Source of the DNA: Bacteroidota bacterium
GTDB lineage: Bacteria > Bacteroidota > Ignavibacteria > Ignavibacteriales > Ignavibacteriaceae
Reading direction: 5' to 3'
Length of the DNA stretch: 53,731 nucleotides
Assembly (NCBI GenBank): GCA_021815365.1
Contig: JAKAGZ010000009.1
Span: forward strand, 1 to 53,731
Shown here: positions 1 through 53,731 of the stretch, piece after piece
Numbering within the stretch: position 1 is the stretch's first letter
Layout: each line of letters opens with the position of its first letter
Position numbers and translations under genes: made by a program
Notes under the pieces: generated by a model
Seen by the model: the letters and a program-made list of their open reading frames with translations, nothing else
What the model was told of the DNA's origin: nothing
The model's database searches: none

Positions 1-4
1 AAAA

Positions 5-862
5 ATGAAAATAACAATTGCTGGCGCTACAGGAGTCTTGGGAAGAAACCTAGTTCCCCTTTTATTAAATCACCGGTATAATGTTTTATCACTCGTCCGA
101 TCTGTTGCAAAGGCAAAAAAGGTTTTACCCGGTGAAACTGAATTTTTTGAGTTTGATCTGCTTTCTGATCCCGCAGACAATCTGCCCGGACTGTTAAGAG
201 GAAGTGATTGCTTAATTCACATTGCGACGGCAATTCCAGCAGACTTCACTAAGCCTGGCGCATGGGATAATAACAGCAGGCTGAGGACTGAGGGGACAAA
301 GAAATTAATTGACGCCGCACTTGAAGCAGGCGTAAAAAGATACATTCAGCAGAGTATTGTGATGGCATACAAAGATGGTGGAGACGAATGGATAAATGAA
401 GAACATCCGCTTGACGATTCTCCCGAACGTGAATTAATTTGTTCACCCGTAATTGAAATGGAAGATCTTGTAAAAAATATTCCTATAAATAAAATGGACT
501 GGTTCATTTTACGTGGAGGTATTTTTGTAGGCAAAGATACTTTTCAGGAGAAGACGGTCAAAGATTTAAAAGACGGTTTGAACATTGTAACAGGAAACGG
601 GGAGAACTATGTTTCATTTATTCACGTAGCAGATATGGCAAATGCTTTCTTGAAAGCAGTTGAGAACGAAACAGGCAATATAATTTTAAATATTGTTGCG
701 AAACCTGTAAAGCAGATTGAATATTTAAGAACGTTAGCTGAAAAGATAAATGCAATACCCCCATTACAAAACACCGAACTGCCAACCCCTCCCTCTTTCA
801 GGTGCAGTAATTTAAGAGCACAATACACAATAAACTGGAAACCCTCCCGCGGAATTTGTTGA
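5..862 (+). CDS. Atypical NAD(P)-binding SDR / NAD-dependent epimerase-like protein
   Basis: The 285-residue protein has an N-terminal Rossmann fold: the strand MKITIAG is followed by the glycine-rich loop GATGVLG at residues 7-13, as in extended and atypical short-chain dehydrogenases. The middle (IQQSIVMAY, about 118-126) fits the usual SDR strand with a catalytic Ser. The expected YxxxK motif is not visible: the region about 25-30 residues later reads ICSPVIEMEDLV. It may therefore be an atypical SDR (NmrA-like) that binds a nucleotide without classical dehydrogenase chemistry. The start ATG lies 5 bases from the window edge, so its ribosome binding site cannot be judged. Substrate unknown. 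It lies upstream of the metal regulator but has no evident tie to it. Confidence 0.75.
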   Translation: MKITIAGATGVLGRNLVPLLLNHRYNVLSLVRSVAKAKKVLPGETEFFEFDLLSDPADNLPGLLRGSDCLIHIATAIPADFTKPGAWDNNSRLRTEGTKKLIDAALEAGVKRYIQQSIVMAYKDGGDEWINEEHPLDDSPERELICSPVIEMEDLVKNIPINKMDWFILRGGIFVGKDTFQEKTVKDLKDGLNIVTGNGENYVSFIHVADMANAFLKAVENETGNIILNIVAKPVKQIEYLRTLAEKINAIPPLQNTELPTPPSFRCSNLRAQYTINWKPSRGIC

Positions 863-899
863 TTTCAGCCAATTTTTTAACAAAATTCTTTAATAATAC

Positions 900-930
900 T
901 TGACATTATTTTTAAGCTTACTTAAATTTG
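900..930 (+). promoter_or_regulatory. Bacteroidota-type promoter with overlapping DtxR-like operator
   Basis: TTGACA at 900-905 is followed after TTG by 20 bases and then TAAATTTG at 923-930, an exact match to the Bacteroidota -7 consensus TAnnTTTG. A perfect inverted repeat TTTAAG-CTTA-CTTAAA (911-926) sits in the spacer and overlaps the -7 box. Its layout recalls DtxR-family boxes (TTTAGG...CCTAAA). The regulator gene begins 20 bases downstream, so metal-dependent self-repression is likely. The match is seen in the sequence; the regulation is inferred. Confidence 0.6.
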
Positions 931-950
931 GATATACAACGGACTTAATT

Positions 951-1613
951 ATGCAAAATATTTCAGAAGAAGATTATCTCGGCATCATTTATAAGCACAA
1001 AGATAAAAACGGGGAGGTAAAAGCAAACCTTATTGCAGAAAAACTGCAGGTGTCGAATGCTGCTGTTACCGATATGCTGAAGAAACTTTCACGCAACGGG
1101 CATATTATTTATGAAAAGTATAAAGGTATTCGTCTTACAGAAGGCGGTGAAGTTTATGCAAAGAACATGGTAAGGCGTCATAGAATATGGGAAGTTTTCC
1201 TGAACCAGATAGTTGGCATGCCGTGGGACAAAGTTCACGATGAGGCTCACAGGCTCGAACACTCGGGATCGGATGAACTGATTGACAGGTTAGAAGAAAT
1301 GCTCGAATATCCTGAGTACGATCCGCACGGCGACCCGATCCCCTCTAAAGAAGGGAAAGTTCCTAAGCTCAGGAAACACGTTCAGCTTGCTGAATTAAAA
1401 CAGGGACAGGCAGGAACGGTGATACGGGTAAATGATTTTGACGATCAGTTCCTTCAATACATTTCAAAGATTGGAGTAAAATTAAATGAGCCTGTACTGG
1501 TAAAAGAAAAAAGAAGGTTTGATAAATCGCTGCAGATCATAGTTAAAGGAAAACCATGGAATATCAGCAATAAAGTTGCTGAAAATATTTTTATAGAAAT
1601 TAAAAAGAAATAG
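951..1613 (+). CDS. DtxR/MntR-family metal-dependent transcriptional regulator
   Basis: The 220-residue protein has the three parts of long DtxR proteins: an N-terminal winged helix (residues 1-65, with VSNAAVTDMLKKL as recognition helix and the wing YEKYKGIRLT), a metal-binding and dimerisation domain (about 66-140, with EAHRLEHSGSDE), and a C-terminal FeoA/SH3-like domain (about 150-220). In DtxR the anchor motif is EACRWEH; here His replaces the Cys ligand, so metal choice (Mn or Fe) cannot be read off. I chose the ATG at 951, not the in-frame TTG at 900, because 900 is part of the promoter and the protein family begins near MQNISEEDYL. Only 9 bases separate it from the Nramp gene, so the two are probably one transcript repressed when metal is plentiful. 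Confidence 0.9.
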   Translation: MQNISEEDYLGIIYKHKDKNGEVKANLIAEKLQVSNAAVTDMLKKLSRNGHIIYEKYKGIRLTEGGEVYAKNMVRRHRIWEVFLNQIVGMPWDKVHDEAHRLEHSGSDELIDRLEEMLEYPEYDPHGDPIPSKEGKVPKLRKHVQLAELKQGQAGTVIRVNDFDDQFLQYISKIGVKLNEPVLVKEKRRFDKSLQIIVKGKPWNISNKVAENIFIEIKKK

Positions 1614-1622
1614 TTAAAATAT

Positions 1623-3515
1623 ATGGACAGATCATTAGCTGAAGTTCATTCATCAGTTGAAATAAAACCATACAAGAGTTCATGGGTAAGGTTATTTCTT
1701 TTTACCGGACCGGCTTTTATGGTTTCGGTAGGGTATATGGATCCCGGTAACTGGGCAACAGACCTTGCAGGCGGTTCGCAGTTTGGTTATAAACTGATCT
1801 GGGTAATACTTCTGGCAAACCTGATGGCGATTTTATTTCAGACTTTATCTGCAAGGCTTGGGATTGTTTCCGGCAGAGACCTTGCACAGGCTTGCCGCGA
1901 TCATTATCCTAAACCCGTTAATTATACTTTATGGGTATTGACCGAAATTGCGATTGCTGCTACCGATCTTGCAGAAGTTTTAGGCTCGGCTGTCGGGTTA
2001 TATCTTCTTTTCGGAATTCCACTTCTGTGGGGAGTAGTAATAACAACTTTTGATGTTCTGATTTTGATGGTGCTGATGTCATTGGGCATAAGAAAAATGG
2101 AAGCATTTATTTTTGCCCTTGTTGCAACCATCGGCATCTGCTTTGCTTTCGAAATGTTTTTATCAAGACCGGACATCGGTTCTATAGTGACGGGGTTTAT
2201 TCCGACTTCAATGAGCCCGGGTGCTCTTTATATTGCGCTTGGAATAATCGGCGCTACTGTTATGCCGCACAATTTGTACCTGCATTCTGCACTCGTCCAA
2301 TCGAGAAATATCGAAAGAACAAATTTAGGAATGAAAGAAGCAAATAAATTTAATTTGATAGATTCAGTAGTGGCTTTGAACGCAGCATTTTTAGTAAATG
2401 CTTCAATATTGATTCTGGCTGCGTCAGTGTTTTTTACATCCGGGCATTCGGAAGTTGCTTCAATTATCGGTGCACACGCATTGTTAGCTCCTCTTCTTGG
2501 AAATAGTTTTGCGCCGATAGCTTTTGGTATTGCTCTTCTGGCGGCAGGTCAGTCGTCAACCATTACAGGTACTTTCGCCGGGCAGATTGTCATGGAAGGC
2601 TTTATCGGTTTGAAGATTCGCCCATGGCTCAGGAGATTAATTACAAGGCTGCTTGCCATAATCCCCGCAGTGATCGTAATTCAGATAAGCGGGCAGGGCG
2701 CTGTAGACAGCCTGCTTGTATTGTCACAGGTTGTTCTTTCGCTTCAGCTTCCTTTTGCATTGATCCCGTTACTACACTTCACTGCAAGTAAAATTAAAAT
2801 GAAGGAATTTGCTTCAAAACAATTAATAAGGCTCATTGCCTGGGCTTCTGCGGGGCTGATAATAATCCTGAATTTAAAGTTAGTCTTCGATTTTATTATT
2901 GAAAATATTTCCTTACCGGGAATTACAGGTGATTTCATTAAATTTTTTCTAATTCCATTTATTATCTTCCTGGTAATTTTACTGCTATGGATAACTTTTG
3001 AACCTTACCTGAAATATCAAAAGCTCGAAAAAATAATACCCGGTAAAGCTGCATTTGCAGCAAAGACAAGAACACAAACAAAAAACTATAAGCAATATAA
3101 AAGAATAGGGATTGCTCTTGAAGGAAAATTAAACAGGGACCAGCAGATAGTTGAAGGTGCATCAGTATTCATCGGAATGACAAACGCAGAAATTTATTTC
3201 ATTCACTGTGTTGAAACAGCAACCGGAAGATTTATCGGCGATATGGTTGCAGACAAACGCGCAAACGAAATGGATGTTTACCTGAAAAGTTTCTCTGATA
3301 AGTTTGAGAAAGATAACTTTACTGCTAACACAATTATTTGCGGAGGAGAACCTGAAGATGAAATAGCCAGGATCTGCAAGACTGAAAATATCGAGCTGCT
3401 TATTGTTGGCAGCCATGGTCATAAATTTCTGAAGGATATTATTTACGGTTCAACTGTTAATGAAGTGCGCCATAGGGTAAGAATTCCTGTGCTTGCAATT
3501 CCTGTTGAGGATTGA
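1623..3515 (+). CDS. mntH: Nramp-family divalent metal transporter with C-terminal UspA domain
   Basis: The 630-residue protein is an inner-membrane proton-coupled Mn2+/Fe2+ importer. The Nramp core (about 20-450) has the metal-binding DPGN motif in TM1 (D40-N43) and MPH in TM6 (M214-H216), with further hydrophobic helices to about residue 470. A universal stress domain follows (about 485-628). It has the nucleotide-binding pattern GxxG-x9-G[ST], seen as GSHGHKFLKDIIYGST from about residue 596. Ordinary MntH is near 410-450 residues, so this is a fusion that may let an ATP or nucleotide signal act on transport (inference). It lies 9 bases after the DtxR regulator and overlaps the region just before the next gene. 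Confidence 0.92.
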   Translation: MDRSLAEVHSSVEIKPYKSSWVRLFLFTGPAFMVSVGYMDPGNWATDLAGGSQFGYKLIWVILLANLMAILFQTLSARLGIVSGRDLAQACRDHYPKPVNYTLWVLTEIAIAATDLAEVLGSAVGLYLLFGIPLLWGVVITTFDVLILMVLMSLGIRKMEAFIFALVATIGICFAFEMFLSRPDIGSIVTGFIPTSMSPGALYIALGIIGATVMPHNLYLHSALVQSRNIERTNLGMKEANKFNLIDSVVALNAAFLVNASILILAASVFFTSGHSEVASIIGAHALLAPLLGNSFAPIAFGIALLAAGQSSTITGTFAGQIVMEGFIGLKIRPWLRRLITRLLAIIPAVIVIQISGQGAVDSLLVLSQVVLSLQLPFALIPLLHFTASKIKMKEFASKQLIRLIAWASAGLIIILNLKLVFDFIIENISLPGITGDFIKFFLIPFIIFLVILLLWITFEPYLKYQKLEKIIPGKAAFAAKTRTQTKNYKQYKRIGIALEGKLNRDQQIVEGASVFIGMTNAEIYFIHCVETATGRFIGDMVADKRANEMDVYLKSFSDKFEKDNFTANTIICGGEPEDEIARICKTENIELLIVGSHGHKFLKDIIYGSTVNEVRHRVRIPVLAIPVED

Positions 3516-3520
3516 GAGTT

Positions 3521-4315
3521 ATGAGAAGAAGCAAATACCTGATATGCTTTTTTATTTTATTTTTTGTTCTACCGGATTTAAGTGCACAGAAAATGCCCGG
3601 GCAAATAATTACAGACAGACCGGATATAACGGAATCAGCCTCGACTGTTCCCCGTGGATATCTGCAGATTGAAAATGGATTCTTATTTGAAAAGCATAGA
3701 ATTGATGATGTATTGTTGTCCGGTGAGATCCATAACTATACTTTCTCAGCAATGCTCATCAGGTACGGGCTGTTAAAGAATGTTGAATTAAGACTTGGTG
3801 AAAATTATTTGTTTCAGAAAACCAGGATAGGTAATTCTGAAAACAGCTTAACAGGTATAAGTGATTTTCTTGCTGGAACAAAAATTCAGCTTCTTGAAGA
3901 AGATCTGAATTATATTGATCTTGGGGTAATTGTTCAGTTTCATTTGCCCATCGGAAATGAAGTATTGAGACCCGAAAGCACTGAGAGTGAACTGTTAATT
4001 GCCTTTGCGAAAAGTTTGAATGATGATTTTTCATTCTCCGGAAATATCGGAACGTACAGGAGCAGCAACCCCGGCAGGTTCATTTACCTTTACAGCGGTT
4101 CGGTTGGTATTAAGTTAAATGATGATTGGGGAGCCTTTACAGAAATTTACGGAAGTGTTCCTTCCGGAGGTAAAATAAATTTTATGTATGACCTTGGTTT
4201 TTCTTATCTGCCTGTTGCTAATCTCCAGCTAGATTTTTCAGTGGGTATGGATTCTATTACAAATGCTGGCGATTGGTTTGCTGGTGCGGGAATTTCGCTG
4301 AGGTTACCACACTAA
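3521..4315 (+). CDS. Outer-membrane transporter-like beta-barrel (Phenol_MetA_deg-like)
   Basis: The 264-residue protein starts with a clear signal peptide (MRRSKYLICFFILFFVLP, cleavage likely after LSA). The mature start, with TDRPDITESASTVPRGYLQIE, is typical of proteins annotated as the MetA-pathway phenol degradation or transporter family. Alternating aromatic and polar strands and a C-terminal hydrophobic strand (GAGISLRLPH) fit a beta-barrel in the outer membrane. I chose the ATG at 3521 over a TTG at 3512 because it begins the signal peptide cleanly. It follows the Nramp-UspA gene by 5 bases. A passage for metal ions across the outer membrane is possible but only inferred from context. 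Confidence 0.7.
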   Translation: MRRSKYLICFFILFFVLPDLSAQKMPGQIITDRPDITESASTVPRGYLQIENGFLFEKHRIDDVLLSGEIHNYTFSAMLIRYGLLKNVELRLGENYLFQKTRIGNSENSLTGISDFLAGTKIQLLEEDLNYIDLGVIVQFHLPIGNEVLRPESTESELLIAFAKSLNDDFSFSGNIGTYRSSNPGRFIYLYSGSVGIKLNDDWGAFTEIYGSVPSGGKINFMYDLGFSYLPVANLQLDFSVGMDSITNAGDWFAGAGISLRLPH

Positions 4316-4342
4316 TTATGCGACTATAAATAGTACAATAAT

Positions 4343-5464
4343 ATGGAAAATAAAAAAGCAGACAGAAAAATAATTCAAACCTGGAGATATCATCTTCAGG
4401 ATGAAGTTGATGCCGCATTTCTTTACCGCGTACTGGCTGGTTTAATCAAGAATGAAAAAAGAAAGAGAATATATTTACAGCTTGCTGAGGTTGAAGATAA
4501 ACACATTGCAGCGTGGAAAAATCTTCTGACTGAAAACCATATAGAATTAGAAAAAGAAAAACCCACAATAAAAGCAAGATTGATTGCACGGTTCTCTGTA
4601 AAATTCGGACCTTTCCTTCTGACAAAAATGATGCTGCAGGAAGAAGCCGCCGAGGTAAAATCATACCTCGGTTTATATAGAAGTAATCCCGAAGGTCAGA
4701 CAAAAGATATAGCTCTAAGGTTAGCACGAGATTCCGCAGAACATGCAAATAAGCTAATGGGCACTGATAAAATTACTGAAGAACCATGGCATAGTTCAGA
4801 ATCAGGGGGAATATTGAGAAATATCGTTTACGGATTTAACGACGGCCTTACAGCAAATTTTGGATTGATAGCCGGAGTAATCGGTGCAAAGGCTGCACCT
4901 CATCTGATTTTAATTTCAGGGATGGCAGGCTTAATTGCTGATGCGTTGTCTATGGGTTCATCGGGTTATCTTGCGGCAGTCAGTGAAAAAGAAGTTTATG
5001 ATCACGAAAGACGAATGGAAAAAGATGAAATTAAATTAATGCCAGAGCTTGAAACGGAAGAGCTTGCGCTGATCTATGAAGCTAAAGGAATGAACCCGGG
5101 CGATGCAAAACGTCTCGCAGTTGAGGCGATGAAAAATCCTGAGCAGGTGCTGGAAGAGAAAATAAGAGAAGAACTTGGAATAGTAGAAAACCCTCAAAGC
5201 CCGCTGAAAGAAGGATGGATAACTGGTCTTGCCACAGCAGTGGGTGCATTGATACCGGTGTTTCCTTTTTTGTTCTGGCAAGGCATTACTGCTATTGTTG
5301 TTTCATTTATTATTTCGATGCTTGCGCATTTCGGAGTTGGTGCTGCCAGGAGTTTTTTTACCGGCAGAGGGATTTTCAGAAGCGGATTCGATATGTTTGT
5401 AGTAGGCTTCGGAGTAGCTGCTGTTGGTTATTTGATCGGCGAATTGATTTTGAAATTTCTTTAA
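4343..5464 (+). CDS. Membrane-bound ferritin-like/VIT1 (MbfA-type) iron transporter
   Basis: The 373-residue protein joins an N-terminal ferritin-like domain (about 1-145) to a C-terminal VIT1/CCC1 membrane domain (about 155-373). The ferritin part shows carboxylate/His ligands in E21, E49, the ExxH motif E51-H54, and the later DSAEHANK helix. The membrane part begins with the typical VIT motif NIVYGFNDGLTANFGL and ends with paired hydrophobic helices. MbfA proteins with this layout export iron in alphaproteobacteria under iron excess. It follows the outer-membrane gene by 27 bases, downstream of the DtxR-Nramp pair, so an iron or manganese efflux job in the same operon is likely. The direction of transport is inferred from family members. 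Confidence 0.88.
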   Translation: MENKKADRKIIQTWRYHLQDEVDAAFLYRVLAGLIKNEKRKRIYLQLAEVEDKHIAAWKNLLTENHIELEKEKPTIKARLIARFSVKFGPFLLTKMMLQEEAAEVKSYLGLYRSNPEGQTKDIALRLARDSAEHANKLMGTDKITEEPWHSSESGGILRNIVYGFNDGLTANFGLIAGVIGAKAAPHLILISGMAGLIADALSMGSSGYLAAVSEKEVYDHERRMEKDEIKLMPELETEELALIYEAKGMNPGDAKRLAVEAMKNPEQVLEEKIREELGIVENPQSPLKEGWITGLATAVGALIPVFPFLFWQGITAIVVSFIISMLAHFGVGAARSFFTGRGIFRSGFDMFVVGFGVAAVGYLIGELILKFL

Positions 5465-5467
5465 TAG

Positions 5468-5572
5468 AAATGTCATTGCGAGTCCGGCATCTGCCGGAGG
5501 AAGCAACCTGTTTTATATTTTTAGATTGCTTTACTACCCAAAAGCTTTGATTCGCAATAACAACAGTAAATA
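5468..5572. repeat. Degenerate intergenic palindromic repeat (ATTGCGAG type)
   Basis: The left arm starts GTCATTGCGAG and continues with the perfect palindrome CCGGCATCTGCCGG and GAAGCAACCTG; the right arm, AGATTGCTTTA ... TTCGCAATA, is roughly its reverse complement. This is the general form of a dispersed ATTGCGAG...CTCGCAAT element found between genes in many bacterial genomes. It lies downstream of the ferritin-VIT gene. The right arm is decayed. Confidence 0.6.
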
Positions 5573-5598
5573 ATTATCAATAATTATTGGAAGTAATA

Positions 5599-6369
5599 AT
5601 GAATAAAATCAGAATTTTATCATGGAATGTAAACGGGCTGAGAGCCGTTCTTAAAAAGGGTTTTCTCGAATGGTTCACAAAAGAACAGCCGGATATTCTT
5701 TGTCTGCAGGAAACAAAAGCACAGGAAGATCAGCTTCCCGATGAGATAAAAAATGTAGATGGCTATCATTCATACTTTTCGTCTGCTGTTAAAAAAGGAT
5801 ACAGCGGTGTTGCAATTTATACGAAGGAAAAACCTAAAAATGTGAAAAAAGGATTTGGAATAGAAAGGTTTGACAGCGAAGGGAGAATCCTGATCGCTGA
5901 GTACAAGAATTTTGTCCTTTTCAATATTTATTATCCGAACGGTAAAGCACGGGAAGAAAGATTAAAATATAAAATGGATTTCTACGATGCTTTTTTAGAC
6001 TATGTAAATAAACTGAAGAAAAAGGGGAAAAATATTATTATCTGCGGAGATGTTAATACAGCACACAAAGAAATTGACCTTGCCCGTCCGAAAGAAAATG
6101 AAAAAATTTCTGGCTTTCTCCCGGAAGAAAGAGCCTGGATGGATAAATTTATTGCACACGGATACCTTGACACGTTCAGAATGTTCAACCAGGAGCCAAA
6201 CAATTATACGTGGTGGGATCAGCTTACAAGAGCAAGGGAAAGGAATGTCGGCTGGCGTATTGATTATTTTTTTATCAATGAAAAAATGAAAAATAAAATT
6301 AAAGACGCTTTTATAATGCCCGAAGTAATGGGTTCTGATCATTGTCCTATTGGCATTGAAATAGTTTAG
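5599..6369 (+). CDS. xth: Exodeoxyribonuclease III (AP endonuclease, ExoA/Xth family)
   Basis: The 256-residue protein belongs to the exonuclease III branch of the endonuclease/exonuclease/phosphatase fold, which cuts DNA at abasic sites and trims 3' ends in base excision repair. Motifs are all present: [10 protein letters not shown] (Asn), LQETKA (metal-binding Glu), GDVNTAH (catalytic Asp/Asn), RIDYFFI, and the C-terminal SDHCPIGIE (Asp-His pair). Length is normal for ExoA. I chose the ATG at 5599, since [13 protein letters not shown] is the usual family start; an in-frame TTG lies 12 bases upstream. It stands alone between a repeat and trhO. Confidence 0.95.
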
Positions 6370-6452
6370 TAAGCAATCAACACAGTAAAATTGCATTTAT
6401 ACATATAGCCAATTTCTGTAAATTTACCCCCGGATTTTAAAAGATATAAGAC

Positions 6453-7346
6453 ATGCGAATGAACGAATATAAAGTGTTATTATTTTACAAATATGCTAAG
6501 GTTGAAGACCCTGATGCTTTTATGAAGGAACATCTTGATTTCTGTAAAAGCAGTAATATTACCGGCAGGGTCTTTGTTGCAAAAGAAGGAATCAATGGGA
6601 CTGTTTCAGGCAAATTTTCAGATATCGAAAAATATAAAACGAACCTGCGGAGCTATCCGCAGTTTGCCGATATTATTTTTAAAGAAGATGATGAAGAAAA
6701 ACCCGCACACTCAAAGATGCACGTTCGCGTGAAGAAAGAAATTGTTAATTCCTCTCTCACAGAAACCTCGCTTGAAAACGGTGGAAAAAGACTGGCTCCC
6801 GAACAGTTGTTTGAATTTTATGAAAGCGGAAAAGATTTTGTAATTGTTGATGCACGAAATTGGTATGAAAGCAAAATCGGCAGATTTAAAGGAGCAATCA
6901 CTCCACCAATGGAAACTTTCAGGGATTGGAAAAATGTTGTTGAGGGATTAAAGGAATACAAAGACAAAACAGTAGTAACTTATTGCACAGGCGGAATCAG
7001 GTGTGAAAAAGCATCTGCATATATGGTAGAACAGGGATTCAAAGATGTTTACCAGCTTGACGGCGGTATTGTAACTTATGCTAAAAAATTTCCTGACACA
7101 TATTGGGAAGGATCAATATGGGTGTTTGATGAAAGATATATCGTTGAACCAAACACAAAACCCGAATATAAAAACATAGCCGATTGTGTTTTCTGCGGCA
7201 AGCCGACTTCATATTATATCAATTGCCACAATCTTGACTGTGATAAAATTCTTATTTGCTGTCACACTTGTAAAAAAGAAATGGATTACTGCTGTTCAGA
7301 AGAATGCAGAAATGCACCGAGAAAAAGGGAGCGCTATTACGGTTAA
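6453..7346 (+). CDS. trhO: tRNA uridine-34 hydroxylase TrhO (rhodanese-like, YceA)
   Basis: The 297-residue protein has the TrhO layout: an N-terminal acylphosphatase-like domain (about 1-95, with VAKEGINGTVSG), a rhodanese domain (about 115-215) with active-site loop CTGGIRC at 178-184, and a C-terminal cysteine-rich tail with repeated CxxC pairs (CVFC, CCHTC, CCSEEC) that probably binds zinc. TrhO makes 5-hydroxyuridine at the wobble position of tRNA. All expected residues are in place and the length is typical. A second ATG lies 6 bases after the first and would also fit. Confidence 0.94.
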   Translation: MRMNEYKVLLFYKYAKVEDPDAFMKEHLDFCKSSNITGRVFVAKEGINGTVSGKFSDIEKYKTNLRSYPQFADIIFKEDDEEKPAHSKMHVRVKKEIVNSSLTETSLENGGKRLAPEQLFEFYESGKDFVIVDARNWYESKIGRFKGAITPPMETFRDWKNVVEGLKEYKDKTVVTYCTGGIRCEKASAYMVEQGFKDVYQLDGGIVTYAKKFPDTYWEGSIWVFDERYIVEPNTKPEYKNIADCVFCGKPTSYYINCHNLDCDKILICCHTCKKEMDYCCSEECRNAPRKRERYYG

Positions 7347-7370
7347 TGACAGAAGATAACGAGTCCAAAT

Positions 7371-7426
7371 GTTTTGATGACTGCCTGCCCGCCCCGACTT
7401 GCCGGGGCCGAGACAGCAAGGAAAGG
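7371..7426. repeat. GC-rich palindromic repeat unit
   Basis: GCCCCG at 7391-7396 pairs with CGGGGC at 7403-7408 around ACTTGC, within a run far richer in G+C than the flanks (CTGCCTGCCC before, GGCCGAGACAGC after). It is one of several CCCCGAC/GTCGGGG palindromes in the window (others near 24571, 25708 and 29094). No gene overlaps it. Confidence 0.6.
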
Positions 7427-7456
7427 TTTAAATATACTAACTGAACTTACACAGAT

Positions 7457-7558
7457 AGAGAGATGACATCGTTTGTATCTAAAAAATATACTGATAAAAA
7501 TGGTACTGCTCTCGAAAAAATAAACATCTATTCTTTTGTAAAAGATGTCATCTTTTGC
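7457..7558. repeat. Inverted repeat with AGATGACATC arms
   Basis: AGAGATGACATC at 7459-7470 is matched on the other strand by AAAAGATGTCATCTTTT at 7540-7556, itself a near-perfect palindrome. The same word forms the perfect 15-bp hairpin after the inositol phosphate synthase gene at 44656-44689. The element sits upstream of the MORN/TonB-C gene with no coding potential seen between the arms. Confidence 0.55.
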
Positions 7559-7613
7559 TTCGTTATTGTTTACGTAACTTCAGTATGCTAACTGCCAACT
7601 TGAGATATTTTAA

Positions 7614-8408
7614 ATGAAAAATTTTTTTATAGTAATATTTTTGATTGGTTTATCCTTTACAAAATTATTTGCTCAAAGCAGGCTGATAAAATATTATTAC
7701 CCAAACGGCAAATTAAAATCTGAAATTACTTACTCCGACAGTATCCGCGACGGAGAGGCAAAGTTTTATTACGAGGATGGAAATCTGAAAGAAGAAAGAA
7801 ATTATATTAACGGGAAAGTAGATGGCACTGTCAAACTTTACCATAAAAACGGTAAGATTGCGGAAATATTTACAATTACAAACGGTAAGAGAGAAGGTGC
7901 GGTTTCGTTGTTCGACACAAATGGTGTTTACTTAAGAGATATTGATTTCACAGAAGGAAAACTGAATGTGCCGGAAGGTGAATCAGAATCTCCGGGGGAA
8001 CCTGACTCTTCTTTACACTCAACTATCGTTGATTTAAAACAAAATAATACCCAGCCAACCCCGCCTTTAGAACATATTGATACGCAAAGTATAAATGATG
8101 CTGCCTATTTAATTAATGTTGATGCAAAACCCAAACCCGTTGGCGGTATGGCAATTATTTATAAAAAGCTTGTTTATCCGACGGAAGCTCGTAAAAACAA
8201 AATTCAGGGGGTTGTTGAAATACTGGCATTCATTGATAATACTGGCAATGTTGATAGTACTAAGGTGATTAAAGGGCTTGGCTATGGCTGCGATGAAGCT
8301 GCTCAAACAGCAGTAAAAGACACTAAGTTTGACCCGGCATTAATCAAAGGAGAGCCTGTTAAATCGCAATTAAAAATTTCAGTTGAATTTAGAAGCTACA
8401 ACAACTAA
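7614..8408 (+). CDS. Secreted MORN_2-repeat protein with C-terminal TonB domain
   Basis: The 264-residue protein has a signal peptide (MKNFFIVIFLIGLSFTKLFAQ), then three to four MORN_2/YwqK-type repeats (about 25-115) of the form YYPNGKLKSEITY, KFYYEDGNLKEERNY, KLYHKNGKIAEIF. A low-complexity linker with Pro, Ser and Gln follows (about 120-155). The last 95 residues form a TonB C-terminal domain: KPVGGMAIIYKKLVYPTEARKNKIQG, then a strand with GNVDSTKVIKGLGYGCDEAA and a final KISVEF. There is no N-terminal anchor helix beyond the signal peptide, so it is more likely a periplasmic protein that borrows the TonB-C fold than a classical energy transducer. Function unknown. Confidence 0.8.
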   Translation: MKNFFIVIFLIGLSFTKLFAQSRLIKYYYPNGKLKSEITYSDSIRDGEAKFYYEDGNLKEERNYINGKVDGTVKLYHKNGKIAEIFTITNGKREGAVSLFDTNGVYLRDIDFTEGKLNVPEGESESPGEPDSSLHSTIVDLKQNNTQPTPPLEHIDTQSINDAAYLINVDAKPKPVGGMAIIYKKLVYPTEARKNKIQGVVEILAFIDNTGNVDSTKVIKGLGYGCDEAAQTAVKDTKFDPALIKGEPVKSQLKISVEFRSYNN

Positions 8409-8417
8409 AGCTATTTG

Positions 8418-9551
8418 TTAAATAATATCACACCTGAATGTCTTAAGAATTTTTTCTAATCGTTTATCTTCATGGTCAATTTTAATTTTATAGTTAGGAA
8501 GTTCTCTTCTTAGGGTATAATTTTTTCTGAGTGAGTCAAAAAAATCACCCCTCTCAGAATCTTCGACATCTTTTATTTTTCTTAAATTCCTGTCATCTTC
8601 ATCAATTCGATATATGTGTGAGAAGATTTCATTAAGCGATTTTTCAATCTGTGTTGCAGGTAAGTTAATTATATCACGCTGAGGTTTTGGCAGGACAGGT
8701 TTCCATCGTGGAATAATTTTTAAAAAATTACATAAAGAATTGTACAAAATGATCGTTCCGTTTACTTTCCCTTCAAGCGAATATCCGGCAATGTGAGGTG
8801 TGGCTAATTTTACTTTTTCTAATAATTCCAGGTTTATGTCAGGTTCGTTTTCCCACACATCGAGTACTGCGATTAAATTTTTTTCATCAATACTTTTAAT
8901 TAACTCATTATTGTCAATTACCGGACCGCGTGATGTGTTTATTATTATTGTCCCGTCCTTTAAATTTTTTAGTCTGGTACGATCGAAGAGATGATATGTT
9001 TTATCAACGCCTTCTTTAATCAGAGGTACATGAAGAGTTATAATGTCTGCATTCATTAATTCGTCAAGTTCGAGATAATCCTCTCTATGTGTTGATCTTT
9101 TCAGCGGCGGATCATTTTTTAAAACTGACATACCCAGTGCTACAGCCATTCTTGCAACACGGCTGCCAATATTTCCAGCGCCTATTATTCCTAGTGTTTT
9201 TCCGTTAAGATTAAATTGGAGCTTGTCAGCAAGATGAAAAAGCGCCGTAAAAACATATTCTGCTACGGCATCCGAGTTGCAGCCTGCTGCATCTGTAAAA
9301 AATATTTTCCGTGAAGCGAGGTATTCTTTATCTATGTGATCATTACCTATTGTTGCGGTTCCTACAAATCTGATTTTCGTACCTTCAAGCAGATCTTTAT
9401 TTACTTTTGTTACAGACCTGACCAGCAGAGCATCAGCATCTAAGAGTTCTTTCTTAGAAATTTTTCTGCCGGGAAGAACAGATAATTCACCGATGTCAGC
9501 AAAAGCTTCCCTTACTAGTTCTATGTTTTCATCAGCCACTATTTTTATCAT
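8418..9551 (-). CDS. pdxB: Erythronate-4-phosphate dehydrogenase PdxB
   Basis: The 377-residue protein is an NAD-dependent 2-hydroxyacid dehydrogenase of the PdxB type, which oxidises 4-phosphoerythronate in the DXP-independent pyridoxal phosphate pathway. The start IKIVADENIELVREAF is the PdxB signature. The middle has the nucleotide loop GKTLGIIGAGNIGSRVA and NTSRGPVIDNNEL, then the ENEPD and HIAGYS catalytic segments. The extra C-terminal part (about 290-377) matches the PdxB dimerisation domain that separates it from SerA and other family members, although it is divergent. It converges tail to tail with the MORN/TonB-C gene (9 bases apart). Confidence 0.88.
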   Translation of the reverse strand: MIKIVADENIELVREAFADIGELSVLPGRKISKKELLDADALLVRSVTKVNKDLLEGTKIRFVGTATIGNDHIDKEYLASRKIFFTDAAGCNSDAVAEYVFTALFHLADKLQFNLNGKTLGIIGAGNIGSRVARMAVALGMSVLKNDPPLKRSTHREDYLELDELMNADIITLHVPLIKEGVDKTYHLFDRTRLKNLKDGTIIINTSRGPVIDNNELIKSIDEKNLIAVLDVWENEPDINLELLEKVKLATPHIAGYSLEGKVNGTIILYNSLCNFLKIIPRWKPVLPKPQRDIINLPATQIEKSLNEIFSHIYRIDEDDRNLRKIKDVEDSERGDFFDSLRKNYTLRRELPNYKIKIDHEDKRLEKILKTFRCDII

Positions 9552-9595
9552 AGAGAACAGTAGTATTTTTTTATTGGTAAAATATAATCATTAAC

Positions 9596-9740
9596 CCCAA
9601 ATTTTCCGTTAGGAAAATTAGTCCTGCGGGTCGACAAGCCATAATTCATTTTTGCAAAAAGAATTTGAAGAATAGTTATTCATCGAATACAAACATCAAA
9701 ATCGTTGAAGGCTTGTCGGGGCATTTCTAATGAATTTTTT
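9596..9740. repeat. Dispersed ~145-bp repeat, copy 1
   Basis: Aligned without gaps to 33806-33950, with 16 differences counted over 140 bases (about 89% identity). It contains a hairpin AATTTTCC-GTTA-GGAAAATT at its left end and a wider inverted pair CGACAAGCC (9622-9630) / GGCTTGTCG near the right end. Both copies lie upstream of a nucleotidyltransferase gene in the same orientation. It has no open frame and looks like a non-autonomous mobile or palindromic element. Confidence 0.8.
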
Positions 9741-9788
9741 GAGTTAGCTCATTGTAAAAAATAATTTTTTTGCTCAATCCCATCATAC

Positions 9789-9820
9789 TTGTTCGGTTAA
9801 ATATTCTTATTTTATATTTA
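9789..9820 (+). promoter_or_regulatory. Candidate promoter for the rmlA operon
   Basis: TTG at 9789-9791, a 21-base spacer and TATATTTA at 9813-9820 match the Bacteroidota pattern TTG...TAnnTTTG except for the final base. The start codon is 33 bases beyond. Weak evidence on its own in such AT-rich DNA. Confidence 0.35.
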
Positions 9821-9852
9821 TTACTTCTAATAAATTATTTAAAGAGACGCGA

Positions 9853-10722
9853 ATGAAAGGAATTGTTCTTGCGGGAGGGTCGGGTTCACGCCTTTACCCG
9901 GTCACAAAAGTTTACAGTAAACAATTAACCCTTATCTATGACAAACCCTTGATTTATTACCCGCTTTCTGTCCTGATGCTTGCTGGTATCAGAGAGATAT
10001 TAATTATTTCGGATAAACAAACAGTTCCGCTCTATAAAAAACTGTTTGACGACGGCTCACATTTGGGATTGAAAGTAAAATACGCTGTGCAAAAAGCACC
10101 GAACGGCATAGCTGAAGCATTTATTATCGGTGAAAAATTTATTGGCAAGGACAGCGTTACCCTGATTCTCGGTGATAATATTTTTTATGGATCACTGGAA
10201 TTTCTGTATAAAGGGATAAGCAGTAATTCTGGCGCTACAATTTTCGGATACCAGGTGCGCGATCCGCAAAGATATGGTATTGTTGAATTTAATAATGAAG
10301 GGCGGGCAATATCTATTGAAGAGAAACCGAAAACCCCGAAATCCCAATTTGCCGTCCCCGGTATTTATATTTATAATAATGAAGTTGTGAGAATAGCAAA
10401 ATCTCTCAAACCATCTGCGCGGGGCGAACTGGAAATAACAGATGTAAATAAAGAATATCTCAACAGGGGAAATCTGCAGGTTGAAAAAATCGGCAGAGGA
10501 ATTGCATGGCTCGACACAGGTACGCCCGAAGCATTACTTAAAGCCTCAAACTTTTTTGGGCTTATTGAGGAAAGGCAGGGGTTAAAGGTCGCCTGCCTTG
10601 AAGAAATTGCATATTATAAAAAATTCATAGATAAGAAAAAATTTACAAAGCTGATTTCAGAAATGCCTAATTCTGTTTACCGCGATTATCTCAATAATTT
10701 ATTGAAGATGGATATTCACTAA
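9853..10722 (+). CDS. rmlA: Glucose-1-phosphate thymidylyltransferase RmlA
   Basis: The 289-residue protein makes dTDP-glucose from dTTP and glucose 1-phosphate, the first step to dTDP-rhamnose and related sugars. It has the nucleotide loop LAGGSGSRLYP, the DKPLIYYPLSVLMLAGI segment, GIAEAFIIGEKFI, the metal-binding LGDNIFYG, EEKPKTPKS, and the late VEKIGRGIAWLDTGTPEALLKAS. Length matches short-form RmlA. The usual KQLLPVYDKP reads KQLTLIYDKP here. The next gene, rmlC, overlaps its stop codon (TAATG). RmlB and RmlD are not in the window. Confidence 0.95.
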   Translation: MKGIVLAGGSGSRLYPVTKVYSKQLTLIYDKPLIYYPLSVLMLAGIREILIISDKQTVPLYKKLFDDGSHLGLKVKYAVQKAPNGIAEAFIIGEKFIGKDSVTLILGDNIFYGSLEFLYKGISSNSGATIFGYQVRDPQRYGIVEFNNEGRAISIEEKPKTPKSQFAVPGIYIYNNEVVRIAKSLKPSARGELEITDVNKEYLNRGNLQVEKIGRGIAWLDTGTPEALLKASNFFGLIEERQGLKVACLEEIAYYKKFIDKKKFTKLISEMPNSVYRDYLNNLLKMDIH

Positions 10723-11267
10723 TGAAAACCGAAAAAACAAGCATAGATGGACTATTGATTATTTACCCCGATGTGTTTGGAGATAGAAGAGGATATTTTT
10801 TTGAATCGTTCACTAAAAAAAAATACGAAGAAGCAGGCATCAAAAATAATTTTGTTCAGGATAATATTTCAAAATCATCCAAAGGCACAGTTAGAGGCTT
10901 GCATTTGCAGCTTGGTGAAAAAGCACAGGGAAAACTTTGCCAGGTTATCAGCGGACGTGTTCTCGATGTTGCTGTAGATGTACGACCCGGCTCGCAGACC
11001 TTCGGAAAATATTTTTCGATTGAATTATCTGAAGAAAATCATATTCAGCTTTGGATACCGAAAGGTTTTGCTCACGGTTTCTCTGTTCTTTCCGATGAAG
11101 CGATCTTTTCATATAAATGTACAGAATATTATGATAAAGAAAGCGAGAGGTCAATATTGTTCAATGACCCTGATCTGGCAATAGACTGGAAAGTTGAGAA
11201 ACCAATAGTCTCTGACAAAGATTTAAAAGCCGATACTTTCCGTCAGTTCGGGTCGAGATATTTATAA
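10722..11267 (+). CDS. rmlC: dTDP-4-dehydrorhamnose 3,5-epimerase RmlC
   Basis: The 181-residue cupin epimerase inverts C3 and C5 of dTDP-4-keto-6-deoxyglucose. Key parts are KGTVRGLHLQ with the base His61, GRVLDVAVDVRPGSQTFGKY, WIPKGFAHGF, and YKCTEYYDKESERSI containing Tyr131. Length fits the family. Its start codon shares a base with the rmlA stop, so the two are translationally coupled. Some members act only at C3, which cannot be told from sequence alone. Confidence 0.94.
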   Translation: MKTEKTSIDGLLIIYPDVFGDRRGYFFESFTKKKYEEAGIKNNFVQDNISKSSKGTVRGLHLQLGEKAQGKLCQVISGRVLDVAVDVRPGSQTFGKYFSIELSEENHIQLWIPKGFAHGFSVLSDEAIFSYKCTEYYDKESERSILFNDPDLAIDWKVEKPIVSDKDLKADTFRQFGSRYL

Positions 11268-11362
11268 AATACAAACCAGCCCTGTTTATCCTTCTTTCCA
11301 TTTTGCAAGTTTTATAATTAACTTTACAAAATACAAATCTGAAAATTTTAAGATATTTTTAT

Positions 11363-12532
11363 ATGAAGGTACCACTACTAGATCTTAAACCACAGTATCA
11401 ATCGCTTAAAAAAGAATTGGACGATGCAATCTTAAAAGTTGCTGAATCACAATATTTTATACTCGGTCCTGAAGTTGAAAAAATGGAAAAGGCATTTTGT
11501 ATTTATCTAAATTGCCGGAAGGCTGTAGGGGTTTCATCCGGTACCGACGCACTCCTTCTTGCACTGATGGGGATAGGAATAGGACCTGGAGATGAAGTAA
11601 TCGTTCCGACATATTCATTCTTTGCAACCGCGGGCGTTGTTTCAAGACTAAATGCTACTCCGGTTTTTGTTGACTGCGATCCTGTTACTTTTAATATTGA
11701 TCCTGCAAAGATCGAAGAGAAAATAACAAAAAAGACAAAAGCAATTATCCCTGTTCATCTTTACGGGCAAAGCTGCGAGATGGATAAGATTATGAGGATT
11801 GCACGAGCTCATGATCTGAAAGTAATTGAAGACGCTGCACAGGCAATCGGAGTGCAGTATAAGGACGGAAAATATGTGGGAACAATTGGCGACGTTGGAT
11901 GCTATTCATTTTTCCCAAGCAAAAATTTGGGATGCTTCGGAGACGGCGGTCTGGTAGTAACAAATGATGTAAAGTTCGGTGAACATCTGCATATACTCCG
12001 GGTTCATGGGGCTTATCCAAAATATTATCATAAGTATATAGGCGGAAATTTCAGGATAGATGCAATTCAATCTGCGGTAATAAATGTTAAGCTGCCTCAT
12101 CTGGATCGCTGGTCAGAACAGCGGAGAAAGAATGCTGAAATTTATAACAAATTATTTATCGAAGCAGACTTAGCCGAAGAATCGGGCAGGACAAATTTCG
12201 ATGATAAAAACAAAGTGCTTCTTCCAAAAGCTGTTTACAAAAATTCCGGCGTTAAAAATTATCATATATTTAATCAGTACATTATCAGGGTTCAGCAACG
12301 AGATAGGCTGCGAAAACATCTCAGCGAAAATGAAATAGGAAATGAAGTTTACTATCCTGTTCCTTTTCATCTTCAGGAATGTTTTGCTGATCTTGGTTAT
12401 AAAAAGGGAGATTTTCCTGTTTCGGAATTTGCGGCAAATTCTTCTATCGCCCTGCCGATTTATCCTGAACTGAGCGAAGAACAAATTGTTTATGTAGTCA
12501 AGAAAATAAAAGAGTTCATATTAAAGAAATGA
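11363..12532 (+). CDS. DegT/DnrJ/EryC1/StrS-family sugar aminotransferase
   Basis: The 389-residue PLP enzyme probably aminates a nucleotide-linked keto sugar for a cell-surface polysaccharide. The start VPLLDLKPQYQSLKKELDDAI is typical. SGTDALLLAL (about 59-68) binds the cofactor phosphate, EDAAQAIG (about 156-163) holds the Asp that contacts the pyridine nitrogen, and SFFPSKNLGCFGDGG carries the Schiff-base Lys187. The C-terminal half has the EVYYPVPFHLQECF and LPIYPELSEEQ motifs. It follows rmlC by 95 bases and precedes the GDP-fucose synthase gene by 12. The keto-sugar substrate is not clear. Confidence 0.92.
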   Translation: MKVPLLDLKPQYQSLKKELDDAILKVAESQYFILGPEVEKMEKAFCIYLNCRKAVGVSSGTDALLLALMGIGIGPGDEVIVPTYSFFATAGVVSRLNATPVFVDCDPVTFNIDPAKIEEKITKKTKAIIPVHLYGQSCEMDKIMRIARAHDLKVIEDAAQAIGVQYKDGKYVGTIGDVGCYSFFPSKNLGCFGDGGLVVTNDVKFGEHLHILRVHGAYPKYYHKYIGGNFRIDAIQSAVINVKLPHLDRWSEQRRKNAEIYNKLFIEADLAEESGRTNFDDKNKVLLPKAVYKNSGVKNYHIFNQYIIRVQQRDRLRKHLSENEIGNEVYYPVPFHLQECFADLGYKKGDFPVSEFAANSSIALPIYPELSEEQIVYVVKKIKEFILKK

Positions 12533-12544
12533 TTTAAGTTTCAA

Positions 12545-13501
12545 ATGAGCTATAAAGATAAAAAAATATATATCGCCGGTCACAGGGGAATGGTTGGCTC
12601 TTCAATAAAGAGAAATCTTGAAGCAGAAGGGTATAGAAATTTAGTCTTCAAAGATTCTTCTGAATTGAATCTTGTCCGCCAGGCAGATGTAGAAAAATTT
12701 TTTGAGATGGAAAAACCGCAGGTTGTCATTATTGCTGCTGCCAGGGTTGGAGGAATATTAGCAAACAATACTTACCGGGCTGAATTCATTTATGATAACC
12801 TGATGATTGAATCAAACCTGGTACATTCAGCCTACAAACACGGGACTGAAAAATTAATATTTTTAGGAAGCTCCTGCATTTATCCCCGGCTTGCACCGCA
12901 GCCGCTGAAAGAAGAATACCTGCTTTCTGATTATCTTGAGTTTACAAATGAACCTTATGCTATTGCAAAAATTGCCGGTATAAAACTTTGTGAGAATTAT
13001 TACAGACAGTACGGGTGCAATTTTTATTCTGCAATGCCGACAAACCTTTTCGGACCGAACGATAATTTTGATCTCGAAACATCACATGTGCTTCCTGCTC
13101 TTATCAGGAAATTCCACGAAGCTAAAACAGAAAAAAAAACGGAAGTTATATTGTGGGGGACAGGTAAACCGCGGCGCGAATTTTTATATGTTGATGATCT
13201 TGCTGAAGCCGTGAGGTTTTTAATCGAAAAAATAAATGCAAAAGATCTTTACGAACAAGGCATTACTCACATTAATATCGGGACCGGCAAAGACCTTTCA
13301 ATTGATGAATTAGCCCGTCTGGTTTCTGATATTACAGGTTACAGCGGAAAAATTGTTTATGATACGTCAAGACCCGATGGAACCCCAAGAAAATTAATGG
13401 ATGTCAGCAGGATAAATAAACTCGGCTGGAAACATACAACATCGTTAAAAGAGGGAATTGAAAGAGCGTATAGTTGGTACCTGAAACAATTTTTTAGATG
13501 A
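12545..13501 (+). CDS. fcl: GDP-L-fucose synthase (GDP-4-keto-6-deoxymannose epimerase/reductase)
   Basis: The 318-residue extended SDR converts GDP-4-keto-6-deoxy-D-mannose to GDP-L-fucose with NADPH. It begins IYIAGHRGMVGSS, the family's version of the Rossmann loop. AAARVGGILANN is typical of Fcl/WcaG. The catalytic set is the LGSSCIYP serine near residue 109 and YAIAK (Y138, K142), followed by MPTNLFGPNDNFD. Length is normal. No GDP-mannose 4,6-dehydratase (gmd), which supplies its substrate, is in the window. The HAD gene that follows overlaps it by 4 bases (ATGA). Confidence 0.94.
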   Translation: MSYKDKKIYIAGHRGMVGSSIKRNLEAEGYRNLVFKDSSELNLVRQADVEKFFEMEKPQVVIIAAARVGGILANNTYRAEFIYDNLMIESNLVHSAYKHGTEKLIFLGSSCIYPRLAPQPLKEEYLLSDYLEFTNEPYAIAKIAGIKLCENYYRQYGCNFYSAMPTNLFGPNDNFDLETSHVLPALIRKFHEAKTEKKTEVILWGTGKPRREFLYVDDLAEAVRFLIEKINAKDLYEQGITHINIGTGKDLSIDELARLVSDITGYSGKIVYDTSRPDGTPRKLMDVSRINKLGWKHTTSLKEGIERAYSWYLKQFFR

Positions 13502-14097
13502 TTACAACTATAATTTTCGACCTATCTGAAGTTTTGATTGCCGGACTGATCGGGATAGAAAAACAGTTAGCTCAGCTTGTAAATTTACCCGAAGATGAAT
13601 TTCTTGAATCGCTGTGGACAGAATCATTCTGGCTGCTGATGAAAGGGAAAATTTCTGAGGATGAATATTTATTAGATGTCTTTGAAAAAAATAAATGGGC
13701 TGCAGATATAAGCGTTTTTAAGAATGTGATAAGAAAAAATTTTCATCATAAAGTTGAAGGAATGACAGAATTGATCGAAAGGTTAAATAAAGACTACCAG
13801 CTCATTCTTCTTTCAGATCACTCTGCTGAATGGGTTAAATATATTGATAGTATTCATCCATTCTTAAAATTATTTAATAAAAAATATTTTTCCTTTCAGT
13901 CTGGAAAGATAAAAAGAGAAAGACAAGTGTTCGAACTTTTATTGAATGAAAATAAACTTTCACCGGCAAAATGTTTATTTATAGATGACAGCGAGGCAAA
14001 TATTATGGCAGCACGGGAAGCAGGTTTGAATGTAATTTGTTTTAAAAATGCCAATCAATTGAAAAGAGAGTTAGAAGCTTACAAGCTTTTTATGTGA
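13498..14097 (+). CDS. HAD-superfamily hydrolase (YihX-like)
   Basis: The 199-residue protein has the four HAD motifs. Motif I is IIFDLSEVLI, with nucleophile Asp8; the position two residues later, normally the acid Asp or a Gly, is Ser10. Motif II is LLSDHS, motif III the Lys around SGKIKRERQVF, and motif IV FIDDSEANIMAA. The long helical cap between residues 15 and 85 resembles YihX-type phosphatases. It overlaps the GDP-fucose synthase stop by 4 bases and so belongs to the sugar operon. A sugar phosphate substrate is likely but unproven. Confidence 0.8.
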   Translation: MITTIIFDLSEVLIAGLIGIEKQLAQLVNLPEDEFLESLWTESFWLLMKGKISEDEYLLDVFEKNKWAADISVFKNVIRKNFHHKVEGMTELIERLNKDYQLILLSDHSAEWVKYIDSIHPFLKLFNKKYFSFQSGKIKRERQVFELLLNENKLSPAKCLFIDDSEANIMAAREAGLNVICFKNANQLKRELEAYKLFM

Positions 14098-14111
14098 TTA
14101 AAGTTGTTTTA

Positions 14112-14290
14112 TTAAGAATAAGAGGCTGACCCAAAAGTCCTTCGTTAATACTTTGTGTCTTGGTGACTTAGTGGCTTAAGTTTTAATTCCGAAAAAAAAC
14201 AAAGTTCCTCTTTGCCACCGAGGCACGAACCTGCCTGTGGTAGGCAGGGGCTCTAAGATTCACTAAGAAAATTTTCTTTCTGGTCACCCT
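14112..14290. repeat. Composite intergenic repeat with nested GC-rich palindrome
   Basis: The segment CTTTGTGTCTTGGTGACTTA / TTTGCCACCGAGGCAC / TTCACTAAG forms inverted arms of the common 'gccaccaaggcac' intergenic element. The right arm appears to be split by a second unit, CCTGCC-TGTGGTA-GGCAGG (14230-14248). It lies between the convergent HAD and OPT transporter genes and has no coding frame. Confidence 0.6.
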
Positions 14291-14301
14291 CTTCAGAAAT
14301 T

Positions 14302-16287
14302 TTACTCTTCTACCTTAGCTCTCATTGAATCCAGGTACATATAAATCACAATTCCAATAAACATAATAAGCGAAAGTAATTCAGCGGTGTGTGATTCAGC
14401 CCATTCGGCATTGAACCAGTTGAATCCGAAATATCTAAGCAGGGCGCTGACAACACCCATTAAAGCTCCGCCCGCAATAAACCCCGAAGCGATCAATGTT
14501 CCTCTTTCTCTTCTGGCATTATTTAATTTTTCATCCTTGCTTCTTGTAGAAACAAAATGAGCAACCAAGCCTCCGACTAAAAGAGGAGTATTTAGTTCCA
14601 GCGGAATATACATTCCAAGCGCAAATGCAAGAGCAGGAATTTTCAGCATTGTTAAAACAAGAGCCATCAATGCACCGGCAATGTAAAGCATCCACGGCGC
14701 CGGTTGATTTGCCATTAAGGGCTGTATAACCGCAGCCATCGCATTTGCCTGAGGTGCAACAAGTGCGCCTTCTCCCTTGAATCCATATGTGTCATTTAAA
14801 ATCATAATTACATAACCAACTGTTGCGGCTGAAACAAGTGTTCCTAAAAATTTCCAGCTCTCCTGTTTGTAGGGAGATGAACCAAGCCAGTAACCAATCT
14901 TTAAATCTGTTATGAATGAACCTGACATTGAAAGAGCAGTACACACAACTCCTCCTATTAACAATGCTGATAACATTCCAAGGTTCCCTGTTAGTCCGAC
15001 TGAAACAAGAATAACTGATGAAATGATTAAAGTCATCAACGTCATCCCCGAGACAGGGTTTGTTCCAACTATTGCAATTGCTGTTGCAGCTACTGTTGTG
15101 AAGAGGAAAGAAATTATAAGTACAATTAAAAGTCCGATGAGCGCATAAGTAAAAGCATTTACAACACCGAGCATAAAAAATATAAATATTGCCAAAGCAG
15201 TTGCAATTATCGCAACAGCGATGATTTTCATTGTAAGGTCTCTGTGTGTCCTCAGTTTATTTTCAACTACAGCTTTGGCTCCCATTATTTCTTTTACGGC
15301 GAGAGAAAAAGCAGTCCCGATTAATTTCGAAGACCTGATAATCCCGATTATCCCTGCCATAGCAATTCCCCCGATGCCTATGTGCCGGACGTAGTTTCCG
15401 AAAATTTCTTCGGCAGACATATCGTGAATAATTTTTGAAGCATTTGCACCCAGCGGTGTTCCAAGTCCATCACCGATGTAGGCAACAATTGGAATTAAAA
15501 CATACCATGATACAAATGAACCCGCACAGATTATTGCTGAATATTTTAGTCCTATTATATAACCCAAACCTGTTACAGCAGCACCAATATTAATTTTAAA
15601 GACCAGCTTTGTTTTATCTGCTAAAGCCTGTCCAAATGGAATAACACGTGAAGAGAAAACTTCGCTCCACCACCCGAATGTTGCAACAATAAAATCATAA
15701 ACCCCGCCGATTAAACCGCTGACAACAAGCACCAGAGCCTGTTTTCCGCCTTTTTCTCCTGCAACCAGAACTTCGGTTGTAGCTGTAGCTTCGGGGAATG
15801 GATATTTACCGTGCATATCTTTTACAAAATATTTTCTGAAAGGAATCAGGAATAAAATTCCGAGTATCCCTCCGAATAAAGAGACGAGAAAAATTTTATA
15901 GAATTCAACCTGAAGGTTGAGAATATACAAAGCAGGCAGGGTAAAAATTGCCCCGGCAACAATAGCTCCTGATGTAGAGCCAATTGACTGTATAATTACA
16001 TTTTCCCCAAGAGCACCTTTTCTTTTCGTTGCAGCAGATAATCCAACTGCAATAATTGCAATCGGGATAGCAGCTTCAAAAACCTGCCCGATCTTAAGCC
16101 CGAGATAAGCAGCGGCAGCTGAAAAAAGCACAGCCATTAATAATCCGAGTACTACCGAATAAACACCGACTTCAGGAACAATTTTTTCAGGAGGCATTAC
16201 AGGCTGATATTCCTCTCCCTGTTTAAGTTCTGTATAGGCATTCGGGGGAAGTCCTTTTACTGCTGTGTGTTCATGTTCTCCGCTCAT
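14302..16287 (-). CDS. OPT-family oligopeptide transporter
   Basis: The 661-residue protein has about 14-16 hydrophobic helices and belongs to the oligopeptide transporter (OPT) family, the bacterial branch related to peptide or metal-chelate uptake. Typical parts are the N-terminal ELTVR-like VYSVVLGLLMAVLFSAAAAYLGLKIGQVFEAAIPIAI, IGSTSGAIVAGAIFTLPALYIL, FPEATATTEVLVAG and GSFITDLKIGYWLGSSPYKQES. Length fits. A Shine-Dalgarno-like AAGGA lies about 8 bases before the start. Transported substrate is unknown; di- to oligopeptides are the usual guess. Confidence 0.9.
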   Translation of the reverse strand: MSGEHEHTAVKGLPPNAYTELKQGEEYQPVMPPEKIVPEVGVYSVVLGLLMAVLFSAAAAYLGLKIGQVFEAAIPIAIIAVGLSAATKRKGALGENVIIQSIGSTSGAIVAGAIFTLPALYILNLQVEFYKIFLVSLFGGILGILFLIPFRKYFVKDMHGKYPFPEATATTEVLVAGEKGGKQALVLVVSGLIGGVYDFIVATFGWWSEVFSSRVIPFGQALADKTKLVFKINIGAAVTGLGYIIGLKYSAIICAGSFVSWYVLIPIVAYIGDGLGTPLGANASKIIHDMSAEEIFGNYVRHIGIGGIAMAGIIGIIRSSKLIGTAFSLAVKEIMGAKAVVENKLRTHRDLTMKIIAVAIIATALAIFIFFMLGVVNAFTYALIGLLIVLIISFLFTTVAATAIAIVGTNPVSGMTLMTLIISSVILVSVGLTGNLGMLSALLIGGVVCTALSMSGSFITDLKIGYWLGSSPYKQESWKFLGTLVSAATVGYVIMILNDTYGFKGEGALVAPQANAMAAVIQPLMANQPAPWMLYIAGALMALVLTMLKIPALAFALGMYIPLELNTPLLVGGLVAHFVSTRSKDEKLNNARRERGTLIASGFIAGGALMGVVSALLRYFGFNWFNAEWAESHTAELLSLIMFIGIVIYMYLDSMRAKVEE

Positions 16288-16648
16288 AATTTTTCCTTTT
16301 TGATTGTGATTAATTTTGGTAAATGAATACGGGGAGCTTTTTAACCCTGCTTATTTTTTTATAAGCATATCCCCGGCAGTGTGTAAGCCAATGTAAAAAC
16401 TCAAATTGTAGAGCGATTCTCTGAATCGCTAATTCAAATCCTGAAAGAATTTGAAATAATTCAGACGAAACAGAGTTTCGTCTTACACCTTTTACACAGG
16501 CTCGTGTGCTTCGGAATGAATTAAATAATTTCATGAAACCCCTTTAAATTATTATTTCAATGACTAAAATTAAGAATAATGAATGATAGAAAACAATTAA
16601 ATATTTTCCTTTTATGGTTATTGAGATACGGGTCGAATTAATTATTTT
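16288..16648. other. Intergenic region between OPT transporter and rsmI
   Basis: This 361-base gap between divergent genes is largely taken up by the hairpin-rich repeat at 16381-16488 and AT-rich leader sequence. A 74-codon open frame crosses it on the minus strand but is made from the repeat's own arms and looks non-coding. Confidence 0.6.
16381..16488. repeat. Palindromic intergenic repeat with three internal hairpins
   Basis: Outer arms GTGTAAG (16381-16387) and CTTACAC (16482-16488) are perfect inverted repeats. Between them are AGCGATTC-TCT-GAATCGCT (16412-16430), TTCAAAT...ATTTGAA (16433-16455), and AGACGAAAC-AGA-GTTTCGTCT (16463-16483). The set looks like one mobile palindromic unit of about 108 bases. 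Only one copy is in this window. Confidence 0.65.
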
Positions 16649-17383
16649 GTGGCTGTGAAAGGAAAACTTTACCTGGTCTCAACGCCGATTGGCAACTATG
16701 AGGATATAACAATCCGTGCGCTTAATATTCTCAAGTCCGTTGATTTTATAATTTGTGAAGAATTTAAAGAAGCGCGCAGGCTGCTCTCACATTACAAGAT
16801 TGAACCCGCCTTGTCGGCAGACAGGTCGGCTCGCCTCGCTGCGAAGCGGGCAGTCAGGAAAGAATTATTTTCTTTAAATGAGCACAACGAGAAAGAAGCA
16901 GCGAACGACATTTTGCATAGGATTATTCAGGGTAAAACCGCAGCATTAATTTCGGATTGCGGTACGCCGCTTTTTTCTGACCCGGGACATCTTTTGGTAG
17001 ATTTATTAATTTCTCAGAAAGTTGATGTTGTTCCGGTACCCGGTGCAAATTCTTTGCTGCCGGCGTTGACGGGCTCGGGACTGGATTTTGAAAAATTTTA
17101 TTACTACGGCTGGCTCTCACCTAAAAAAGATGAAAGAAGACAAGAGCTTTATAAACTGAAAAGCATAAAGGAAGTGATTGTTATTCTGGATACTCCTTAC
17201 AGGTTAAAGAGTCTTTTAACTGATGTTGTAAAAGTATTTGGTAAAGGTCTGTATGCAGTGATTGCATTTCAATTAACGCTGCCGGGTGAAAAATTTTACC
17301 GCGGAACAACAGGGCAGCTTCTCAGCATAGCTGAAAAAGAAAATCTGAAAGGGGAGTTTGTATTGATGATTAAGAACAAATAA
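16649..17383 (+). CDS. rsmI: 16S rRNA (cytidine-1402-2'-O)-methyltransferase RsmI, with an in-frame insert
   Basis: The 244-residue tetrapyrrole-methylase-fold enzyme methylates C1402 of 16S rRNA. It has the family start LYLVSTPIGNYEDITIRAL, the CEEFKEARRLLSHY segment, SLNEHNE, ALISDCGTPLFSDPG and PVPGANSLLPALTGSG. No ATG is available; it starts with GTG at 16649 or 16655. Residues 53-70 (PALSADRSARLAAKRAVR) are extra: in relatives the LLSHY segment runs within a few residues into the NEHNE motif. Their DNA (16805-16858) is GC-rich, begins CCCGC and has a matching GCGGG arm, like the intergenic repeats, so a palindromic element seems to have inserted in frame. The enzyme core looks intact. 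Confidence 0.9.
   Translation: MAVKGKLYLVSTPIGNYEDITIRALNILKSVDFIICEEFKEARRLLSHYKIEPALSADRSARLAAKRAVRKELFSLNEHNEKEAANDILHRIIQGKTAALISDCGTPLFSDPGHLLVDLLISQKVDVVPVPGANSLLPALTGSGLDFEKFYYYGWLSPKKDERRQELYKLKSIKEVIVILDTPYRLKSLLTDVVKVFGKGLYAVIAFQLTLPGEKFYRGTTGQLLSIAEKENLKGEFVLMIKNK
16805..16858. repeat. GC-rich palindromic element inserted in the rsmI reading frame
   Basis: 54 bases (18 codons exactly) much richer in G+C than the gene around them. The left end CCCGC (16805-16809) pairs with GCGGG further along, and the interior holds CTTGTCGGCAGACAGG, related to the TTGTCGGG words of intergenic repeats in this window. It codes for an Arg/Ala-rich stretch missing from the usual family sequence. Inserted-element status is inferred. 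Confidence 0.6.
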
Positions 17384-17401
17384 TCATTAACTCACATAAG
17401 T

Positions 17402-17665
17402 CTATTTTGCAGTCTGAAGTGAATTTAAATGTTTTGTTAAAGCGGCTTTTTTTCTTGAAGCGTTATTTTTATGAATAATACCTTTTGCAGAGCTTCTGTC
17501 CAAAATAGCAACAGCTTCTTTATATAATTTTTCAGCAGCTTCTTTTTCATTTGAGGTGAGAGCTTTTTTCACAGTTGTCTTAATTCTTGATTCTGCCATC
17601 TGATTAATTGCTCTTTTTCTTGCATTCGTGCGTATTCTTTTCTTTGCCGATTTATGACTTGCCAT
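17402..17665 (-). CDS. rpsT: 30S ribosomal protein S20 (bS20)
   Basis: The 87-residue, Lys/Arg-rich helical protein binds the 5' domain of 16S rRNA in early 30S assembly. The start ASHKSAKKRIRTNARKRAINQ is the S20 signature and the end NNASRKKAALTKHLNSL is also typical. Length matches the family. It converges with rsmI (18 bases apart) and is divergent from queE. No separate terminator was seen between the two convergent genes. Confidence 0.96.
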   Translation of the reverse strand: MASHKSAKKRIRTNARKRAINQMAESRIKTTVKKALTSNEKEAAEKLYKEAVAILDRSSAKGIIHKNNASRKKAALTKHLNSLQTAK

Positions 17666-17818
17666 TAAAATCCTTCGAATAGAGTTAAAAAATTGAGCCT
17701 AAATATATAGAATCACCAGTTTGATGTCAAACTTTACTTTACTAATTTTGAAACTGTTTCCTGTAACCTGCACAAATTAAGGTTAACAAACTGGTTTTAT
17801 AAGAAAAACAATTTTCAA

Positions 17819-18457
17819 ATGCTGAAGATAAACGAAATATATTATTCCATTCAGGGAGAAAGTTCAAAAGCAGGGCTTCCGTGTGTGTTCGTAAGACTAA
17901 CTTACTGCAACCTGCGCTGCACTTACTGCGATACCGAGTATGCCTTTTACGATGGAAAAGATTATTCAATTGAAGAAGTTTTAAAAGAAGTAAAGAAATA
18001 CGATTGTAAGCTTGTTGAAATTACCGGCGGAGAACCGCTTGTTCAATCTGAATGTCTTACTCTTTTGAAAAAATTATGCGATGACAGTTTTGAAGTGCTG
18101 CTTGAAACCGGAGGCAGCCTGCCAGTTAAAGAGATTGACAGAAGAGTAAAAATAATCATGGATCTCAAATGCCCGTCGAGCGGAATGATGAAGAAAAATC
18201 TTTACGAGAATATTAACTTTTTAAAATCGACAGATGAAATTAAATTTGTTATCGGTACACGCGAAGATTATGAATGGGCAAAAGAAATTATGAACAGATA
18301 TAAACTTGATGAAAAATGTGAAATTTTATTTTCGGTTGTATTTGGTGCACTCGAACCATTAATTCTTGTGAACTGGATCCTGGAAGATAAATTAAAAGTC
18401 AGATTTCAACTGCAGATGCACAAGTTTATCTGGGATCCGGCAGCAAAGGGCGTGTGA
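17819..18457 (+). CDS. queE: 7-carboxy-7-deazaguanine synthase QueE
   Basis: The 212-residue radical SAM enzyme contracts 6-carboxytetrahydropterin to 7-carboxy-7-deazaguanine in queuosine synthesis. The start LKINEIYYSIQGESSKAG is typical. The cluster motif is CNLRCTYC (CxxxCxxC, about residues 31-38), with DTEYAFYDG after it and ITGGEPLVQ binding SAM. The next gene, queD, overlaps its stop (TGATG), which supports one transcript. No preQ1 riboswitch pattern was recognised in the 153-base region before it. Confidence 0.95.
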   Translation: MLKINEIYYSIQGESSKAGLPCVFVRLTYCNLRCTYCDTEYAFYDGKDYSIEEVLKEVKKYDCKLVEITGGEPLVQSECLTLLKKLCDDSFEVLLETGGSLPVKEIDRRVKIIMDLKCPSSGMMKKNLYENINFLKSTDEIKFVIGTREDYEWAKEIMNRYKLDEKCEILFSVVFGALEPLILVNWILEDKLKVRFQLQMHKFIWDPAAKGV

Positions 18458-18897
18458 TGAAAATTGCAAAAGAATTTAATTGGGAAATGGGGCACAGACT
18501 TCCTGAACATTTCGGGAAATGTAAAAATATTCATGGTCATTCTTATAAAATGACTGTTGAGCTTGAGGGCAGCCTGAATGACAAAGGCATGGTAATGGAT
18601 TATTATGATCTGAAAAAAATGATTAATCCCCTTATAGAAAAACTGGACCATGCTTTTATGGTTTATGAAAAAGATGAGGCGGTGCTTGAATTTCTTAATA
18701 AAATAAATTCTAAGAAAGTAATAGTGAATTTTGAATCTACAGTAGAAAATATTACAAAATTTTTTCTCGAAGAGATCAGAAAGTCCGGCCTGCCGTCTAA
18801 CATAAAAAAAGTAAAGGTGAGAATTTGTGAATCTCCGGATGATTATGCCGAAGAGGAAATGGAAGTGCCGCCTGTAAAGATAACGAGATTTACCTGA
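18457..18897 (+). CDS. queD: 6-carboxytetrahydropterin synthase QueD
   Basis: The 146-residue PTPS-family enzyme makes 6-carboxy-5,6,7,8-tetrahydropterin from dihydroneopterin triphosphate, the substrate of QueE. Zinc ligands are the His of MGHRLP and the two His of NIHGHSY; the catalytic Cys is in GKCKNIHGH. MDYYDLKK, LDHAFM and RICESPDDYAEE complete the family pattern. I start it at the ATG at 18457, which overlaps the queE stop; a GTG codon 3 bases upstream would add one residue. Confidence 0.95.
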   Translation: MKIAKEFNWEMGHRLPEHFGKCKNIHGHSYKMTVELEGSLNDKGMVMDYYDLKKMINPLIEKLDHAFMVYEKDEAVLEFLNKINSKKVIVNFESTVENITKFFLEEIRKSGLPSNIKKVKVRICESPDDYAEEEMEVPPVKITRFT

Positions 18898-18932
18898 TAA
18901 CTGCCTCCTCGAATAAAGTGAATTACAGATTT

Positions 18933-19736
18933 ATGTCAAGATTTAAAATTTATTTAGAATATGACGGCACACGCTATAGCGGCTGGCAAAAACAAACAAA
19001 TGCGAAAACAGTTCAGGGTACTTTATTAAGAATTGCAGAAGAGATTTTTGATGCTGCCGGACCGGATATACAGGGCTGCGGCAGAACAGACAGCGGTGTT
19101 CACGCCTTAAATTATACTGCGCACCTTGATGTTAAAACCATGCTTGCGCCTGAAATTATAAAATTAAAATTCAATGATAAACTTCCTTACGATATAAACA
19201 TTCTCGAGGTGGAAAAAACATCCGGGAAATTTCACGCAAGACACGATGCGATTTCACGAAGTTATGTTTACCAGATTTCGCGAAGAAGAACCGCATTCGG
19301 AAAGCCTTTCGTGTGGTGGATTAAGGATGAGCTGAATTTTAAAAGAATGATATCGGCGGCGGATTGTTTTATCGGGATGCACGATTTTATTTCTTTTGCC
19401 GATGATGACCCTGAAGAAAAATCAACAAAAGTTCTGATCGAAAATATTGAACTTAAAGAAGAGGGTGATCTGATATTAATAAGGATCAGGGGTTCTCATT
19501 TCCTCTGGAAGATGGTGAGAAGAATGGTCGGTGTTCTTGCTGAGATAGGAAGAGGAAGAAAATCTGAAAAAGATCTGTTGTTTTATCTGAATAACCGAAG
19601 CAGTGAACCCGCAAAATATACAGCGCCGCCGTCAGGCTTATTCCTTGAGCAGGTTCTCTATAAAGACGACAAGTTCAAACAGGAATTGACGCCGCCCCTG
19701 ATAATTTTGAACAAAGCTGAATATTGTAAAAATTAA
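18933..19736 (+). CDS. truA: tRNA pseudouridine(38-40) synthase TruA
   Basis: The 267-residue enzyme isomerises uridines 38-40 in the tRNA anticodon stem. The start FKIYLEYDGTRYSGWQKQ is conserved, the catalytic Asp53 lies in GCGRTDSGVHA, and FHARHDAISRSYVYQI and GSHFLWKMVRRMVGVLAEIGRG are family motifs. Length is normal. I take the ATG at 18933 instead of the in-frame GTG at 18918. It follows queD by 35 bases, so the three tRNA-modification genes may share a transcript. Confidence 0.95.
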   Translation: MSRFKIYLEYDGTRYSGWQKQTNAKTVQGTLLRIAEEIFDAAGPDIQGCGRTDSGVHALNYTAHLDVKTMLAPEIIKLKFNDKLPYDINILEVEKTSGKFHARHDAISRSYVYQISRRRTAFGKPFVWWIKDELNFKRMISAADCFIGMHDFISFADDDPEEKSTKVLIENIELKEEGDLILIRIRGSHFLWKMVRRMVGVLAEIGRGRKSEKDLLFYLNNRSSEPAKYTAPPSGLFLEQVLYKDDKFKQELTPPLIILNKAEYCKN

Positions 19737-19807
19737 TTTTTTTTATTGAACTTATAAATATGTTATTACGTTTTAAAATTATATTATAAATCTTACCGGA
19801 GCCTAAA

Positions 19808-22246
19808 ATGCGTAAATTGTTTTCACATTTTGTACTTGTACTCTTTGTCTCTTCATTAACTCTTACTGCGCAAACGAAAGTCTCTGCGAAGCTTCCGCCG
19901 GCACACTTTGCACCCGAAAGGGAATTTGACCTTATCAACATTAAGCTTGATCTGAAATTTAATTTTGATAAAAAAGAGTTACTCGGTACCGCGATTGAAA
20001 AAATAAATCCTTTAAGAGAAGATTTTAAGGCAATACATCTTGACGCCGTTGGTATGAAAATAAATGATGTAAAACTTAATAAAAAGAAACTGAACTATAT
20101 TTACGATGGAAAAAACCTGACGATAAATCTGGACAAACCCTACGGCTTAAAAGACACTCTGACGTTTTCTGTGAATTACTCTACCGTACCGGTAAAAGGA
20201 ATTTATTTTATTTCTCCAGACACTGCTTACCCCGACAGAACCCCGCAGATCTGGAGTCAAAGTGAGATGGAAGATGCAAGGTACTGGTATCCGTGTCACG
20301 ATTATCCTGATGATTTTTCAACAAGCGAGCTTATTGCTACAGTGCCGGAAAACTGGGTTGTTGTTTCCAACGGTTCGTTAAAAAAAGTTGAAACTAATAA
20401 GAAGAACAAAACAAAAACTTTCGACTGGATTGAATCGAAGCCGCACGTAATTTACCTGAACTCAATTGTTGCCGGAGTGTACTCAGTTTTAAAGGATAAT
20501 TATGGTGATGTTCCTGTTAGCTATTATGTAGCCCCGAAGTTTAAAAATGTAGCAAGACAAAATTTTTCTGCAACCCCAGATATACTTAAATTTTATTCCA
20601 CAGTAACAGGCTGTCATTATCCCTGGAATAAATTAGCTCTTGCTGCCGTAACTGATTTTACTTTCGGCGGAATGGAGAATGTTTCGGCGATTACTCTAAC
20701 CGAAAATACTTTGCACAGCGAAAACGATGAACCGCAGGTAAGCAGCACGGGATTGGTCGCACACGAAACAGCACACCAGTGGTTCGGAGATCTTCTAACC
20801 TGCAGATCATGGTCGCACGCCTGGTTGAACGAGGGTTTCGCAACTTATTTCACAGCTCTTTACCAGGAACATTCACTTGGTGAAGATGAATTTGCTTTAC
20901 AGATGAGGAACATTCATAATGCAGTAATTTTTGCCGATAAGAGAGAAAGACGACCCACTGTTTACAACCGGTATAACGATCCTGTTGATCTGTTCAGCAC
21001 TTACATTTATCCGCGGGGTGCGTCAATACTGAATATGCTGAGGGGAATAATCGGTAAAGATTTATTTTTCAAAGCGATAAAATATTACGTTAATAAATAC
21101 AAGTTTCATAATGTAGATTCACATGATTTTGAAAATGCTGTGCGGGAAGCAACAGGATATAACCTTAATTGGTTTTTTGATGAGTGGCTTTACAAAGGAG
21201 GTCACCCGGTTTTTGATGTCAGCTATAAATATGATAATTCAGCACACAAACTGAACCTGAAAGTAAAGCAGGTTCAAAAGACAGATGATATTACTCCCGT
21301 TTATAAAATGCCTGTTGATATTTTAATTCAAACCAAATCAGGAAGTATAAATAAAAAAATTACTGTTGATTCACTGGAGAATAATTACACCTTTGATATA
21401 TCCGAAACCCCGCTGATGGTAAATTTTGATGAAGGAAATTACCTGTTAAAAGAACTTCATTTTAAAAAATCAGTTGAAGAATTAATATTTCAATTGAAGA
21501 ATGATAAAGATGCAGCAGGAAGGATCTGGGCAGCACAGCAGCTTTCAGAAAATACAGACCAGTCAGCAGAGAAGGCACTTATAGAAGGTCTTGAAAAGGA
21601 TCGTTTTTATGGAGTGAGGGCAGAATGTGCAGCATCGCTTCAAAAGTTTAAGAATAACGAATCGCAGTCCGCATTACTTGATGCATTAAATGATAAAGAT
21701 TTAAGAGTAAGCCAGTCTGCTATTTTAGCGCTCGGAAATTTCAGTGGATCAAAAACAGAGGATGTATTAACTGATATTTTTAAGCAAAGCAAAAACGATT
21801 ACATTAAAGCTGCCTGCATTAATTCGATCGCAAGGATAGATACGATCAATTCCTTACCAATCATCAGAGAAGCACTCAGCCAGAATTCTCAGGGGCAAAT
21901 AATCGCAATTACAGCTCTTAACGTGCTTGCAAAAATTTCACCTGAAGAAGCATACAATAAAGCTACCCAGTTATCTCAGTACGGCAAACCGCAGAATCTC
22001 AGGGTCACAGCAATACGGCTGCTTGCAGAGCTTAATATTGATAGAACCCAAACGGTTCATTTGCTTAAGAAATATTCTTCAGATCAATATATCTGGGCAA
22101 GACAGGAAGCTTTGCATGGTCTCGGTAGAGTAGGAAACAAAAGTTTAATCTCTTTTCTGAAGAGCAGGGAAGAAATAGAAACTGACGGGCGTCTGAAGAA
22201 AGCCGCTGCTGATGCAATTGATATGATTGAAAAGGGAAACGGGTGA
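19808..22246 (+). CDS. Secreted M1-family aminopeptidase with C-terminal HEAT repeats
   Basis: The 812-residue protein begins with a signal peptide (MRKLFSHFVLVLFVSSLTLTAQ), so it acts in the periplasm or outside. The M1 N-terminal beta domain runs to about residue 230, followed by the catalytic domain with FGGMEN (287-291), the zinc motif HETAH (319-323) and its third ligand in NEGFATYF (E342). From about residue 555 to the end are HEAT-like helical repeats (for example QSALLDALNDKDLRVSQSAI). It removes N-terminal residues from peptides. The HEAT tail may shape substrate access. It follows truA by 71 bases. Confidence 0.93.
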   Translation: MRKLFSHFVLVLFVSSLTLTAQTKVSAKLPPAHFAPEREFDLINIKLDLKFNFDKKELLGTAIEKINPLREDFKAIHLDAVGMKINDVKLNKKKLNYIYDGKNLTINLDKPYGLKDTLTFSVNYSTVPVKGIYFISPDTAYPDRTPQIWSQSEMEDARYWYPCHDYPDDFSTSELIATVPENWVVVSNGSLKKVETNKKNKTKTFDWIESKPHVIYLNSIVAGVYSVLKDNYGDVPVSYYVAPKFKNVARQNFSATPDILKFYSTVTGCHYPWNKLALAAVTDFTFGGMENVSAITLTENTLHSENDEPQVSSTGLVAHETAHQWFGDLLTCRSWSHAWLNEGFATYFTALYQEHSLGEDEFALQMRNIHNAVIFADKRERRPTVYNRYNDPVDLFSTYIYPRGASILNMLRGIIGKDLFFKAIKYYVNKYKFHNVDSHDFENAVREATGYNLNWFFDEWLYKGGHPVFDVSYKYDNSAHKLNLKVKQVQKTDDITPVYKMPVDILIQTKSGSINKKITVDSLENNYTFDISETPLMVNFDEGNYLLKELHFKKSVEELIFQLKNDKDAAGRIWAAQQLSENTDQSAEKALIEGLEKDRFYGVRAECAASLQKFKNNESQSALLDALNDKDLRVSQSAILALGNFSGSKTEDVLTDIFKQSKNDYIKAACINSIARIDTINSLPIIREALSQNSQGQIIAITALNVLAKISPEEAYNKATQLSQYGKPQNLRVTAIRLLAELNIDRTQTVHLLKKYSSDQYIWARQEALHGLGRVGNKSLISFLKSREEIETDGRLKKAAADAIDMIEKGNG

Positions 22247-22267
22247 AAATTCAGCTTTATAAAATAT

Positions 22268-22330
22268 CAGCGCATTGGCGGCAAGGAAATAAGCCGCTAA
22301 CCTGACTGTCGTCAGGCAGGTGCGCGAATG
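22268..22330. repeat. GC-rich palindromic repeat in convergent gap
   Basis: CCTGAC-TGTC-GTCAGG (22301-22316) is a perfect hairpin inside a GC-rich segment running from GCGCATTGGCGGC to GGTGCGCGAATG, between the convergent aminopeptidase and uvrB genes. It resembles other palindromic units of the window and may also work as a transcription stop, though no T-run follows. Confidence 0.5.
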
Positions 22331-22344
22331 AAAAACAGCAAAAC

Positions 22345-24357
22345 CTACTTTAACATTTTTTTCAGATTAGCAACTTCATCCCGTATAGCTGCAGCCTTTT
22401 CGAACTCCAGGTCCTTTGCTGCCTCGTGCATTTGTAAGGTTAGTTGTTCAATCAGGTCTTTCTTCTGATCAGTATTCATATATTTTAAAACCGGCTCGGC
22501 TACTTTTGAAAAAGCAAAAGATTCTTTTTCCTCTTTCTTTCTGACGTCAGCGATCGAAGTTGAATTAAGAATTTCTTCCATGCTTTTGTAAATTGTTTGA
22601 GGAGTAATGCCGTGTTCCTCATTATACTTCATTTGTAATTTGCGGCGGCGGTTAGTCTCGTCAATAGTTTTTTGCATTGAGGTAGTTATAATATCTGCAT
22701 ACATAATTACTTTTCCGTTCACATTTCTTGCCGTACGTCCCGCAGTCTGCATCAGCGATCTTTCACTCCGCAAAAATCCTTCTTTATCTGCATCAATCAC
22801 TGCGACAAGTGAAACCTCCGGCAGGTCAAGCCCTTCCCGTAATAAATTTACACCAACGAGAACATCGAATTCGCCGAGGCGAAGGTCGCGTAAAATTTCT
22901 ACGCGCTCCAGAGATTCAACATCGCTGTGTATATATCTCACAAGGATTCCTATCTTGTCAAGATAATCTGTAAGGTCTTCAGCCATCTTTTTTGTCAGAG
23001 TAGTAACGAGAACCCTTTCTTTTTTTCTTGCTCTTTCTCTTATTTCTCCGATAAGATCGTCAATTTGTCCTTTGATCGGGCGGACTTCAATCGGCGGATC
23101 GAGCAAGCCTGTCGGGCGGATTATCTGCTCAACGATAACGCCGCCGGATCTTTCAAGTTCATATTCTGCAGGAGTTGCACTTACAAAAATCACCTGGTTA
23201 AGCATGCTTTCAAATTCTTCAAACTTCATCGGGCGGTTATCTAAAGCTGAAGGAAGTCTGAAGCCGTATTCAACCAAAGTTTCTTTTCTTTTTCTGTCGC
23301 CGTTATACATTGCCCTTAGCTGTGGAACTGTTACGTGAGATTCATCAATTATCAGAAGAAAATCTTTTGGAAAATAATCCATCAGGTTGTAAGGGCGGGT
23401 GCCCGGTTCCCTGCCATCCATGTGGCGGGAGTAATTTTCAATCCCGGCGCAGTAACCAATTTCTTTTATCATTTCGATGTCGAACCTTGTCCTTTGTTCA
23501 AGACGCTGTGCTTCAAGGTACTTCTCCTCTGCACGGAAATATTTCAGACGATCTTCAAGTTCCAGTTCAATATTATATATTGCTTTTTGGATCTTATCAC
23601 GATTCGTTACAAAGTATTTAGCAGGATAGATGGGTGCCGAATCAATTTCCTGCAGAACATCTCCGGTGATTGAATCTATGACCGATATTTTTTCAATTTC
23701 GTCATCCCAGAATTCAAGCCTGATCGCTTCATCGTATTGATATGCTGGTATTATCTCTATCACATCGCCCCTTGCTCTGAAAGTTCCGCGGTTAAACTCC
23801 GCATCGTTCCTGACATAATGAATATCAATCAATCCCCGCAGCAGTTTTTTTCTCTCGATCTTTTCACCTTTTCTTAAAAAGATTATCTGGTCGGCATATT
23901 CCTGCGGTGCACCGATTCCGTAAATACAACTCACGCTTGCTACAACGATCACATCACTTCTTCCTTCGATCAGAGCAGTGGTTGCTTTTAACCTGAGCCG
24001 GTCAATCTCTTCGTTGATGGAAAAATCTTTTTCGATGTAGAGATCGCTTGATACCACATAGGCTTCGGGCTGGTAGTAGTCATAATAGCTTATAAAAAAT
24101 TCACAGGCATTTTTCGGAAAGAATGATTTAAATTCAGAATAAAGCTGTGCTGCAAGTGTTTTGTTGTGCGAGATAACCAATGTTGGCTTATTAATTTCTT
24201 TAATAACATTTGAGATAGTAAAAGTTTTTCCGCTTCCCGTTACGCCGAGCAGTGTTTGAAATTTGTCTCCGCGTTTTACGCCTTCGATTAATTCTGCTAT
24301 AGCTTTCGGCTGATCGCCTGCAGGTTTATAACCTGCTACAAGTTCAAATTTGTTCAT
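22345..24357 (-). CDS. uvrB: Excinuclease ABC subunit B (UvrB)
   Basis: The 670-residue DNA helicase-like protein verifies damage and loads UvrC in nucleotide excision repair. The N-terminal part carries the Walker A loop [10 protein letters not shown] (about 38-47) and [15 protein letters not shown] of the damage-probing beta-hairpin. Later motifs are LIIDESHVT (Walker B), the domain-2 UvrA-binding region, [26 protein letters not shown] and QTAGRTARN. The C-terminal UVR motif that binds UvrC is [17 protein letters not shown]. Length is typical. It stands alone on its strand. Confidence 0.97.
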
Positions 24358-24560
24358 AGGAAATTTTAGTAATCATTCAGACTATAAATTTAATAATTTT
24401 TAATTCAAGTGTTCAATGCGTGATTAGCTTACCTGTTATGGAGTAATGTAATAAGGTTTTTGTTTCGGTAGTTTTTCTCTGCTGCTGCCTAAGGTTGATA
24501 GATTCAATAAAGTTTTCTTTTGCACTTTCATCTGATCATTTTCATTTAACATTTAAAACT

Positions 24561-24598
24561 AAAAATGCGCCCCGGCTTATTGTCGGGACGCATTTTTT
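24561..24598 (-). terminator. Rho-independent terminator of the surface operon
   Basis: On the minus strand a GC-rich hairpin (stem AAAAATGCG/CGCATTTTT continued by CCCGGC/GTCGGG with one mismatch, loop of 5) ends in a T-run. It lies 25 bases after the PorV-like gene and before uvrB. Its core is again of the CCCGGC/GTCGGG palindrome family. Confidence 0.75.
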
Positions 24599-24622
24599 AA
24601 TGCTAATTAAAACTTATCGTTG

Positions 24623-25666
24623 TTAGAAGCCAAACCTTACGGTTACTGCGTTGCTTGCACTAAAGAACTTGATAGGTATGTAAGCATAATCAACTGATAA
24701 GTTTATATCTGTAAAATCTTTGAAGTTCAAACCGGCTCCGAATGAAAAGCCCTGGAATATATTAGGATTGGTAGTCGGGCTGGCATCGGGTGATTTTAAG
24801 TAACCGCCTCTCAGGAATAAAATATCCTTGTATGAATATTCCATACCAACTTTATAATCGTCGTATGAATAGTTGTTATTAACAAAGGCTCCTGCAAATG
24901 ACAGCGTATTCTCTTCATCAATCTGCCTGCTGTATGAAATGCCGAGAGAGATCTCAGATGGAAGCTGAAATGACTGAGCTGTTACCTTGTAAAAGGTTAT
25001 ACCTCTGTCTGAATTTGGGTCGTTACTTTGTACCCAAAGTGCGGTACCATCATATCTCATAGAGCCGCCGAGATTTTTTACTACGACACCAATGGCGAGA
25101 TTAGGTACATCCAAAAGATTCCTGTACTGAACGCCGGCATCAAAGCTGAAACCTGATGTTGAAACGCTTGCCCATCTCTCACTTATTAAATTGAAATTGA
25201 CACCTATTGCAACACGGTCTGTTAATGCTCTCGCATAAGTAAGTCCGAGTATAAAATAGGTTGGGCTGAACAATTCACCGGTTCCATCAGGTTTAGACAT
25301 AGTAGTAACAGGTATCTGCCCAACATTCAAGTCCCTGAAAGACAGAGCAATAGTGCCGAGTCCTTCGAAATTGCCGCTTACAGCAGCATACTGCATGCTC
25401 ATATCTGCAAAATAGCTTCTGTAAGAAAAGAGTGCATTAGCGCTCGTTTCGCTAAGTGATACGCCGGCAGGATTCCAGTATATTGCTTCCAGTCCAACAG
25501 CAGAGGCAACATTAGCTCCGCCCATTGCGAGGTATCTGCTTCCGACCGGTATCCTTAGTTCAGGAGCGGCAGAGGTCCCTGCTCTGTCCTGCCCGCCAGC
25601 AAAAGCCTCTGCAGCGGCGAAGACACAAACTAAAAGGACCAAGAATAATTTCTTCAAATGAGTCAT
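24623..25666 (-). CDS. PorV/PorQ-family outer-membrane beta-barrel (T9SS-associated)
   Basis: The 347-residue protein has a signal peptide (MTHLKKLFLVLLVCVFAAAEAFAGG). The mature start, with ELRIPVGSRYLAMGGANVASAVGLEAIYWNPAGVS, is characteristic of PorV/PorQ proteins of the FadL-like fold. Amphipathic strands follow, and the last strand ends in Phe (NAVTVRFGF), a barrel assembly signal. PorV carries type IX cargo from the translocon to the attachment complex. A GGAGG site lies 5 bases before the start. It closes an operon with a T9SS cargo protein and a TonB receptor, so it may serve that cargo. Confidence 0.86.
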   Translation of the reverse strand: MTHLKKLFLVLLVCVFAAAEAFAGGQDRAGTSAAPELRIPVGSRYLAMGGANVASAVGLEAIYWNPAGVSLSETSANALFSYRSYFADMSMQYAAVSGNFEGLGTIALSFRDLNVGQIPVTTMSKPDGTGELFSPTYFILGLTYARALTDRVAIGVNFNLISERWASVSTSGFSFDAGVQYRNLLDVPNLAIGVVVKNLGGSMRYDGTALWVQSNDPNSDRGITFYKVTAQSFQLPSEISLGISYSRQIDEENTLSFAGAFVNNNYSYDDYKVGMEYSYKDILFLRGGYLKSPDASPTTNPNIFQGFSFGAGLNFKDFTDINLSVDYAYIPIKFFSASNAVTVRFGF

Positions 25667-25700
25667 ATTTTCCTCCGATTAAAATTAAATTTTTTATTCG

Positions 25701-25738
25701 AGATACTGCCCCGACAAGTCGGGACGGGGCAATATCTC
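25701..25738. repeat. GC-rich palindrome between the T9SS cargo and PorV-like genes
   Basis: CCCGAC-AA-GTCGGG (25710-25723) with outer pairings GCCCC/GGGGC and AGATA/TATCT makes a long hairpin in the 79-base gap. On the minus-strand transcript it separates the cargo gene from the PorV-like gene. It may slow mRNA decay or attenuate downstream expression (inference). Confidence 0.65.
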
Positions 25739-25745
25739 TATGAAA

Positions 25746-28700
25746 TCAATATACATTCAATATTTGCTCTTCCTGAACAACTGCTAACTTAAGGATCTTA
25801 GTAGCACCAACACCTGGCATATCAATGTAGACTACATAGATACCACTTGCAACAGGATAATTATTCTGATTTCTCAGATCCCAGGTAATAAACTGACTGT
25901 TATCATTTTTCTCCAGTTTTCTTACCTGAACACCAGCGAGATCAAATATTCTCAGTGTAGCCTGTGCAGGCAGGTGATTGAAAGTAACATATTTATCTGT
26001 TCTCGATGTCTCACGGCTTTGGAATCCATAATACGGATTCGGGAAGACGTTTACTTTATTTACATCCTGCTTAGCGAGATTATTATCTGTTGTTACAGCA
26101 GGTGCAGTGAATGCGAATACATCTGCTGTTGAGTTTGGTCTTGTTGGGAAAATTGCAAACTGATCATCTCCAGATGCAGCAGGTGAAAATGGTACAGCGC
26201 CCCTTCTGTTCCACGTAGCCCAATACATAATTGGTACAGGATTACCAATCAATTCTTTTTCAAGATTCGGGTCTGCTGTTGTCGTATATGGAGTATTGAA
26301 AATAAACAGCCATTCTCTTGGTCCATTACCTGCAACGTTATCATAAACAGTATAGTCACCAGGCCAATATTTACCGTCAACCAGACCATTAGCAGCATTA
26401 TTTTCGAGCCAGCCTACTGCTAATCGTTTAGGATTTGCAGGATCATCAACATTCCATGCAGATAAAGGTACGTTAAGTGTAAAATCTTGGAATGAATAGC
26501 CGCCAGCTTTATTGATAATATGTGCAGCAAATTCAGGTTTTGCAGGTGCATTAGCAAATCCTCTGCCATATCTGTATCCATAAGACATATTAGGGTCTGC
26601 TGGATCAAATACCGGATCAAAGTTCTTACTTCCGTCAGGTACTTTTGCCAGCTTTAATAATACATTATTTAAGTTCGAAGGAGATATCGGGTTATTACCG
26701 CCGCCGAAAACAGTAAAAGGACTGGCATAACCTAAAGCTCCAGGGCTACCAAATGCTTCAAACCCGAAACCAGCATTAGCCCATGTAAATCTCCTCACAC
26801 CCTTAGGTATAGACCATCCATCTGGATCTGGTTTAACACCTGGAGGCGGTCCGATTACTTTTACCTGCAATCCGTTCAATACAAGATAATTTCCATCTCC
26901 GGATTGATTGGTTTGGTTTGTAAGAAGAGCTTTTCCAGTTGCAACATTGGTCAATGACCAGTTGCCTGAAGCATCAAAAGTTACTTTATATGGATTACCT
27001 GTTGTAAGTGTTGGATCTATTACTATAGGCACAACCACGCCATCGCTTTTATTTCCTGTAGTTGTATGTGTAACCTTCAGAGTATCACCAGCAACACCTG
27101 TATAGCGAACACCAGGATTCGGAGATTGCGGTATGCCTGTCAATGGAACAGGTGAAGATTCAAGTGCATGGTAAGGTACATTCGGATCCGGGTTATAACC
27201 GTAAGCAGTAACAGCAAAATAATACGACTGCCCGTTCGCCATCGGTATATTTCCTCTGATAGCATCATTCGACAGGGTTATAAACCTGGAAATTCCTGTG
27301 TTCTTGCCAAACTCTACAGGAACCTGAAGTATAGCTCCTGTTTTAGGATCTATCTGGTCATCAAGAATTGTTGTAACGTTATCTATAACGTCGAAAGTAG
27401 CAACTCTCACAGCCTTAGAAAGATCTGTTGTAACTGAAGGCAACTGATAAACATTATAACCCTGGAAAGTATAACCAGAGTGACTTGGTGTTTCTATATT
27501 ATCAAGATTATTCTGGTTAGACCAATTTAAAAGAATTTTACCATCAAGGTTCGTTACAGCAACAGTTGGCGGCGGATAGACCGGCAGATTGAAAAGATTA
27601 TCATAAGCAAACTGCGCAAATTTATCATAAAACTTAAGAACACTAATGCTTGTAAGGTTGTTGCTTCCAATGCCGCCAATTAATGCAACAACAATTTCAG
27701 CGGTATCTCCCTTAGCAAGGCTAAAGGGACCTGTAACGCATACAATTCTTCTATCTCCCGCACCTTCTGCAACACCATCAATCTGTCCTGTGCCTGCAAC
27801 CGGATCTCCCGAAAGCAGGTAAGTGCCGTCTCCACCCTGTGGTTTATTAGTAACAGAAGCAGGGAATACTTTCTGTGAAGGATAAGGTGGTCTTGGTTGA
27901 TATCCTTTCATAAGATTATACCATTGGAGTGTACCAGTATAGTTAAAGCTGGGATCGCCCCATGCGCCGCCGGCGGCAAAATAAACAAATGTTGAAAGTG
28001 GGTTTCCACTTGCGTTAACATTAACAAACTTATATCCACGTCTCCATTTCAAGTTAACAATAGCGCTGTCGCTCGCATTTCCTGTATATTTGGCAACGCC
28101 CTGTAAAAAATCATATCCTACTGCGGGTGGCGGCGAGCCTATTGAACTATAGATAGCGTCGTTGGTTGTTGAGTTATATGCATAACCCAAGCCAAGCGTG
28201 CTGTCGCTGCCAGCAAAGTCATCTGTATATTGACCAACATCCGGATCAGCCCACTGAACAAAATACATACTGTCTATAGTAGAATTAGCAGCACTATTTG
28301 GTGTCCCCTGGTAAATAACCTGCACCTTTTTGAAAATTACATTACCGAGCGGGTTTGCAATTGCATAAGCCCATAAAGTCTCATTAACTTTAAGCCCAAT
28401 AGGGGCCGAACCATAGTTATCTACAGAGTTCCTGTCATCATAACTTACAAATATTGTTTGTGATGCACCTGGAATACCTGGAATGTCTCTGTTCGGCTCA
28501 TACGCACCACTATTGTTTCTATCAAAATAAGGTGCACCTAAATTAGCAGGCCATTCAAGCCAGTCCTTTGCATACTGGTCCCTGATCTGTGAAATCATAC
28601 CATCAGTAACCTGTGAATTAGGTACAAGGAAGAAGTTTGCCGCATCATCTGTCAGGTCCGCAGTAGCATAGTCCGGGCGGACACGGACAACGCGTGTCAA

Positions 28701-29057
28701 GCGGGTAGTACCACCGATGTAAGTATTCCCCCCTACCCTGACGGGCGGCGACTGTCCGTCATTTACTATACCTCCCCAGACAATTCCTTCCTGGTATATA
28801 GCACCTACAGTTCCTTTCGGAAATGTTCCGTTCCAGGACTGCCCTACAACAGCCGGCATAAATCCATCCGAAGTTATCCAGCTTGTAATATTATTAATAT
28901 CCAAAACTGTTGAAACAGGATCTGCCGCAGTCTTAGGTAAAAATTTTGTTTGAGATACTTTATTCTTATCCTTTCCTTCTCCCTGCTTAAGCGCAAATGC
29001 GTTATAAAAGAAAGAAAGGCATATAAGAATTATGATCAAACCTAAATATTTTTTCAT
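25746..29057 (-). CDS. Large secreted T9SS type A sorting-domain protein
   Basis: The 1103-residue protein has a signal peptide (MKKYLGLIIILICLSFFYNAFA) and a C-terminal type A sorting domain: VNVFPNPYYGF, a mid strand LRIFDLAGVQVRKLEK, then ASGIYVVYIDMPG and KILKLAVV. So it should cross the outer membrane by T9SS. The middle has a fibronectin III-like stretch (about 520-650, KILLNWSNQNN ... YNVYQLPS ... SYYFAVTAYGY). No catalytic motif was recognised; it is probably structural or binding. The start is the ATG at 29057, which has GGAGG 8 bases upstream; an in-frame TTG at 29075 falls just before that site. A TonB receptor precedes it. Confidence 0.85.
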   Translation of the reverse strand: MKKYLGLIIILICLSFFYNAFALKQGEGKDKNKVSQTKFLPKTAADPVSTVLDINNITSWITSDGFMPAVVGQSWNGTFPKGTVGAIYQEGIVWGGIVNDGQSPPVRVGGNTYIGGTTRLTRVVRVRPDYATADLTDDAANFFLVPNSQVTDGMISQIRDQYAKDWLEWPANLGAPYFDRNNSGAYEPNRDIPGIPGASQTIFVSYDDRNSVDNYGSAPIGLKVNETLWAYAIANPLGNVIFKKVQVIYQGTPNSAANSTIDSMYFVQWADPDVGQYTDDFAGSDSTLGLGYAYNSTTNDAIYSSIGSPPPAVGYDFLQGVAKYTGNASDSAIVNLKWRRGYKFVNVNASGNPLSTFVYFAAGGAWGDPSFNYTGTLQWYNLMKGYQPRPPYPSQKVFPASVTNKPQGGDGTYLLSGDPVAGTGQIDGVAEGAGDRRIVCVTGPFSLAKGDTAEIVVALIGGIGSNNLTSISVLKFYDKFAQFAYDNLFNLPVYPPPTVAVTNLDGKILLNWSNQNNLDNIETPSHSGYTFQGYNVYQLPSVTTDLSKAVRVATFDVIDNVTTILDDQIDPKTGAILQVPVEFGKNTGISRFITLSNDAIRGNIPMANGQSYYFAVTAYGYNPDPNVPYHALESSPVPLTGIPQSPNPGVRYTGVAGDTLKVTHTTTGNKSDGVVVPIVIDPTLTTGNPYKVTFDASGNWSLTNVATGKALLTNQTNQSGDGNYLVLNGLQVKVIGPPPGVKPDPDGWSIPKGVRRFTWANAGFGFEAFGSPGALGYASPFTVFGGGNNPISPSNLNNVLLKLAKVPDGSKNFDPVFDPADPNMSYGYRYGRGFANAPAKPEFAAHIINKAGGYSFQDFTLNVPLSAWNVDDPANPKRLAVGWLENNAANGLVDGKYWPGDYTVYDNVAGNGPREWLFIFNTPYTTTADPNLEKELIGNPVPIMYWATWNRRGAVPFSPAASGDDQFAIFPTRPNSTADVFAFTAPAVTTDNNLAKQDVNKVNVFPNPYYGFQSRETSRTDKYVTFNHLPAQATLRIFDLAGVQVRKLEKNDNSQFITWDLRNQNNYPVASGIYVVYIDMPGVGATKILKLAVVQEEQILNVY

Positions 29058-29093
29058 ATTAAATAGCCTCCACAATTTTTTGTTATCAGCCCT

Positions 29094-29111
29094 GCCCCGA
29101 CTTGTCGGGGC
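29094..29111. repeat. Perfect GC-rich palindrome between TonB receptor and T9SS cargo genes
   Basis: GCCCCGAC-TT-GTCGGGGC is a perfect 8-bp stem with a 2-base gap, in the intercistronic space of the minus-strand operon. It shares its core with the palindrome at 25708-25730, one gene further along. Confidence 0.75.
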
Positions 29112-29125
29112 GAGGTATTATCAAA

Positions 29126-32116
29126 TTAAAAATTAATCAAAAAGCCAGCTCTTAATTGTCTCGGGGTTCCAAACATATCAATACCCTTTACAGCAAAGGC
29201 ATGCTCTCTGTTCGTCAGGTTTAATGCCCTGTAAAGATCTGCAAACCTTTGTGTATATCTTGGTCCGGCAATTACAGTCTGAGCGCCGGTAGAACTAAGG
29301 AACCCATCGTCATATGCATTACCGGTCTGATCATAAACATTTATTACGTTCTGGGTATTGAAAAGATTCTGGACATATACATAGAAATTAACATTTAATT
29401 TATCAAGTATGTTCACTGTCTTATCAATACGGAGATCCATATTATATACCCAAGGCGTACTAGTTGCATTTATAGGTCCGCTTGGTCTTCTCTGCCTTGT
29501 ATCAACACCGATAATTCCGCCTGTCCATGCTGAGCTTTGACCAAGTCCTGTCGGCTGGGCAAGAGTAAAAGGATGACCACTGTTGAAAGTGAACAGCACA
29601 TTAACGCCCAGTTCCTGGAGAATAGGACCGCCGTCATCTTTTCCAAACCTGTAGTCAAGAATAATTGAAGCTCTGTGGGTCTGGTTATAATCAAGCGGTT
29701 GAATAACAGTAGGAACATTGCCCGTTACCTGGATAGCTCCGAAACCGCTTCCTGCAAATGAATTTGTACCCTGTGCATCGCTGTAGGTATAATTCACCTG
29801 CGCTCTTACTCTATTGATTCTTCTTAAAGTAAGACTAAGCTCAAGACCTTTGGTGGTAGCAAAATCCTGGTTAATATAAACCGGGTAAGTTGCAACCTGA
29901 GATCCTGCTGCTGTTCTTACGAAAGCATATTGAAGCTGTCCTTTTATATCTTTATAAAATGCAGTCAAATCAAATGCTGCGAAATCAGTAAACTGCTGAG
30001 TAAAACCTATTTCATACTGTGTAGTTCTCAGCGGCTCGGGATCATAAGCGAGCGGATTTGTAAAAGCATTACCGCCTATGAATATCTGAGTAGCGTAAAG
30101 AATTCCTCCATAAGCTACGTCAAGCCCCGGTGCCTGAACATATTTTCCGTACTGGAAGTGAAAAACTGTCCTGTCTGTTACCGGGAAAGAAAAACCTAAA
30201 TGAGGAGAGACATAGCTGAATGTTCTTCCATTTAAGATCTCTGATGCAGGAGGCAGCTTTGAATTAATATCATATGTAGGGCTGGTAGGATCAGCCAGTC
30301 TCCACGAATCCATATTAATGTAATCAAAACGTAAACCCGCATTAACAATAAGGTCATTAAGCTCTATCTTGTCTTCAATGTAAGCTCCGCTCGTAACAGG
30401 ATGGTGAGGACCAAAAAGACCTGAGTTTACTTCATTACCAAAGAAATCATATCCATAAATACCATTCAGATTTCTGTAATTACTGGATTGCAGTAATAAC
30501 TGCCATGCAGCAGGATTACGTGCAATGTCAGGATTATTTCTTGCGTTACTTAATAATGCATCGGCTCCGTTAACTCCATAACCTCTTACAGTCCATCTCT
30601 GGTATGAAGCGCCTGCTTTAATTTCGTGTTTACCAATCTGTGTGGTAAAAGCAACATTACCACCAAGGCTTGTCCATTTTCTAAAGCCATAGCCTGATAG
30701 CGGCGCACCCGGTCTGTTGAACGGGAAACCATAGAAATCATATTGAGCAGGACCGGTAAAATAATTCTGGAAATTAGTCCATCCATATTGTGAAGCTACA
30801 AGGCTGTCGCTGTAAGCAAAGAAATTATCTTTCAAGACGCCGTCATAGTTCTTTGCACGGTCATCGAGATAACTTACGTTTGCTTCAATATAGGAATTAC
30901 CTGGTAGCAGGTATGTCCCTTTAAGGTTCAGGAAAGCATTGGATGAGCTTGTATAGCCAAGCCTGGCCAGATCAAAATTATTTATAATACTGCTGCCATT
31001 ATTTCTGACTTTTGTATTTGAAAAAGATCCGGATAATCTGACCAATAAAGGCTTCATATCCAGGGATAGGGTTCCGTTCAATGCATATTGATTCTGCATT
31101 CTACCTGGAATATTTCCGCCCTGCCATTTTAATATCTGGTAATCTTTAGGATTGCCGCTTAAGGCGCCTGTATCATAAACCTTTGTGGTATCAAAAAGGG
31201 CGCCGTCTGAATAAGCCCTTGGGTTAGGTGAAAAGAATAGCGGGTTATAATCACGAATAAAATTATTTTCACCTGCTAAAAATATTTTTAATTTATCGCT
31301 AAGAACAGGTCCGCTTACAGTAACGGTATAATCGTTATAGCCGTAAGAGTATGTACCGAGGAATTTATCACCGGGATAATTACCGAAGTTATCGGTTTCC
31401 ATTCTGAATGATAAATGATACTGGTCGGTTCCTGTTTTGAAGTCCTGTGAAATCATACCGGCATTAGCACCACCGTATTGGGCGCTGAACCCGCCTGCCT
31501 GAACAAGAATTTCCTGTACAGCATCAGGAACAACATACACAAGATTTCCGCCGTTCCGGCTTATCACGTTCTTAACAGCGGCACCTTCAACCATATAACC
31601 TGTTTCATCGCCTCTGCTGCCTCGAACAAAAGTAACACCGTTCTGCTGAACAACACCTGCCTGAAGTCCAATAACAGCGTTAATAGACCTTACCGGCAGG
31701 GATTGAAGATCTTCAGCATCAACGATCCTCACAGCATTTGTAGCACTTTTCTGAATAAGAGGTCTTTGACTGACTATGACCACTGCCTGCGTTTCAAGGG
31801 CTTTTGTCGGCAGCTTGAAATTAGCTTCTGCAGTCAAGCCTGCAATTACTTTTATATTTTCAAGCGAAACCTCCTGGTAACCAAGATAAGTAGCTCTGAG
31901 GGTGTAGGTTCCCGGCGGTATGTTTGAAATTGTATATTCACCGTTGACATCCGTTGCAGCTCCGAGACTGGTACCAACAACAAGAACATTAGCACCAATC
32001 AGAGGTTGGTTTGTCTCACGGTCAACTATTTTACCACCAACCTTACCTGTCTGTGCTAATGAAACCACAGCAAAGAGCAAGGTTAAAATCGTGGTCGTTA
32101 AAAATCTTCGAAACAT
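29126..32116 (-). CDS. TonB-dependent outer-membrane receptor with carboxypeptidase-like N-terminal domain
   Basis: The 996-residue protein has a signal peptide (MFRRFLTTTILTLLFAVVSLAQ), then a CarboxypepD_reg-like beta sandwich (about 22-110: GKVGGKIVDRETNQPLIGANVLVVGT ... GEYTISNIPPGTYTLRATYLGYQEV). A plug domain follows (about 120-230, SINAVIGLQAGVVQQNGVTFVRGSRGDETGYMVEG) and then a large 22-strand barrel. Such receptors import ligands with TonB energy. No SusD-like partner is adjacent, so it is not a classical SusCD pair. The start is the ATG at 32116, preceded by GGAGG; an ATG 12 bases upstream overlaps that site. The lipoprotein gene lies 33 bases upstream. Confidence 0.9.
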   Translation of the reverse strand: MFRRFLTTTILTLLFAVVSLAQTGKVGGKIVDRETNQPLIGANVLVVGTSLGAATDVNGEYTISNIPPGTYTLRATYLGYQEVSLENIKVIAGLTAEANFKLPTKALETQAVVIVSQRPLIQKSATNAVRIVDAEDLQSLPVRSINAVIGLQAGVVQQNGVTFVRGSRGDETGYMVEGAAVKNVISRNGGNLVYVVPDAVQEILVQAGGFSAQYGGANAGMISQDFKTGTDQYHLSFRMETDNFGNYPGDKFLGTYSYGYNDYTVTVSGPVLSDKLKIFLAGENNFIRDYNPLFFSPNPRAYSDGALFDTTKVYDTGALSGNPKDYQILKWQGGNIPGRMQNQYALNGTLSLDMKPLLVRLSGSFSNTKVRNNGSSIINNFDLARLGYTSSSNAFLNLKGTYLLPGNSYIEANVSYLDDRAKNYDGVLKDNFFAYSDSLVASQYGWTNFQNYFTGPAQYDFYGFPFNRPGAPLSGYGFRKWTSLGGNVAFTTQIGKHEIKAGASYQRWTVRGYGVNGADALLSNARNNPDIARNPAAWQLLLQSSNYRNLNGIYGYDFFGNEVNSGLFGPHHPVTSGAYIEDKIELNDLIVNAGLRFDYINMDSWRLADPTSPTYDINSKLPPASEILNGRTFSYVSPHLGFSFPVTDRTVFHFQYGKYVQAPGLDVAYGGILYATQIFIGGNAFTNPLAYDPEPLRTTQYEIGFTQQFTDFAAFDLTAFYKDIKGQLQYAFVRTAAGSQVATYPVYINQDFATTKGLELSLTLRRINRVRAQVNYTYSDAQGTNSFAGSGFGAIQVTGNVPTVIQPLDYNQTHRASIILDYRFGKDDGGPILQELGVNVLFTFNSGHPFTLAQPTGLGQSSAWTGGIIGVDTRQRRPSGPINATSTPWVYNMDLRIDKTVNILDKLNVNFYVYVQNLFNTQNVINVYDQTGNAYDDGFLSSTGAQTVIAGPRYTQRFADLYRALNLTNREHAFAVKGIDMFGTPRQLRAGFLINF

Positions 32117-32149
32117 ATTTTCCTCCATAAAATTTAATTTGCTTTTATT

Positions 32150-32947
32150 CTAATCGTCAGTAAGAACTTTAGTTTTTAAACTTGCTTTCGCATCATATAT
32201 GACCGTAGTATATCTGTGCTGTGAAGCTGGCGTCTGGCTAAATGTAGCTAAGGTATCCTGCTTATCAGATCTTACAGTAAATGAATAAGCAGTTCCTGAA
32301 GGAAGCTTCAAGTAACCGCTTCCTTTTCCAAAGTCCCCGCTGAAAGCAAAGGTTGTGTCTATCTTTCCGCCTTTAACTACTACATCACCAACCGTTCCAA
32401 CATCCGGCGAACCGTTGAAGAATTTCACCCACCCATAGCCAGCAGGAAATAGTGGATCGCCGCTGCTCGTGCCGGGTGCCTGAAAGATATATCTTTCTGT
32501 TGATTTAACAAGTGTTCTTCCGCCCGCAGTGTTGTCACCAATTATAAACAGGCGCATTTTGTAGTCTGTATCAGTAGTAAGTTTAAAATTATCTGTTGCG
32601 GCGCTTGAATAAGAAACAACGATAAGCTTAGCGCCGGCAGGTACATCCTGGTAGCTCGTTGTCGGTGCAACAGCTCCAAGCGTAAGCGAGCCATTCAATA
32701 ACGAAGTGGATAAATCGTATTTGATAGAGAGAATGTTCTTCTTTAATGAATCAGGGTCTGGCACACCCCCATAAACATTAAGAGTAGCCGTGCCGGTTCC
32801 AACGGTAAGATCAACAACACTGATCTGGCTCCTGTAATTTACGCTCGTTGGGATTGGTTGTACAGATGTATCAACACATCCAACAATAAAAGCTAATAAG
32901 CTGACACCAACTATTACGCTGAGCTTTATTCTATCAGCTTTTCTCAT
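32150..32947 (-). CDS. DUF4397-like surface lipoprotein
   Basis: The 265-residue protein has a lipoprotein signal ending in the lipobox FIVGC (Cys24). The body is beta-rich with two similar halves, each with a strand pattern like YGWVKFFNGSPDVGTVGDVVV and KLPSGTAYSFTVRSD, consistent with DUF4397 (a domain common on Bacteroidota and Ignavibacteria surface proteins). An AAGGAGGT site lies just before the start. It heads a four-gene operon with the TonB receptor, T9SS cargo and PorV-like gene. Function is unknown; a binding or assembly role at the outer membrane is possible. Confidence 0.75.
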   Translation of the reverse strand: MRKADRIKLSVIVGVSLLAFIVGCVDTSVQPIPTSVNYRSQISVVDLTVGTGTATLNVYGGVPDPDSLKKNILSIKYDLSTSLLNGSLTLGAVAPTTSYQDVPAGAKLIVVSYSSAATDNFKLTTDTDYKMRLFIIGDNTAGGRTLVKSTERYIFQAPGTSSGDPLFPAGYGWVKFFNGSPDVGTVGDVVVKGGKIDTTFAFSGDFGKGSGYLKLPSGTAYSFTVRSDKQDTLATFSQTPASQHRYTTVIYDAKASLKTKVLTDD

Positions 32948-33001
32948 ATTACCTCCTTAAAGAATTTTTGATTTATATAAAAACACACGAAATGAGAACG
33001 C

Positions 33002-33035
33002 GGTAAAACAAAACTATTGTTTGTTTTGTTTTACC
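33002..33035. promoter_or_regulatory. 13-bp hairpin in the leader of the surface operon
   Basis: GGTAAAACAAAAC (33002-33014) and GTTTTGTTTTACC (33023-33035) are perfect inverted repeats around 8 bases. It lies between a short leader ORF and the DUF4397-like gene. No T-run follows on the minus strand, so a simple terminator is unlikely; attenuation, RNA stability or protein binding is possible. Confidence 0.5.
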
Positions 33036-33053
33036 ATATCTAATTGTTTTCTG

Positions 33054-33113
33054 CTACGTCTGGAACGAAGGGTAAGATAACCCGTCTGAATGAATTGTAA
33101 TATTTTCTTTCAT
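33054..33113 (-). CDS. Possible 19-codon leader ORF
   Basis: An ATG at 33113 with AGGAG 7-10 bases upstream opens a frame of 19 codons (MKENITIHSDGLSYPSFQT) ending at TAG. The ribosome site is strong by the standard of this window. It precedes the 13-bp hairpin and the four-gene surface operon. It could be a leader peptide or a true small protein; chance is not excluded, since codon statistics cannot be judged on so few codons. Confidence 0.35.
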   Translation of the reverse strand: MKENITIHSDGLSYPSFQT

Positions 33114-33805
33114 ACTTCTTCTCCTAATATTATTAGTTAGTGGTTTGTTAAGTTGGTAATTATTTTTTTTAGAGCGCAGAATAAAGTTAATTGCGCTCTC
33201 AGTCATCTTCATTAGTGGTTAAGCAGTGTTGTGAATCACTGACTATAAAAATAATTTTACTACCGGATCAGATACTAACATTAATAAAAGAACAACTAAA
33301 AATATTTCAATACAAAAAAGAAATGTTTAAAGATAAATTTATATGAAGCCCTCATATATGAACACACACATCAGTAAATATACTGATACTTACTAACTCT
33401 TATTCGCTCTCTTATTTAGATTGCTGTGAGAAATGTTGTAAAAAATTATCCTTTAAACCTTCCTTTCTTTAATTGCTGTGACTAACGTCCTAAAAAATAA
33501 ATTTAAAGTCAACACCCTAAACTATATCAGTCCTCACAAAAATGCGTGTTGATTTTATTACAATTTACACATATTAATTTATATTCCAAATAGTTTTTAA
33601 ATTTTTTAAAAATTTTTCTATTAAATCCATTTTAGCAAAAAATACGTATTATCCACAAAAAGAGCATGTTTTAGGTTACCTTACCATGGATTCTGAAATA
33701 TTAAACAGTCGGTAACCATCTATATTGTAATAATTGTAACCTGGCTGACTTTTTAACAGACCAATATTATCTATAAATTTAGAGGGCAAAATTTTATATT
33801 TTGAA

Positions 33806-33950
33806 CCCAAATTTTCCATTAGGAAAATTTGCCCTGCGGGCCGACAAGTTATAATTCATTTTGACAAAAAGAATTTGAAGAATAATTATTTTTCAAATAC
33901 AAACATCAAAATCATTGCCGGCTAGTCGGGGCATTTCTAATGAATTTTTT
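33806..33950. repeat. Dispersed ~145-bp repeat, copy 2
   Basis: This is the second copy of the element at 9596-9740, same strand, no gaps. Its left hairpin CAAATTTTCC-ATTA-GGAAAATTTG (33808-33831) is a perfect 10-bp stem. The inner pair CGACAAG/CTAGTCG has one mismatch. It lies about 60 bases before the nucleotidyltransferase gene at 34014. Confidence 0.8.
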
Positions 33951-34013
33951 GGAGTGAATCAGACAGTTTGAAATCAAGAACAGATTTTATGTAAGTTTTT
34001 TTGGGAATGTTAA

Positions 34014-34721
34014 ATGCACTTTGCTGTTATTGCTGCAGGCGAGGGATCAAGATTAAAAGCAGAATCAGTCACTCTGCCAAAACCGCTCGTTGAAATAAAT
34101 AAAGTCCCGATTATCGAACGGTTATTTTCTGTTGCTATTAATAACAAAGCTGAATCAATAAGCTGTATTATCAATGAAGAGTTTAAAGAAGTACACGAGT
34201 TCTTAAAAAACAAAAAATTTAAAGTCCCTTTTAATCTCATCGTTAAATCAACACCCAGCTCGCTGCACAGCTTTTTAGCTCTTAAGCCTTTTCTTGAAAA
34301 TAAATCTTTTTGCCTGACTACAGTAGATACAGTTTTTGCTGAAGAAGAATTCAGGAATTTTATCAGCGAAGCTGAGTCACGCAAAGAATATGACGGGCTG
34401 CTGGCGGTTACTGATTTTATAGATGATGAAAAACCTCTTTGTGCTGATGTTGATGAAAATTTCAGAATATTAAAATTTGAAGACAATGCTGAAAATCTGA
34501 AATTCGCAACCGGTGGAGTTTATTATTTTTCAAAAAATATTTTTAATGAAATGGAAGCAGCAGTGAACAATGGTACAATGAGATTAAGAAACTTTCTCAA
34601 ATTATTAATAGAAAGAAACTATAATATCCACGCTTATAAGTTTTCAAAGATAGTTGACGTTGACCACTACTCGGACATTAAAACCGCTGAAGAATTTTTA
34701 AACTCTTCCATCATTAAATAA
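34014..34721 (+). CDS. Nucleotidyltransferase family protein (sugar/inositol-phosphate cytidylyltransferase-like)
   Basis: The 235-residue protein has the GT-A nucleotidyltransferase fold: IAAGEGSRLKAES as nucleotide loop, LPKPLVEINKVPIIERL, a metal-binding Asp in TTVDTVF (about residue 104), and later ATGGVYYFS. It lacks a second domain. The family covers MobA-, MurU- and CTP:inositol-1-phosphate cytidylyltransferase-like enzymes. Because it starts the gene set that ends with inositol-phosphate synthase, use of an inositol phosphate and CTP is attractive but inferred. Its gene ends 113 bases before mlaE, so it may be a separate transcript. Confidence 0.8.
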   Translation: MHFAVIAAGEGSRLKAESVTLPKPLVEINKVPIIERLFSVAINNKAESISCIINEEFKEVHEFLKNKKFKVPFNLIVKSTPSSLHSFLALKPFLENKSFCLTTVDTVFAEEEFRNFISEAESRKEYDGLLAVTDFIDDEKPLCADVDENFRILKFEDNAENLKFATGGVYYFSKNIFNEMEAAVNNGTMRLRNFLKLLIERNYNIHAYKFSKIVDVDHYSDIKTAEEFLNSSIIK

Positions 34722-34742
34722 TTTTTTGCAGCAACTTATATG

Positions 34743-34802
34743 TTGACATAATACAGCCCAGCAATTATATTGGAAACCAAAAACCCAACAAATAGTTTCC
34801 AA
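34743..34802 (+). promoter_or_regulatory. Candidate promoter and inverted repeat before mlaE
   Basis: TTGACA (34743-34748), a 17-base spacer and TATATT (34766-34771) form a good sigma-70-like promoter. Overlapping its end is the perfect inverted repeat TTGGAAAC (34770-34777) / GTTTCCAA (34795-34802), a possible operator. It would drive the mlaE-to-inositol-phosphate-synthase run. Confidence 0.5.
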
Positions 34803-34844
34803 AGAAGAAGCCGGAAATAGCCGGCAAAAATAAATGTGATTTTT

Positions 34845-35612
34845 ATGACTGGTATTGCTCACTCATTCAAATTAAAAATATACGGGCTTCAGGAATATAC
34901 CCTGATGCTTGTGGACTTATTTAAAGGATTGTCAACTTTCTGGAAAACATGGGCAGATGCAGTGAACGAAATGTACTGGATCGGTGCAAGAGCTTTCATG
35001 CCTGTTTTGCTCGGCGGAATTTTCGTGGGAATTATTCTTGCCCTTGAAACAGGTCATCAGTTAGATCATTTCGGAGCGAAAACACTCGTAGGCAGAACTG
35101 TTTCGCTTGGAATGATCAGGGAATTAGGTCCTGTGATAACAGGGCTGCTTCTTGCTGCACGAACCGGTGCGAAAAATGCTTCCGAACTAGGAGCCATGCA
35201 AATCAGTGAGCAGATTGATGCACTGCGCGCCTTCGGTACAAGCCCGATACAAAAGCTTGTCATCCCAAGAACAATAGCTGCGCTGGTAATGTTTCTCCCT
35301 TTAACCGCTATTGCAGATATTTCAGGCATCTTAAGCGGAATGATAGTTTCGAAATTATCTCTGAGCATTGATACTTCCTTCTTCTGGCATTCTGCGCTTT
35401 CTTCTTTATTGATGAAAGATATTTTTGTCGGTTTCATTAAGCCATTTTTCTTTGCATTTTTTATTTCGACAATTAGCTGCTATTACGGTTTTTCAACCAG
35501 AGGCGGCACTGTGGCACTTGGTAAGACAACAATAAATGCTGTTGTTTACTCTTCTCTTATTGTACTTGTGCTTGATTTTATTTTTACAAAAGTTGTATGG
35601 GAGCTGTTGTAG
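34845..35612 (+). CDS. mlaE: MlaE-type ABC permease for lipid transport
   Basis: The 255-residue inner-membrane protein is the permease of an MCE/Mla ABC system that moves phospholipids between the membranes. MlaE marks are WIGARAFMPVLLGGIFVGIILALE, the cytoplasmic helix RELGPVITGLLLAARTGAKNASELGAM and EQIDALRAFGTSP, and FISTISCYYGFSTRGGTVALGKTT. I chose the ATG at 34845 over a GTG 9 bases upstream. The ATPase gene begins 3 bases after its stop. Confidence 0.94.
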   Translation: MTGIAHSFKLKIYGLQEYTLMLVDLFKGLSTFWKTWADAVNEMYWIGARAFMPVLLGGIFVGIILALETGHQLDHFGAKTLVGRTVSLGMIRELGPVITGLLLAARTGAKNASELGAMQISEQIDALRAFGTSPIQKLVIPRTIAALVMFLPLTAIADISGILSGMIVSKLSLSIDTSFFWHSALSSLLMKDIFVGFIKPFFFAFFISTISCYYGFSTRGGTVALGKTTINAVVYSSLIVLVLDFIFTKVVWELL

Positions 35613-35615
35613 TTT

Positions 35616-36362
35616 ATGATAAACCTCTCACACGTAAGCCTGGAGTTAGCAGGAAAGACGATACTGAGCGATATTTCTTTATCAATTAAGAAAGGTGAAA
35701 TTGCCATAATTCTTGGTCCAAGCGGTGCCGGCAAAAGTTCCATATTAAAGATCATTCTCGGCTTATGGCGCCCTGACACAGGCAAAGTTTTTATCGAAGG
35801 AAAAAATATTGCAGGTATCCCTGAAAAAGAAATTATGCCGGTGAGAAGCAAAATGGGAATTGTATTTCAGGCTAATGCGCTGTTCGATTCTTTAAATGTA
35901 GAGGACAACGTTGCGTTTTTTCTGCGTGAACACAGTAAATTAAATTCAAAAGAGATCAGGGCAAAGGTTGCTGAAATTCTATCTTTTGTAAATTTAAAAG
36001 GAACAGAAAAAATTTATGTCGATCAGCTCAGCGGAGGAATGAAAAAAAGAGTTGCTATTGCAAGAGCACTTTCTTTCGATCCTGAAATAATTCTTTATGA
36101 CGAACCAACAACAGGGCTTGATCCTATTAATTCAAAATCCATTCTTGATCTGATCAAACAGGTAAGCGACCGCGGTGCCACTTCAGTGATCGTTACCCAC
36201 ATTTTAAATGATGCAATTTCTATCGGCGATACTCTTTCTGTTATTAATGACGGTTCACTTATTCAAACAGGAACAGTTCGCGATATGCTTAACTCTGAAA
36301 ATCAGTTTGTCCGCGATTTCTTTTACGAAGTTTACCAGGACGCTGCACTGTTTAAAAAATAA
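35616..36362 (+). CDS. mlaF: MlaF-type ABC ATP-binding protein
   Basis: The 248-residue ATPase powers the MlaE permease. It has Walker A GPSGAGKSS (about 33-41), Q-loop around VFQANALFDSLNV, signature LSGGMKKR, Walker B EIILYDEPTTGLDP and the H-loop IVTHIL. VFQANALFDS and the spacing are typical of Mkl/MlaF ATPases. It lies 3 bases after mlaE and 26 before mlaD. Confidence 0.95.
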   Translation: MINLSHVSLELAGKTILSDISLSIKKGEIAIILGPSGAGKSSILKIILGLWRPDTGKVFIEGKNIAGIPEKEIMPVRSKMGIVFQANALFDSLNVEDNVAFFLREHSKLNSKEIRAKVAEILSFVNLKGTEKIYVDQLSGGMKKRVAIARALSFDPEIILYDEPTTGLDPINSKSILDLIKQVSDRGATSVIVTHILNDAISIGDTLSVINDGSLIQTGTVRDMLNSENQFVRDFFYEVYQDAALFKK

Positions 36363-36388
36363 TTTTCAAATAACAAGCTGACAATTAT

Positions 36389-37351
36389 ATGGCAAAAAAA
36401 GTACTAAATTTATCTAACCTTAAAGTCGGGCTTACTGTTTTCCTGGGATTGGCTATCCTTTTTATTTTCCTCTTTATTGTTGGGTCCGAAAACAGCATTC
36501 TTTCAAGCAAATACGAACTTAAAATATTTATTCCAAACGTCCAGGGACTTAATAATGGCTCGCTGGTAAGCCTCGGTGGAATAAAGGTCGGTTCAGTCAA
36601 AGACAGAGAGTTTGCAACAAAGGACGGCGTGAACGGAGTTGATGTTACCCTGGATATATTAAAAGCCTACCAATCCCAGATCACTGTCAAATCAACAGCA
36701 CAGGTAAAAACGATCGGACTGCTGGGCGATCAGTTTGTTGATATTACTATTGGTCAGGCTGGCGAGCAGCCGCTGAAAGAAGGAGACTACATTACTGTTA
36801 AGCCAACACTGACATTTGACAAGTTTGCAGAAAAAGTTGAGCCGGCAGTTGAAGATTTTTCGGGAGTAATGAAAAATATGAAGCTTATCACCGATTCAAT
36901 TGCTCACGGCAAAGGAACGGTGGGAAGACTTATTAATGATTCCAAAACCGGAAGCACTCTGGAAAGTGTCTTAAACAATATTAATTCTGTCACAGAAGCA
37001 ATTAACAGAAAGAAAGGGACTCTCGGCAGGCTTACTTACGATACTTCCCTTTACAATAATCTTAATGAGTTAACGGGAAATATTAACACGATTTCCGATT
37101 CTGTAAAAGCAGGGCGGGGATCGTTAGGAAAATTATTTGTCAGCGATTCACTCTATAATAATATCAGCTCTTTAACCGGAAGATTAAACAAACTGTTAAG
37201 CAAAACAGACAGCGATACAACTCTTGCAGGCGCGCTTTTTAACGATGCAAAACTTTACAAACAGTTTAATTCAGTGTTAAAAGAGCTGAACCTATTAATA
37301 AAAGATCTGAGAGAGCACCCGGAAAATTATGTTCATTTTTCAGTGTTCTGA
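36389..37351 (+). CDS. mlaD: MlaD-type MCE-domain lipid-binding protein
   Basis: The 320-residue protein has one N-terminal transmembrane helix (about 12-31, VGLTVFLGLAILFIFLFIVG) and an MCE domain (about 40-120, IPNVQGLNNGSLVSLGGIKVGSV ... STAQVKTIGLLGDQFVDI). The C-terminal part carries about four repeats of the type GTLGRLTYDTSLYNNL (about 172-185, 208-225, 245-262, 284-296). Chlorobi and Bacteroidota MlaD often end in HFSVF, as here. MCE proteins form a hexameric ring that carries lipids across the periplasm. It completes the minimal MlaEFD set. Confidence 0.93.
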   Translation: MAKKVLNLSNLKVGLTVFLGLAILFIFLFIVGSENSILSSKYELKIFIPNVQGLNNGSLVSLGGIKVGSVKDREFATKDGVNGVDVTLDILKAYQSQITVKSTAQVKTIGLLGDQFVDITIGQAGEQPLKEGDYITVKPTLTFDKFAEKVEPAVEDFSGVMKNMKLITDSIAHGKGTVGRLINDSKTGSTLESVLNNINSVTEAINRKKGTLGRLTYDTSLYNNLNELTGNINTISDSVKAGRGSLGKLFVSDSLYNNISSLTGRLNKLLSKTDSDTTLAGALFNDAKLYKQFNSVLKELNLLIKDLREHPENYVHFSVF

Positions 37352-37393
37352 GTTGACAAGGAAGAATAAAATTAAAGACGGAGTTTTAATACA

Positions 37394-38218
37394 ATGAAAT
37401 TAAGAATGGCCGGAATTTCCCGCCAGGCAGAATATTCACCAAACCACGTTGAGAATGATTCTCTTATTCTAAGAGCAACCGCAGAAGTTTTAAAAGAATT
37501 TGACGTGGAAGTGATCTTTTACGGGGAAGGCGAAGTGCTTAACAGGGATTTTAATGAGGAATTAATCTTTTCAATGGCGCAGGGACCCGATGCTGTTGAA
37601 AAATTACTTGAGCTTGAAAAGAAAGGTTCGTTCATTATTAATTCCCCCCGTGCCGTGAAAAATTGCTACAGAATTAATATGGTAAGGCTCCTGCCGGAAA
37701 ACGGGATACCCTTCCCTAAAAGCATTCGGGTTGAAATTAATTCTGATATAGACATAAACCTGAACGGTTTTGACCCGCATAAATTCTGGATAAAACGTGG
37801 CGATGTTCACGCTGTTCACCGCGAAGACGTAACCCTTGTTTACAGCAAAGAAGAAAACATTTCCGTGATGAAAGAATTCTGCAGACGCGGAATTAAAACT
37901 GCAATTATCCAGGAACATCTTGAGGGCGATGTCATTAAATTTTATGCAGTGCGTAATTCAGGATTTTTTAACTGGTACTACCTGAACGGAAAATATCATA
38001 CAAAATTCGATCTCAATAAATTAATCGAACTCGCTTCATCTTCAGCGGAAATACTCGGATTAGACATTTTCGGCGGAGATGCAATTGTCTCTCCCGGCGG
38101 ATCTATTTCAATAATTGATATGAACGACTGGCCAAGTTTTGCGCCTGTAAGGGACGAAGCCAAAAAACACATTGCTAATTTAATCTATAATATGGCGGTA
38201 AAATATGTTGAAAACTGA
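37394..38218 (+). CDS. ATP-grasp enzyme (RimK/ITPK-like), unknown substrate
   Basis: The 274-residue protein has the C-terminal half of an ATP-grasp ligase or kinase: IIQEHLEGDVIKFYAVRN as the ATP-binding strand pair, LDIFGGDAIVSPGGSISIIDMNDWPSF with the metal-binding Asp/Asn pair, and an N-terminal part that resembles the RimK first domain. The DVIKFY and IDMNDWPSF patterns also recall inositol tris/tetrakisphosphate kinases of the ITPK group. In this inositol-rich neighbourhood either inositol phosphorylation or ligation of an amino acid to an amino headgroup is conceivable; sequence alone does not decide. Its last 14 bases overlap the aminotransferase gene. Confidence 0.7.
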   Translation: MKLRMAGISRQAEYSPNHVENDSLILRATAEVLKEFDVEVIFYGEGEVLNRDFNEELIFSMAQGPDAVEKLLELEKKGSFIINSPRAVKNCYRINMVRLLPENGIPFPKSIRVEINSDIDINLNGFDPHKFWIKRGDVHAVHREDVTLVYSKEENISVMKEFCRRGIKTAIIQEHLEGDVIKFYAVRNSGFFNWYYLNGKYHTKFDLNKLIELASSSAEILGLDIFGGDAIVSPGGSISIIDMNDWPSFAPVRDEAKKHIANLIYNMAVKYVEN

Positions 38219-39557
38219 TACTACAAATTCCTATGCGTCAATCATAACAAATGTGCCCGGACCAAATTCATTAAAATATTTTAACGAAGAAACCAAATAC
38301 ATTGCACCGGGAATTCAAACTATAGCTACGCGTTCAAAAGTAACTTTTGAAAAAGGCGAAGGCTGCATTATGCAGGATGTTGACGGAAACAGATATATTG
38401 ATTTCTTTGCCGGCGTTGGGGTTGCAAGTCTCGGCTATAACCATCCTGCTTACAATAAATACATGAAAGAACAGCTCGATAATATTCACGTGGGGAGCTT
38501 CACTTCAAAAAACAGGGTTGAGCTGACAAAACTTTTGGCTGAGAATACAATAGGCGATTTAACAAGAAGCCAGTTCTACAGCGGAGGCGCTGAAGCTGTT
38601 GAAGCCGCATTAAGAATGGCAAAGTCTTACACAAAGAAAAATGAATTCATTGGCTTCTGGAATGGCTTCCATGGAAAAACGATCGGCGTGTTAGGACTTT
38701 TAGGCGATGATTTCAAATTCGGATTAGGACCCCTTCCTGCGGGAATTTATACTTCACCATACCCTGATCCAAGACATTGCCCGATCGATCCAAACCCCGA
38801 AACAATGGCGAAATCCTGTGTGGATTTTCTCCGCAAGAAAATAAAATATGAGACAACAAATAATATTGCCGCAATAATTGTTGAGCCGATACAGGGAACA
38901 GCGGGGAATGTTGTTCCGGCTCCGGGCTTTTTAAAATTATTGCGTCAGCTTGCTGACGAGATCGGTGCTCTGCTTATCTGCGATGAAATGATCTGTGGAT
39001 TCGGAAGAACTGGAAAAATGTTCGGGACGCAGCACTTTGATATAATTCCAGATATTATGACTATCGGCAAAGGTTTCGGCGGCGGTTTCCCGATGACTGG
39101 AGTCATGTCCCGCGAAGAAATAATTTTCGCTAAACCTTTCGGTAACCCTAGCGGAAGCTCTTCAAGCTACGGAGGAAATCCTTTAGCTTCTACCGCTGCT
39201 TATATCACTTTAAAGACTATTATAGACGACGGGCTTGTTGAAAATTCTGCAAAGGTTGGAGAGTTTATGATCAGGAAACTTACTCGGCTCCAGAAAAAAT
39301 TTCCAATCATCGGCGATGTAAGAGGAAAGGGATTAATGATCGGGATTGAGTTAGTTAAAGAAAAAAATCTGAAAGAAAAATTAGATAAAAAATATACTGA
39401 GATGTTTTTCCAGGAATGCCTGAAACGCGGATTAGTGATGATGGGATATAATCCGGATATCCGTATTTATCCTCCTCTGATTGTCACCGAGGAAATAGCA
39501 GAAGAAGGAATATCAATTATGGAAAAGGCGTTTGAATATGTCTCTGATCAGCTCTAA
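38205..39557 (+). CDS. Class III PLP-dependent aminotransferase
   Basis: The 450-residue enzyme is a fold-type I, class III aminotransferase (4-aminobutyrate/ornithine/acetylornithine branch). FAGVGVASLGYNHP, SGGAEAVEAALRMAK (cofactor phosphate), WNGFHGKTIG, EPIQGTAGN, ICDEMICGFGRTG (Asp260 at the pyridine nitrogen) and IGKGFGGGFP (Schiff-base Lys289) are all present. Length is typical. The substrate is unknown: a ketone made by the neighbouring Gfo/Idh dehydrogenase is possible. It overlaps the ATP-grasp gene by 14 bases and the CDP-alcohol phosphotransferase gene by about 20, so translation is coupled. Confidence 0.9.
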   Translation: MLKTDTTNSYASIITNVPGPNSLKYFNEETKYIAPGIQTIATRSKVTFEKGEGCIMQDVDGNRYIDFFAGVGVASLGYNHPAYNKYMKEQLDNIHVGSFTSKNRVELTKLLAENTIGDLTRSQFYSGGAEAVEAALRMAKSYTKKNEFIGFWNGFHGKTIGVLGLLGDDFKFGLGPLPAGIYTSPYPDPRHCPIDPNPETMAKSCVDFLRKKIKYETTNNIAAIIVEPIQGTAGNVVPAPGFLKLLRQLADEIGALLICDEMICGFGRTGKMFGTQHFDIIPDIMTIGKGFGGGFPMTGVMSREEIIFAKPFGNPSGSSSSYGGNPLASTAAYITLKTIIDDGLVENSAKVGEFMIRKLTRLQKKFPIIGDVRGKGLMIGIELVKEKNLKEKLDKKYTEMFFQECLKRGLVMMGYNPDIRIYPPLIVTEEIAEEGISIMEKAFEYVSDQL

Positions 39558-40458
39558 AATTGAAGCAACATTTAAATCAAACGATACAGAAGAATTTCTG
39601 GATAGATACTTCTACCGCCCTGTTGGTTACGGTATAGCGGCTGCTTCCAGATCAATCGGACTCACACCAAATTTTATAACTATTACAAGTATAATTTTCG
39701 GTGTCCTTGCAGGGCATTTATTCTTCTATCAAAACACCGCGATAAATCTTACAGGCGTTTTGCTGCTTATCATCGCTGAAGCGATGGACAGCGCTGATGG
39801 TCAGCTTGCGAGAATGACAGGGATACATTCCCGCTATGGGAAAATTCTTGACGGCTTCGCCGGCAATTTAATGTTTACAAGCATCTATGCTAATCTCTGC
39901 GCAAGATTTATAGTAGAAGGCGGTTCACCCTTCATCTTTCTTGTAGGTCTTATTGCCGGATTCAGCCACTCTTCTCAGAGCGCTATGTCAGAATATTACA
40001 GAAATTTTTATCTCTATTTCGTTTATGGCGATGGGAAAAGCATAATTGATGAATCAAAAGACTTAATAGAAAAATACAAGTCCTTATCCTGGAGTAAAGA
40101 CACTACCAGGAAAATGCTGATGTGGTTTTATATTGATTATACACGCCGGCAGGAATTTTTTTCAAAGACCATCAGGACACTCTATAAATATTGTTCTGAA
40201 AAATTCAGCGGCAGTATTCCGGGCTGGCTTAAAACGGAATACAGGAAACTTAATAAGCCGCTGTTGAAGTATGGAAATATTCTTACAACTAACACACGTA
40301 TGATTTTTTTGTTCTTCACCATTTTTTATGCAAATGTTTTATATTACTTTCTCTTTGAAATAATTGTACTTAATCTCCTGCTCGTTTATTTTATCGTCAG
40401 ACACGAATACACAAGCAAAGAGCTCCTTCAACTCGCTCAATCTTATGCGGAGAATTAA
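39538..40458 (+). CDS. CDP-alcohol phosphotransferase family membrane enzyme, last catalytic Asp replaced
   Basis: The 306-residue membrane protein joins a CDP-activated alcohol to a second alcohol. The family signature DxxDGxxAR-x8-GxxxDxxxD is seen as D84xxD87GxxA91R92, G101 and D105, but the fourth Asp (position 109), the proposed base, is Gly (LDGFAGN). Hydrophobic helices at about 46-82, 105-145 and 265-295 flank a long hydrophilic loop (about 160-255). In this setting phosphatidylinositol-type lipid synthesis is the natural guess, with either CDP-diacylglycerol or a CDP-inositol donor. The missing Asp makes activity uncertain. I start it at the ATG at 39538; a TTG lies 6 bases upstream. 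Confidence 0.82.
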   Translation: MSLISSKIEATFKSNDTEEFLDRYFYRPVGYGIAAASRSIGLTPNFITITSIIFGVLAGHLFFYQNTAINLTGVLLLIIAEAMDSADGQLARMTGIHSRYGKILDGFAGNLMFTSIYANLCARFIVEGGSPFIFLVGLIAGFSHSSQSAMSEYYRNFYLYFVYGDGKSIIDESKDLIEKYKSLSWSKDTTRKMLMWFYIDYTRRQEFFSKTIRTLYKYCSEKFSGSIPGWLKTEYRKLNKPLLKYGNILTTNTRMIFLFFTIFYANVLYYFLFEIIVLNLLLVYFIVRHEYTSKELLQLAQSYAEN

Positions 40459-41513
40459 TGTTAAAAGGCGCAATTATCGGGTTTGGAAAGATCGCTCAGA
40501 GCAGTCACATCAAAGCATTCTTCAGCGATGAGCTAAAAAACAAAGCAGAAATTACATCGGTTGTAGAACCGGTTAAAGAAAACAGGAAAGAGGGAGAAAA
40601 AAAATTCCCTTCGTTAAAATTTTATGCTTCAACATCTGAACTTTTTTCAAACGAAAAAATAGATTTTATAGATATAACCGCCCCGCCGAAATTCCATGCT
40701 TCGCTGATTAAAGAAGGAATAAAAAATAATGTGAATATTCTCTGCGAGAAACCATTCACTTTAACTCTTGATGAAGCGGAAGAAACTTATAAACTTCTGA
40801 AAGAAGGCAGCGTAGTTTTTATGCCCTGTCATCAGTACAGGTATTCGCCAACCTGGAAAAATTTCAAAACATTTTTAAGTGAAAATGATCCGGCTTCAAA
40901 ATCACTTTTGCAGTTCAATATTTTCAGGATGCAGGCTGACCCGGGCGGAACGGCTTTCCAGCCGGAATGGCGTACCGATAAATCACTGAGTGGGGGCGGA
41001 GTGCTTGCCGATTCGGGTGTACATTATCTTTATCTTTTAAATTGGATGTGCGGAAAACCGCTTAGTGTAACTGCAAAAACTTTTACTTTGAATCATACAG
41101 AATATTCTGTTGAAGACACCGCAGTAGTATTCCTCGAATTCGAAAAGGCTTTTGCCGGGATCACCCTCACCTGGGGCGCCGACCGCAGAGTAAATACTGC
41201 AAGAGCTGTTTCAAACAAAGGAAGCTTATCATACGACGGCTCAACGCAGCTCAGAAAATATTTTAACGGGCAGGAAGAAATTATTGCAGTCCCCGATGCA
41301 TCAGATAAATCACATTATTTTTCTCTTTATATATCACTGATTAATGACTTCGTAAACACAATTCAAAACAAAGAATCTTCGTCTGTTGACGGGGAAGATT
41401 TCAGCAAATCAAAATTGACCGCTGTGCAGGAAGCGCTCACTTCAATCCGCCTGCTTCAGAAATGTTACGAATCGGCACAGAGTAAAAAAACCATCTTTTT
41501 TGCCGATGAATAA
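40458..41513 (+). CDS. Gfo/Idh/MocA-family NAD(P)-dependent oxidoreductase
   Basis: The 351-residue protein has an N-terminal Rossmann domain (IGFGKIAQSSHIKAFF), the EKP motif (ILCEKPFTLTLDEA, about 98-112) and a C-terminal alpha/beta domain that binds the sugar or cyclitol (GTAFQPEWRTDKSLSGGGVLADSGVHYLYLL, about 170-200). The HxxxD-like pair DSGVHY is the usual catalytic region. Members oxidise or reduce sugars and inositols (inositol 2-dehydrogenase is one). The start overlaps the previous stop (TAATG). Oxidation of an inositol in this operon is a plausible but unproven role. Confidence 0.86.
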   Translation: MLKGAIIGFGKIAQSSHIKAFFSDELKNKAEITSVVEPVKENRKEGEKKFPSLKFYASTSELFSNEKIDFIDITAPPKFHASLIKEGIKNNVNILCEKPFTLTLDEAEETYKLLKEGSVVFMPCHQYRYSPTWKNFKTFLSENDPASKSLLQFNIFRMQADPGGTAFQPEWRTDKSLSGGGVLADSGVHYLYLLNWMCGKPLSVTAKTFTLNHTEYSVEDTAVVFLEFEKAFAGITLTWGADRRVNTARAVSNKGSLSYDGSTQLRKYFNGQEEIIAVPDASDKSHYFSLYISLINDFVNTIQNKESSSVDGEDFSKSKLTAVQEALTSIRLLQKCYESAQSKKTIFFADE

Positions 41514-42531
41514 ATATCTTAAAACCATATTTTTTATAATCGGTCTTGCCGTTTTTGCATACCTTGTTCACGACTTCGGCATATCAAACATAATTGAGAA
41601 TGTAAAAAGATCGGGCTGGTGGTTCATTCCTGTCGTAGGCATTTGGGGCATTGTCTATTTAATGAATGCCTGGGCATGGTACTATATAATAGATGCAAAG
41701 AACAAAAAAGTTTCTTTCTCACATATCTTTGGAGTAACGCTGAGCGGATTTGCGATTAACTACATAACCCCTTTTGTAAATCTTGGCGGAGAACCTTACA
41801 GGGTATATGCCTTAAAAGATTCTATCGGGATGCACTCGGCAGTTTCCTCTGTAATACTTTACACTATGCTACATTTCCTTTCTCACTTTATTTTCTGGAT
41901 CACTGCAATAATTTTCACAGCTGTATTTCTTCCTATAGCTTCGGGAATAAAAATTACTTTGTTCACTGCTTTCGTGATATTATCCGGTTTTATCTGGTTT
42001 ACTTTTTCAAGACATAAAAAGGGGATTTTTGCTTCTTTAATTAATCTTTTATCAAAACTTCCTTTGTTAAAATCTCTTCATAAAAAATTAGAAAAGAAAG
42101 AAAAAAGTCTTTTAAAAATTGATGAGGAAATCAAGAATCTCTACAACAACAGAAAGAAAGCTTTTTACACTGCTTTGTTCTGGGATTACGCATCAAGGTT
42201 TGCCGCTTCATTTGAATTTCTTTTTATCCTTAAAGCAATCGGTATTAATATTTCTTTCATGGAAGCATTTTACATAAATGCAGGTTCTTCATTAATTATA
42301 AATTTATTTTTCTTTATGCCGTTTGAGCTCGGAACAAGAGAGGGCGGGCTTTATCTCGTTCTTGACAGCTTAGGGTTAAATGCTGTTACAGGAATTTATA
42401 TAGGACTCATAAACCGTGTGCGTGAATTTTTCTGGATACTAATCGGACTGATATTAATTCAGTTTAACGGAAAGAAAAGACCGGAAACCTCTAAAAATAT
42501 TTTTGAATATATGTCGGAAGATTCACAGTGA
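41506..42531 (+). CDS. LPG-synthase/flippase-like membrane protein (UPF0104)
   Basis: The 341-residue membrane protein has about 7-8 hydrophobic helices and resembles the transmembrane domain of lysylphosphatidylglycerol synthases (flippase-like domain family). Motifs are NYITPFVNLGGEPYRVYALKDS (about 83-104) and PFELGTREGGLYLVLDSLG (about 265-285), both typical. It lacks the C-terminal aminoacyl transferase domain, so it is more likely a lipid flippase or part of lipid biosynthesis. It overlaps the oxidoreductase gene by 8 bases and the HAD gene by 4. Movement of the new lipid across the inner membrane is an inference. Confidence 0.82.
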   Translation: MNKYLKTIFFIIGLAVFAYLVHDFGISNIIENVKRSGWWFIPVVGIWGIVYLMNAWAWYYIIDAKNKKVSFSHIFGVTLSGFAINYITPFVNLGGEPYRVYALKDSIGMHSAVSSVILYTMLHFLSHFIFWITAIIFTAVFLPIASGIKITLFTAFVILSGFIWFTFSRHKKGIFASLINLLSKLPLLKSLHKKLEKKEKSLLKIDEEIKNLYNNRKKAFYTALFWDYASRFAASFEFLFILKAIGINISFMEAFYINAGSSLIINLFFFMPFELGTREGGLYLVLDSLGLNAVTGIYIGLINRVREFFWILIGLILIQFNGKKRPETSKNIFEYMSEDSQ

Positions 42532-43262
42532 TCGAAGCTATACTTTTTGATTTCGGCGGCACGCTGGATACAAACGGAATCCACTGGAGCGAAATGTTCC
42601 GCACGGCTTATGAAAACGCAAAGCTCGGGATTACTTTTGAAGATTTTAACGAAGCTTATGTTAAAGCAGAATCCATGATGTACAAGCTGATAAAACGCAA
42701 CGATAGTTTTTTCAATACTATCCATACTCAATCTTTCCTGCAGCTTAAATATCTTGAAGAAAATAAAAGTTATAATTTTCCTGGTGGTTCATCAGTAACT
42801 TCGGAAGTTATCGCAAAAAATTGTTATGACTATGTTCTGAAAACCATAGGAACTGTCGGGCAGTTGCTATCATCGCTCGGCAAAAATTACAAACTTGGTG
42901 TGGTCTCTAATTTTTATGGTAATCTTGAGGCTTCATTAGAAAGCCTTGGGATAGCAAAATTTTTCAGCGTTATTACAGACTCAACATTAGCTGGTGTAAG
43001 TAAACCAGATCCGGCAATCTTTCGGGCTGCAATCAGTAAATTATCTGAAGAGATGGTGCCGGAAAAAATTACGGCTGAAAATATTCTTGTTGTTGGTGAC
43101 TCTTACACAAGGGACATCGAGCCTTCAAAAAAACTTGACTGCAAAACCATCTGGCTGGATGTCAGAAGCTGGGAAAGACCGGAAAAAACTGTTTCGGCTG
43201 ACTTTATAGTAAAAGATATTGTTGAAATTAAAGAGATAATTCATAAATTATCTCCCCGTTAA
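42528..43262 (+). CDS. HAD-superfamily phosphatase
   Basis: The 244-residue protein starts with GTG, overlapping the previous stop (GTGA). It has motif I AILFDFGGTLDTN (Asp8, with Gly rather than Asp at position 10), a helical cap (about 15-95), motif II VVSNFYGN, motif III around SKPDPAIFRAA, and motif IV VVGDSYTRDIEPSKKLD. Gly in place of the second Asp is common in DFGGTL-type HAD proteins. In an inositol lipid pathway a phosphatase is needed to remove phosphate from phosphatidylinositol phosphate; this gene is the obvious candidate, by position only. Confidence 0.84.
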   Translation: MIEAILFDFGGTLDTNGIHWSEMFRTAYENAKLGITFEDFNEAYVKAESMMYKLIKRNDSFFNTIHTQSFLQLKYLEENKSYNFPGGSSVTSEVIAKNCYDYVLKTIGTVGQLLSSLGKNYKLGVVSNFYGNLEASLESLGIAKFFSVITDSTLAGVSKPDPAIFRAAISKLSEEMVPEKITAENILVVGDSYTRDIEPSKKLDCKTIWLDVRSWERPEKTVSADFIVKDIVEIKEIIHKLSPR

Positions 43263-43300
43263 TTTTTTGAAAAATAAATATTAACAAATAAGGATAAACT

Positions 43301-44641
43301 ATGAAACAAGACATACAGCAGCCTGCTGGTAAGTTAGGAGTATTAATTGTCGGGTTAAATGGAGCAGTCTCAACTACTTTCTTAGCTGGTACGCTTGCAA
43401 TAAACAAAAACCTCGCGATGCCAATCGGGTCTCTGACCCAAATGGCAACAATAAGGATCGGGAAAAGAAGTGAAAATAATTTTCCCTTCATCAAAGATTT
43501 TGTACCGCTCGCTGATATGAACGATATGGTCTTCGGGGGATGGGATATACGCGATGAAAGCTGCTTCGATTCTGCAATGGAAGCAAAAGTGCTTCACGAA
43601 AAACATCTGCTCGCTGTCAGAAAAGAGCTTGATGCAATCAGACCTTTCCCGGCGGTTTTTGAACAAAGGTTTGTTGTGAGACTTCATGGCGATTTTGTTA
43701 AAAAAGGCAAAACAAAGTTTGAGCTTATGGAACAGGTGAGGGAAGATATAAGAAATTTCAAGGCTAAAAATAATTGCGAAAGGCTCGTTATTATCTGGTG
43801 CGGAAGCACAGAAATTTATTTACCTGCAAATAAAGACTTCGGCACAATAGACGGTTTCATAAAAGGAATGAAAGAAAATCATCCTGATATAGCTCCGAGC
43901 ATGATATATGCGTATGCAGCTATTGCGGAAGGAGTTCCATATATAAACGGGGCGCCAAATCTTTCCGTTGATCTCCCGGCGCTTGTAGATTTTGCAGAAA
44001 GAGAAAATGTTCCGGTAGCAGGAAAAGATTTTAAAACCGGTCAGACGATGGTAAAGACAGTCATTGCACCAATGCTTAAAGCAAGGATGCTCGGTCTGCA
44101 CGGCTGGTATTCAACAAATATTTTAGGTAACCGCGACGGCGAGGTTCTCGACGATCCTAATTCCTTCAAGACGAAAGAAGTCAGCAAGCTTTCAGTACTT
44201 GATTCAATACTTCAGCCGGAGCTTTATCCCGATCTTTACAAGAATCATCATCACCTTGTAAGGATAAATTATTACCCGCCCCGCGGCGATAATAAAGAAG
44301 GCTGGGATAATATTGATATTTTCGGCTGGCTTGGCTACGAAATGCAGCTTAAAATTAATTTCCTCTGCAAAGATTCAATCCTTGCTGCACCAATCGTGCT
44401 TGATCTTATCCTATTTATGGACCTTGCAAAAAGAAGCAATCACTCAGGAATTCAGGAGTGGTTATCTTTTTATTTCAAAAGCCCGATGCATGCAGAGAAC
44501 AAAGTTCCCGAACACGATCTATTTATCCAATTAATGAAGCTAAAAAATACGCTGCGCGAGCTTGTTGGTGAAAAACCTATTACACATACGGATCAGAATA
44601 ATAAGCATGAACTAATTGATGATGTAGATCTGTATTCGTAA
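43301..44641 (+). CDS. ino1: myo-Inositol-1-phosphate synthase
   Basis: The 446-residue enzyme converts glucose 6-phosphate to L-myo-inositol 1-phosphate with NAD. It has the nucleotide loop LIVGLNGAVSTT (about 15-26), WDIRDESCFDSA, VIIWCGSTEIYLPA, and the catalytic region VAGKDFKTGQTMVKTVIAPMLKARMLGLHGWYSTNILGNRDGEVLDDP (about 247-292) with its Lys residues. Further on are SILAAPIVLDLILFMDLAKRS and FYFKSPM. The length is close to bacterial and archaeal relatives. It closes the run of genes from mlaE and lies 38 bases after the HAD gene, so it fixes the theme of the cluster. Confidence 0.96.
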   Translation: MKQDIQQPAGKLGVLIVGLNGAVSTTFLAGTLAINKNLAMPIGSLTQMATIRIGKRSENNFPFIKDFVPLADMNDMVFGGWDIRDESCFDSAMEAKVLHEKHLLAVRKELDAIRPFPAVFEQRFVVRLHGDFVKKGKTKFELMEQVREDIRNFKAKNNCERLVIIWCGSTEIYLPANKDFGTIDGFIKGMKENHPDIAPSMIYAYAAIAEGVPYINGAPNLSVDLPALVDFAERENVPVAGKDFKTGQTMVKTVIAPMLKARMLGLHGWYSTNILGNRDGEVLDDPNSFKTKEVSKLSVLDSILQPELYPDLYKNHHHLVRINYYPPRGDNKEGWDNIDIFGWLGYEMQLKINFLCKDSILAAPIVLDLILFMDLAKRSNHSGIQEWLSFYFKSPMHAENKVPEHDLFIQLMKLKNTLRELVGEKPITHTDQNNKHELIDDVDLYS

Positions 44642-44655
44642 CAATAATTGTAACC

Positions 44656-44691
44656 AGAGATGACATCTTTTCTTAAAGATGTCATCTCTAT
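44656..44691 (+). terminator. Perfect 15-bp hairpin, probable terminator of the inositol cluster
   Basis: AGAGATGACATCTTT (44656-44670), a TCTT loop and AAAGATGTCATCTCT (44675-44689) pair without mismatch, 14 bases after the inositol-phosphate synthase gene. The stem is only moderately GC-rich and is followed by A-rich, not T-rich, DNA, so termination is not certain. Its arms recur at 7459-7556, so it is also a repeat. Confidence 0.6.
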
Positions 44692-44722
44692 AAAAAACAT
44701 TAACTCTCCTTGCAAGTTCACG

Positions 44723-44742
44723 TCACAAATTTTATTTTGTGA
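44723..44742 (+). promoter_or_regulatory. Inverted repeat before the DNA methyltransferase gene
   Basis: TCACAAA-TTTTAT-TTTGTGA is a perfect 7-bp inverted repeat 36 bases before the methyltransferase start. It may bind a controller of the methyltransferase/nuclease pair. No regulator gene is adjacent. Confidence 0.35.
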
Positions 44743-44778
44743 TGAGTACAAATTCATCATTTCAACTCATTTTAGTTA

Positions 44779-45804
44779 ATGATCAAATCTTATCAGCATA
44801 TAACCGGGGAACTTAATACCCTGCTAAATGAAAAAAATCTTAAAAAGATTAAATCACGCATTTCTTTTTTAAAAAAAGAGCTTACAGATCTCCAGGATAA
44901 AAAAAATAACAGTGAATATTTATCCAGAGACCTTGACCAGATTTACGAAGCGCACACGATCGAAAGAGCAAAATATTATATAAAAAGATTAGTCCGAAGT
45001 TTTTCGGAAATTAAAACCGGCAAGCACAACGACCTCAACCTTAACAGGTGGAAAGAATACAATGACATTATCACGGACAGTATCTGGATTCTCGATAAGC
45101 GCGATAAATCAGGCGCACACAACGGCGGCTACTGGGGAAATTTCATTCCACAGATACCGAATCAGTTCCTGAGGCGCTACACAAAAAAAGGCGAATGGGT
45201 GCTTGATCCATTCCTCGGAAGCGGAACAACACTAATAGAATGTAAACGGCTTGGCAGAAATGGCATCGGGGTTGAACTGCTTCCTAAAATTTCTGTACTC
45301 GCAGAAAAAAATATTTCAAAAGAAGAAAATCCTTTTAATGTAAAAACAGAAGTCATAAATGCTGACAGCACAAAACTTGACTTCAAATCTGAATTAAAAA
45401 AAATAAACATTAAAACAGTTCAGTTCTTAATTATGCATCCGCCTTACTGGGATATAATTAAGTTCAGCGAAAATAAGGACGATCTTTCTAATGCAAAAAA
45501 TTTAAAAGAGTTTTTAAGCAGGTTCGGCGAAATTGTTGACAGAACCTATCCGCTGCTGGATAAAGGAAGATATTTTGCTGTTGTGATCGGGGATAAATAT
45601 TCTGCGGGAGAGTGGATACCTCTTGGATTTTACACAATGCAGGAAGTGCTGAAACGGGGTTATAAATTAAAATCTACGATAGTAAAAAACTTCGAAGAAA
45701 CTAAGGGAAAAAGAAGCCAGAAAGAGTTGTGGCGGTACCGCGCGCTGGCAGGTGGGTTTTATATTTTTAAGCACGAGTATATTTTCCTGTTTCAGAAAGT
45801 ATGA
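44779..45804 (+). CDS. DNA methyltransferase (N4-cytosine or N6-adenine type)
   Basis: The 341-residue protein has a SAM-binding motif VLDPFLGSGTTLIE (145-150 core) and a catalytic motif IV FLIMHPPYWD (HPPY at 220-223, in place of the usual SPPY, NPPY or DPPY). Motif I lies before motif IV. An N-terminal helical part (about 1-100) with a coiled-coil-like stretch and a C-terminal region (YALKRGY-like LKRGYKLKSTIVKN) complete it. It should methylate an amino group of C or A in a defined DNA site. The PD-(D/E)xK-like gene begins 29 bases after its stop. His in motif IV is unusual and worth testing. The codon use does not obviously differ from its neighbours. Confidence 0.84.
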   Translation: MIKSYQHITGELNTLLNEKNLKKIKSRISFLKKELTDLQDKKNNSEYLSRDLDQIYEAHTIERAKYYIKRLVRSFSEIKTGKHNDLNLNRWKEYNDIITDSIWILDKRDKSGAHNGGYWGNFIPQIPNQFLRRYTKKGEWVLDPFLGSGTTLIECKRLGRNGIGVELLPKISVLAEKNISKEENPFNVKTEVINADSTKLDFKSELKKINIKTVQFLIMHPPYWDIIKFSENKDDLSNAKNLKEFLSRFGEIVDRTYPLLDKGRYFAVVIGDKYSAGEWIPLGFYTMQEVLKRGYKLKSTIVKNFEETKGKRSQKELWRYRALAGGFYIFKHEYIFLFQKV

Positions 45805-45833
45805 TTTTAAATGAGGCTTAGCCCAAAAATCTT

Positions 45834-46475
45834 ATGAATAATTTAAACCTCACACAAGTAGAAACTGAATTAAAGAAAAGAGCAGCTTACCCATACAGAT
45901 GGGGACGAAGACAAAATAATTTCTTTGATAAGCAAACTAATTTCATCTACAAAACTTTTTTATTTGATGACCTTCTAATAGAGCTTGATAAGCGATTCAA
46001 ATCTGATTCTGAATACGATAAATATTTTGATTACGCTTTAAACCGCTGGTACAATTTCTGGTCGGCACAGGCAGTAGAGCAAATCTTCTGCGCATTCCCG
46101 GAGGTAAAACCAGCACGCGACAGCAAAGACCGCCTTGTCGATTTTACAATACGGGGAGCTGCTTTCGATCACAAAACTTCAGTCTTTCCTAAAAACTTTC
46201 CCATGGAATTAAAAGAAGCAGTAAAGAACACACCTGAATTAATCAAATGGTTTTACAAAAATCAGTCGCAGCAGCAGAGAAAGCACTTAAAGAACCGCCT
46301 GTTCATTGTTCTTTATAATTCATCCGGTGAGCACTGGAAATTAAAAGCTGAAATTTCCTGGCTGAAAGAAAAAATAGATCATTACCTGCTTGGCTTTCAC
46401 CCGGATTTCCTGATGAAATTTTCTTTCGAAAAAGGAAAGACGATTATTTCGGATGTGATCTGGGCTGTAAAATAA
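45834..46475 (+). CDS. Putative restriction endonuclease (PD-(D/E)xK-like), partner of the methyltransferase
   Basis: The 213-residue protein is not a family I recognise. It has a possible PD-(D/E)xK site: Asp103 in LVDFTI, then D112-H-K114 in AFDHKTS, with Glu82 (AVEQIF) on the preceding helix. That order fits a restriction-type nuclease core. The rest is basic and aromatic (RWGRRQNNFFDKQ). Its position right after a DNA methyltransferase supports a restriction-modification pair. The catalytic assignment is by eye and could be coincidental; a different role as accessory protein is possible. Confidence 0.5.
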   Translation: MNNLNLTQVETELKKRAAYPYRWGRRQNNFFDKQTNFIYKTFLFDDLLIELDKRFKSDSEYDKYFDYALNRWYNFWSAQAVEQIFCAFPEVKPARDSKDRLVDFTIRGAAFDHKTSVFPKNFPMELKEAVKNTPELIKWFYKNQSQQQRKHLKNRLFIVLYNSSGEHWKLKAEISWLKEKIDHYLLGFHPDFLMKFSFEKGKTIISDVIWAVK

Positions 46476-46482
46476 ATAAACT

Positions 46483-46521
46483 GAAAACCTCCCGGGTTTT
46501 AAAAACCCCGAATGTTTTTAC
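46483..46521. terminator. Bidirectional terminator between convergent genes
   Basis: AAAACC-TCCC-GGGTTTT and the overlapping CGGGTTTT/AAAACCCCG pairing form a hairpin in the 45-base gap between the putative endonuclease gene and the NCS1 transporter gene, with T- and A-runs on both sides. Confidence 0.6.
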
Positions 46522-47933
46522 TATTTCTTCATCAACAAATAATAAACCACAAACGACACTGCAAATCCCACAAACCATGCATAATCATAAAGAAAATGAA
46601 GCGGTGGAATTATCAGACCTATTAATGCAGTAAACACTCCTGCCGCAAGGGAAATAATTCCTTTGGAGTTAAAGCCATTTTTATATTCATAAATTCCGTT
46701 TCTTACATAGAGATCTTTAACTTCAAGTTTTTGACTCCTGATCAGAAAATAATCACAGATCAGAATCCCGGCGATGGGCCCAAGAAAACTTGAATATCCA
46801 ACCAGCCATCCGAAAATATAAGCGCTGTAATCAGAGAGGAGTTTCCAGGGCATCATCACAATTCCGATAACTGCTGTTATCAATCCGCCTCTGACAAAAT
46901 TTATTTTCTTCGGAAAAAGATTTGCGAAATCATTGGCCGGGGAAACAACATTTGCAGCTATGTTCGTAGTTAGAGTCGCAACAAGCAGAGAGACCAAAGA
47001 AAGAAACACAACAAATGGATTATGAAATTTTGAAAGAAGAACAACCGGGTCCCAAATCGCTTCTCCGAAAATTACCACTGTTGCGGATGTAACTGCAATC
47101 CCGATAAAAGAAAACAAAGCCATTGTGGGCGGCAGACCGATTGCCTGCCCGATTATCTGTGCCCTCTGGCTTTTTGCAAAGCGGGTGAAATCTGGAATGT
47201 TGAGAGAAACAGTAGCCCAGAAACCAACCATTCCGGTTAATGATGGAATAAAAAATTTCCAGAATTCTCCGTCTGTTTGAAATTTGCTCGGCTGATTTAA
47301 AATCGGACCAAAGCCGCCGCCAGCATTCCATGCCCAGTAAAGAAGAACCAATCCCATCACAATTAAAAACGGTGCGGAAAGAGACTCGAGCCAGCGGATA
47401 GATTCTGTTCCGTTAATTATAAAATAAACGTTCATTAACCAGAAAATTAAAAAGCCGACAGCAGGACCCCAGGAAAAAACTGCCCAGCCCGGAAGCACCA
47501 GAACAATTAATGAGTTAAATGCCTGCCCGCCTATCCACGTTTGAATTCCAAACCAGCCGCAGGCAACAATTGCACGAAGAAGTGCAGGAATATTTGAACC
47601 AAGTGTTCCAAAGGATGCTCTCGCCAGCACGGGAAAAGGTATTCCGTATTTAGTTCCGGCATGAGCATTTAAAACCATAGGAACAAGAACGATAATATTT
47701 CCGAGAGCAATTGTCATCAGCGCCTGCCACCAGTTCATTCCGCCGGCGATCAATCCGCTTGCAAGAAGATAGGTCGGAATACAAACACTCATCCCAATCC
47801 ACAATGCGGCTATGTTATAAGTACCCCATGTACGCTGAGAAACTTTTGTGGCTGCAAGATCATGATTAATTAAAGGACTACCTGAGATTTCTGCCAGGTC
47901 AGTTTCGATCAAGTCAGAATTGATTTGCTGCAT
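46521..47933 (-). CDS. NCS1-family nucleobase:cation symporter
   Basis: The 470-residue inner-membrane protein has about 12 hydrophobic helices and belongs to the nucleobase-cation-symport-1 family (uracil, allantoin, hydantoin and related permeases). Typical segments are NIAALWIGMSVCIPTYLLASGLIAGGMNWWQAL, GIPFPVLARASFGTLGSNIPALLRAIVACGWFGIQTWIGG and the later FTRFAKSQRAQIIGQ. It ends the pyrimidine operon 54 bases after dihydropyrimidinase, so uptake of uracil or thymine is the natural role. Allantoin or hydantoin cannot be excluded. Confidence 0.9.
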   Translation of the reverse strand: MQQINSDLIETDLAEISGSPLINHDLAATKVSQRTWGTYNIAALWIGMSVCIPTYLLASGLIAGGMNWWQALMTIALGNIIVLVPMVLNAHAGTKYGIPFPVLARASFGTLGSNIPALLRAIVACGWFGIQTWIGGQAFNSLIVLVLPGWAVFSWGPAVGFLIFWLMNVYFIINGTESIRWLESLSAPFLIVMGLVLLYWAWNAGGGFGPILNQPSKFQTDGEFWKFFIPSLTGMVGFWATVSLNIPDFTRFAKSQRAQIIGQAIGLPPTMALFSFIGIAVTSATVVIFGEAIWDPVVLLSKFHNPFVVFLSLVSLLVATLTTNIAANVVSPANDFANLFPKKINFVRGGLITAVIGIVMMPWKLLSDYSAYIFGWLVGYSSFLGPIAGILICDYFLIRSQKLEVKDLYVRNGIYEYKNGFNSKGIISLAAGVFTALIGLIIPPLHFLYDYAWFVGFAVSFVVYYLLMKK

Positions 47934-47986
47934 CCTGAGGCCCTCTTGGTTATGAATGAATATTGGGAAATTTATTTAAGAATAGA

Positions 47987-49375
47987 CTACTTCCATGCGC
48001 CGGCGTAAGTATCTCTTTTAATAAATTGCCCGCGACCGGGTTTTCCGAAAAATTTATTATCCTTAACAATCGCTTCTCCGCGCGAGAAAACAGTTTCAGC
48101 ATTTCCTTTTAATTTTCTTCCCTCAAACATAGAGTAGTCTGTGCACATATGATGTGTGTGTGCAGAAATTGTGTGTTCTTTTTCTGGATCCCAAATCACA
48201 ATATCTGCATCGCTTCCTATTGCTATCGTTCCTTTCCTCGGATAAAGCCCGAACATCTTGGCGGGAGTTGCAGAGCAAAGTTCAACCCAGCGATTAAGTG
48301 AAATTCTTCCTTCGCCAACACCACCACTGTAAAGTAATTGCAGCCTATGCTCTATCCCGGGACCGCCGTTCGGTATTTTTGTAAAATCATTTTTGCCAAG
48401 CTCTTTCTGTTCCTTATAACAGAAAGGACAATGATCTGTTGAGACAACCTGCAAGGTATTTTTCCGCAGCCCTTCCCATAATTTATCCTGGTGCCATTTT
48501 TCACGAAGAGGCGGAGTGAAAACAAGTTTTGCATCTTCAAAACCGGGCTTGTTCATATCATCGAGAGATAAGAATAAATATTGCGGACAGGTTTCTGCAT
48601 AAGCAGGCAATCCTTTGTCCCTTGCTTCTGCGACTTTTTCAAGTGCATCATTTGAAGAAAGATGAACAATATAAACCGGTGCACCAGCCATTTCCGAAAG
48701 TGCAATTGCCCTGTTTACAGCTTCGCCTTCGGCTGTGGTTGGGCGCGTAAGTGCATGATAAATCGGCGCAGTTTTCCCTTCTGCTAAAGTTCTCTGAACG
48801 ATTGTATCAATAACGCTTCCGTTTTCTGCGTGCATACAAACAAGCGCTCCGTTCTGTGCCGTCTGTTTCATAGCTTTAAAAATTGTTGCGTCGTCAACCA
48901 TCAATACACCGGGATAAGCCATAAATAATTTAAAGCTGGTTACGCCTTCACGAACCATATCGTTCATATCTTCAAGATGAGCATCCGGCAGATCAGTAAT
49001 GATCATATGCAAACCAAAATCCGTTGTGGCTTTGTTCTCTGCTTTCTTCCACCACGTATCCAGCGCATCGCGCATCTTTGTTCCCTTAGCCTGAATTGCA
49101 AAATCAATGAGACAAGTAGTTCCGCCAAACGCCGCCGCTCTTGTACCTGTTTCAAAGTCATCACACGAAGTTGTTCCGCCGAATGGCATATCGAGATGAG
49201 TGTGAACATCCACACCGCCGGGAATTACATACTTGCTTTTTGCATCATAAAGATTATCTGCATCTATTTTTAAGTTTGCGCCGATAGTTGTAATCTTATC
49301 CTTTTCAATGTAGATGTCTGCAAAGTAATCCTGCTCTGCAGTAATTATTCTTCCGTTTTTTATTAAGGTCGACAT
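47987..49375 (-). CDS. hydA: Dihydropyrimidinase
   Basis: The 462-residue amidohydrolase opens the ring of dihydrouracil or dihydrothymine to N-carbamoyl-beta-amino acids, step two of reductive pyrimidine breakdown. Metal ligands are in GGVDVHTHLDMPF, the carboxylated Lys in TSFKLFMAYPG (about residue 150), and further His in MHAEN and VHLSS, with STDHCPF carrying the catalytic Asp. Length fits the family. It lies 17 bases after the inserted ORF6N gene and 54 before the transporter. Confidence 0.94.
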   Translation of the reverse strand: MSTLIKNGRIITAEQDYFADIYIEKDKITTIGANLKIDADNLYDAKSKYVIPGGVDVHTHLDMPFGGTTSCDDFETGTRAAAFGGTTCLIDFAIQAKGTKMRDALDTWWKKAENKATTDFGLHMIITDLPDAHLEDMNDMVREGVTSFKLFMAYPGVLMVDDATIFKAMKQTAQNGALVCMHAENGSVIDTIVQRTLAEGKTAPIYHALTRPTTAEGEAVNRAIALSEMAGAPVYIVHLSSNDALEKVAEARDKGLPAYAETCPQYLFLSLDDMNKPGFEDAKLVFTPPLREKWHQDKLWEGLRKNTLQVVSTDHCPFCYKEQKELGKNDFTKIPNGGPGIEHRLQLLYSGGVGEGRISLNRWVELCSATPAKMFGLYPRKGTIAIGSDADIVIWDPEKEHTISAHTHHMCTDYSMFEGRKLKGNAETVFSRGEAIVKDNKFFGKPGRGQFIKRDTYAGAWK

Positions 49376-49392
49376 TTTAACCTCACTGAAAA

Positions 49393-49986
49393 TTAAATTT
49401 TATATTTATGTTTCTGTTTATTGTTCTTCCCGTACTTAATCTTCGGTTCACCAATAGTAAAACCAAAAGTTTTTTTAGGCTTTTCAGGTGGCTGCATTAA
49501 TTGACGGATAGCTTCTATTAAAACATTTATGTCGTTGTCATGATTAATCACCTTGCGCTCAAGATCATCTAATCTCTTTGCAAGTTCACTTGTGGTAGAA
49601 ATATTTTTTCTGATTTGGATAAACGCACGAACCACAAGAACGCTCATACTTACAGCCTTAGAGCTATTTAATACATTAGCTGCCATAATAGCTCCATGTT
49701 CAGTAAATACCAGAGGAAGTTTTCTTCTTCCGCCGCGAATGGAGTTTGATGTTGCATTTTGCAACATCAAATTATCAAATTCTTTTTTAGTTAGTCGAAA
49801 CACAAAATCGCGTGGGAACCTTTGCATATTCCTTTTGACTTGTTGATTGAGACGAGCCGTTGTTACTCCGTAAATTGCAGCAAGATTACTGTCAAGGATT
49901 ACTTTCTCTCCCCGAAGCGTAAATATTATTGTTTCAATCCGCTTATATGTAATTAGTTTTTTCCCCGTTGTATATTTAATAGCCAT
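49393..49986 (-). CDS. ORF6N-domain DNA-binding protein
   Basis: The 197-residue protein has an ORF6N domain at about 15-115 (IETIIFTLRGEKVILDSNLAAIYGVTTARLNQQVKRNMQRFPRDFVFRL ... LPLVFTEHGAIMAANVLNS). The segment after it (about 120-165) is predicted helical and coiled-coil-like, and the tail is basic (KYGKNNKQKHKYKI). ORF6N proteins occur in phages and as solitary chromosomal genes; exact function is unknown. It sits between preA (25 bases away) and hydA (17 bases away), where it has no clear metabolic role, so it looks like an insertion into the operon that kept the order and direction. Confidence 0.88.
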   Translation of the reverse strand: MAIKYTTGKKLITYKRIETIIFTLRGEKVILDSNLAAIYGVTTARLNQQVKRNMQRFPRDFVFRLTKKEFDNLMLQNATSNSIRGGRRKLPLVFTEHGAIMAANVLNSSKAVSMSVLVVRAFIQIRKNISTTSELAKRLDDLERKVINHDNDINVLIEAIRQLMQPPEKPKKTFGFTIGEPKIKYGKNNKQKHKYKI

Positions 49987-50011
49987 AAGTTACATTACTT
50001 AAATTAGTAGC

Positions 50012-51331
50012 TCAGTGAATTACTATTCCATACTTTTTCTGAAACTCACCAAGATTTTCCCACGTAAGTTCTTTTCCTTCATTTTTAAAATCGTTAGTCA
50101 ATTCATTCCAGGTTTTTTGTTCTTTGCCGTCGTCCAATCTGACCATTGAGATACATCCTTCAACAGGGCAAACAATCGAGCAAAGATCGCAGCCCACACA
50201 ATCACTTTCACGTACAATAGTTTTTGTGTGACCGTTTTCAGGTATAAGATCAATACACTGGTGAGCACCGTCTTCGCAGGCTATGTAACATAAATTGCAA
50301 TGGATACATTTTGCCTGGTCAATCCTCGCAACTGTTTTATGCAGGAGGTTGAAATTTCCAAAGTCATCTATTTGCGGAAGAGCTTTTCCTCTTACTTCAT
50401 CGAGTGAATGAAATCCTTTTTCCTCCATCCAGAAAGTAAGCCCTTCTATCATATCTTTTACTATCCTGAACCCGTAATGCATAACTGCTGTACAAACCTG
50501 AACACTTGATGCGCCGAGTAAAATAAATTCGAGTGCATCCTGCCAGTTGCTTATTCCCCCTATTCCTGAAATCGGGAGTTTTACTTCTTTATCTAATGCA
50601 ACCTGCGAAACCATGTGAAGCGCAATCGGCTTAACAGCGGGACCAGCAAAACCACCATGACTGCTTTTACCCGCAACAGAAGGTTTTATTTTAAGAGTGT
50701 TCAGGTCAATTCCCATTATGCTATTAATAGTATTTATCAGAGAAATGCCTGAAGCCTTTGCTGCTTTAGCAGCACGAGCGGGCATTACAATATTGCTTAC
50801 ATTTGGTGTGAGCTTAACCAGTACAGGTATCGTAGAAATTTCCGTCACCCACTCCGTTATCATTTTACAATATTCAGGAACCTGTCCGACAGCCGAACCC
50901 ATGCCGCGTTCGCTCATTCCGTGTGGGCAGCCGTAATTTAATTCGATCCCGTCAGCTCCGGTATCAATAGTTCTTTTTACAATATCGTGCCAGCTTTCTT
51001 TTTTTGATTCCACCATCAAAGAAACAACTACGGCGCGATCGGGCCAGAGTTTTTTTGTCTCGGCAATTTCTTTCATATTTATTTCTATCGGGCGGTCGCT
51101 GATCAGCTCAATATTATTCAGTCCTGCAATTTTTTGTCCGTTGTAATCTATGCTTCCATAGCGGTTGCAGACGTTCATAACAGGCTCACCGATAGTTTTC
51201 CAGACTGTTCCGCCCCAGCCTTGCTCAAATGCTTTGCAATTCTGATACGCAGAATTAGATGGCGGAGCCGAGGCAAGCCAGAATGGATTTGGGGATTTTA
51301 TCCCGCCGCAATCAATACTTAGATCAATCAT
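50012..51331 (-). CDS. preA: NAD-dependent dihydropyrimidine dehydrogenase subunit PreA
   Basis: The 439-residue subunit reduces uracil or thymine with electrons from PreT. A dihydroorotate-dehydrogenase-like TIM barrel with FMN runs to about 320 (IDLSIDCGGIKSPNPFWLASAPPSNS, ELNYGCPHGMSERGMGSAVGQ with the catalytic Cys, ISGIGGI). The C-terminal ferredoxin part has two 4Fe-4S sets, CIHCNLCYIACEDGAHQC and CVGCDLCSIVCPVEGC. The order and length match bacterial PreA. Confidence 0.95.
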   Translation of the reverse strand: MIDLSIDCGGIKSPNPFWLASAPPSNSAYQNCKAFEQGWGGTVWKTIGEPVMNVCNRYGSIDYNGQKIAGLNNIELISDRPIEINMKEIAETKKLWPDRAVVVSLMVESKKESWHDIVKRTIDTGADGIELNYGCPHGMSERGMGSAVGQVPEYCKMITEWVTEISTIPVLVKLTPNVSNIVMPARAAKAAKASGISLINTINSIMGIDLNTLKIKPSVAGKSSHGGFAGPAVKPIALHMVSQVALDKEVKLPISGIGGISNWQDALEFILLGASSVQVCTAVMHYGFRIVKDMIEGLTFWMEEKGFHSLDEVRGKALPQIDDFGNFNLLHKTVARIDQAKCIHCNLCYIACEDGAHQCIDLIPENGHTKTIVRESDCVGCDLCSIVCPVEGCISMVRLDDGKEQKTWNELTNDFKNEGKELTWENLGEFQKKYGIVIH

Positions 51332-51382
51332 AACAAATCCGTGAATGTTTTATGTTTTATTCTCATCTAAAAATGTTTGAAA

Positions 51383-51438
51383 GAATGGCTGAATGACTGA
51401 ATGACTGAATGACTGAATGGTTGAATGGTTGAATGCTT
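51383..51438. repeat. Tandem array of seven 8-bp repeats (left border of the four-helix-bundle gene)
   Basis: Seven exact-length units of the form GAATGRYT (GAATGGCT, GAATGACT x3, GAATGGTT x2, GAATGCTT) end 8 bases before the stop codon of the four-helix-bundle gene. The same unit in reverse orientation lies at 51976-51996 on the other side. Confidence 0.8.
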
Positions 51439-51446
51439 TAACTTAC

Positions 51447-51917
51447 TCATAATTCGTCATCAGAAATATATTCTTCAATAATTTCCCTTAATATATAATC
51501 ATCCTTCCAGTCAGAGCTATTCTTGAGTTTTTCTATGTAACTTTTATTCAGATTAATTAATTTATTCTCAATGGAATAATGCATATCATCATACTTTTCA
51601 AACCAGGTGTCTTCTATATCCCCACTGGTGTTTAACGAAAATACCTGTGAATAATTTTCTGCAAGCGACGATAAAGCAATATTATTAAACTGAATGTTTT
51701 CCTTTAACGATCGCCTGCTGTAACCTTCTGCAATATTAGAATGTACAGAAAAAGCAGAATCTTCGACTTGAGCTTTTACTTTATAAGAAACCGAGGTTAT
51801 TGTATTTATTTTTCTCTTTACAAATGAAAATAATTCAACAGCTTCCTGCCATACTATCAGCTTTCTAAAACCACGATTTATGTTTTTATTTTTGTTTAAA
51901 TACTTTTGAATTATCAT
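51447..51917 (-). CDS. Four-helix bundle protein (S23/23S rRNA-IVP type)
   Basis: The 156-residue helical protein has the S23/IVP family core: FRKLIVWQEAVELFSFVKR (helix 1), SVHSNIAEGYSRRSLKENIQFNNIALSSLAE (helix 2-3), and later helices with ENKLINLNKSYIEKL. Such proteins are encoded in 23S rRNA intervening sequences or as solitary genes in Bacteroidota and related genomes; no enzyme activity is known. It interrupts the preT-preA operon and is flanked by inverted arrays of GAATGACT units, so it looks like a mobile cassette. Confidence 0.88.
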   Translation of the reverse strand: MIIQKYLNKNKNINRGFRKLIVWQEAVELFSFVKRKINTITSVSYKVKAQVEDSAFSVHSNIAEGYSRRSLKENIQFNNIALSSLAENYSQVFSLNTSGDIEDTWFEKYDDMHYSIENKLINLNKSYIEKLKNSSDWKDDYILREIIEEYISDDEL

Positions 51918-51975
51918 TTTACCACTTTATAAATTTATCTATCAATTTCATTAAAAACTATAAAGCACATAGGCT

Positions 51976-51996
51976 CATTCAGTCATTCAGTCATTC
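51976..51996. repeat. Inverted partner array (right border of the four-helix-bundle gene)
   Basis: CATTC followed by two AGTCATTC units is the reverse complement of the GAATGACT array at 51383-51438. It lies 59 bases upstream of the start codon of the four-helix-bundle gene and 30 bases after the preT stop. Confidence 0.75.
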
Positions 51997-52025
51997 TCTC
52001 AAACTAATTTGTTATTTATCAAACT

Positions 52026-53378
52026 CTATAAAGCCGTCTTATTCAAATAACCGTCTATTCCGTGTGCTGCCATTTTCCCATCATAAGCAGCATTAACTAC
52101 TTCTTTCCCGCCATTGATGCAATCGCCGCCAGCAAAAACTTTTTCATTTCCTGTCTGATAATTATCTGGATTCACTACCACTCTCCCATTTTCGACCTGA
52201 AGACCGGTTATCGAATTCAGAAATTTAGTTTTTGCGCTTTGTCCGATTGCTTTAATAACCATATCAACCGGCATAACAAATTCAGAGCCTGGAATTTCAA
52301 TTGGTTTTCTTTTCCCCTTTTCATCAGGCTCACCTAATTTCATTTTTGTGCATTCTATTCCTTCGACAGAACTGTTACCAATAATTCTTTTAGGAGCGGT
52401 CAGAAAGTGAAAAATTACTCCGTCGTTTTTAGCAAGCTCAAATTCAAAATCATAGGCTGACATTTCTTCACGGCTTCTTCTGTACAAGATCATCACTTCG
52501 TCGGCGCCTAATCTTTTTGATTCAGTTGCTGCATCAATAGAAGTATTTCCCGCTCCGATCACCGCAACACGTTTTCCTACTTTAACCGAATCCCATTTTT
52601 CCTTTTTTACTTCTTCAATAAAATCAATAGCATTAACCACACCATTTAATTCTTCGCCGGGTATTTTCAGGTTTGTGCTTTCTCCAAGACCAATGCCGAT
52701 AAAAACCGCATCGTGAGTCTTTGAAAGCTTTTCGAATGAGATTGTTTTACCAACCAGAATTTCAGTTTTTATTTCGACGCCAAAACTTTTAACGAGTTCA
52801 ACTTCCTTTAAGCTGTCAGCCTGCCGCGTTTTATACGGGGCTATTCCCCACGTGTTAAGCCCGCCGGGAATTTTATTTGCTTCATAAATTGTTACCTTAT
52901 ATCCAAGTAATGAAAGTTCAGCGGCGCAAGCTAATCCCGCGGGACCTGAGCCGATTACTCCAACAGATTTTCCGTTTTTTTCTTTTGGGGAAAATAACTT
53001 CGGCATACCGCTTTTAAAATAATTGTCGATTGCAAATCTTTGCAATCTTCCTATCTGAATTGCAGGTTCTTCCTTATCATTATAAACACAGGCTCCTTCA
53101 CACAAAACCTGAACGGGGCATGCTTTTGCGCATGTTAAAGCCGACCAGTTTGATTCAAGTATTGTTTTTGCAGAGCCTAATAAATTTCCGCTTGCTATTT
53201 TTTTTATGAATGCCGGGATATCTATATGCGTTGGACAGGCTTTCGTGCAGGGAGAATCGTAACAATACAAGCACCTGTTAGCTTCCGCTACAGCAGAGTT
53301 ATGAGAGAAAGGCGGGTGAATTTCCGCAAAGTTATTCTCGTATTGTTCAGGAGAAAGTTTAGCTGCTAAATTATTCAT
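52026..53378 (-). CDS. preT: NAD-dependent dihydropyrimidine dehydrogenase subunit PreT
   Basis: The 450-residue flavoprotein is the electron-input partner of PreA and a GltD-like oxidoreductase. The N-terminal region has two Cys-rich iron-sulfur segments (CLYCYDSPCTKACPTHIDIPAFIKK and CAKACPVQVLCEGACV). It then has an FAD loop VGVIGSGPAGLACA (about 140), a GGLNTWGIAPYKTR substrate-gate motif, an NAD loop VAVIGAGNTSIDAA (about 270), and the final AGGDCINGGKEVVNAAYDGKMAA. It is the first full gene of the operon seen here, after the aminotransferase fragment. Confidence 0.94.
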   Translation of the reverse strand: MNNLAAKLSPEQYENNFAEIHPPFSHNSAVAEANRCLYCYDSPCTKACPTHIDIPAFIKKIASGNLLGSAKTILESNWSALTCAKACPVQVLCEGACVYNDKEEPAIQIGRLQRFAIDNYFKSGMPKLFSPKEKNGKSVGVIGSGPAGLACAAELSLLGYKVTIYEANKIPGGLNTWGIAPYKTRQADSLKEVELVKSFGVEIKTEILVGKTISFEKLSKTHDAVFIGIGLGESTNLKIPGEELNGVVNAIDFIEEVKKEKWDSVKVGKRVAVIGAGNTSIDAATESKRLGADEVMILYRRSREEMSAYDFEFELAKNDGVIFHFLTAPKRIIGNSSVEGIECTKMKLGEPDEKGKRKPIEIPGSEFVMPVDMVIKAIGQSAKTKFLNSITGLQVENGRVVVNPDNYQTGNEKVFAGGDCINGGKEVVNAAYDGKMAAHGIDGYLNKTAL

Positions 53379-53404
53379 AAGAAGAAAATTATTGTGAATA
53401 AATA

Positions 53405-53731
53405 TTAATCCTCTGTTTCTGAATCGGAAATTTTTAATGTATTATCAAAAACTTCTATGGCATGATCAATTTCTTCTTTTGTTATTATAAGCGGCGGCGC
53501 AATAACAAAATGACTTATCCAGCCCTGTATTGAAATTCCGTTCTTCATCATCTCTGATGATATCTTATCAACCATTAAGGGCTTGCCGGCAACTTTATCT
53601 TCTTTTGTGTTAAAAGGCTGCTTCGTTTTTCTGTTCTTAACAATTTCAACAGCGCGGAACAGCCCGATGCCCCTGATGTCGCCAACAGAATTGTGCCTGC
53701 TTTTCAGTTCATTCAATTTTTTAGAAAGATA
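53405..53731 (-). CDS. C-terminal part of a class III aminotransferase (probably beta-alanine aminotransferase), cut by window edge
   Basis: Only the last 108 codons are in the window; the frame stays open to the edge, so there is no start here. The visible part has the class III C-terminal pattern: VGDIRGIGLFRAVEIVKNRKTKQPF, AGKPLMVDKISSEMMKNGISI, VIAPPLIITKEEIDHAI. In a reductive pyrimidine pathway the natural substrate is beta-alanine (or beta-aminoisobutyrate), the end product of the preceding steps. It lies 26 bases upstream of preT in the same direction. The catalytic Lys and specificity region are outside the window. Confidence 0.8.
   Translation of the reverse strand, partial: YLSKKLNELKSRHNSVGDIRGIGLFRAVEIVKNRKTKQPFNTKEDKVAGKPLMVDKISSEMMKNGISIQGWISHFVIAPPLIITKEEIDHAIEVFDNTLKISDSETED

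Follow-up and report, generated by a model that had tools for sequence, protein, structure and literature searches.

Eleven genes between positions 34014 and 44641 of the window (the whole 53,731-nucleotide stretch of DNA analysed here) form an operon-like row of open reading frames, all on the forward strand. Our best explanation, held tentatively and with somewhat less than even confidence, is that they encode a phospho-cyclitol membrane lipid pathway that uses a CDP-inositol route, produces an amino-inositol headgroup and has a transporter of its own; the inositol-lipid core of this reading is well supported. The explanation is built on observed gene content, gene order, co-occurrence and family matches, and from these we infer all the reactions and their substrates, the aminated product and which way the lipid is carried. 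The proposed pathway would run in a Kennedy-like manner: the nucleotidyltransferase would activate its substrate as CDP-inositol, and the membrane CDP-alcohol phosphotransferase would move phospho-inositol onto a lipid alcohol, either diacylglycerol or ceramide. The HAD hydrolase and the ATP-grasp enzyme are both core members; at some step of the pathway the former may take off a phosphate and the latter may put one on, or ligate an acyl group instead. In this lineage, oxidation of a single ring hydroxyl by the Gfo/Idh dehydrogenase would give a ketone, which the class III aminotransferase would aminate to form the amino-inositol headgroup. Finally, the HpnL-like protein would flip the lipid across the membrane and the cluster's own MlaE/F/D would shuttle it between the inner and outer membranes.

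The locus, its conservation and its layers

Neighbouring genes overlap or are separated by 3-42 bases, except for a gap of 114 bases 3' of the nucleotidyltransferase. Pfam matches were confirmed to NTP_transferase, MlaE, ABC_tran, MlaD, Aminotran_3, CDP-OH_P_transf, GFO_IDH_MocA, LPG_synthase_TM, HAD, and myo-inositol-1-phosphate synthase (Table 1). The reading frames and Pfam matches bear out the original prediction that the named genes run in one direction, overlapping or close together. The same prediction described the Mla system as fused to the pathway, but the Mla genes are separate neighbours, none of them fused; it also placed the nucleotidyltransferase just ahead of the unit, to which the gene in fact belongs.

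Table 1. Coordinates, strand, and family or structural evidence for the eleven genes of the locus (positions in the window).
Feature	Position	Strand	Evidence
Nucleotidyltransferase, candidate CTP:inositol-phosphate cytidylyltransferase, 235 aa	34014..34721	+	PF00483 3.2e-14
MlaE-type permease, GTG start	34836..35612	+	PF02405 1.1e-70
MlaF-type ATPase	35616..36362	+	PF00005 1.3e-34
MlaD/MCE protein, 320 aa	36389..37351	+	PF02470 4.5e-14
ATP-grasp enzyme, 274 aa, core gene; candidate cyclitol kinase or ligase	37394..38218	+	predicted structure
Class III aminotransferase	38205..39557	+	PF00202 4.9e-100
CDP-alcohol phosphotransferase, 306 aa; alternative TTG start 39532	39538..40458	+	PF01066 1.2e-11
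Gfo/Idh/MocA dehydrogenase	40458..41513	+	PF01408 3.6e-20
LPG_synthase_TM / HpnL-like membrane protein, candidate flippase, TTG start	41500..42531	+	PF03706 6.1e-34
HAD hydrolase, GTG start	42528..43262	+	PF13419 1.2e-15
myo-Inositol-phosphate synthase	43301..44641	+	PF07994 2.1e-104

Searches for the locus, with the CDP-alcohol gene as query, recovered 22 orthologous loci in 21 genomes among the 294 class genomes searched (protein identity 42-68%; next match 33%). The genes present follow exactly the same order in 17 of the 21 further class loci, drawn from several families; the other four (L024-L027) differ only by the position of the LPG-like gene. Because gene order is kept at this level of identity, the arrangement is more than chance, and the idea that the eleven genes are chance neighbours is refuted, with next to no credence left to it. 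The gene-order search suggested with the original prediction found the same set conserved in related genomes, and the prediction is supported as to an inositol-phospholipid pathway coupled with a transporter of the Mla type.

The set divides into layers: a core, the aminotransferase and Gfo/Idh pair, and MlaE/F/D. The core, which is Bacteroidota-wide, consists of the nucleotidyltransferase, ATP-grasp, CDP-alcohol phosphotransferase and HAD genes, often with the flippase-like protein and inositol-phosphate synthase. We fetched 101 loci, 21 from the class and 80 named, two sets that may share organisms and in which some loci are incomplete; the core was found in most of the named Bacteroidota loci. 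Beside the CDP-alcohol gene, both the nucleotidyltransferase and the HAD gene were present in all full-length class loci (18/18 each) and in nearly all full-length named loci (46/48 and 48/48, respectively), and each of the 19 class loci whose upstream sequence extends for 2.5 kb or more has a nucleotidyltransferase orthologue. Within the family of B. ihuae (Bacteroidaceae), 63 of 101 genomes carry the CDP-alcohol orthologue; the nucleotidyltransferase, ATP-grasp and HAD genes each occur in 27 of 30 fetched loci, and the order nucleotidyltransferase, ATP-grasp, CDP-alcohol, LPG, HAD is kept in 11 of the 12 loci listed. Of the 18 full-length class loci, 13 have MlaF, 13 have MlaD, and five lack MlaE/F/D, which tells against the best explanation.

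Core enzymes and the route to the lipid

The best solved relative of the window's synthase is an inositol-3-phosphate synthase (7nwr, 6.5e-179). Such a synthase is encoded in the genome of every one of the 21 fetched class loci (at the locus in 19, elsewhere in the genome in two), and the gene is present at 53 of the 80 named loci. No synthase was found anywhere in 14 of the 18 tested genomes that have the core but lack the gene at the locus, genome completeness not being given. These 14 genomes favour a more general phospho-polyol lipid pathway, in which the ATP-grasp enzyme would phosphorylate a free polyol, the nucleotidyltransferase would activate it, and the headgroup would be inositol only where the synthase supplies it. 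Imported inositol could also account for the same genomes, and the consistent pairing with a synthase in the class and its presence at 53 named loci count against this alternative, which we consider rather unlikely; it and our best explanation can both be true.

With a nucleotidyltransferase among its genes, the unit is more suggestive of a CDP-inositol route than of the route of B. thetaiotaomicron, and the CDP-inositol route is probably the one used. Among NCBIfam models, the nucleotidyltransferase matched rmlA_long best (4.9e-16), followed by two more sugar models, and then the bifunctional inositol-1-P cytidylyltransferase/DIPP synthase NF041135 (1.2e-11), all far under the curated cut-offs. 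The CDP-alcohol enzyme also matches this bifunctional model (2.6e-7, under cut-off), which is the best match of neither protein. The CDP-alcohol protein scored 45.6 bits against PF01066 (gathering score 22); its NCBIfam matches were led by archaetidylinositol phosphate synthase (6.6e-14), with PIP synthase at 4.8e-10 and DIPP synthase fourth, all below cut-off. Its solved relatives are AF2299, PIP synthases and IPCT-DIPPS, and the PDB profiles place PIP synthases above IPCT-DIPPS. This nearness to synthases that use inositol phosphate counts against the CDP-inositol route and speaks for the CDP-DAG route demonstrated in B. thetaiotaomicron (main text of PMC9246714), by which the CDP-alcohol enzyme would couple inositol phosphate with a CDP-lipid, the HAD protein would act as the phosphatase, and the nucleotidyltransferase would serve another step. 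The near-constant presence of the nucleotidyltransferase in full-length loci argues otherwise, as do the slight match to the PIPSynBT1523 model of BT_1523 (3.5e-6, under cut-off) and a length about 100 residues greater than that of the PIP synthase model; we regard the CDP-DAG route as distinctly improbable.

The full motif DxxDGxxARx8GxxxDxxxD is absent from the window's CDP-alcohol enzyme, which keeps the first three Asp residues and has Gly at the fourth. The same Gly stands at 17 of the 21 class loci, at 75 of the 80 named ones and at all 30 from Bacteroidaceae (B. ihuae is counted in the named and the Bacteroidaceae sets alike); the Asp is retained in 4 of 131 loci and in 20 of 20 paralogue stretches. 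Judging from sequence, the enzyme belongs to a divergent branch whose members are expected to function as CDP-alcohol phosphotransferases. The HAD proteins carry the motif I DxGGT, with Gly at motif-I Asp+2, in all 94 aligned copies (the window copy plus 93 of the 94 HAD frames, the remaining one being excluded for its length). Both of these Gly residues weigh against the best explanation. As for the acceptor, the genome encodes a serine palmitoyltransferase homologue whose best solved relative is a Sphingobacterium-type SPT (3.7e-118) and which falls under the curated cut-off of the CFB model; its neighbour (L138:257-1438) had no NCBIfam match. We rejected this homologue as a sign of a ceramide acceptor, since 282 of 294 class genomes match at E <=1e-110 and it offers no discrimination.

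The original prediction treated the ATP-grasp enzyme as a possible further modifier of the amino-inositol. It is a core gene outside the amino module: among loci whose upstream sequence reaches 1.5 kb or more, all 20 of the class and 75 of the 77 named ones have it, and most loci have it without the aminotransferase. The protein had no Pfam match, but its AlphaFold2 model (pLDDT 89.9) matched ATP-grasp enzymes in a structure search, making it a candidate kinase or ligase. An early likeness in motifs suggested an inositol-phosphate kinase, and the outcome was mixed. The window protein had no match to the ITPK family PF05770 at E <=1, and the family matched 7 of 59 ATP-grasp members at E <=0.1 (best 0.0015); a search for the family in 296 phylum genomes and 14 controls found none in either, and is therefore uninformative on absence. 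One PDB profile search was led by ITPK4 (1.4e-5), followed by PsnB (2.4e-4); the other was led by the peptide ligase PsnB (2.8e-6), followed by ITPK (1.2e-5) and ArgX (0.02). Foldseek ranked D-Ala-D-Ala ligase, ArgX and ITPK alike, and a second structure search placed carbamoyl-phosphate synthetase, LysX/ArgX and RimK first, with no ITPK among the best 50 matches listed.

The ligase matches would suit a plain phosphoinositol lipid carrying an amino acid, attached by a RimK-like ATP-grasp ligase, with the aminotransferase supplying or racemising the amino acid and the Gfo/Idh enzyme making another precursor. The NCBIfam models rimK_fam and MptN do match 58 and 56 of the 59 members, respectively, and racemases of the alanine/serine and broad-substrate amino-acid types are among the nearest solved relatives of the aminotransferase. 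However, rimK_fam also matches frames of ~450 and ~1,100 aa in each genome (~1e-15 to 1e-8), presumably other ATP-grasp enzymes by their length, so the match is unspecific; the window protein reached 26 bits against RimK TIGR00768 (curated cut-off 143.4), and family profiles gave ITPK kinases at 1e-5 to 2e-2 as compared to 0.13-0.58 for RimK. The Asp-x-Asn metal-binding pair of ITPK kinases is present in all 59 members, and ITPK rows of the PDB profile search show the same letters. All 59 thus have Asp as the second metal ligand, as those ITPK rows do; ligases have Glu at this position, PsnB being the case seen here. Given these points and the many loci without an aminotransferase, an amino-acid-bearing lipid seems unlikely to us.

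The aminotransferase and dehydrogenase pair

As originally proposed, the dehydrogenase and aminotransferase behave as one module: both are present in 25 of the 101 loci (17 class, 8 named) and neither in 76 (4 class, 72 named). One gene alone was never found at the thresholds used; weak Gfo matches (21-28%) distant from the cluster in L100, L111, and L113 were not counted. Loci with the pair belong to the window's class and mostly to records titled Ignavibacteria, and one genome (G029) has two clusters, one plain (L019) and one with the pair (L016). The aminotransferase, at E <=1e-140, was found in 10 of 395 phylum genomes, with one match each and all within this cluster. On a tree of 44 rows (the window, 21 class loci and 22 of the 80 named loci), the label for the pair needs four changes, two of them forced, which is insufficient for significance; joint gain or loss is consistent in direction, with two usable pairs on starred branches only.

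The pair would probably convert a ring hydroxyl to an amine. Against this, the solved proteins nearest to the aminotransferase are one resembling 4-aminobutyrate aminotransferase and amino-acid racemases. The best NCBIfam match of the dehydrogenase is inositol 2-dehydrogenase (1e-25, far under cut-off), although many sugar dehydrogenases also match, and the EKP and D-x-G-x-H-Y motifs are invariant in 18 aligned copies. Gfo/Idh and aminotransferase pairs elsewhere, GnnA/GnnB and WbpB/WbpE, act on nucleotide sugars, and the pair may act on another sugar or precursor, leaving inositol to the core and the lipid as unmodified phosphoinositol. WbpB is among the dehydrogenase matches (3o9z, 7e-10), and the sugar model that leads for the nucleotidyltransferase fits as well. 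Yet no glycosyltransferase is found among the eleven genes, and the pair flanks the CDP-alcohol gene in 17 of the 17 class loci that have it, and we think such a role improbable. A search of open-licence PMC literature for an aminoinositol phospholipid or inosamine lipid returned no title on such a lipid among the matches listed.

Transport genes and comparison with known systems

Few bacteria make inositol lipids, and the alternative Bacteroidota route to them is unproven. Amination of the streptidine/kanosamine type (StrI+StsC; NtdC+NtdA+NtdB) pairs a Gfo/Idh dehydrogenase with a PLP aminotransferase, along with a kinase or HAD phosphatase; the aminotransferase there is DegT-type, whereas here it is class III and sits in a phospholipid operon. 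The IPCT/DIPPS system for di-myo-inositol phosphate (Archaeoglobus, Thermococcales) likewise combines cytidylyltransferase-like and CDP-alcohol enzymes with inositol-phosphate synthase, but in the window the two enzymes are separate polypeptides, and they sit in a lipid context together with genes for a transporter and a flippase-like protein. The B. thetaiotaomicron cluster BT_1522-1526 shares the inositol-phosphate synthase and a CDP-alcohol enzyme; it differs in using a PIP-DAG intermediate and the phosphatase BT_1525 (main text of PMC9246714), and the window adds the nucleotidyltransferase.

The core fits, by its gene families, the putative alternative inositol-lipid cluster of B. vulgatus and Prevotella (B. 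vulgatus genes BVU_RS13095/13105/13115); the main text of Heaver et al. (2022, PMC9246714) reports phosphoinositol dihydroceramide in B. vulgatus and P. veroralis and assigns this cluster to them. Both have a nucleotidyltransferase, a CDP-alcohol phosphotransferase, a HAD protein, an inositol-phosphate synthase and a lysyl-PG-synthase-like gene; that main text does not mention ATP-grasp, and the motif it gives for the B. vulgatus enzyme ends in the Asp mostly missing from the proteins studied here. MlaE/F/D, the class III aminotransferase and the Gfo/Idh dehydrogenase are additions of the window. As for the earlier statement that no described pathway has the full set, the basic genes correspond to a pathway already described, though unproven, in gut bacteria; the added genes look new. 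Understanding the pathway, in gut Bacteroidota too, will require a role for the ATP-grasp core enzyme. A natural experiment is offered by genomes that have or lack the dehydrogenase and aminotransferase pair, and by the one genome with both forms. More speculatively, phospho-aminoinositol lipids may be a new class of membrane lipid in Ignavibacteria-type bacteria, made via CDP-activated amino-inositol with the help of a bacterial ATP-grasp cyclitol kinase, itself a distant relative of the inositol-phosphate kinases of eukaryotes, and delivered by their own MlaEFD transporter to the outer membrane, with some species making plain and amino forms from two operons; we consider this possible, though we would not wager on it.

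As in MlaEFD/MCE phospholipid transport, the permease, ATPase, and MCE protein stand in a row, but MlaB, MlaC, and MlaA had no match among the eleven genes. The matches to TIGR00056 for MlaE (206.2 bits; cut-off 212.2) and to OM_asym_MlaD (71.2; cut-off 135) both fall under. The cluster MlaE shares 59-77% identity with 13 other cluster copies and 32-34% with the two further MlaE of the genome, and the best reading of MlaE/F/D is a transporter that would be dedicated to the lipid of the cluster. With a transporter encoded beside the genes for a single lipid, what an MCE system carries, and in which direction, could be tested directly. The LPG-like protein matched HpnL (5.9e-37) under the cut-off, and the TIGR00374 flippase-like domain at 71.3 bits, above the cut-off of 43.2.

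Gene cluster and its conservation within the class

All eleven genes listed in the original prediction were found in the window (table below), on a contig from a genome of 3.09 Mb in 110 contigs. Among solved structures, 7nwr, an inositol-3-phosphate synthase, closely matches the window's inositol-phosphate synthase (6.5e-179).

Gene groups in the window and at two other loci
Location	Strand	Content
34014-44641	+	Eleven open reading frames, most overlapping or a few bases apart: nucleotidyltransferase, MlaE, MlaF, MlaD, ATP-grasp protein, class III aminotransferase, CDP-alcohol phosphotransferase, Gfo/Idh dehydrogenase, HpnL/LPG-synthase-like membrane protein, HAD hydrolase, inositol-phosphate synthase
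44779-46475		DNA methylase (N6_N4_Mtase), then a 213-aa protein without convincing Pfam match
46521-53378	-	Cytosine/purine-type permease, amidohydrolase, dihydroorotate-dehydrogenase-like iron-sulphur protein, Pyr_redox_2/Fer4_20 protein; also a 23S rRNA intervening-sequence protein
L132:3166-4776		CDP-alcohol and HAD domains in a single 536-aa frame
L138:257-2736		Serine palmitoyltransferase homologue, then a 394-aa protein without NCBIfam match

When 294 genomes of the window's class were searched with the CDP-alcohol protein, 22 matches at E <= 3.5e-72 were observed over 21 genomes, including the window's own; the next match reached only 4e-31, at 33% identity. All eleven genes were compared by tblastn with L010-L030, the 21 remaining orthologous loci, and with 19 paralogue loci (L031-L049). 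The gene order, which the original prediction had proposed to trace in related genomes, is conserved: the genes present kept their order at 17 of the 21 orthologous loci, and at four (L024-L027) the LPG-like gene was placed after MlaD. Save for 24-28% matches to MlaF, an ABC ATPase, in three of them, the paralogue loci showed no cluster neighbours by tblastn. Among the 18 full-length class loci (at least 6 kb upstream and at least 5 kb downstream), the nucleotidyltransferase, ATP-grasp and HAD genes were each present in 18, the synthase and LPG genes each in 17, and the aminotransferase and dehydrogenase each in 15. In L024-L027, from one family of the class, and in the named-genome locus L089, the LPG-like and ATP-grasp genes are separated by an additional, small gene for a CDP-alcohol phosphotransferase; at L024 a radical SAM gene lies there as well.

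The window's genome holds three MlaE genes. The cluster MlaE is 59-77% identical to the copies of 13 other clusters and 32-34% identical to the paralogues of its own genome, which argues that a dedicated MCE transporter travels with the pathway. This putative transporter accompanies the pathway, yet not everywhere (MlaE/F/D in 13/18 full-length class loci).

A core shared beyond the class

The core extends well beyond the window's class. From 541 confirmed relatives in named genomes the 80 best were kept, not drawn at random and perhaps overlapping in organisms with the class set; among them are Sphingobacterium, Parabacteroides, Dyadobacter, Runella, Dysgonomonas, Muribaculaceae, and Bacteroides ihuae. 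Within these best 80 of 541, counted over loci with sufficient flanking sequence, the ATP-grasp gene is at 75 of 77 (1.5 kb upstream), the nucleotidyltransferase at 68 of 74 (2.5 kb upstream), and the HAD gene at 62 of 63 (2.5 kb downstream). The family to which B. ihuae belongs has a CDP-alcohol orthologue in 63 of 101 genomes; at 30 of its loci, taken with flanks of about 1.5 kb, nucleotidyltransferase, ATP-grasp and HAD each occurred in 27 and the LPG gene in 22, while the aminotransferase and the dehydrogenase were not observed. The ATP-grasp gene is a constant member of the core.

According to the main text of Heaver et al. 2022 (PMC9246714), a putative alternative inositol-lipid cluster is found in B. 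vulgatus and Prevotella, which make phosphoinositol dihydroceramide. The core described here fits that cluster. The B. vulgatus locus tags given there (13095, 13105, 13115) leave a one-gene space between each pair, as would be expected if the ATP-grasp and LPG genes lay there; that main text makes no mention of an ATP-grasp gene. The CDP-alcohol/HAD fusion it reports for P. veroralis has its like at locus L132. The original observation holds, and its interpretation holds in part; the core had been described before as a putative cluster. The window's cluster represents a new version of a pathway that is known but has yet to be proven; as far as searches of the open-licence PMC literature show, transporter and amino module (aminotransferase plus dehydrogenase) are both new additions.

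The amino module was complete in 17 of the 21 class loci and wholly absent from four (L019, L021, L022, L030). In the best 80 of 541 named loci, the same eight carry both genes: six are titled Ignavibacteria, Ignavibacteriales or Ignavibacteriae, one 'Bacteroidetes bacterium', and one Patescibacteria. The last, L055, has all eleven cluster genes, and its CDP-alcohol protein shares 60% identity with that of the window; the contig is possibly misassigned. One class genome has two clusters, L016 with the pair, Mla, and two ATP-grasp copies, and L019, which is plain. At E <= 1e-140 the aminotransferase was matched in 10 of 395 phylum genomes, once per genome and always at the cluster. When 44 CDP-alcohol proteins were placed on a quick tree, presence or absence of the pair required four changes, two of them forced, with both genes shifting together; this is too few for significance.

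Candidate chemistry

Both the nucleotidyltransferase and the CDP-alcohol protein match the IPCT/DIPPS (CDP-inositol) model, as top match for neither: sugar models outscore it for the former, archaetidylinositol phosphate synthase and PIP synthase for the latter. The main argument for a CDP-inositol route is that the nucleotidyltransferase is constant at the cluster. At the position of the fourth Asp in the CDP-alcohol motif, Gly stands in 17/21 class loci, in 75 of the best 80 of 541 named loci, and in 30/30 loci of the B. ihuae family (the last two sets both include B. ihuae); 20/20 paralogue stretches have Asp. The HAD motif is DxGGT in 94/94 copies. Both features suggest special chemistry or acceptors.

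The dehydrogenase motifs EKP and D-x-G-x-H-Y were present in 18/18 aligned copies, and PLP-enzyme motifs are kept in most aminotransferases; judged by these motifs, both proteins appear to retain what active enzymes need. A natural joint function would be for the dehydrogenase to form a ketone on a putative substrate and for the aminotransferase to place an amine there. The closest solved relatives of the aminotransferase act on amino acids, which argues against an easy substrate assignment.

For the ATP-grasp protein, duplicated in tandem at L011, L012, L013 and L016 (tblastn), kinase and ligase were weighed. Its structure, predicted with high confidence (pLDDT 89.9), resembles many ATP-grasp enzymes and favours no single one. 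Against profiles of 24 and 59 members, ITPK kinases scored at best 1.4e-5 and 1.2e-5, the peptide ligase PsnB 2.4e-4 and 2.8e-6, RimK 0.13 or worse, and ArgX 0.02. In Pfam (E <= 0.1), ITPK was matched in seven of 59 members (best 0.0015) and RimK in six (best 0.00074). NCBIfam gave rimK_fam for 58/59 and MptN for 56/59; as a control, rimK_fam found some match in 61/61 class genomes at E <= 1e-5, above cut-off in only six. Asp at the second metal position (59/59) leans to a kinase, which we rank above a ligase with modest confidence. Such a kinase, with the HAD enzyme, would give every gene a place: the first phosphate would be taken off the ring, the ring altered, and then rephosphorylated.

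Inositol supply and neighbouring genes

Inositol-phosphate synthase was found in the genomes of all 21 orthologous class loci. Outside the class, no synthase was detected in 14 of 16 tested genomes lacking it at the locus (14 of 18 with two class genomes added), so the core there may work with inositol taken up from outside, or with a different polyol. Of the 294 class genomes, 282 have a match to the serine palmitoyltransferase homologue.

The methylase downstream of the cluster and the 213-aa protein are possibly a restriction-modification pair. The minus-strand gene set beyond them resembles dihydropyrimidine degradation.
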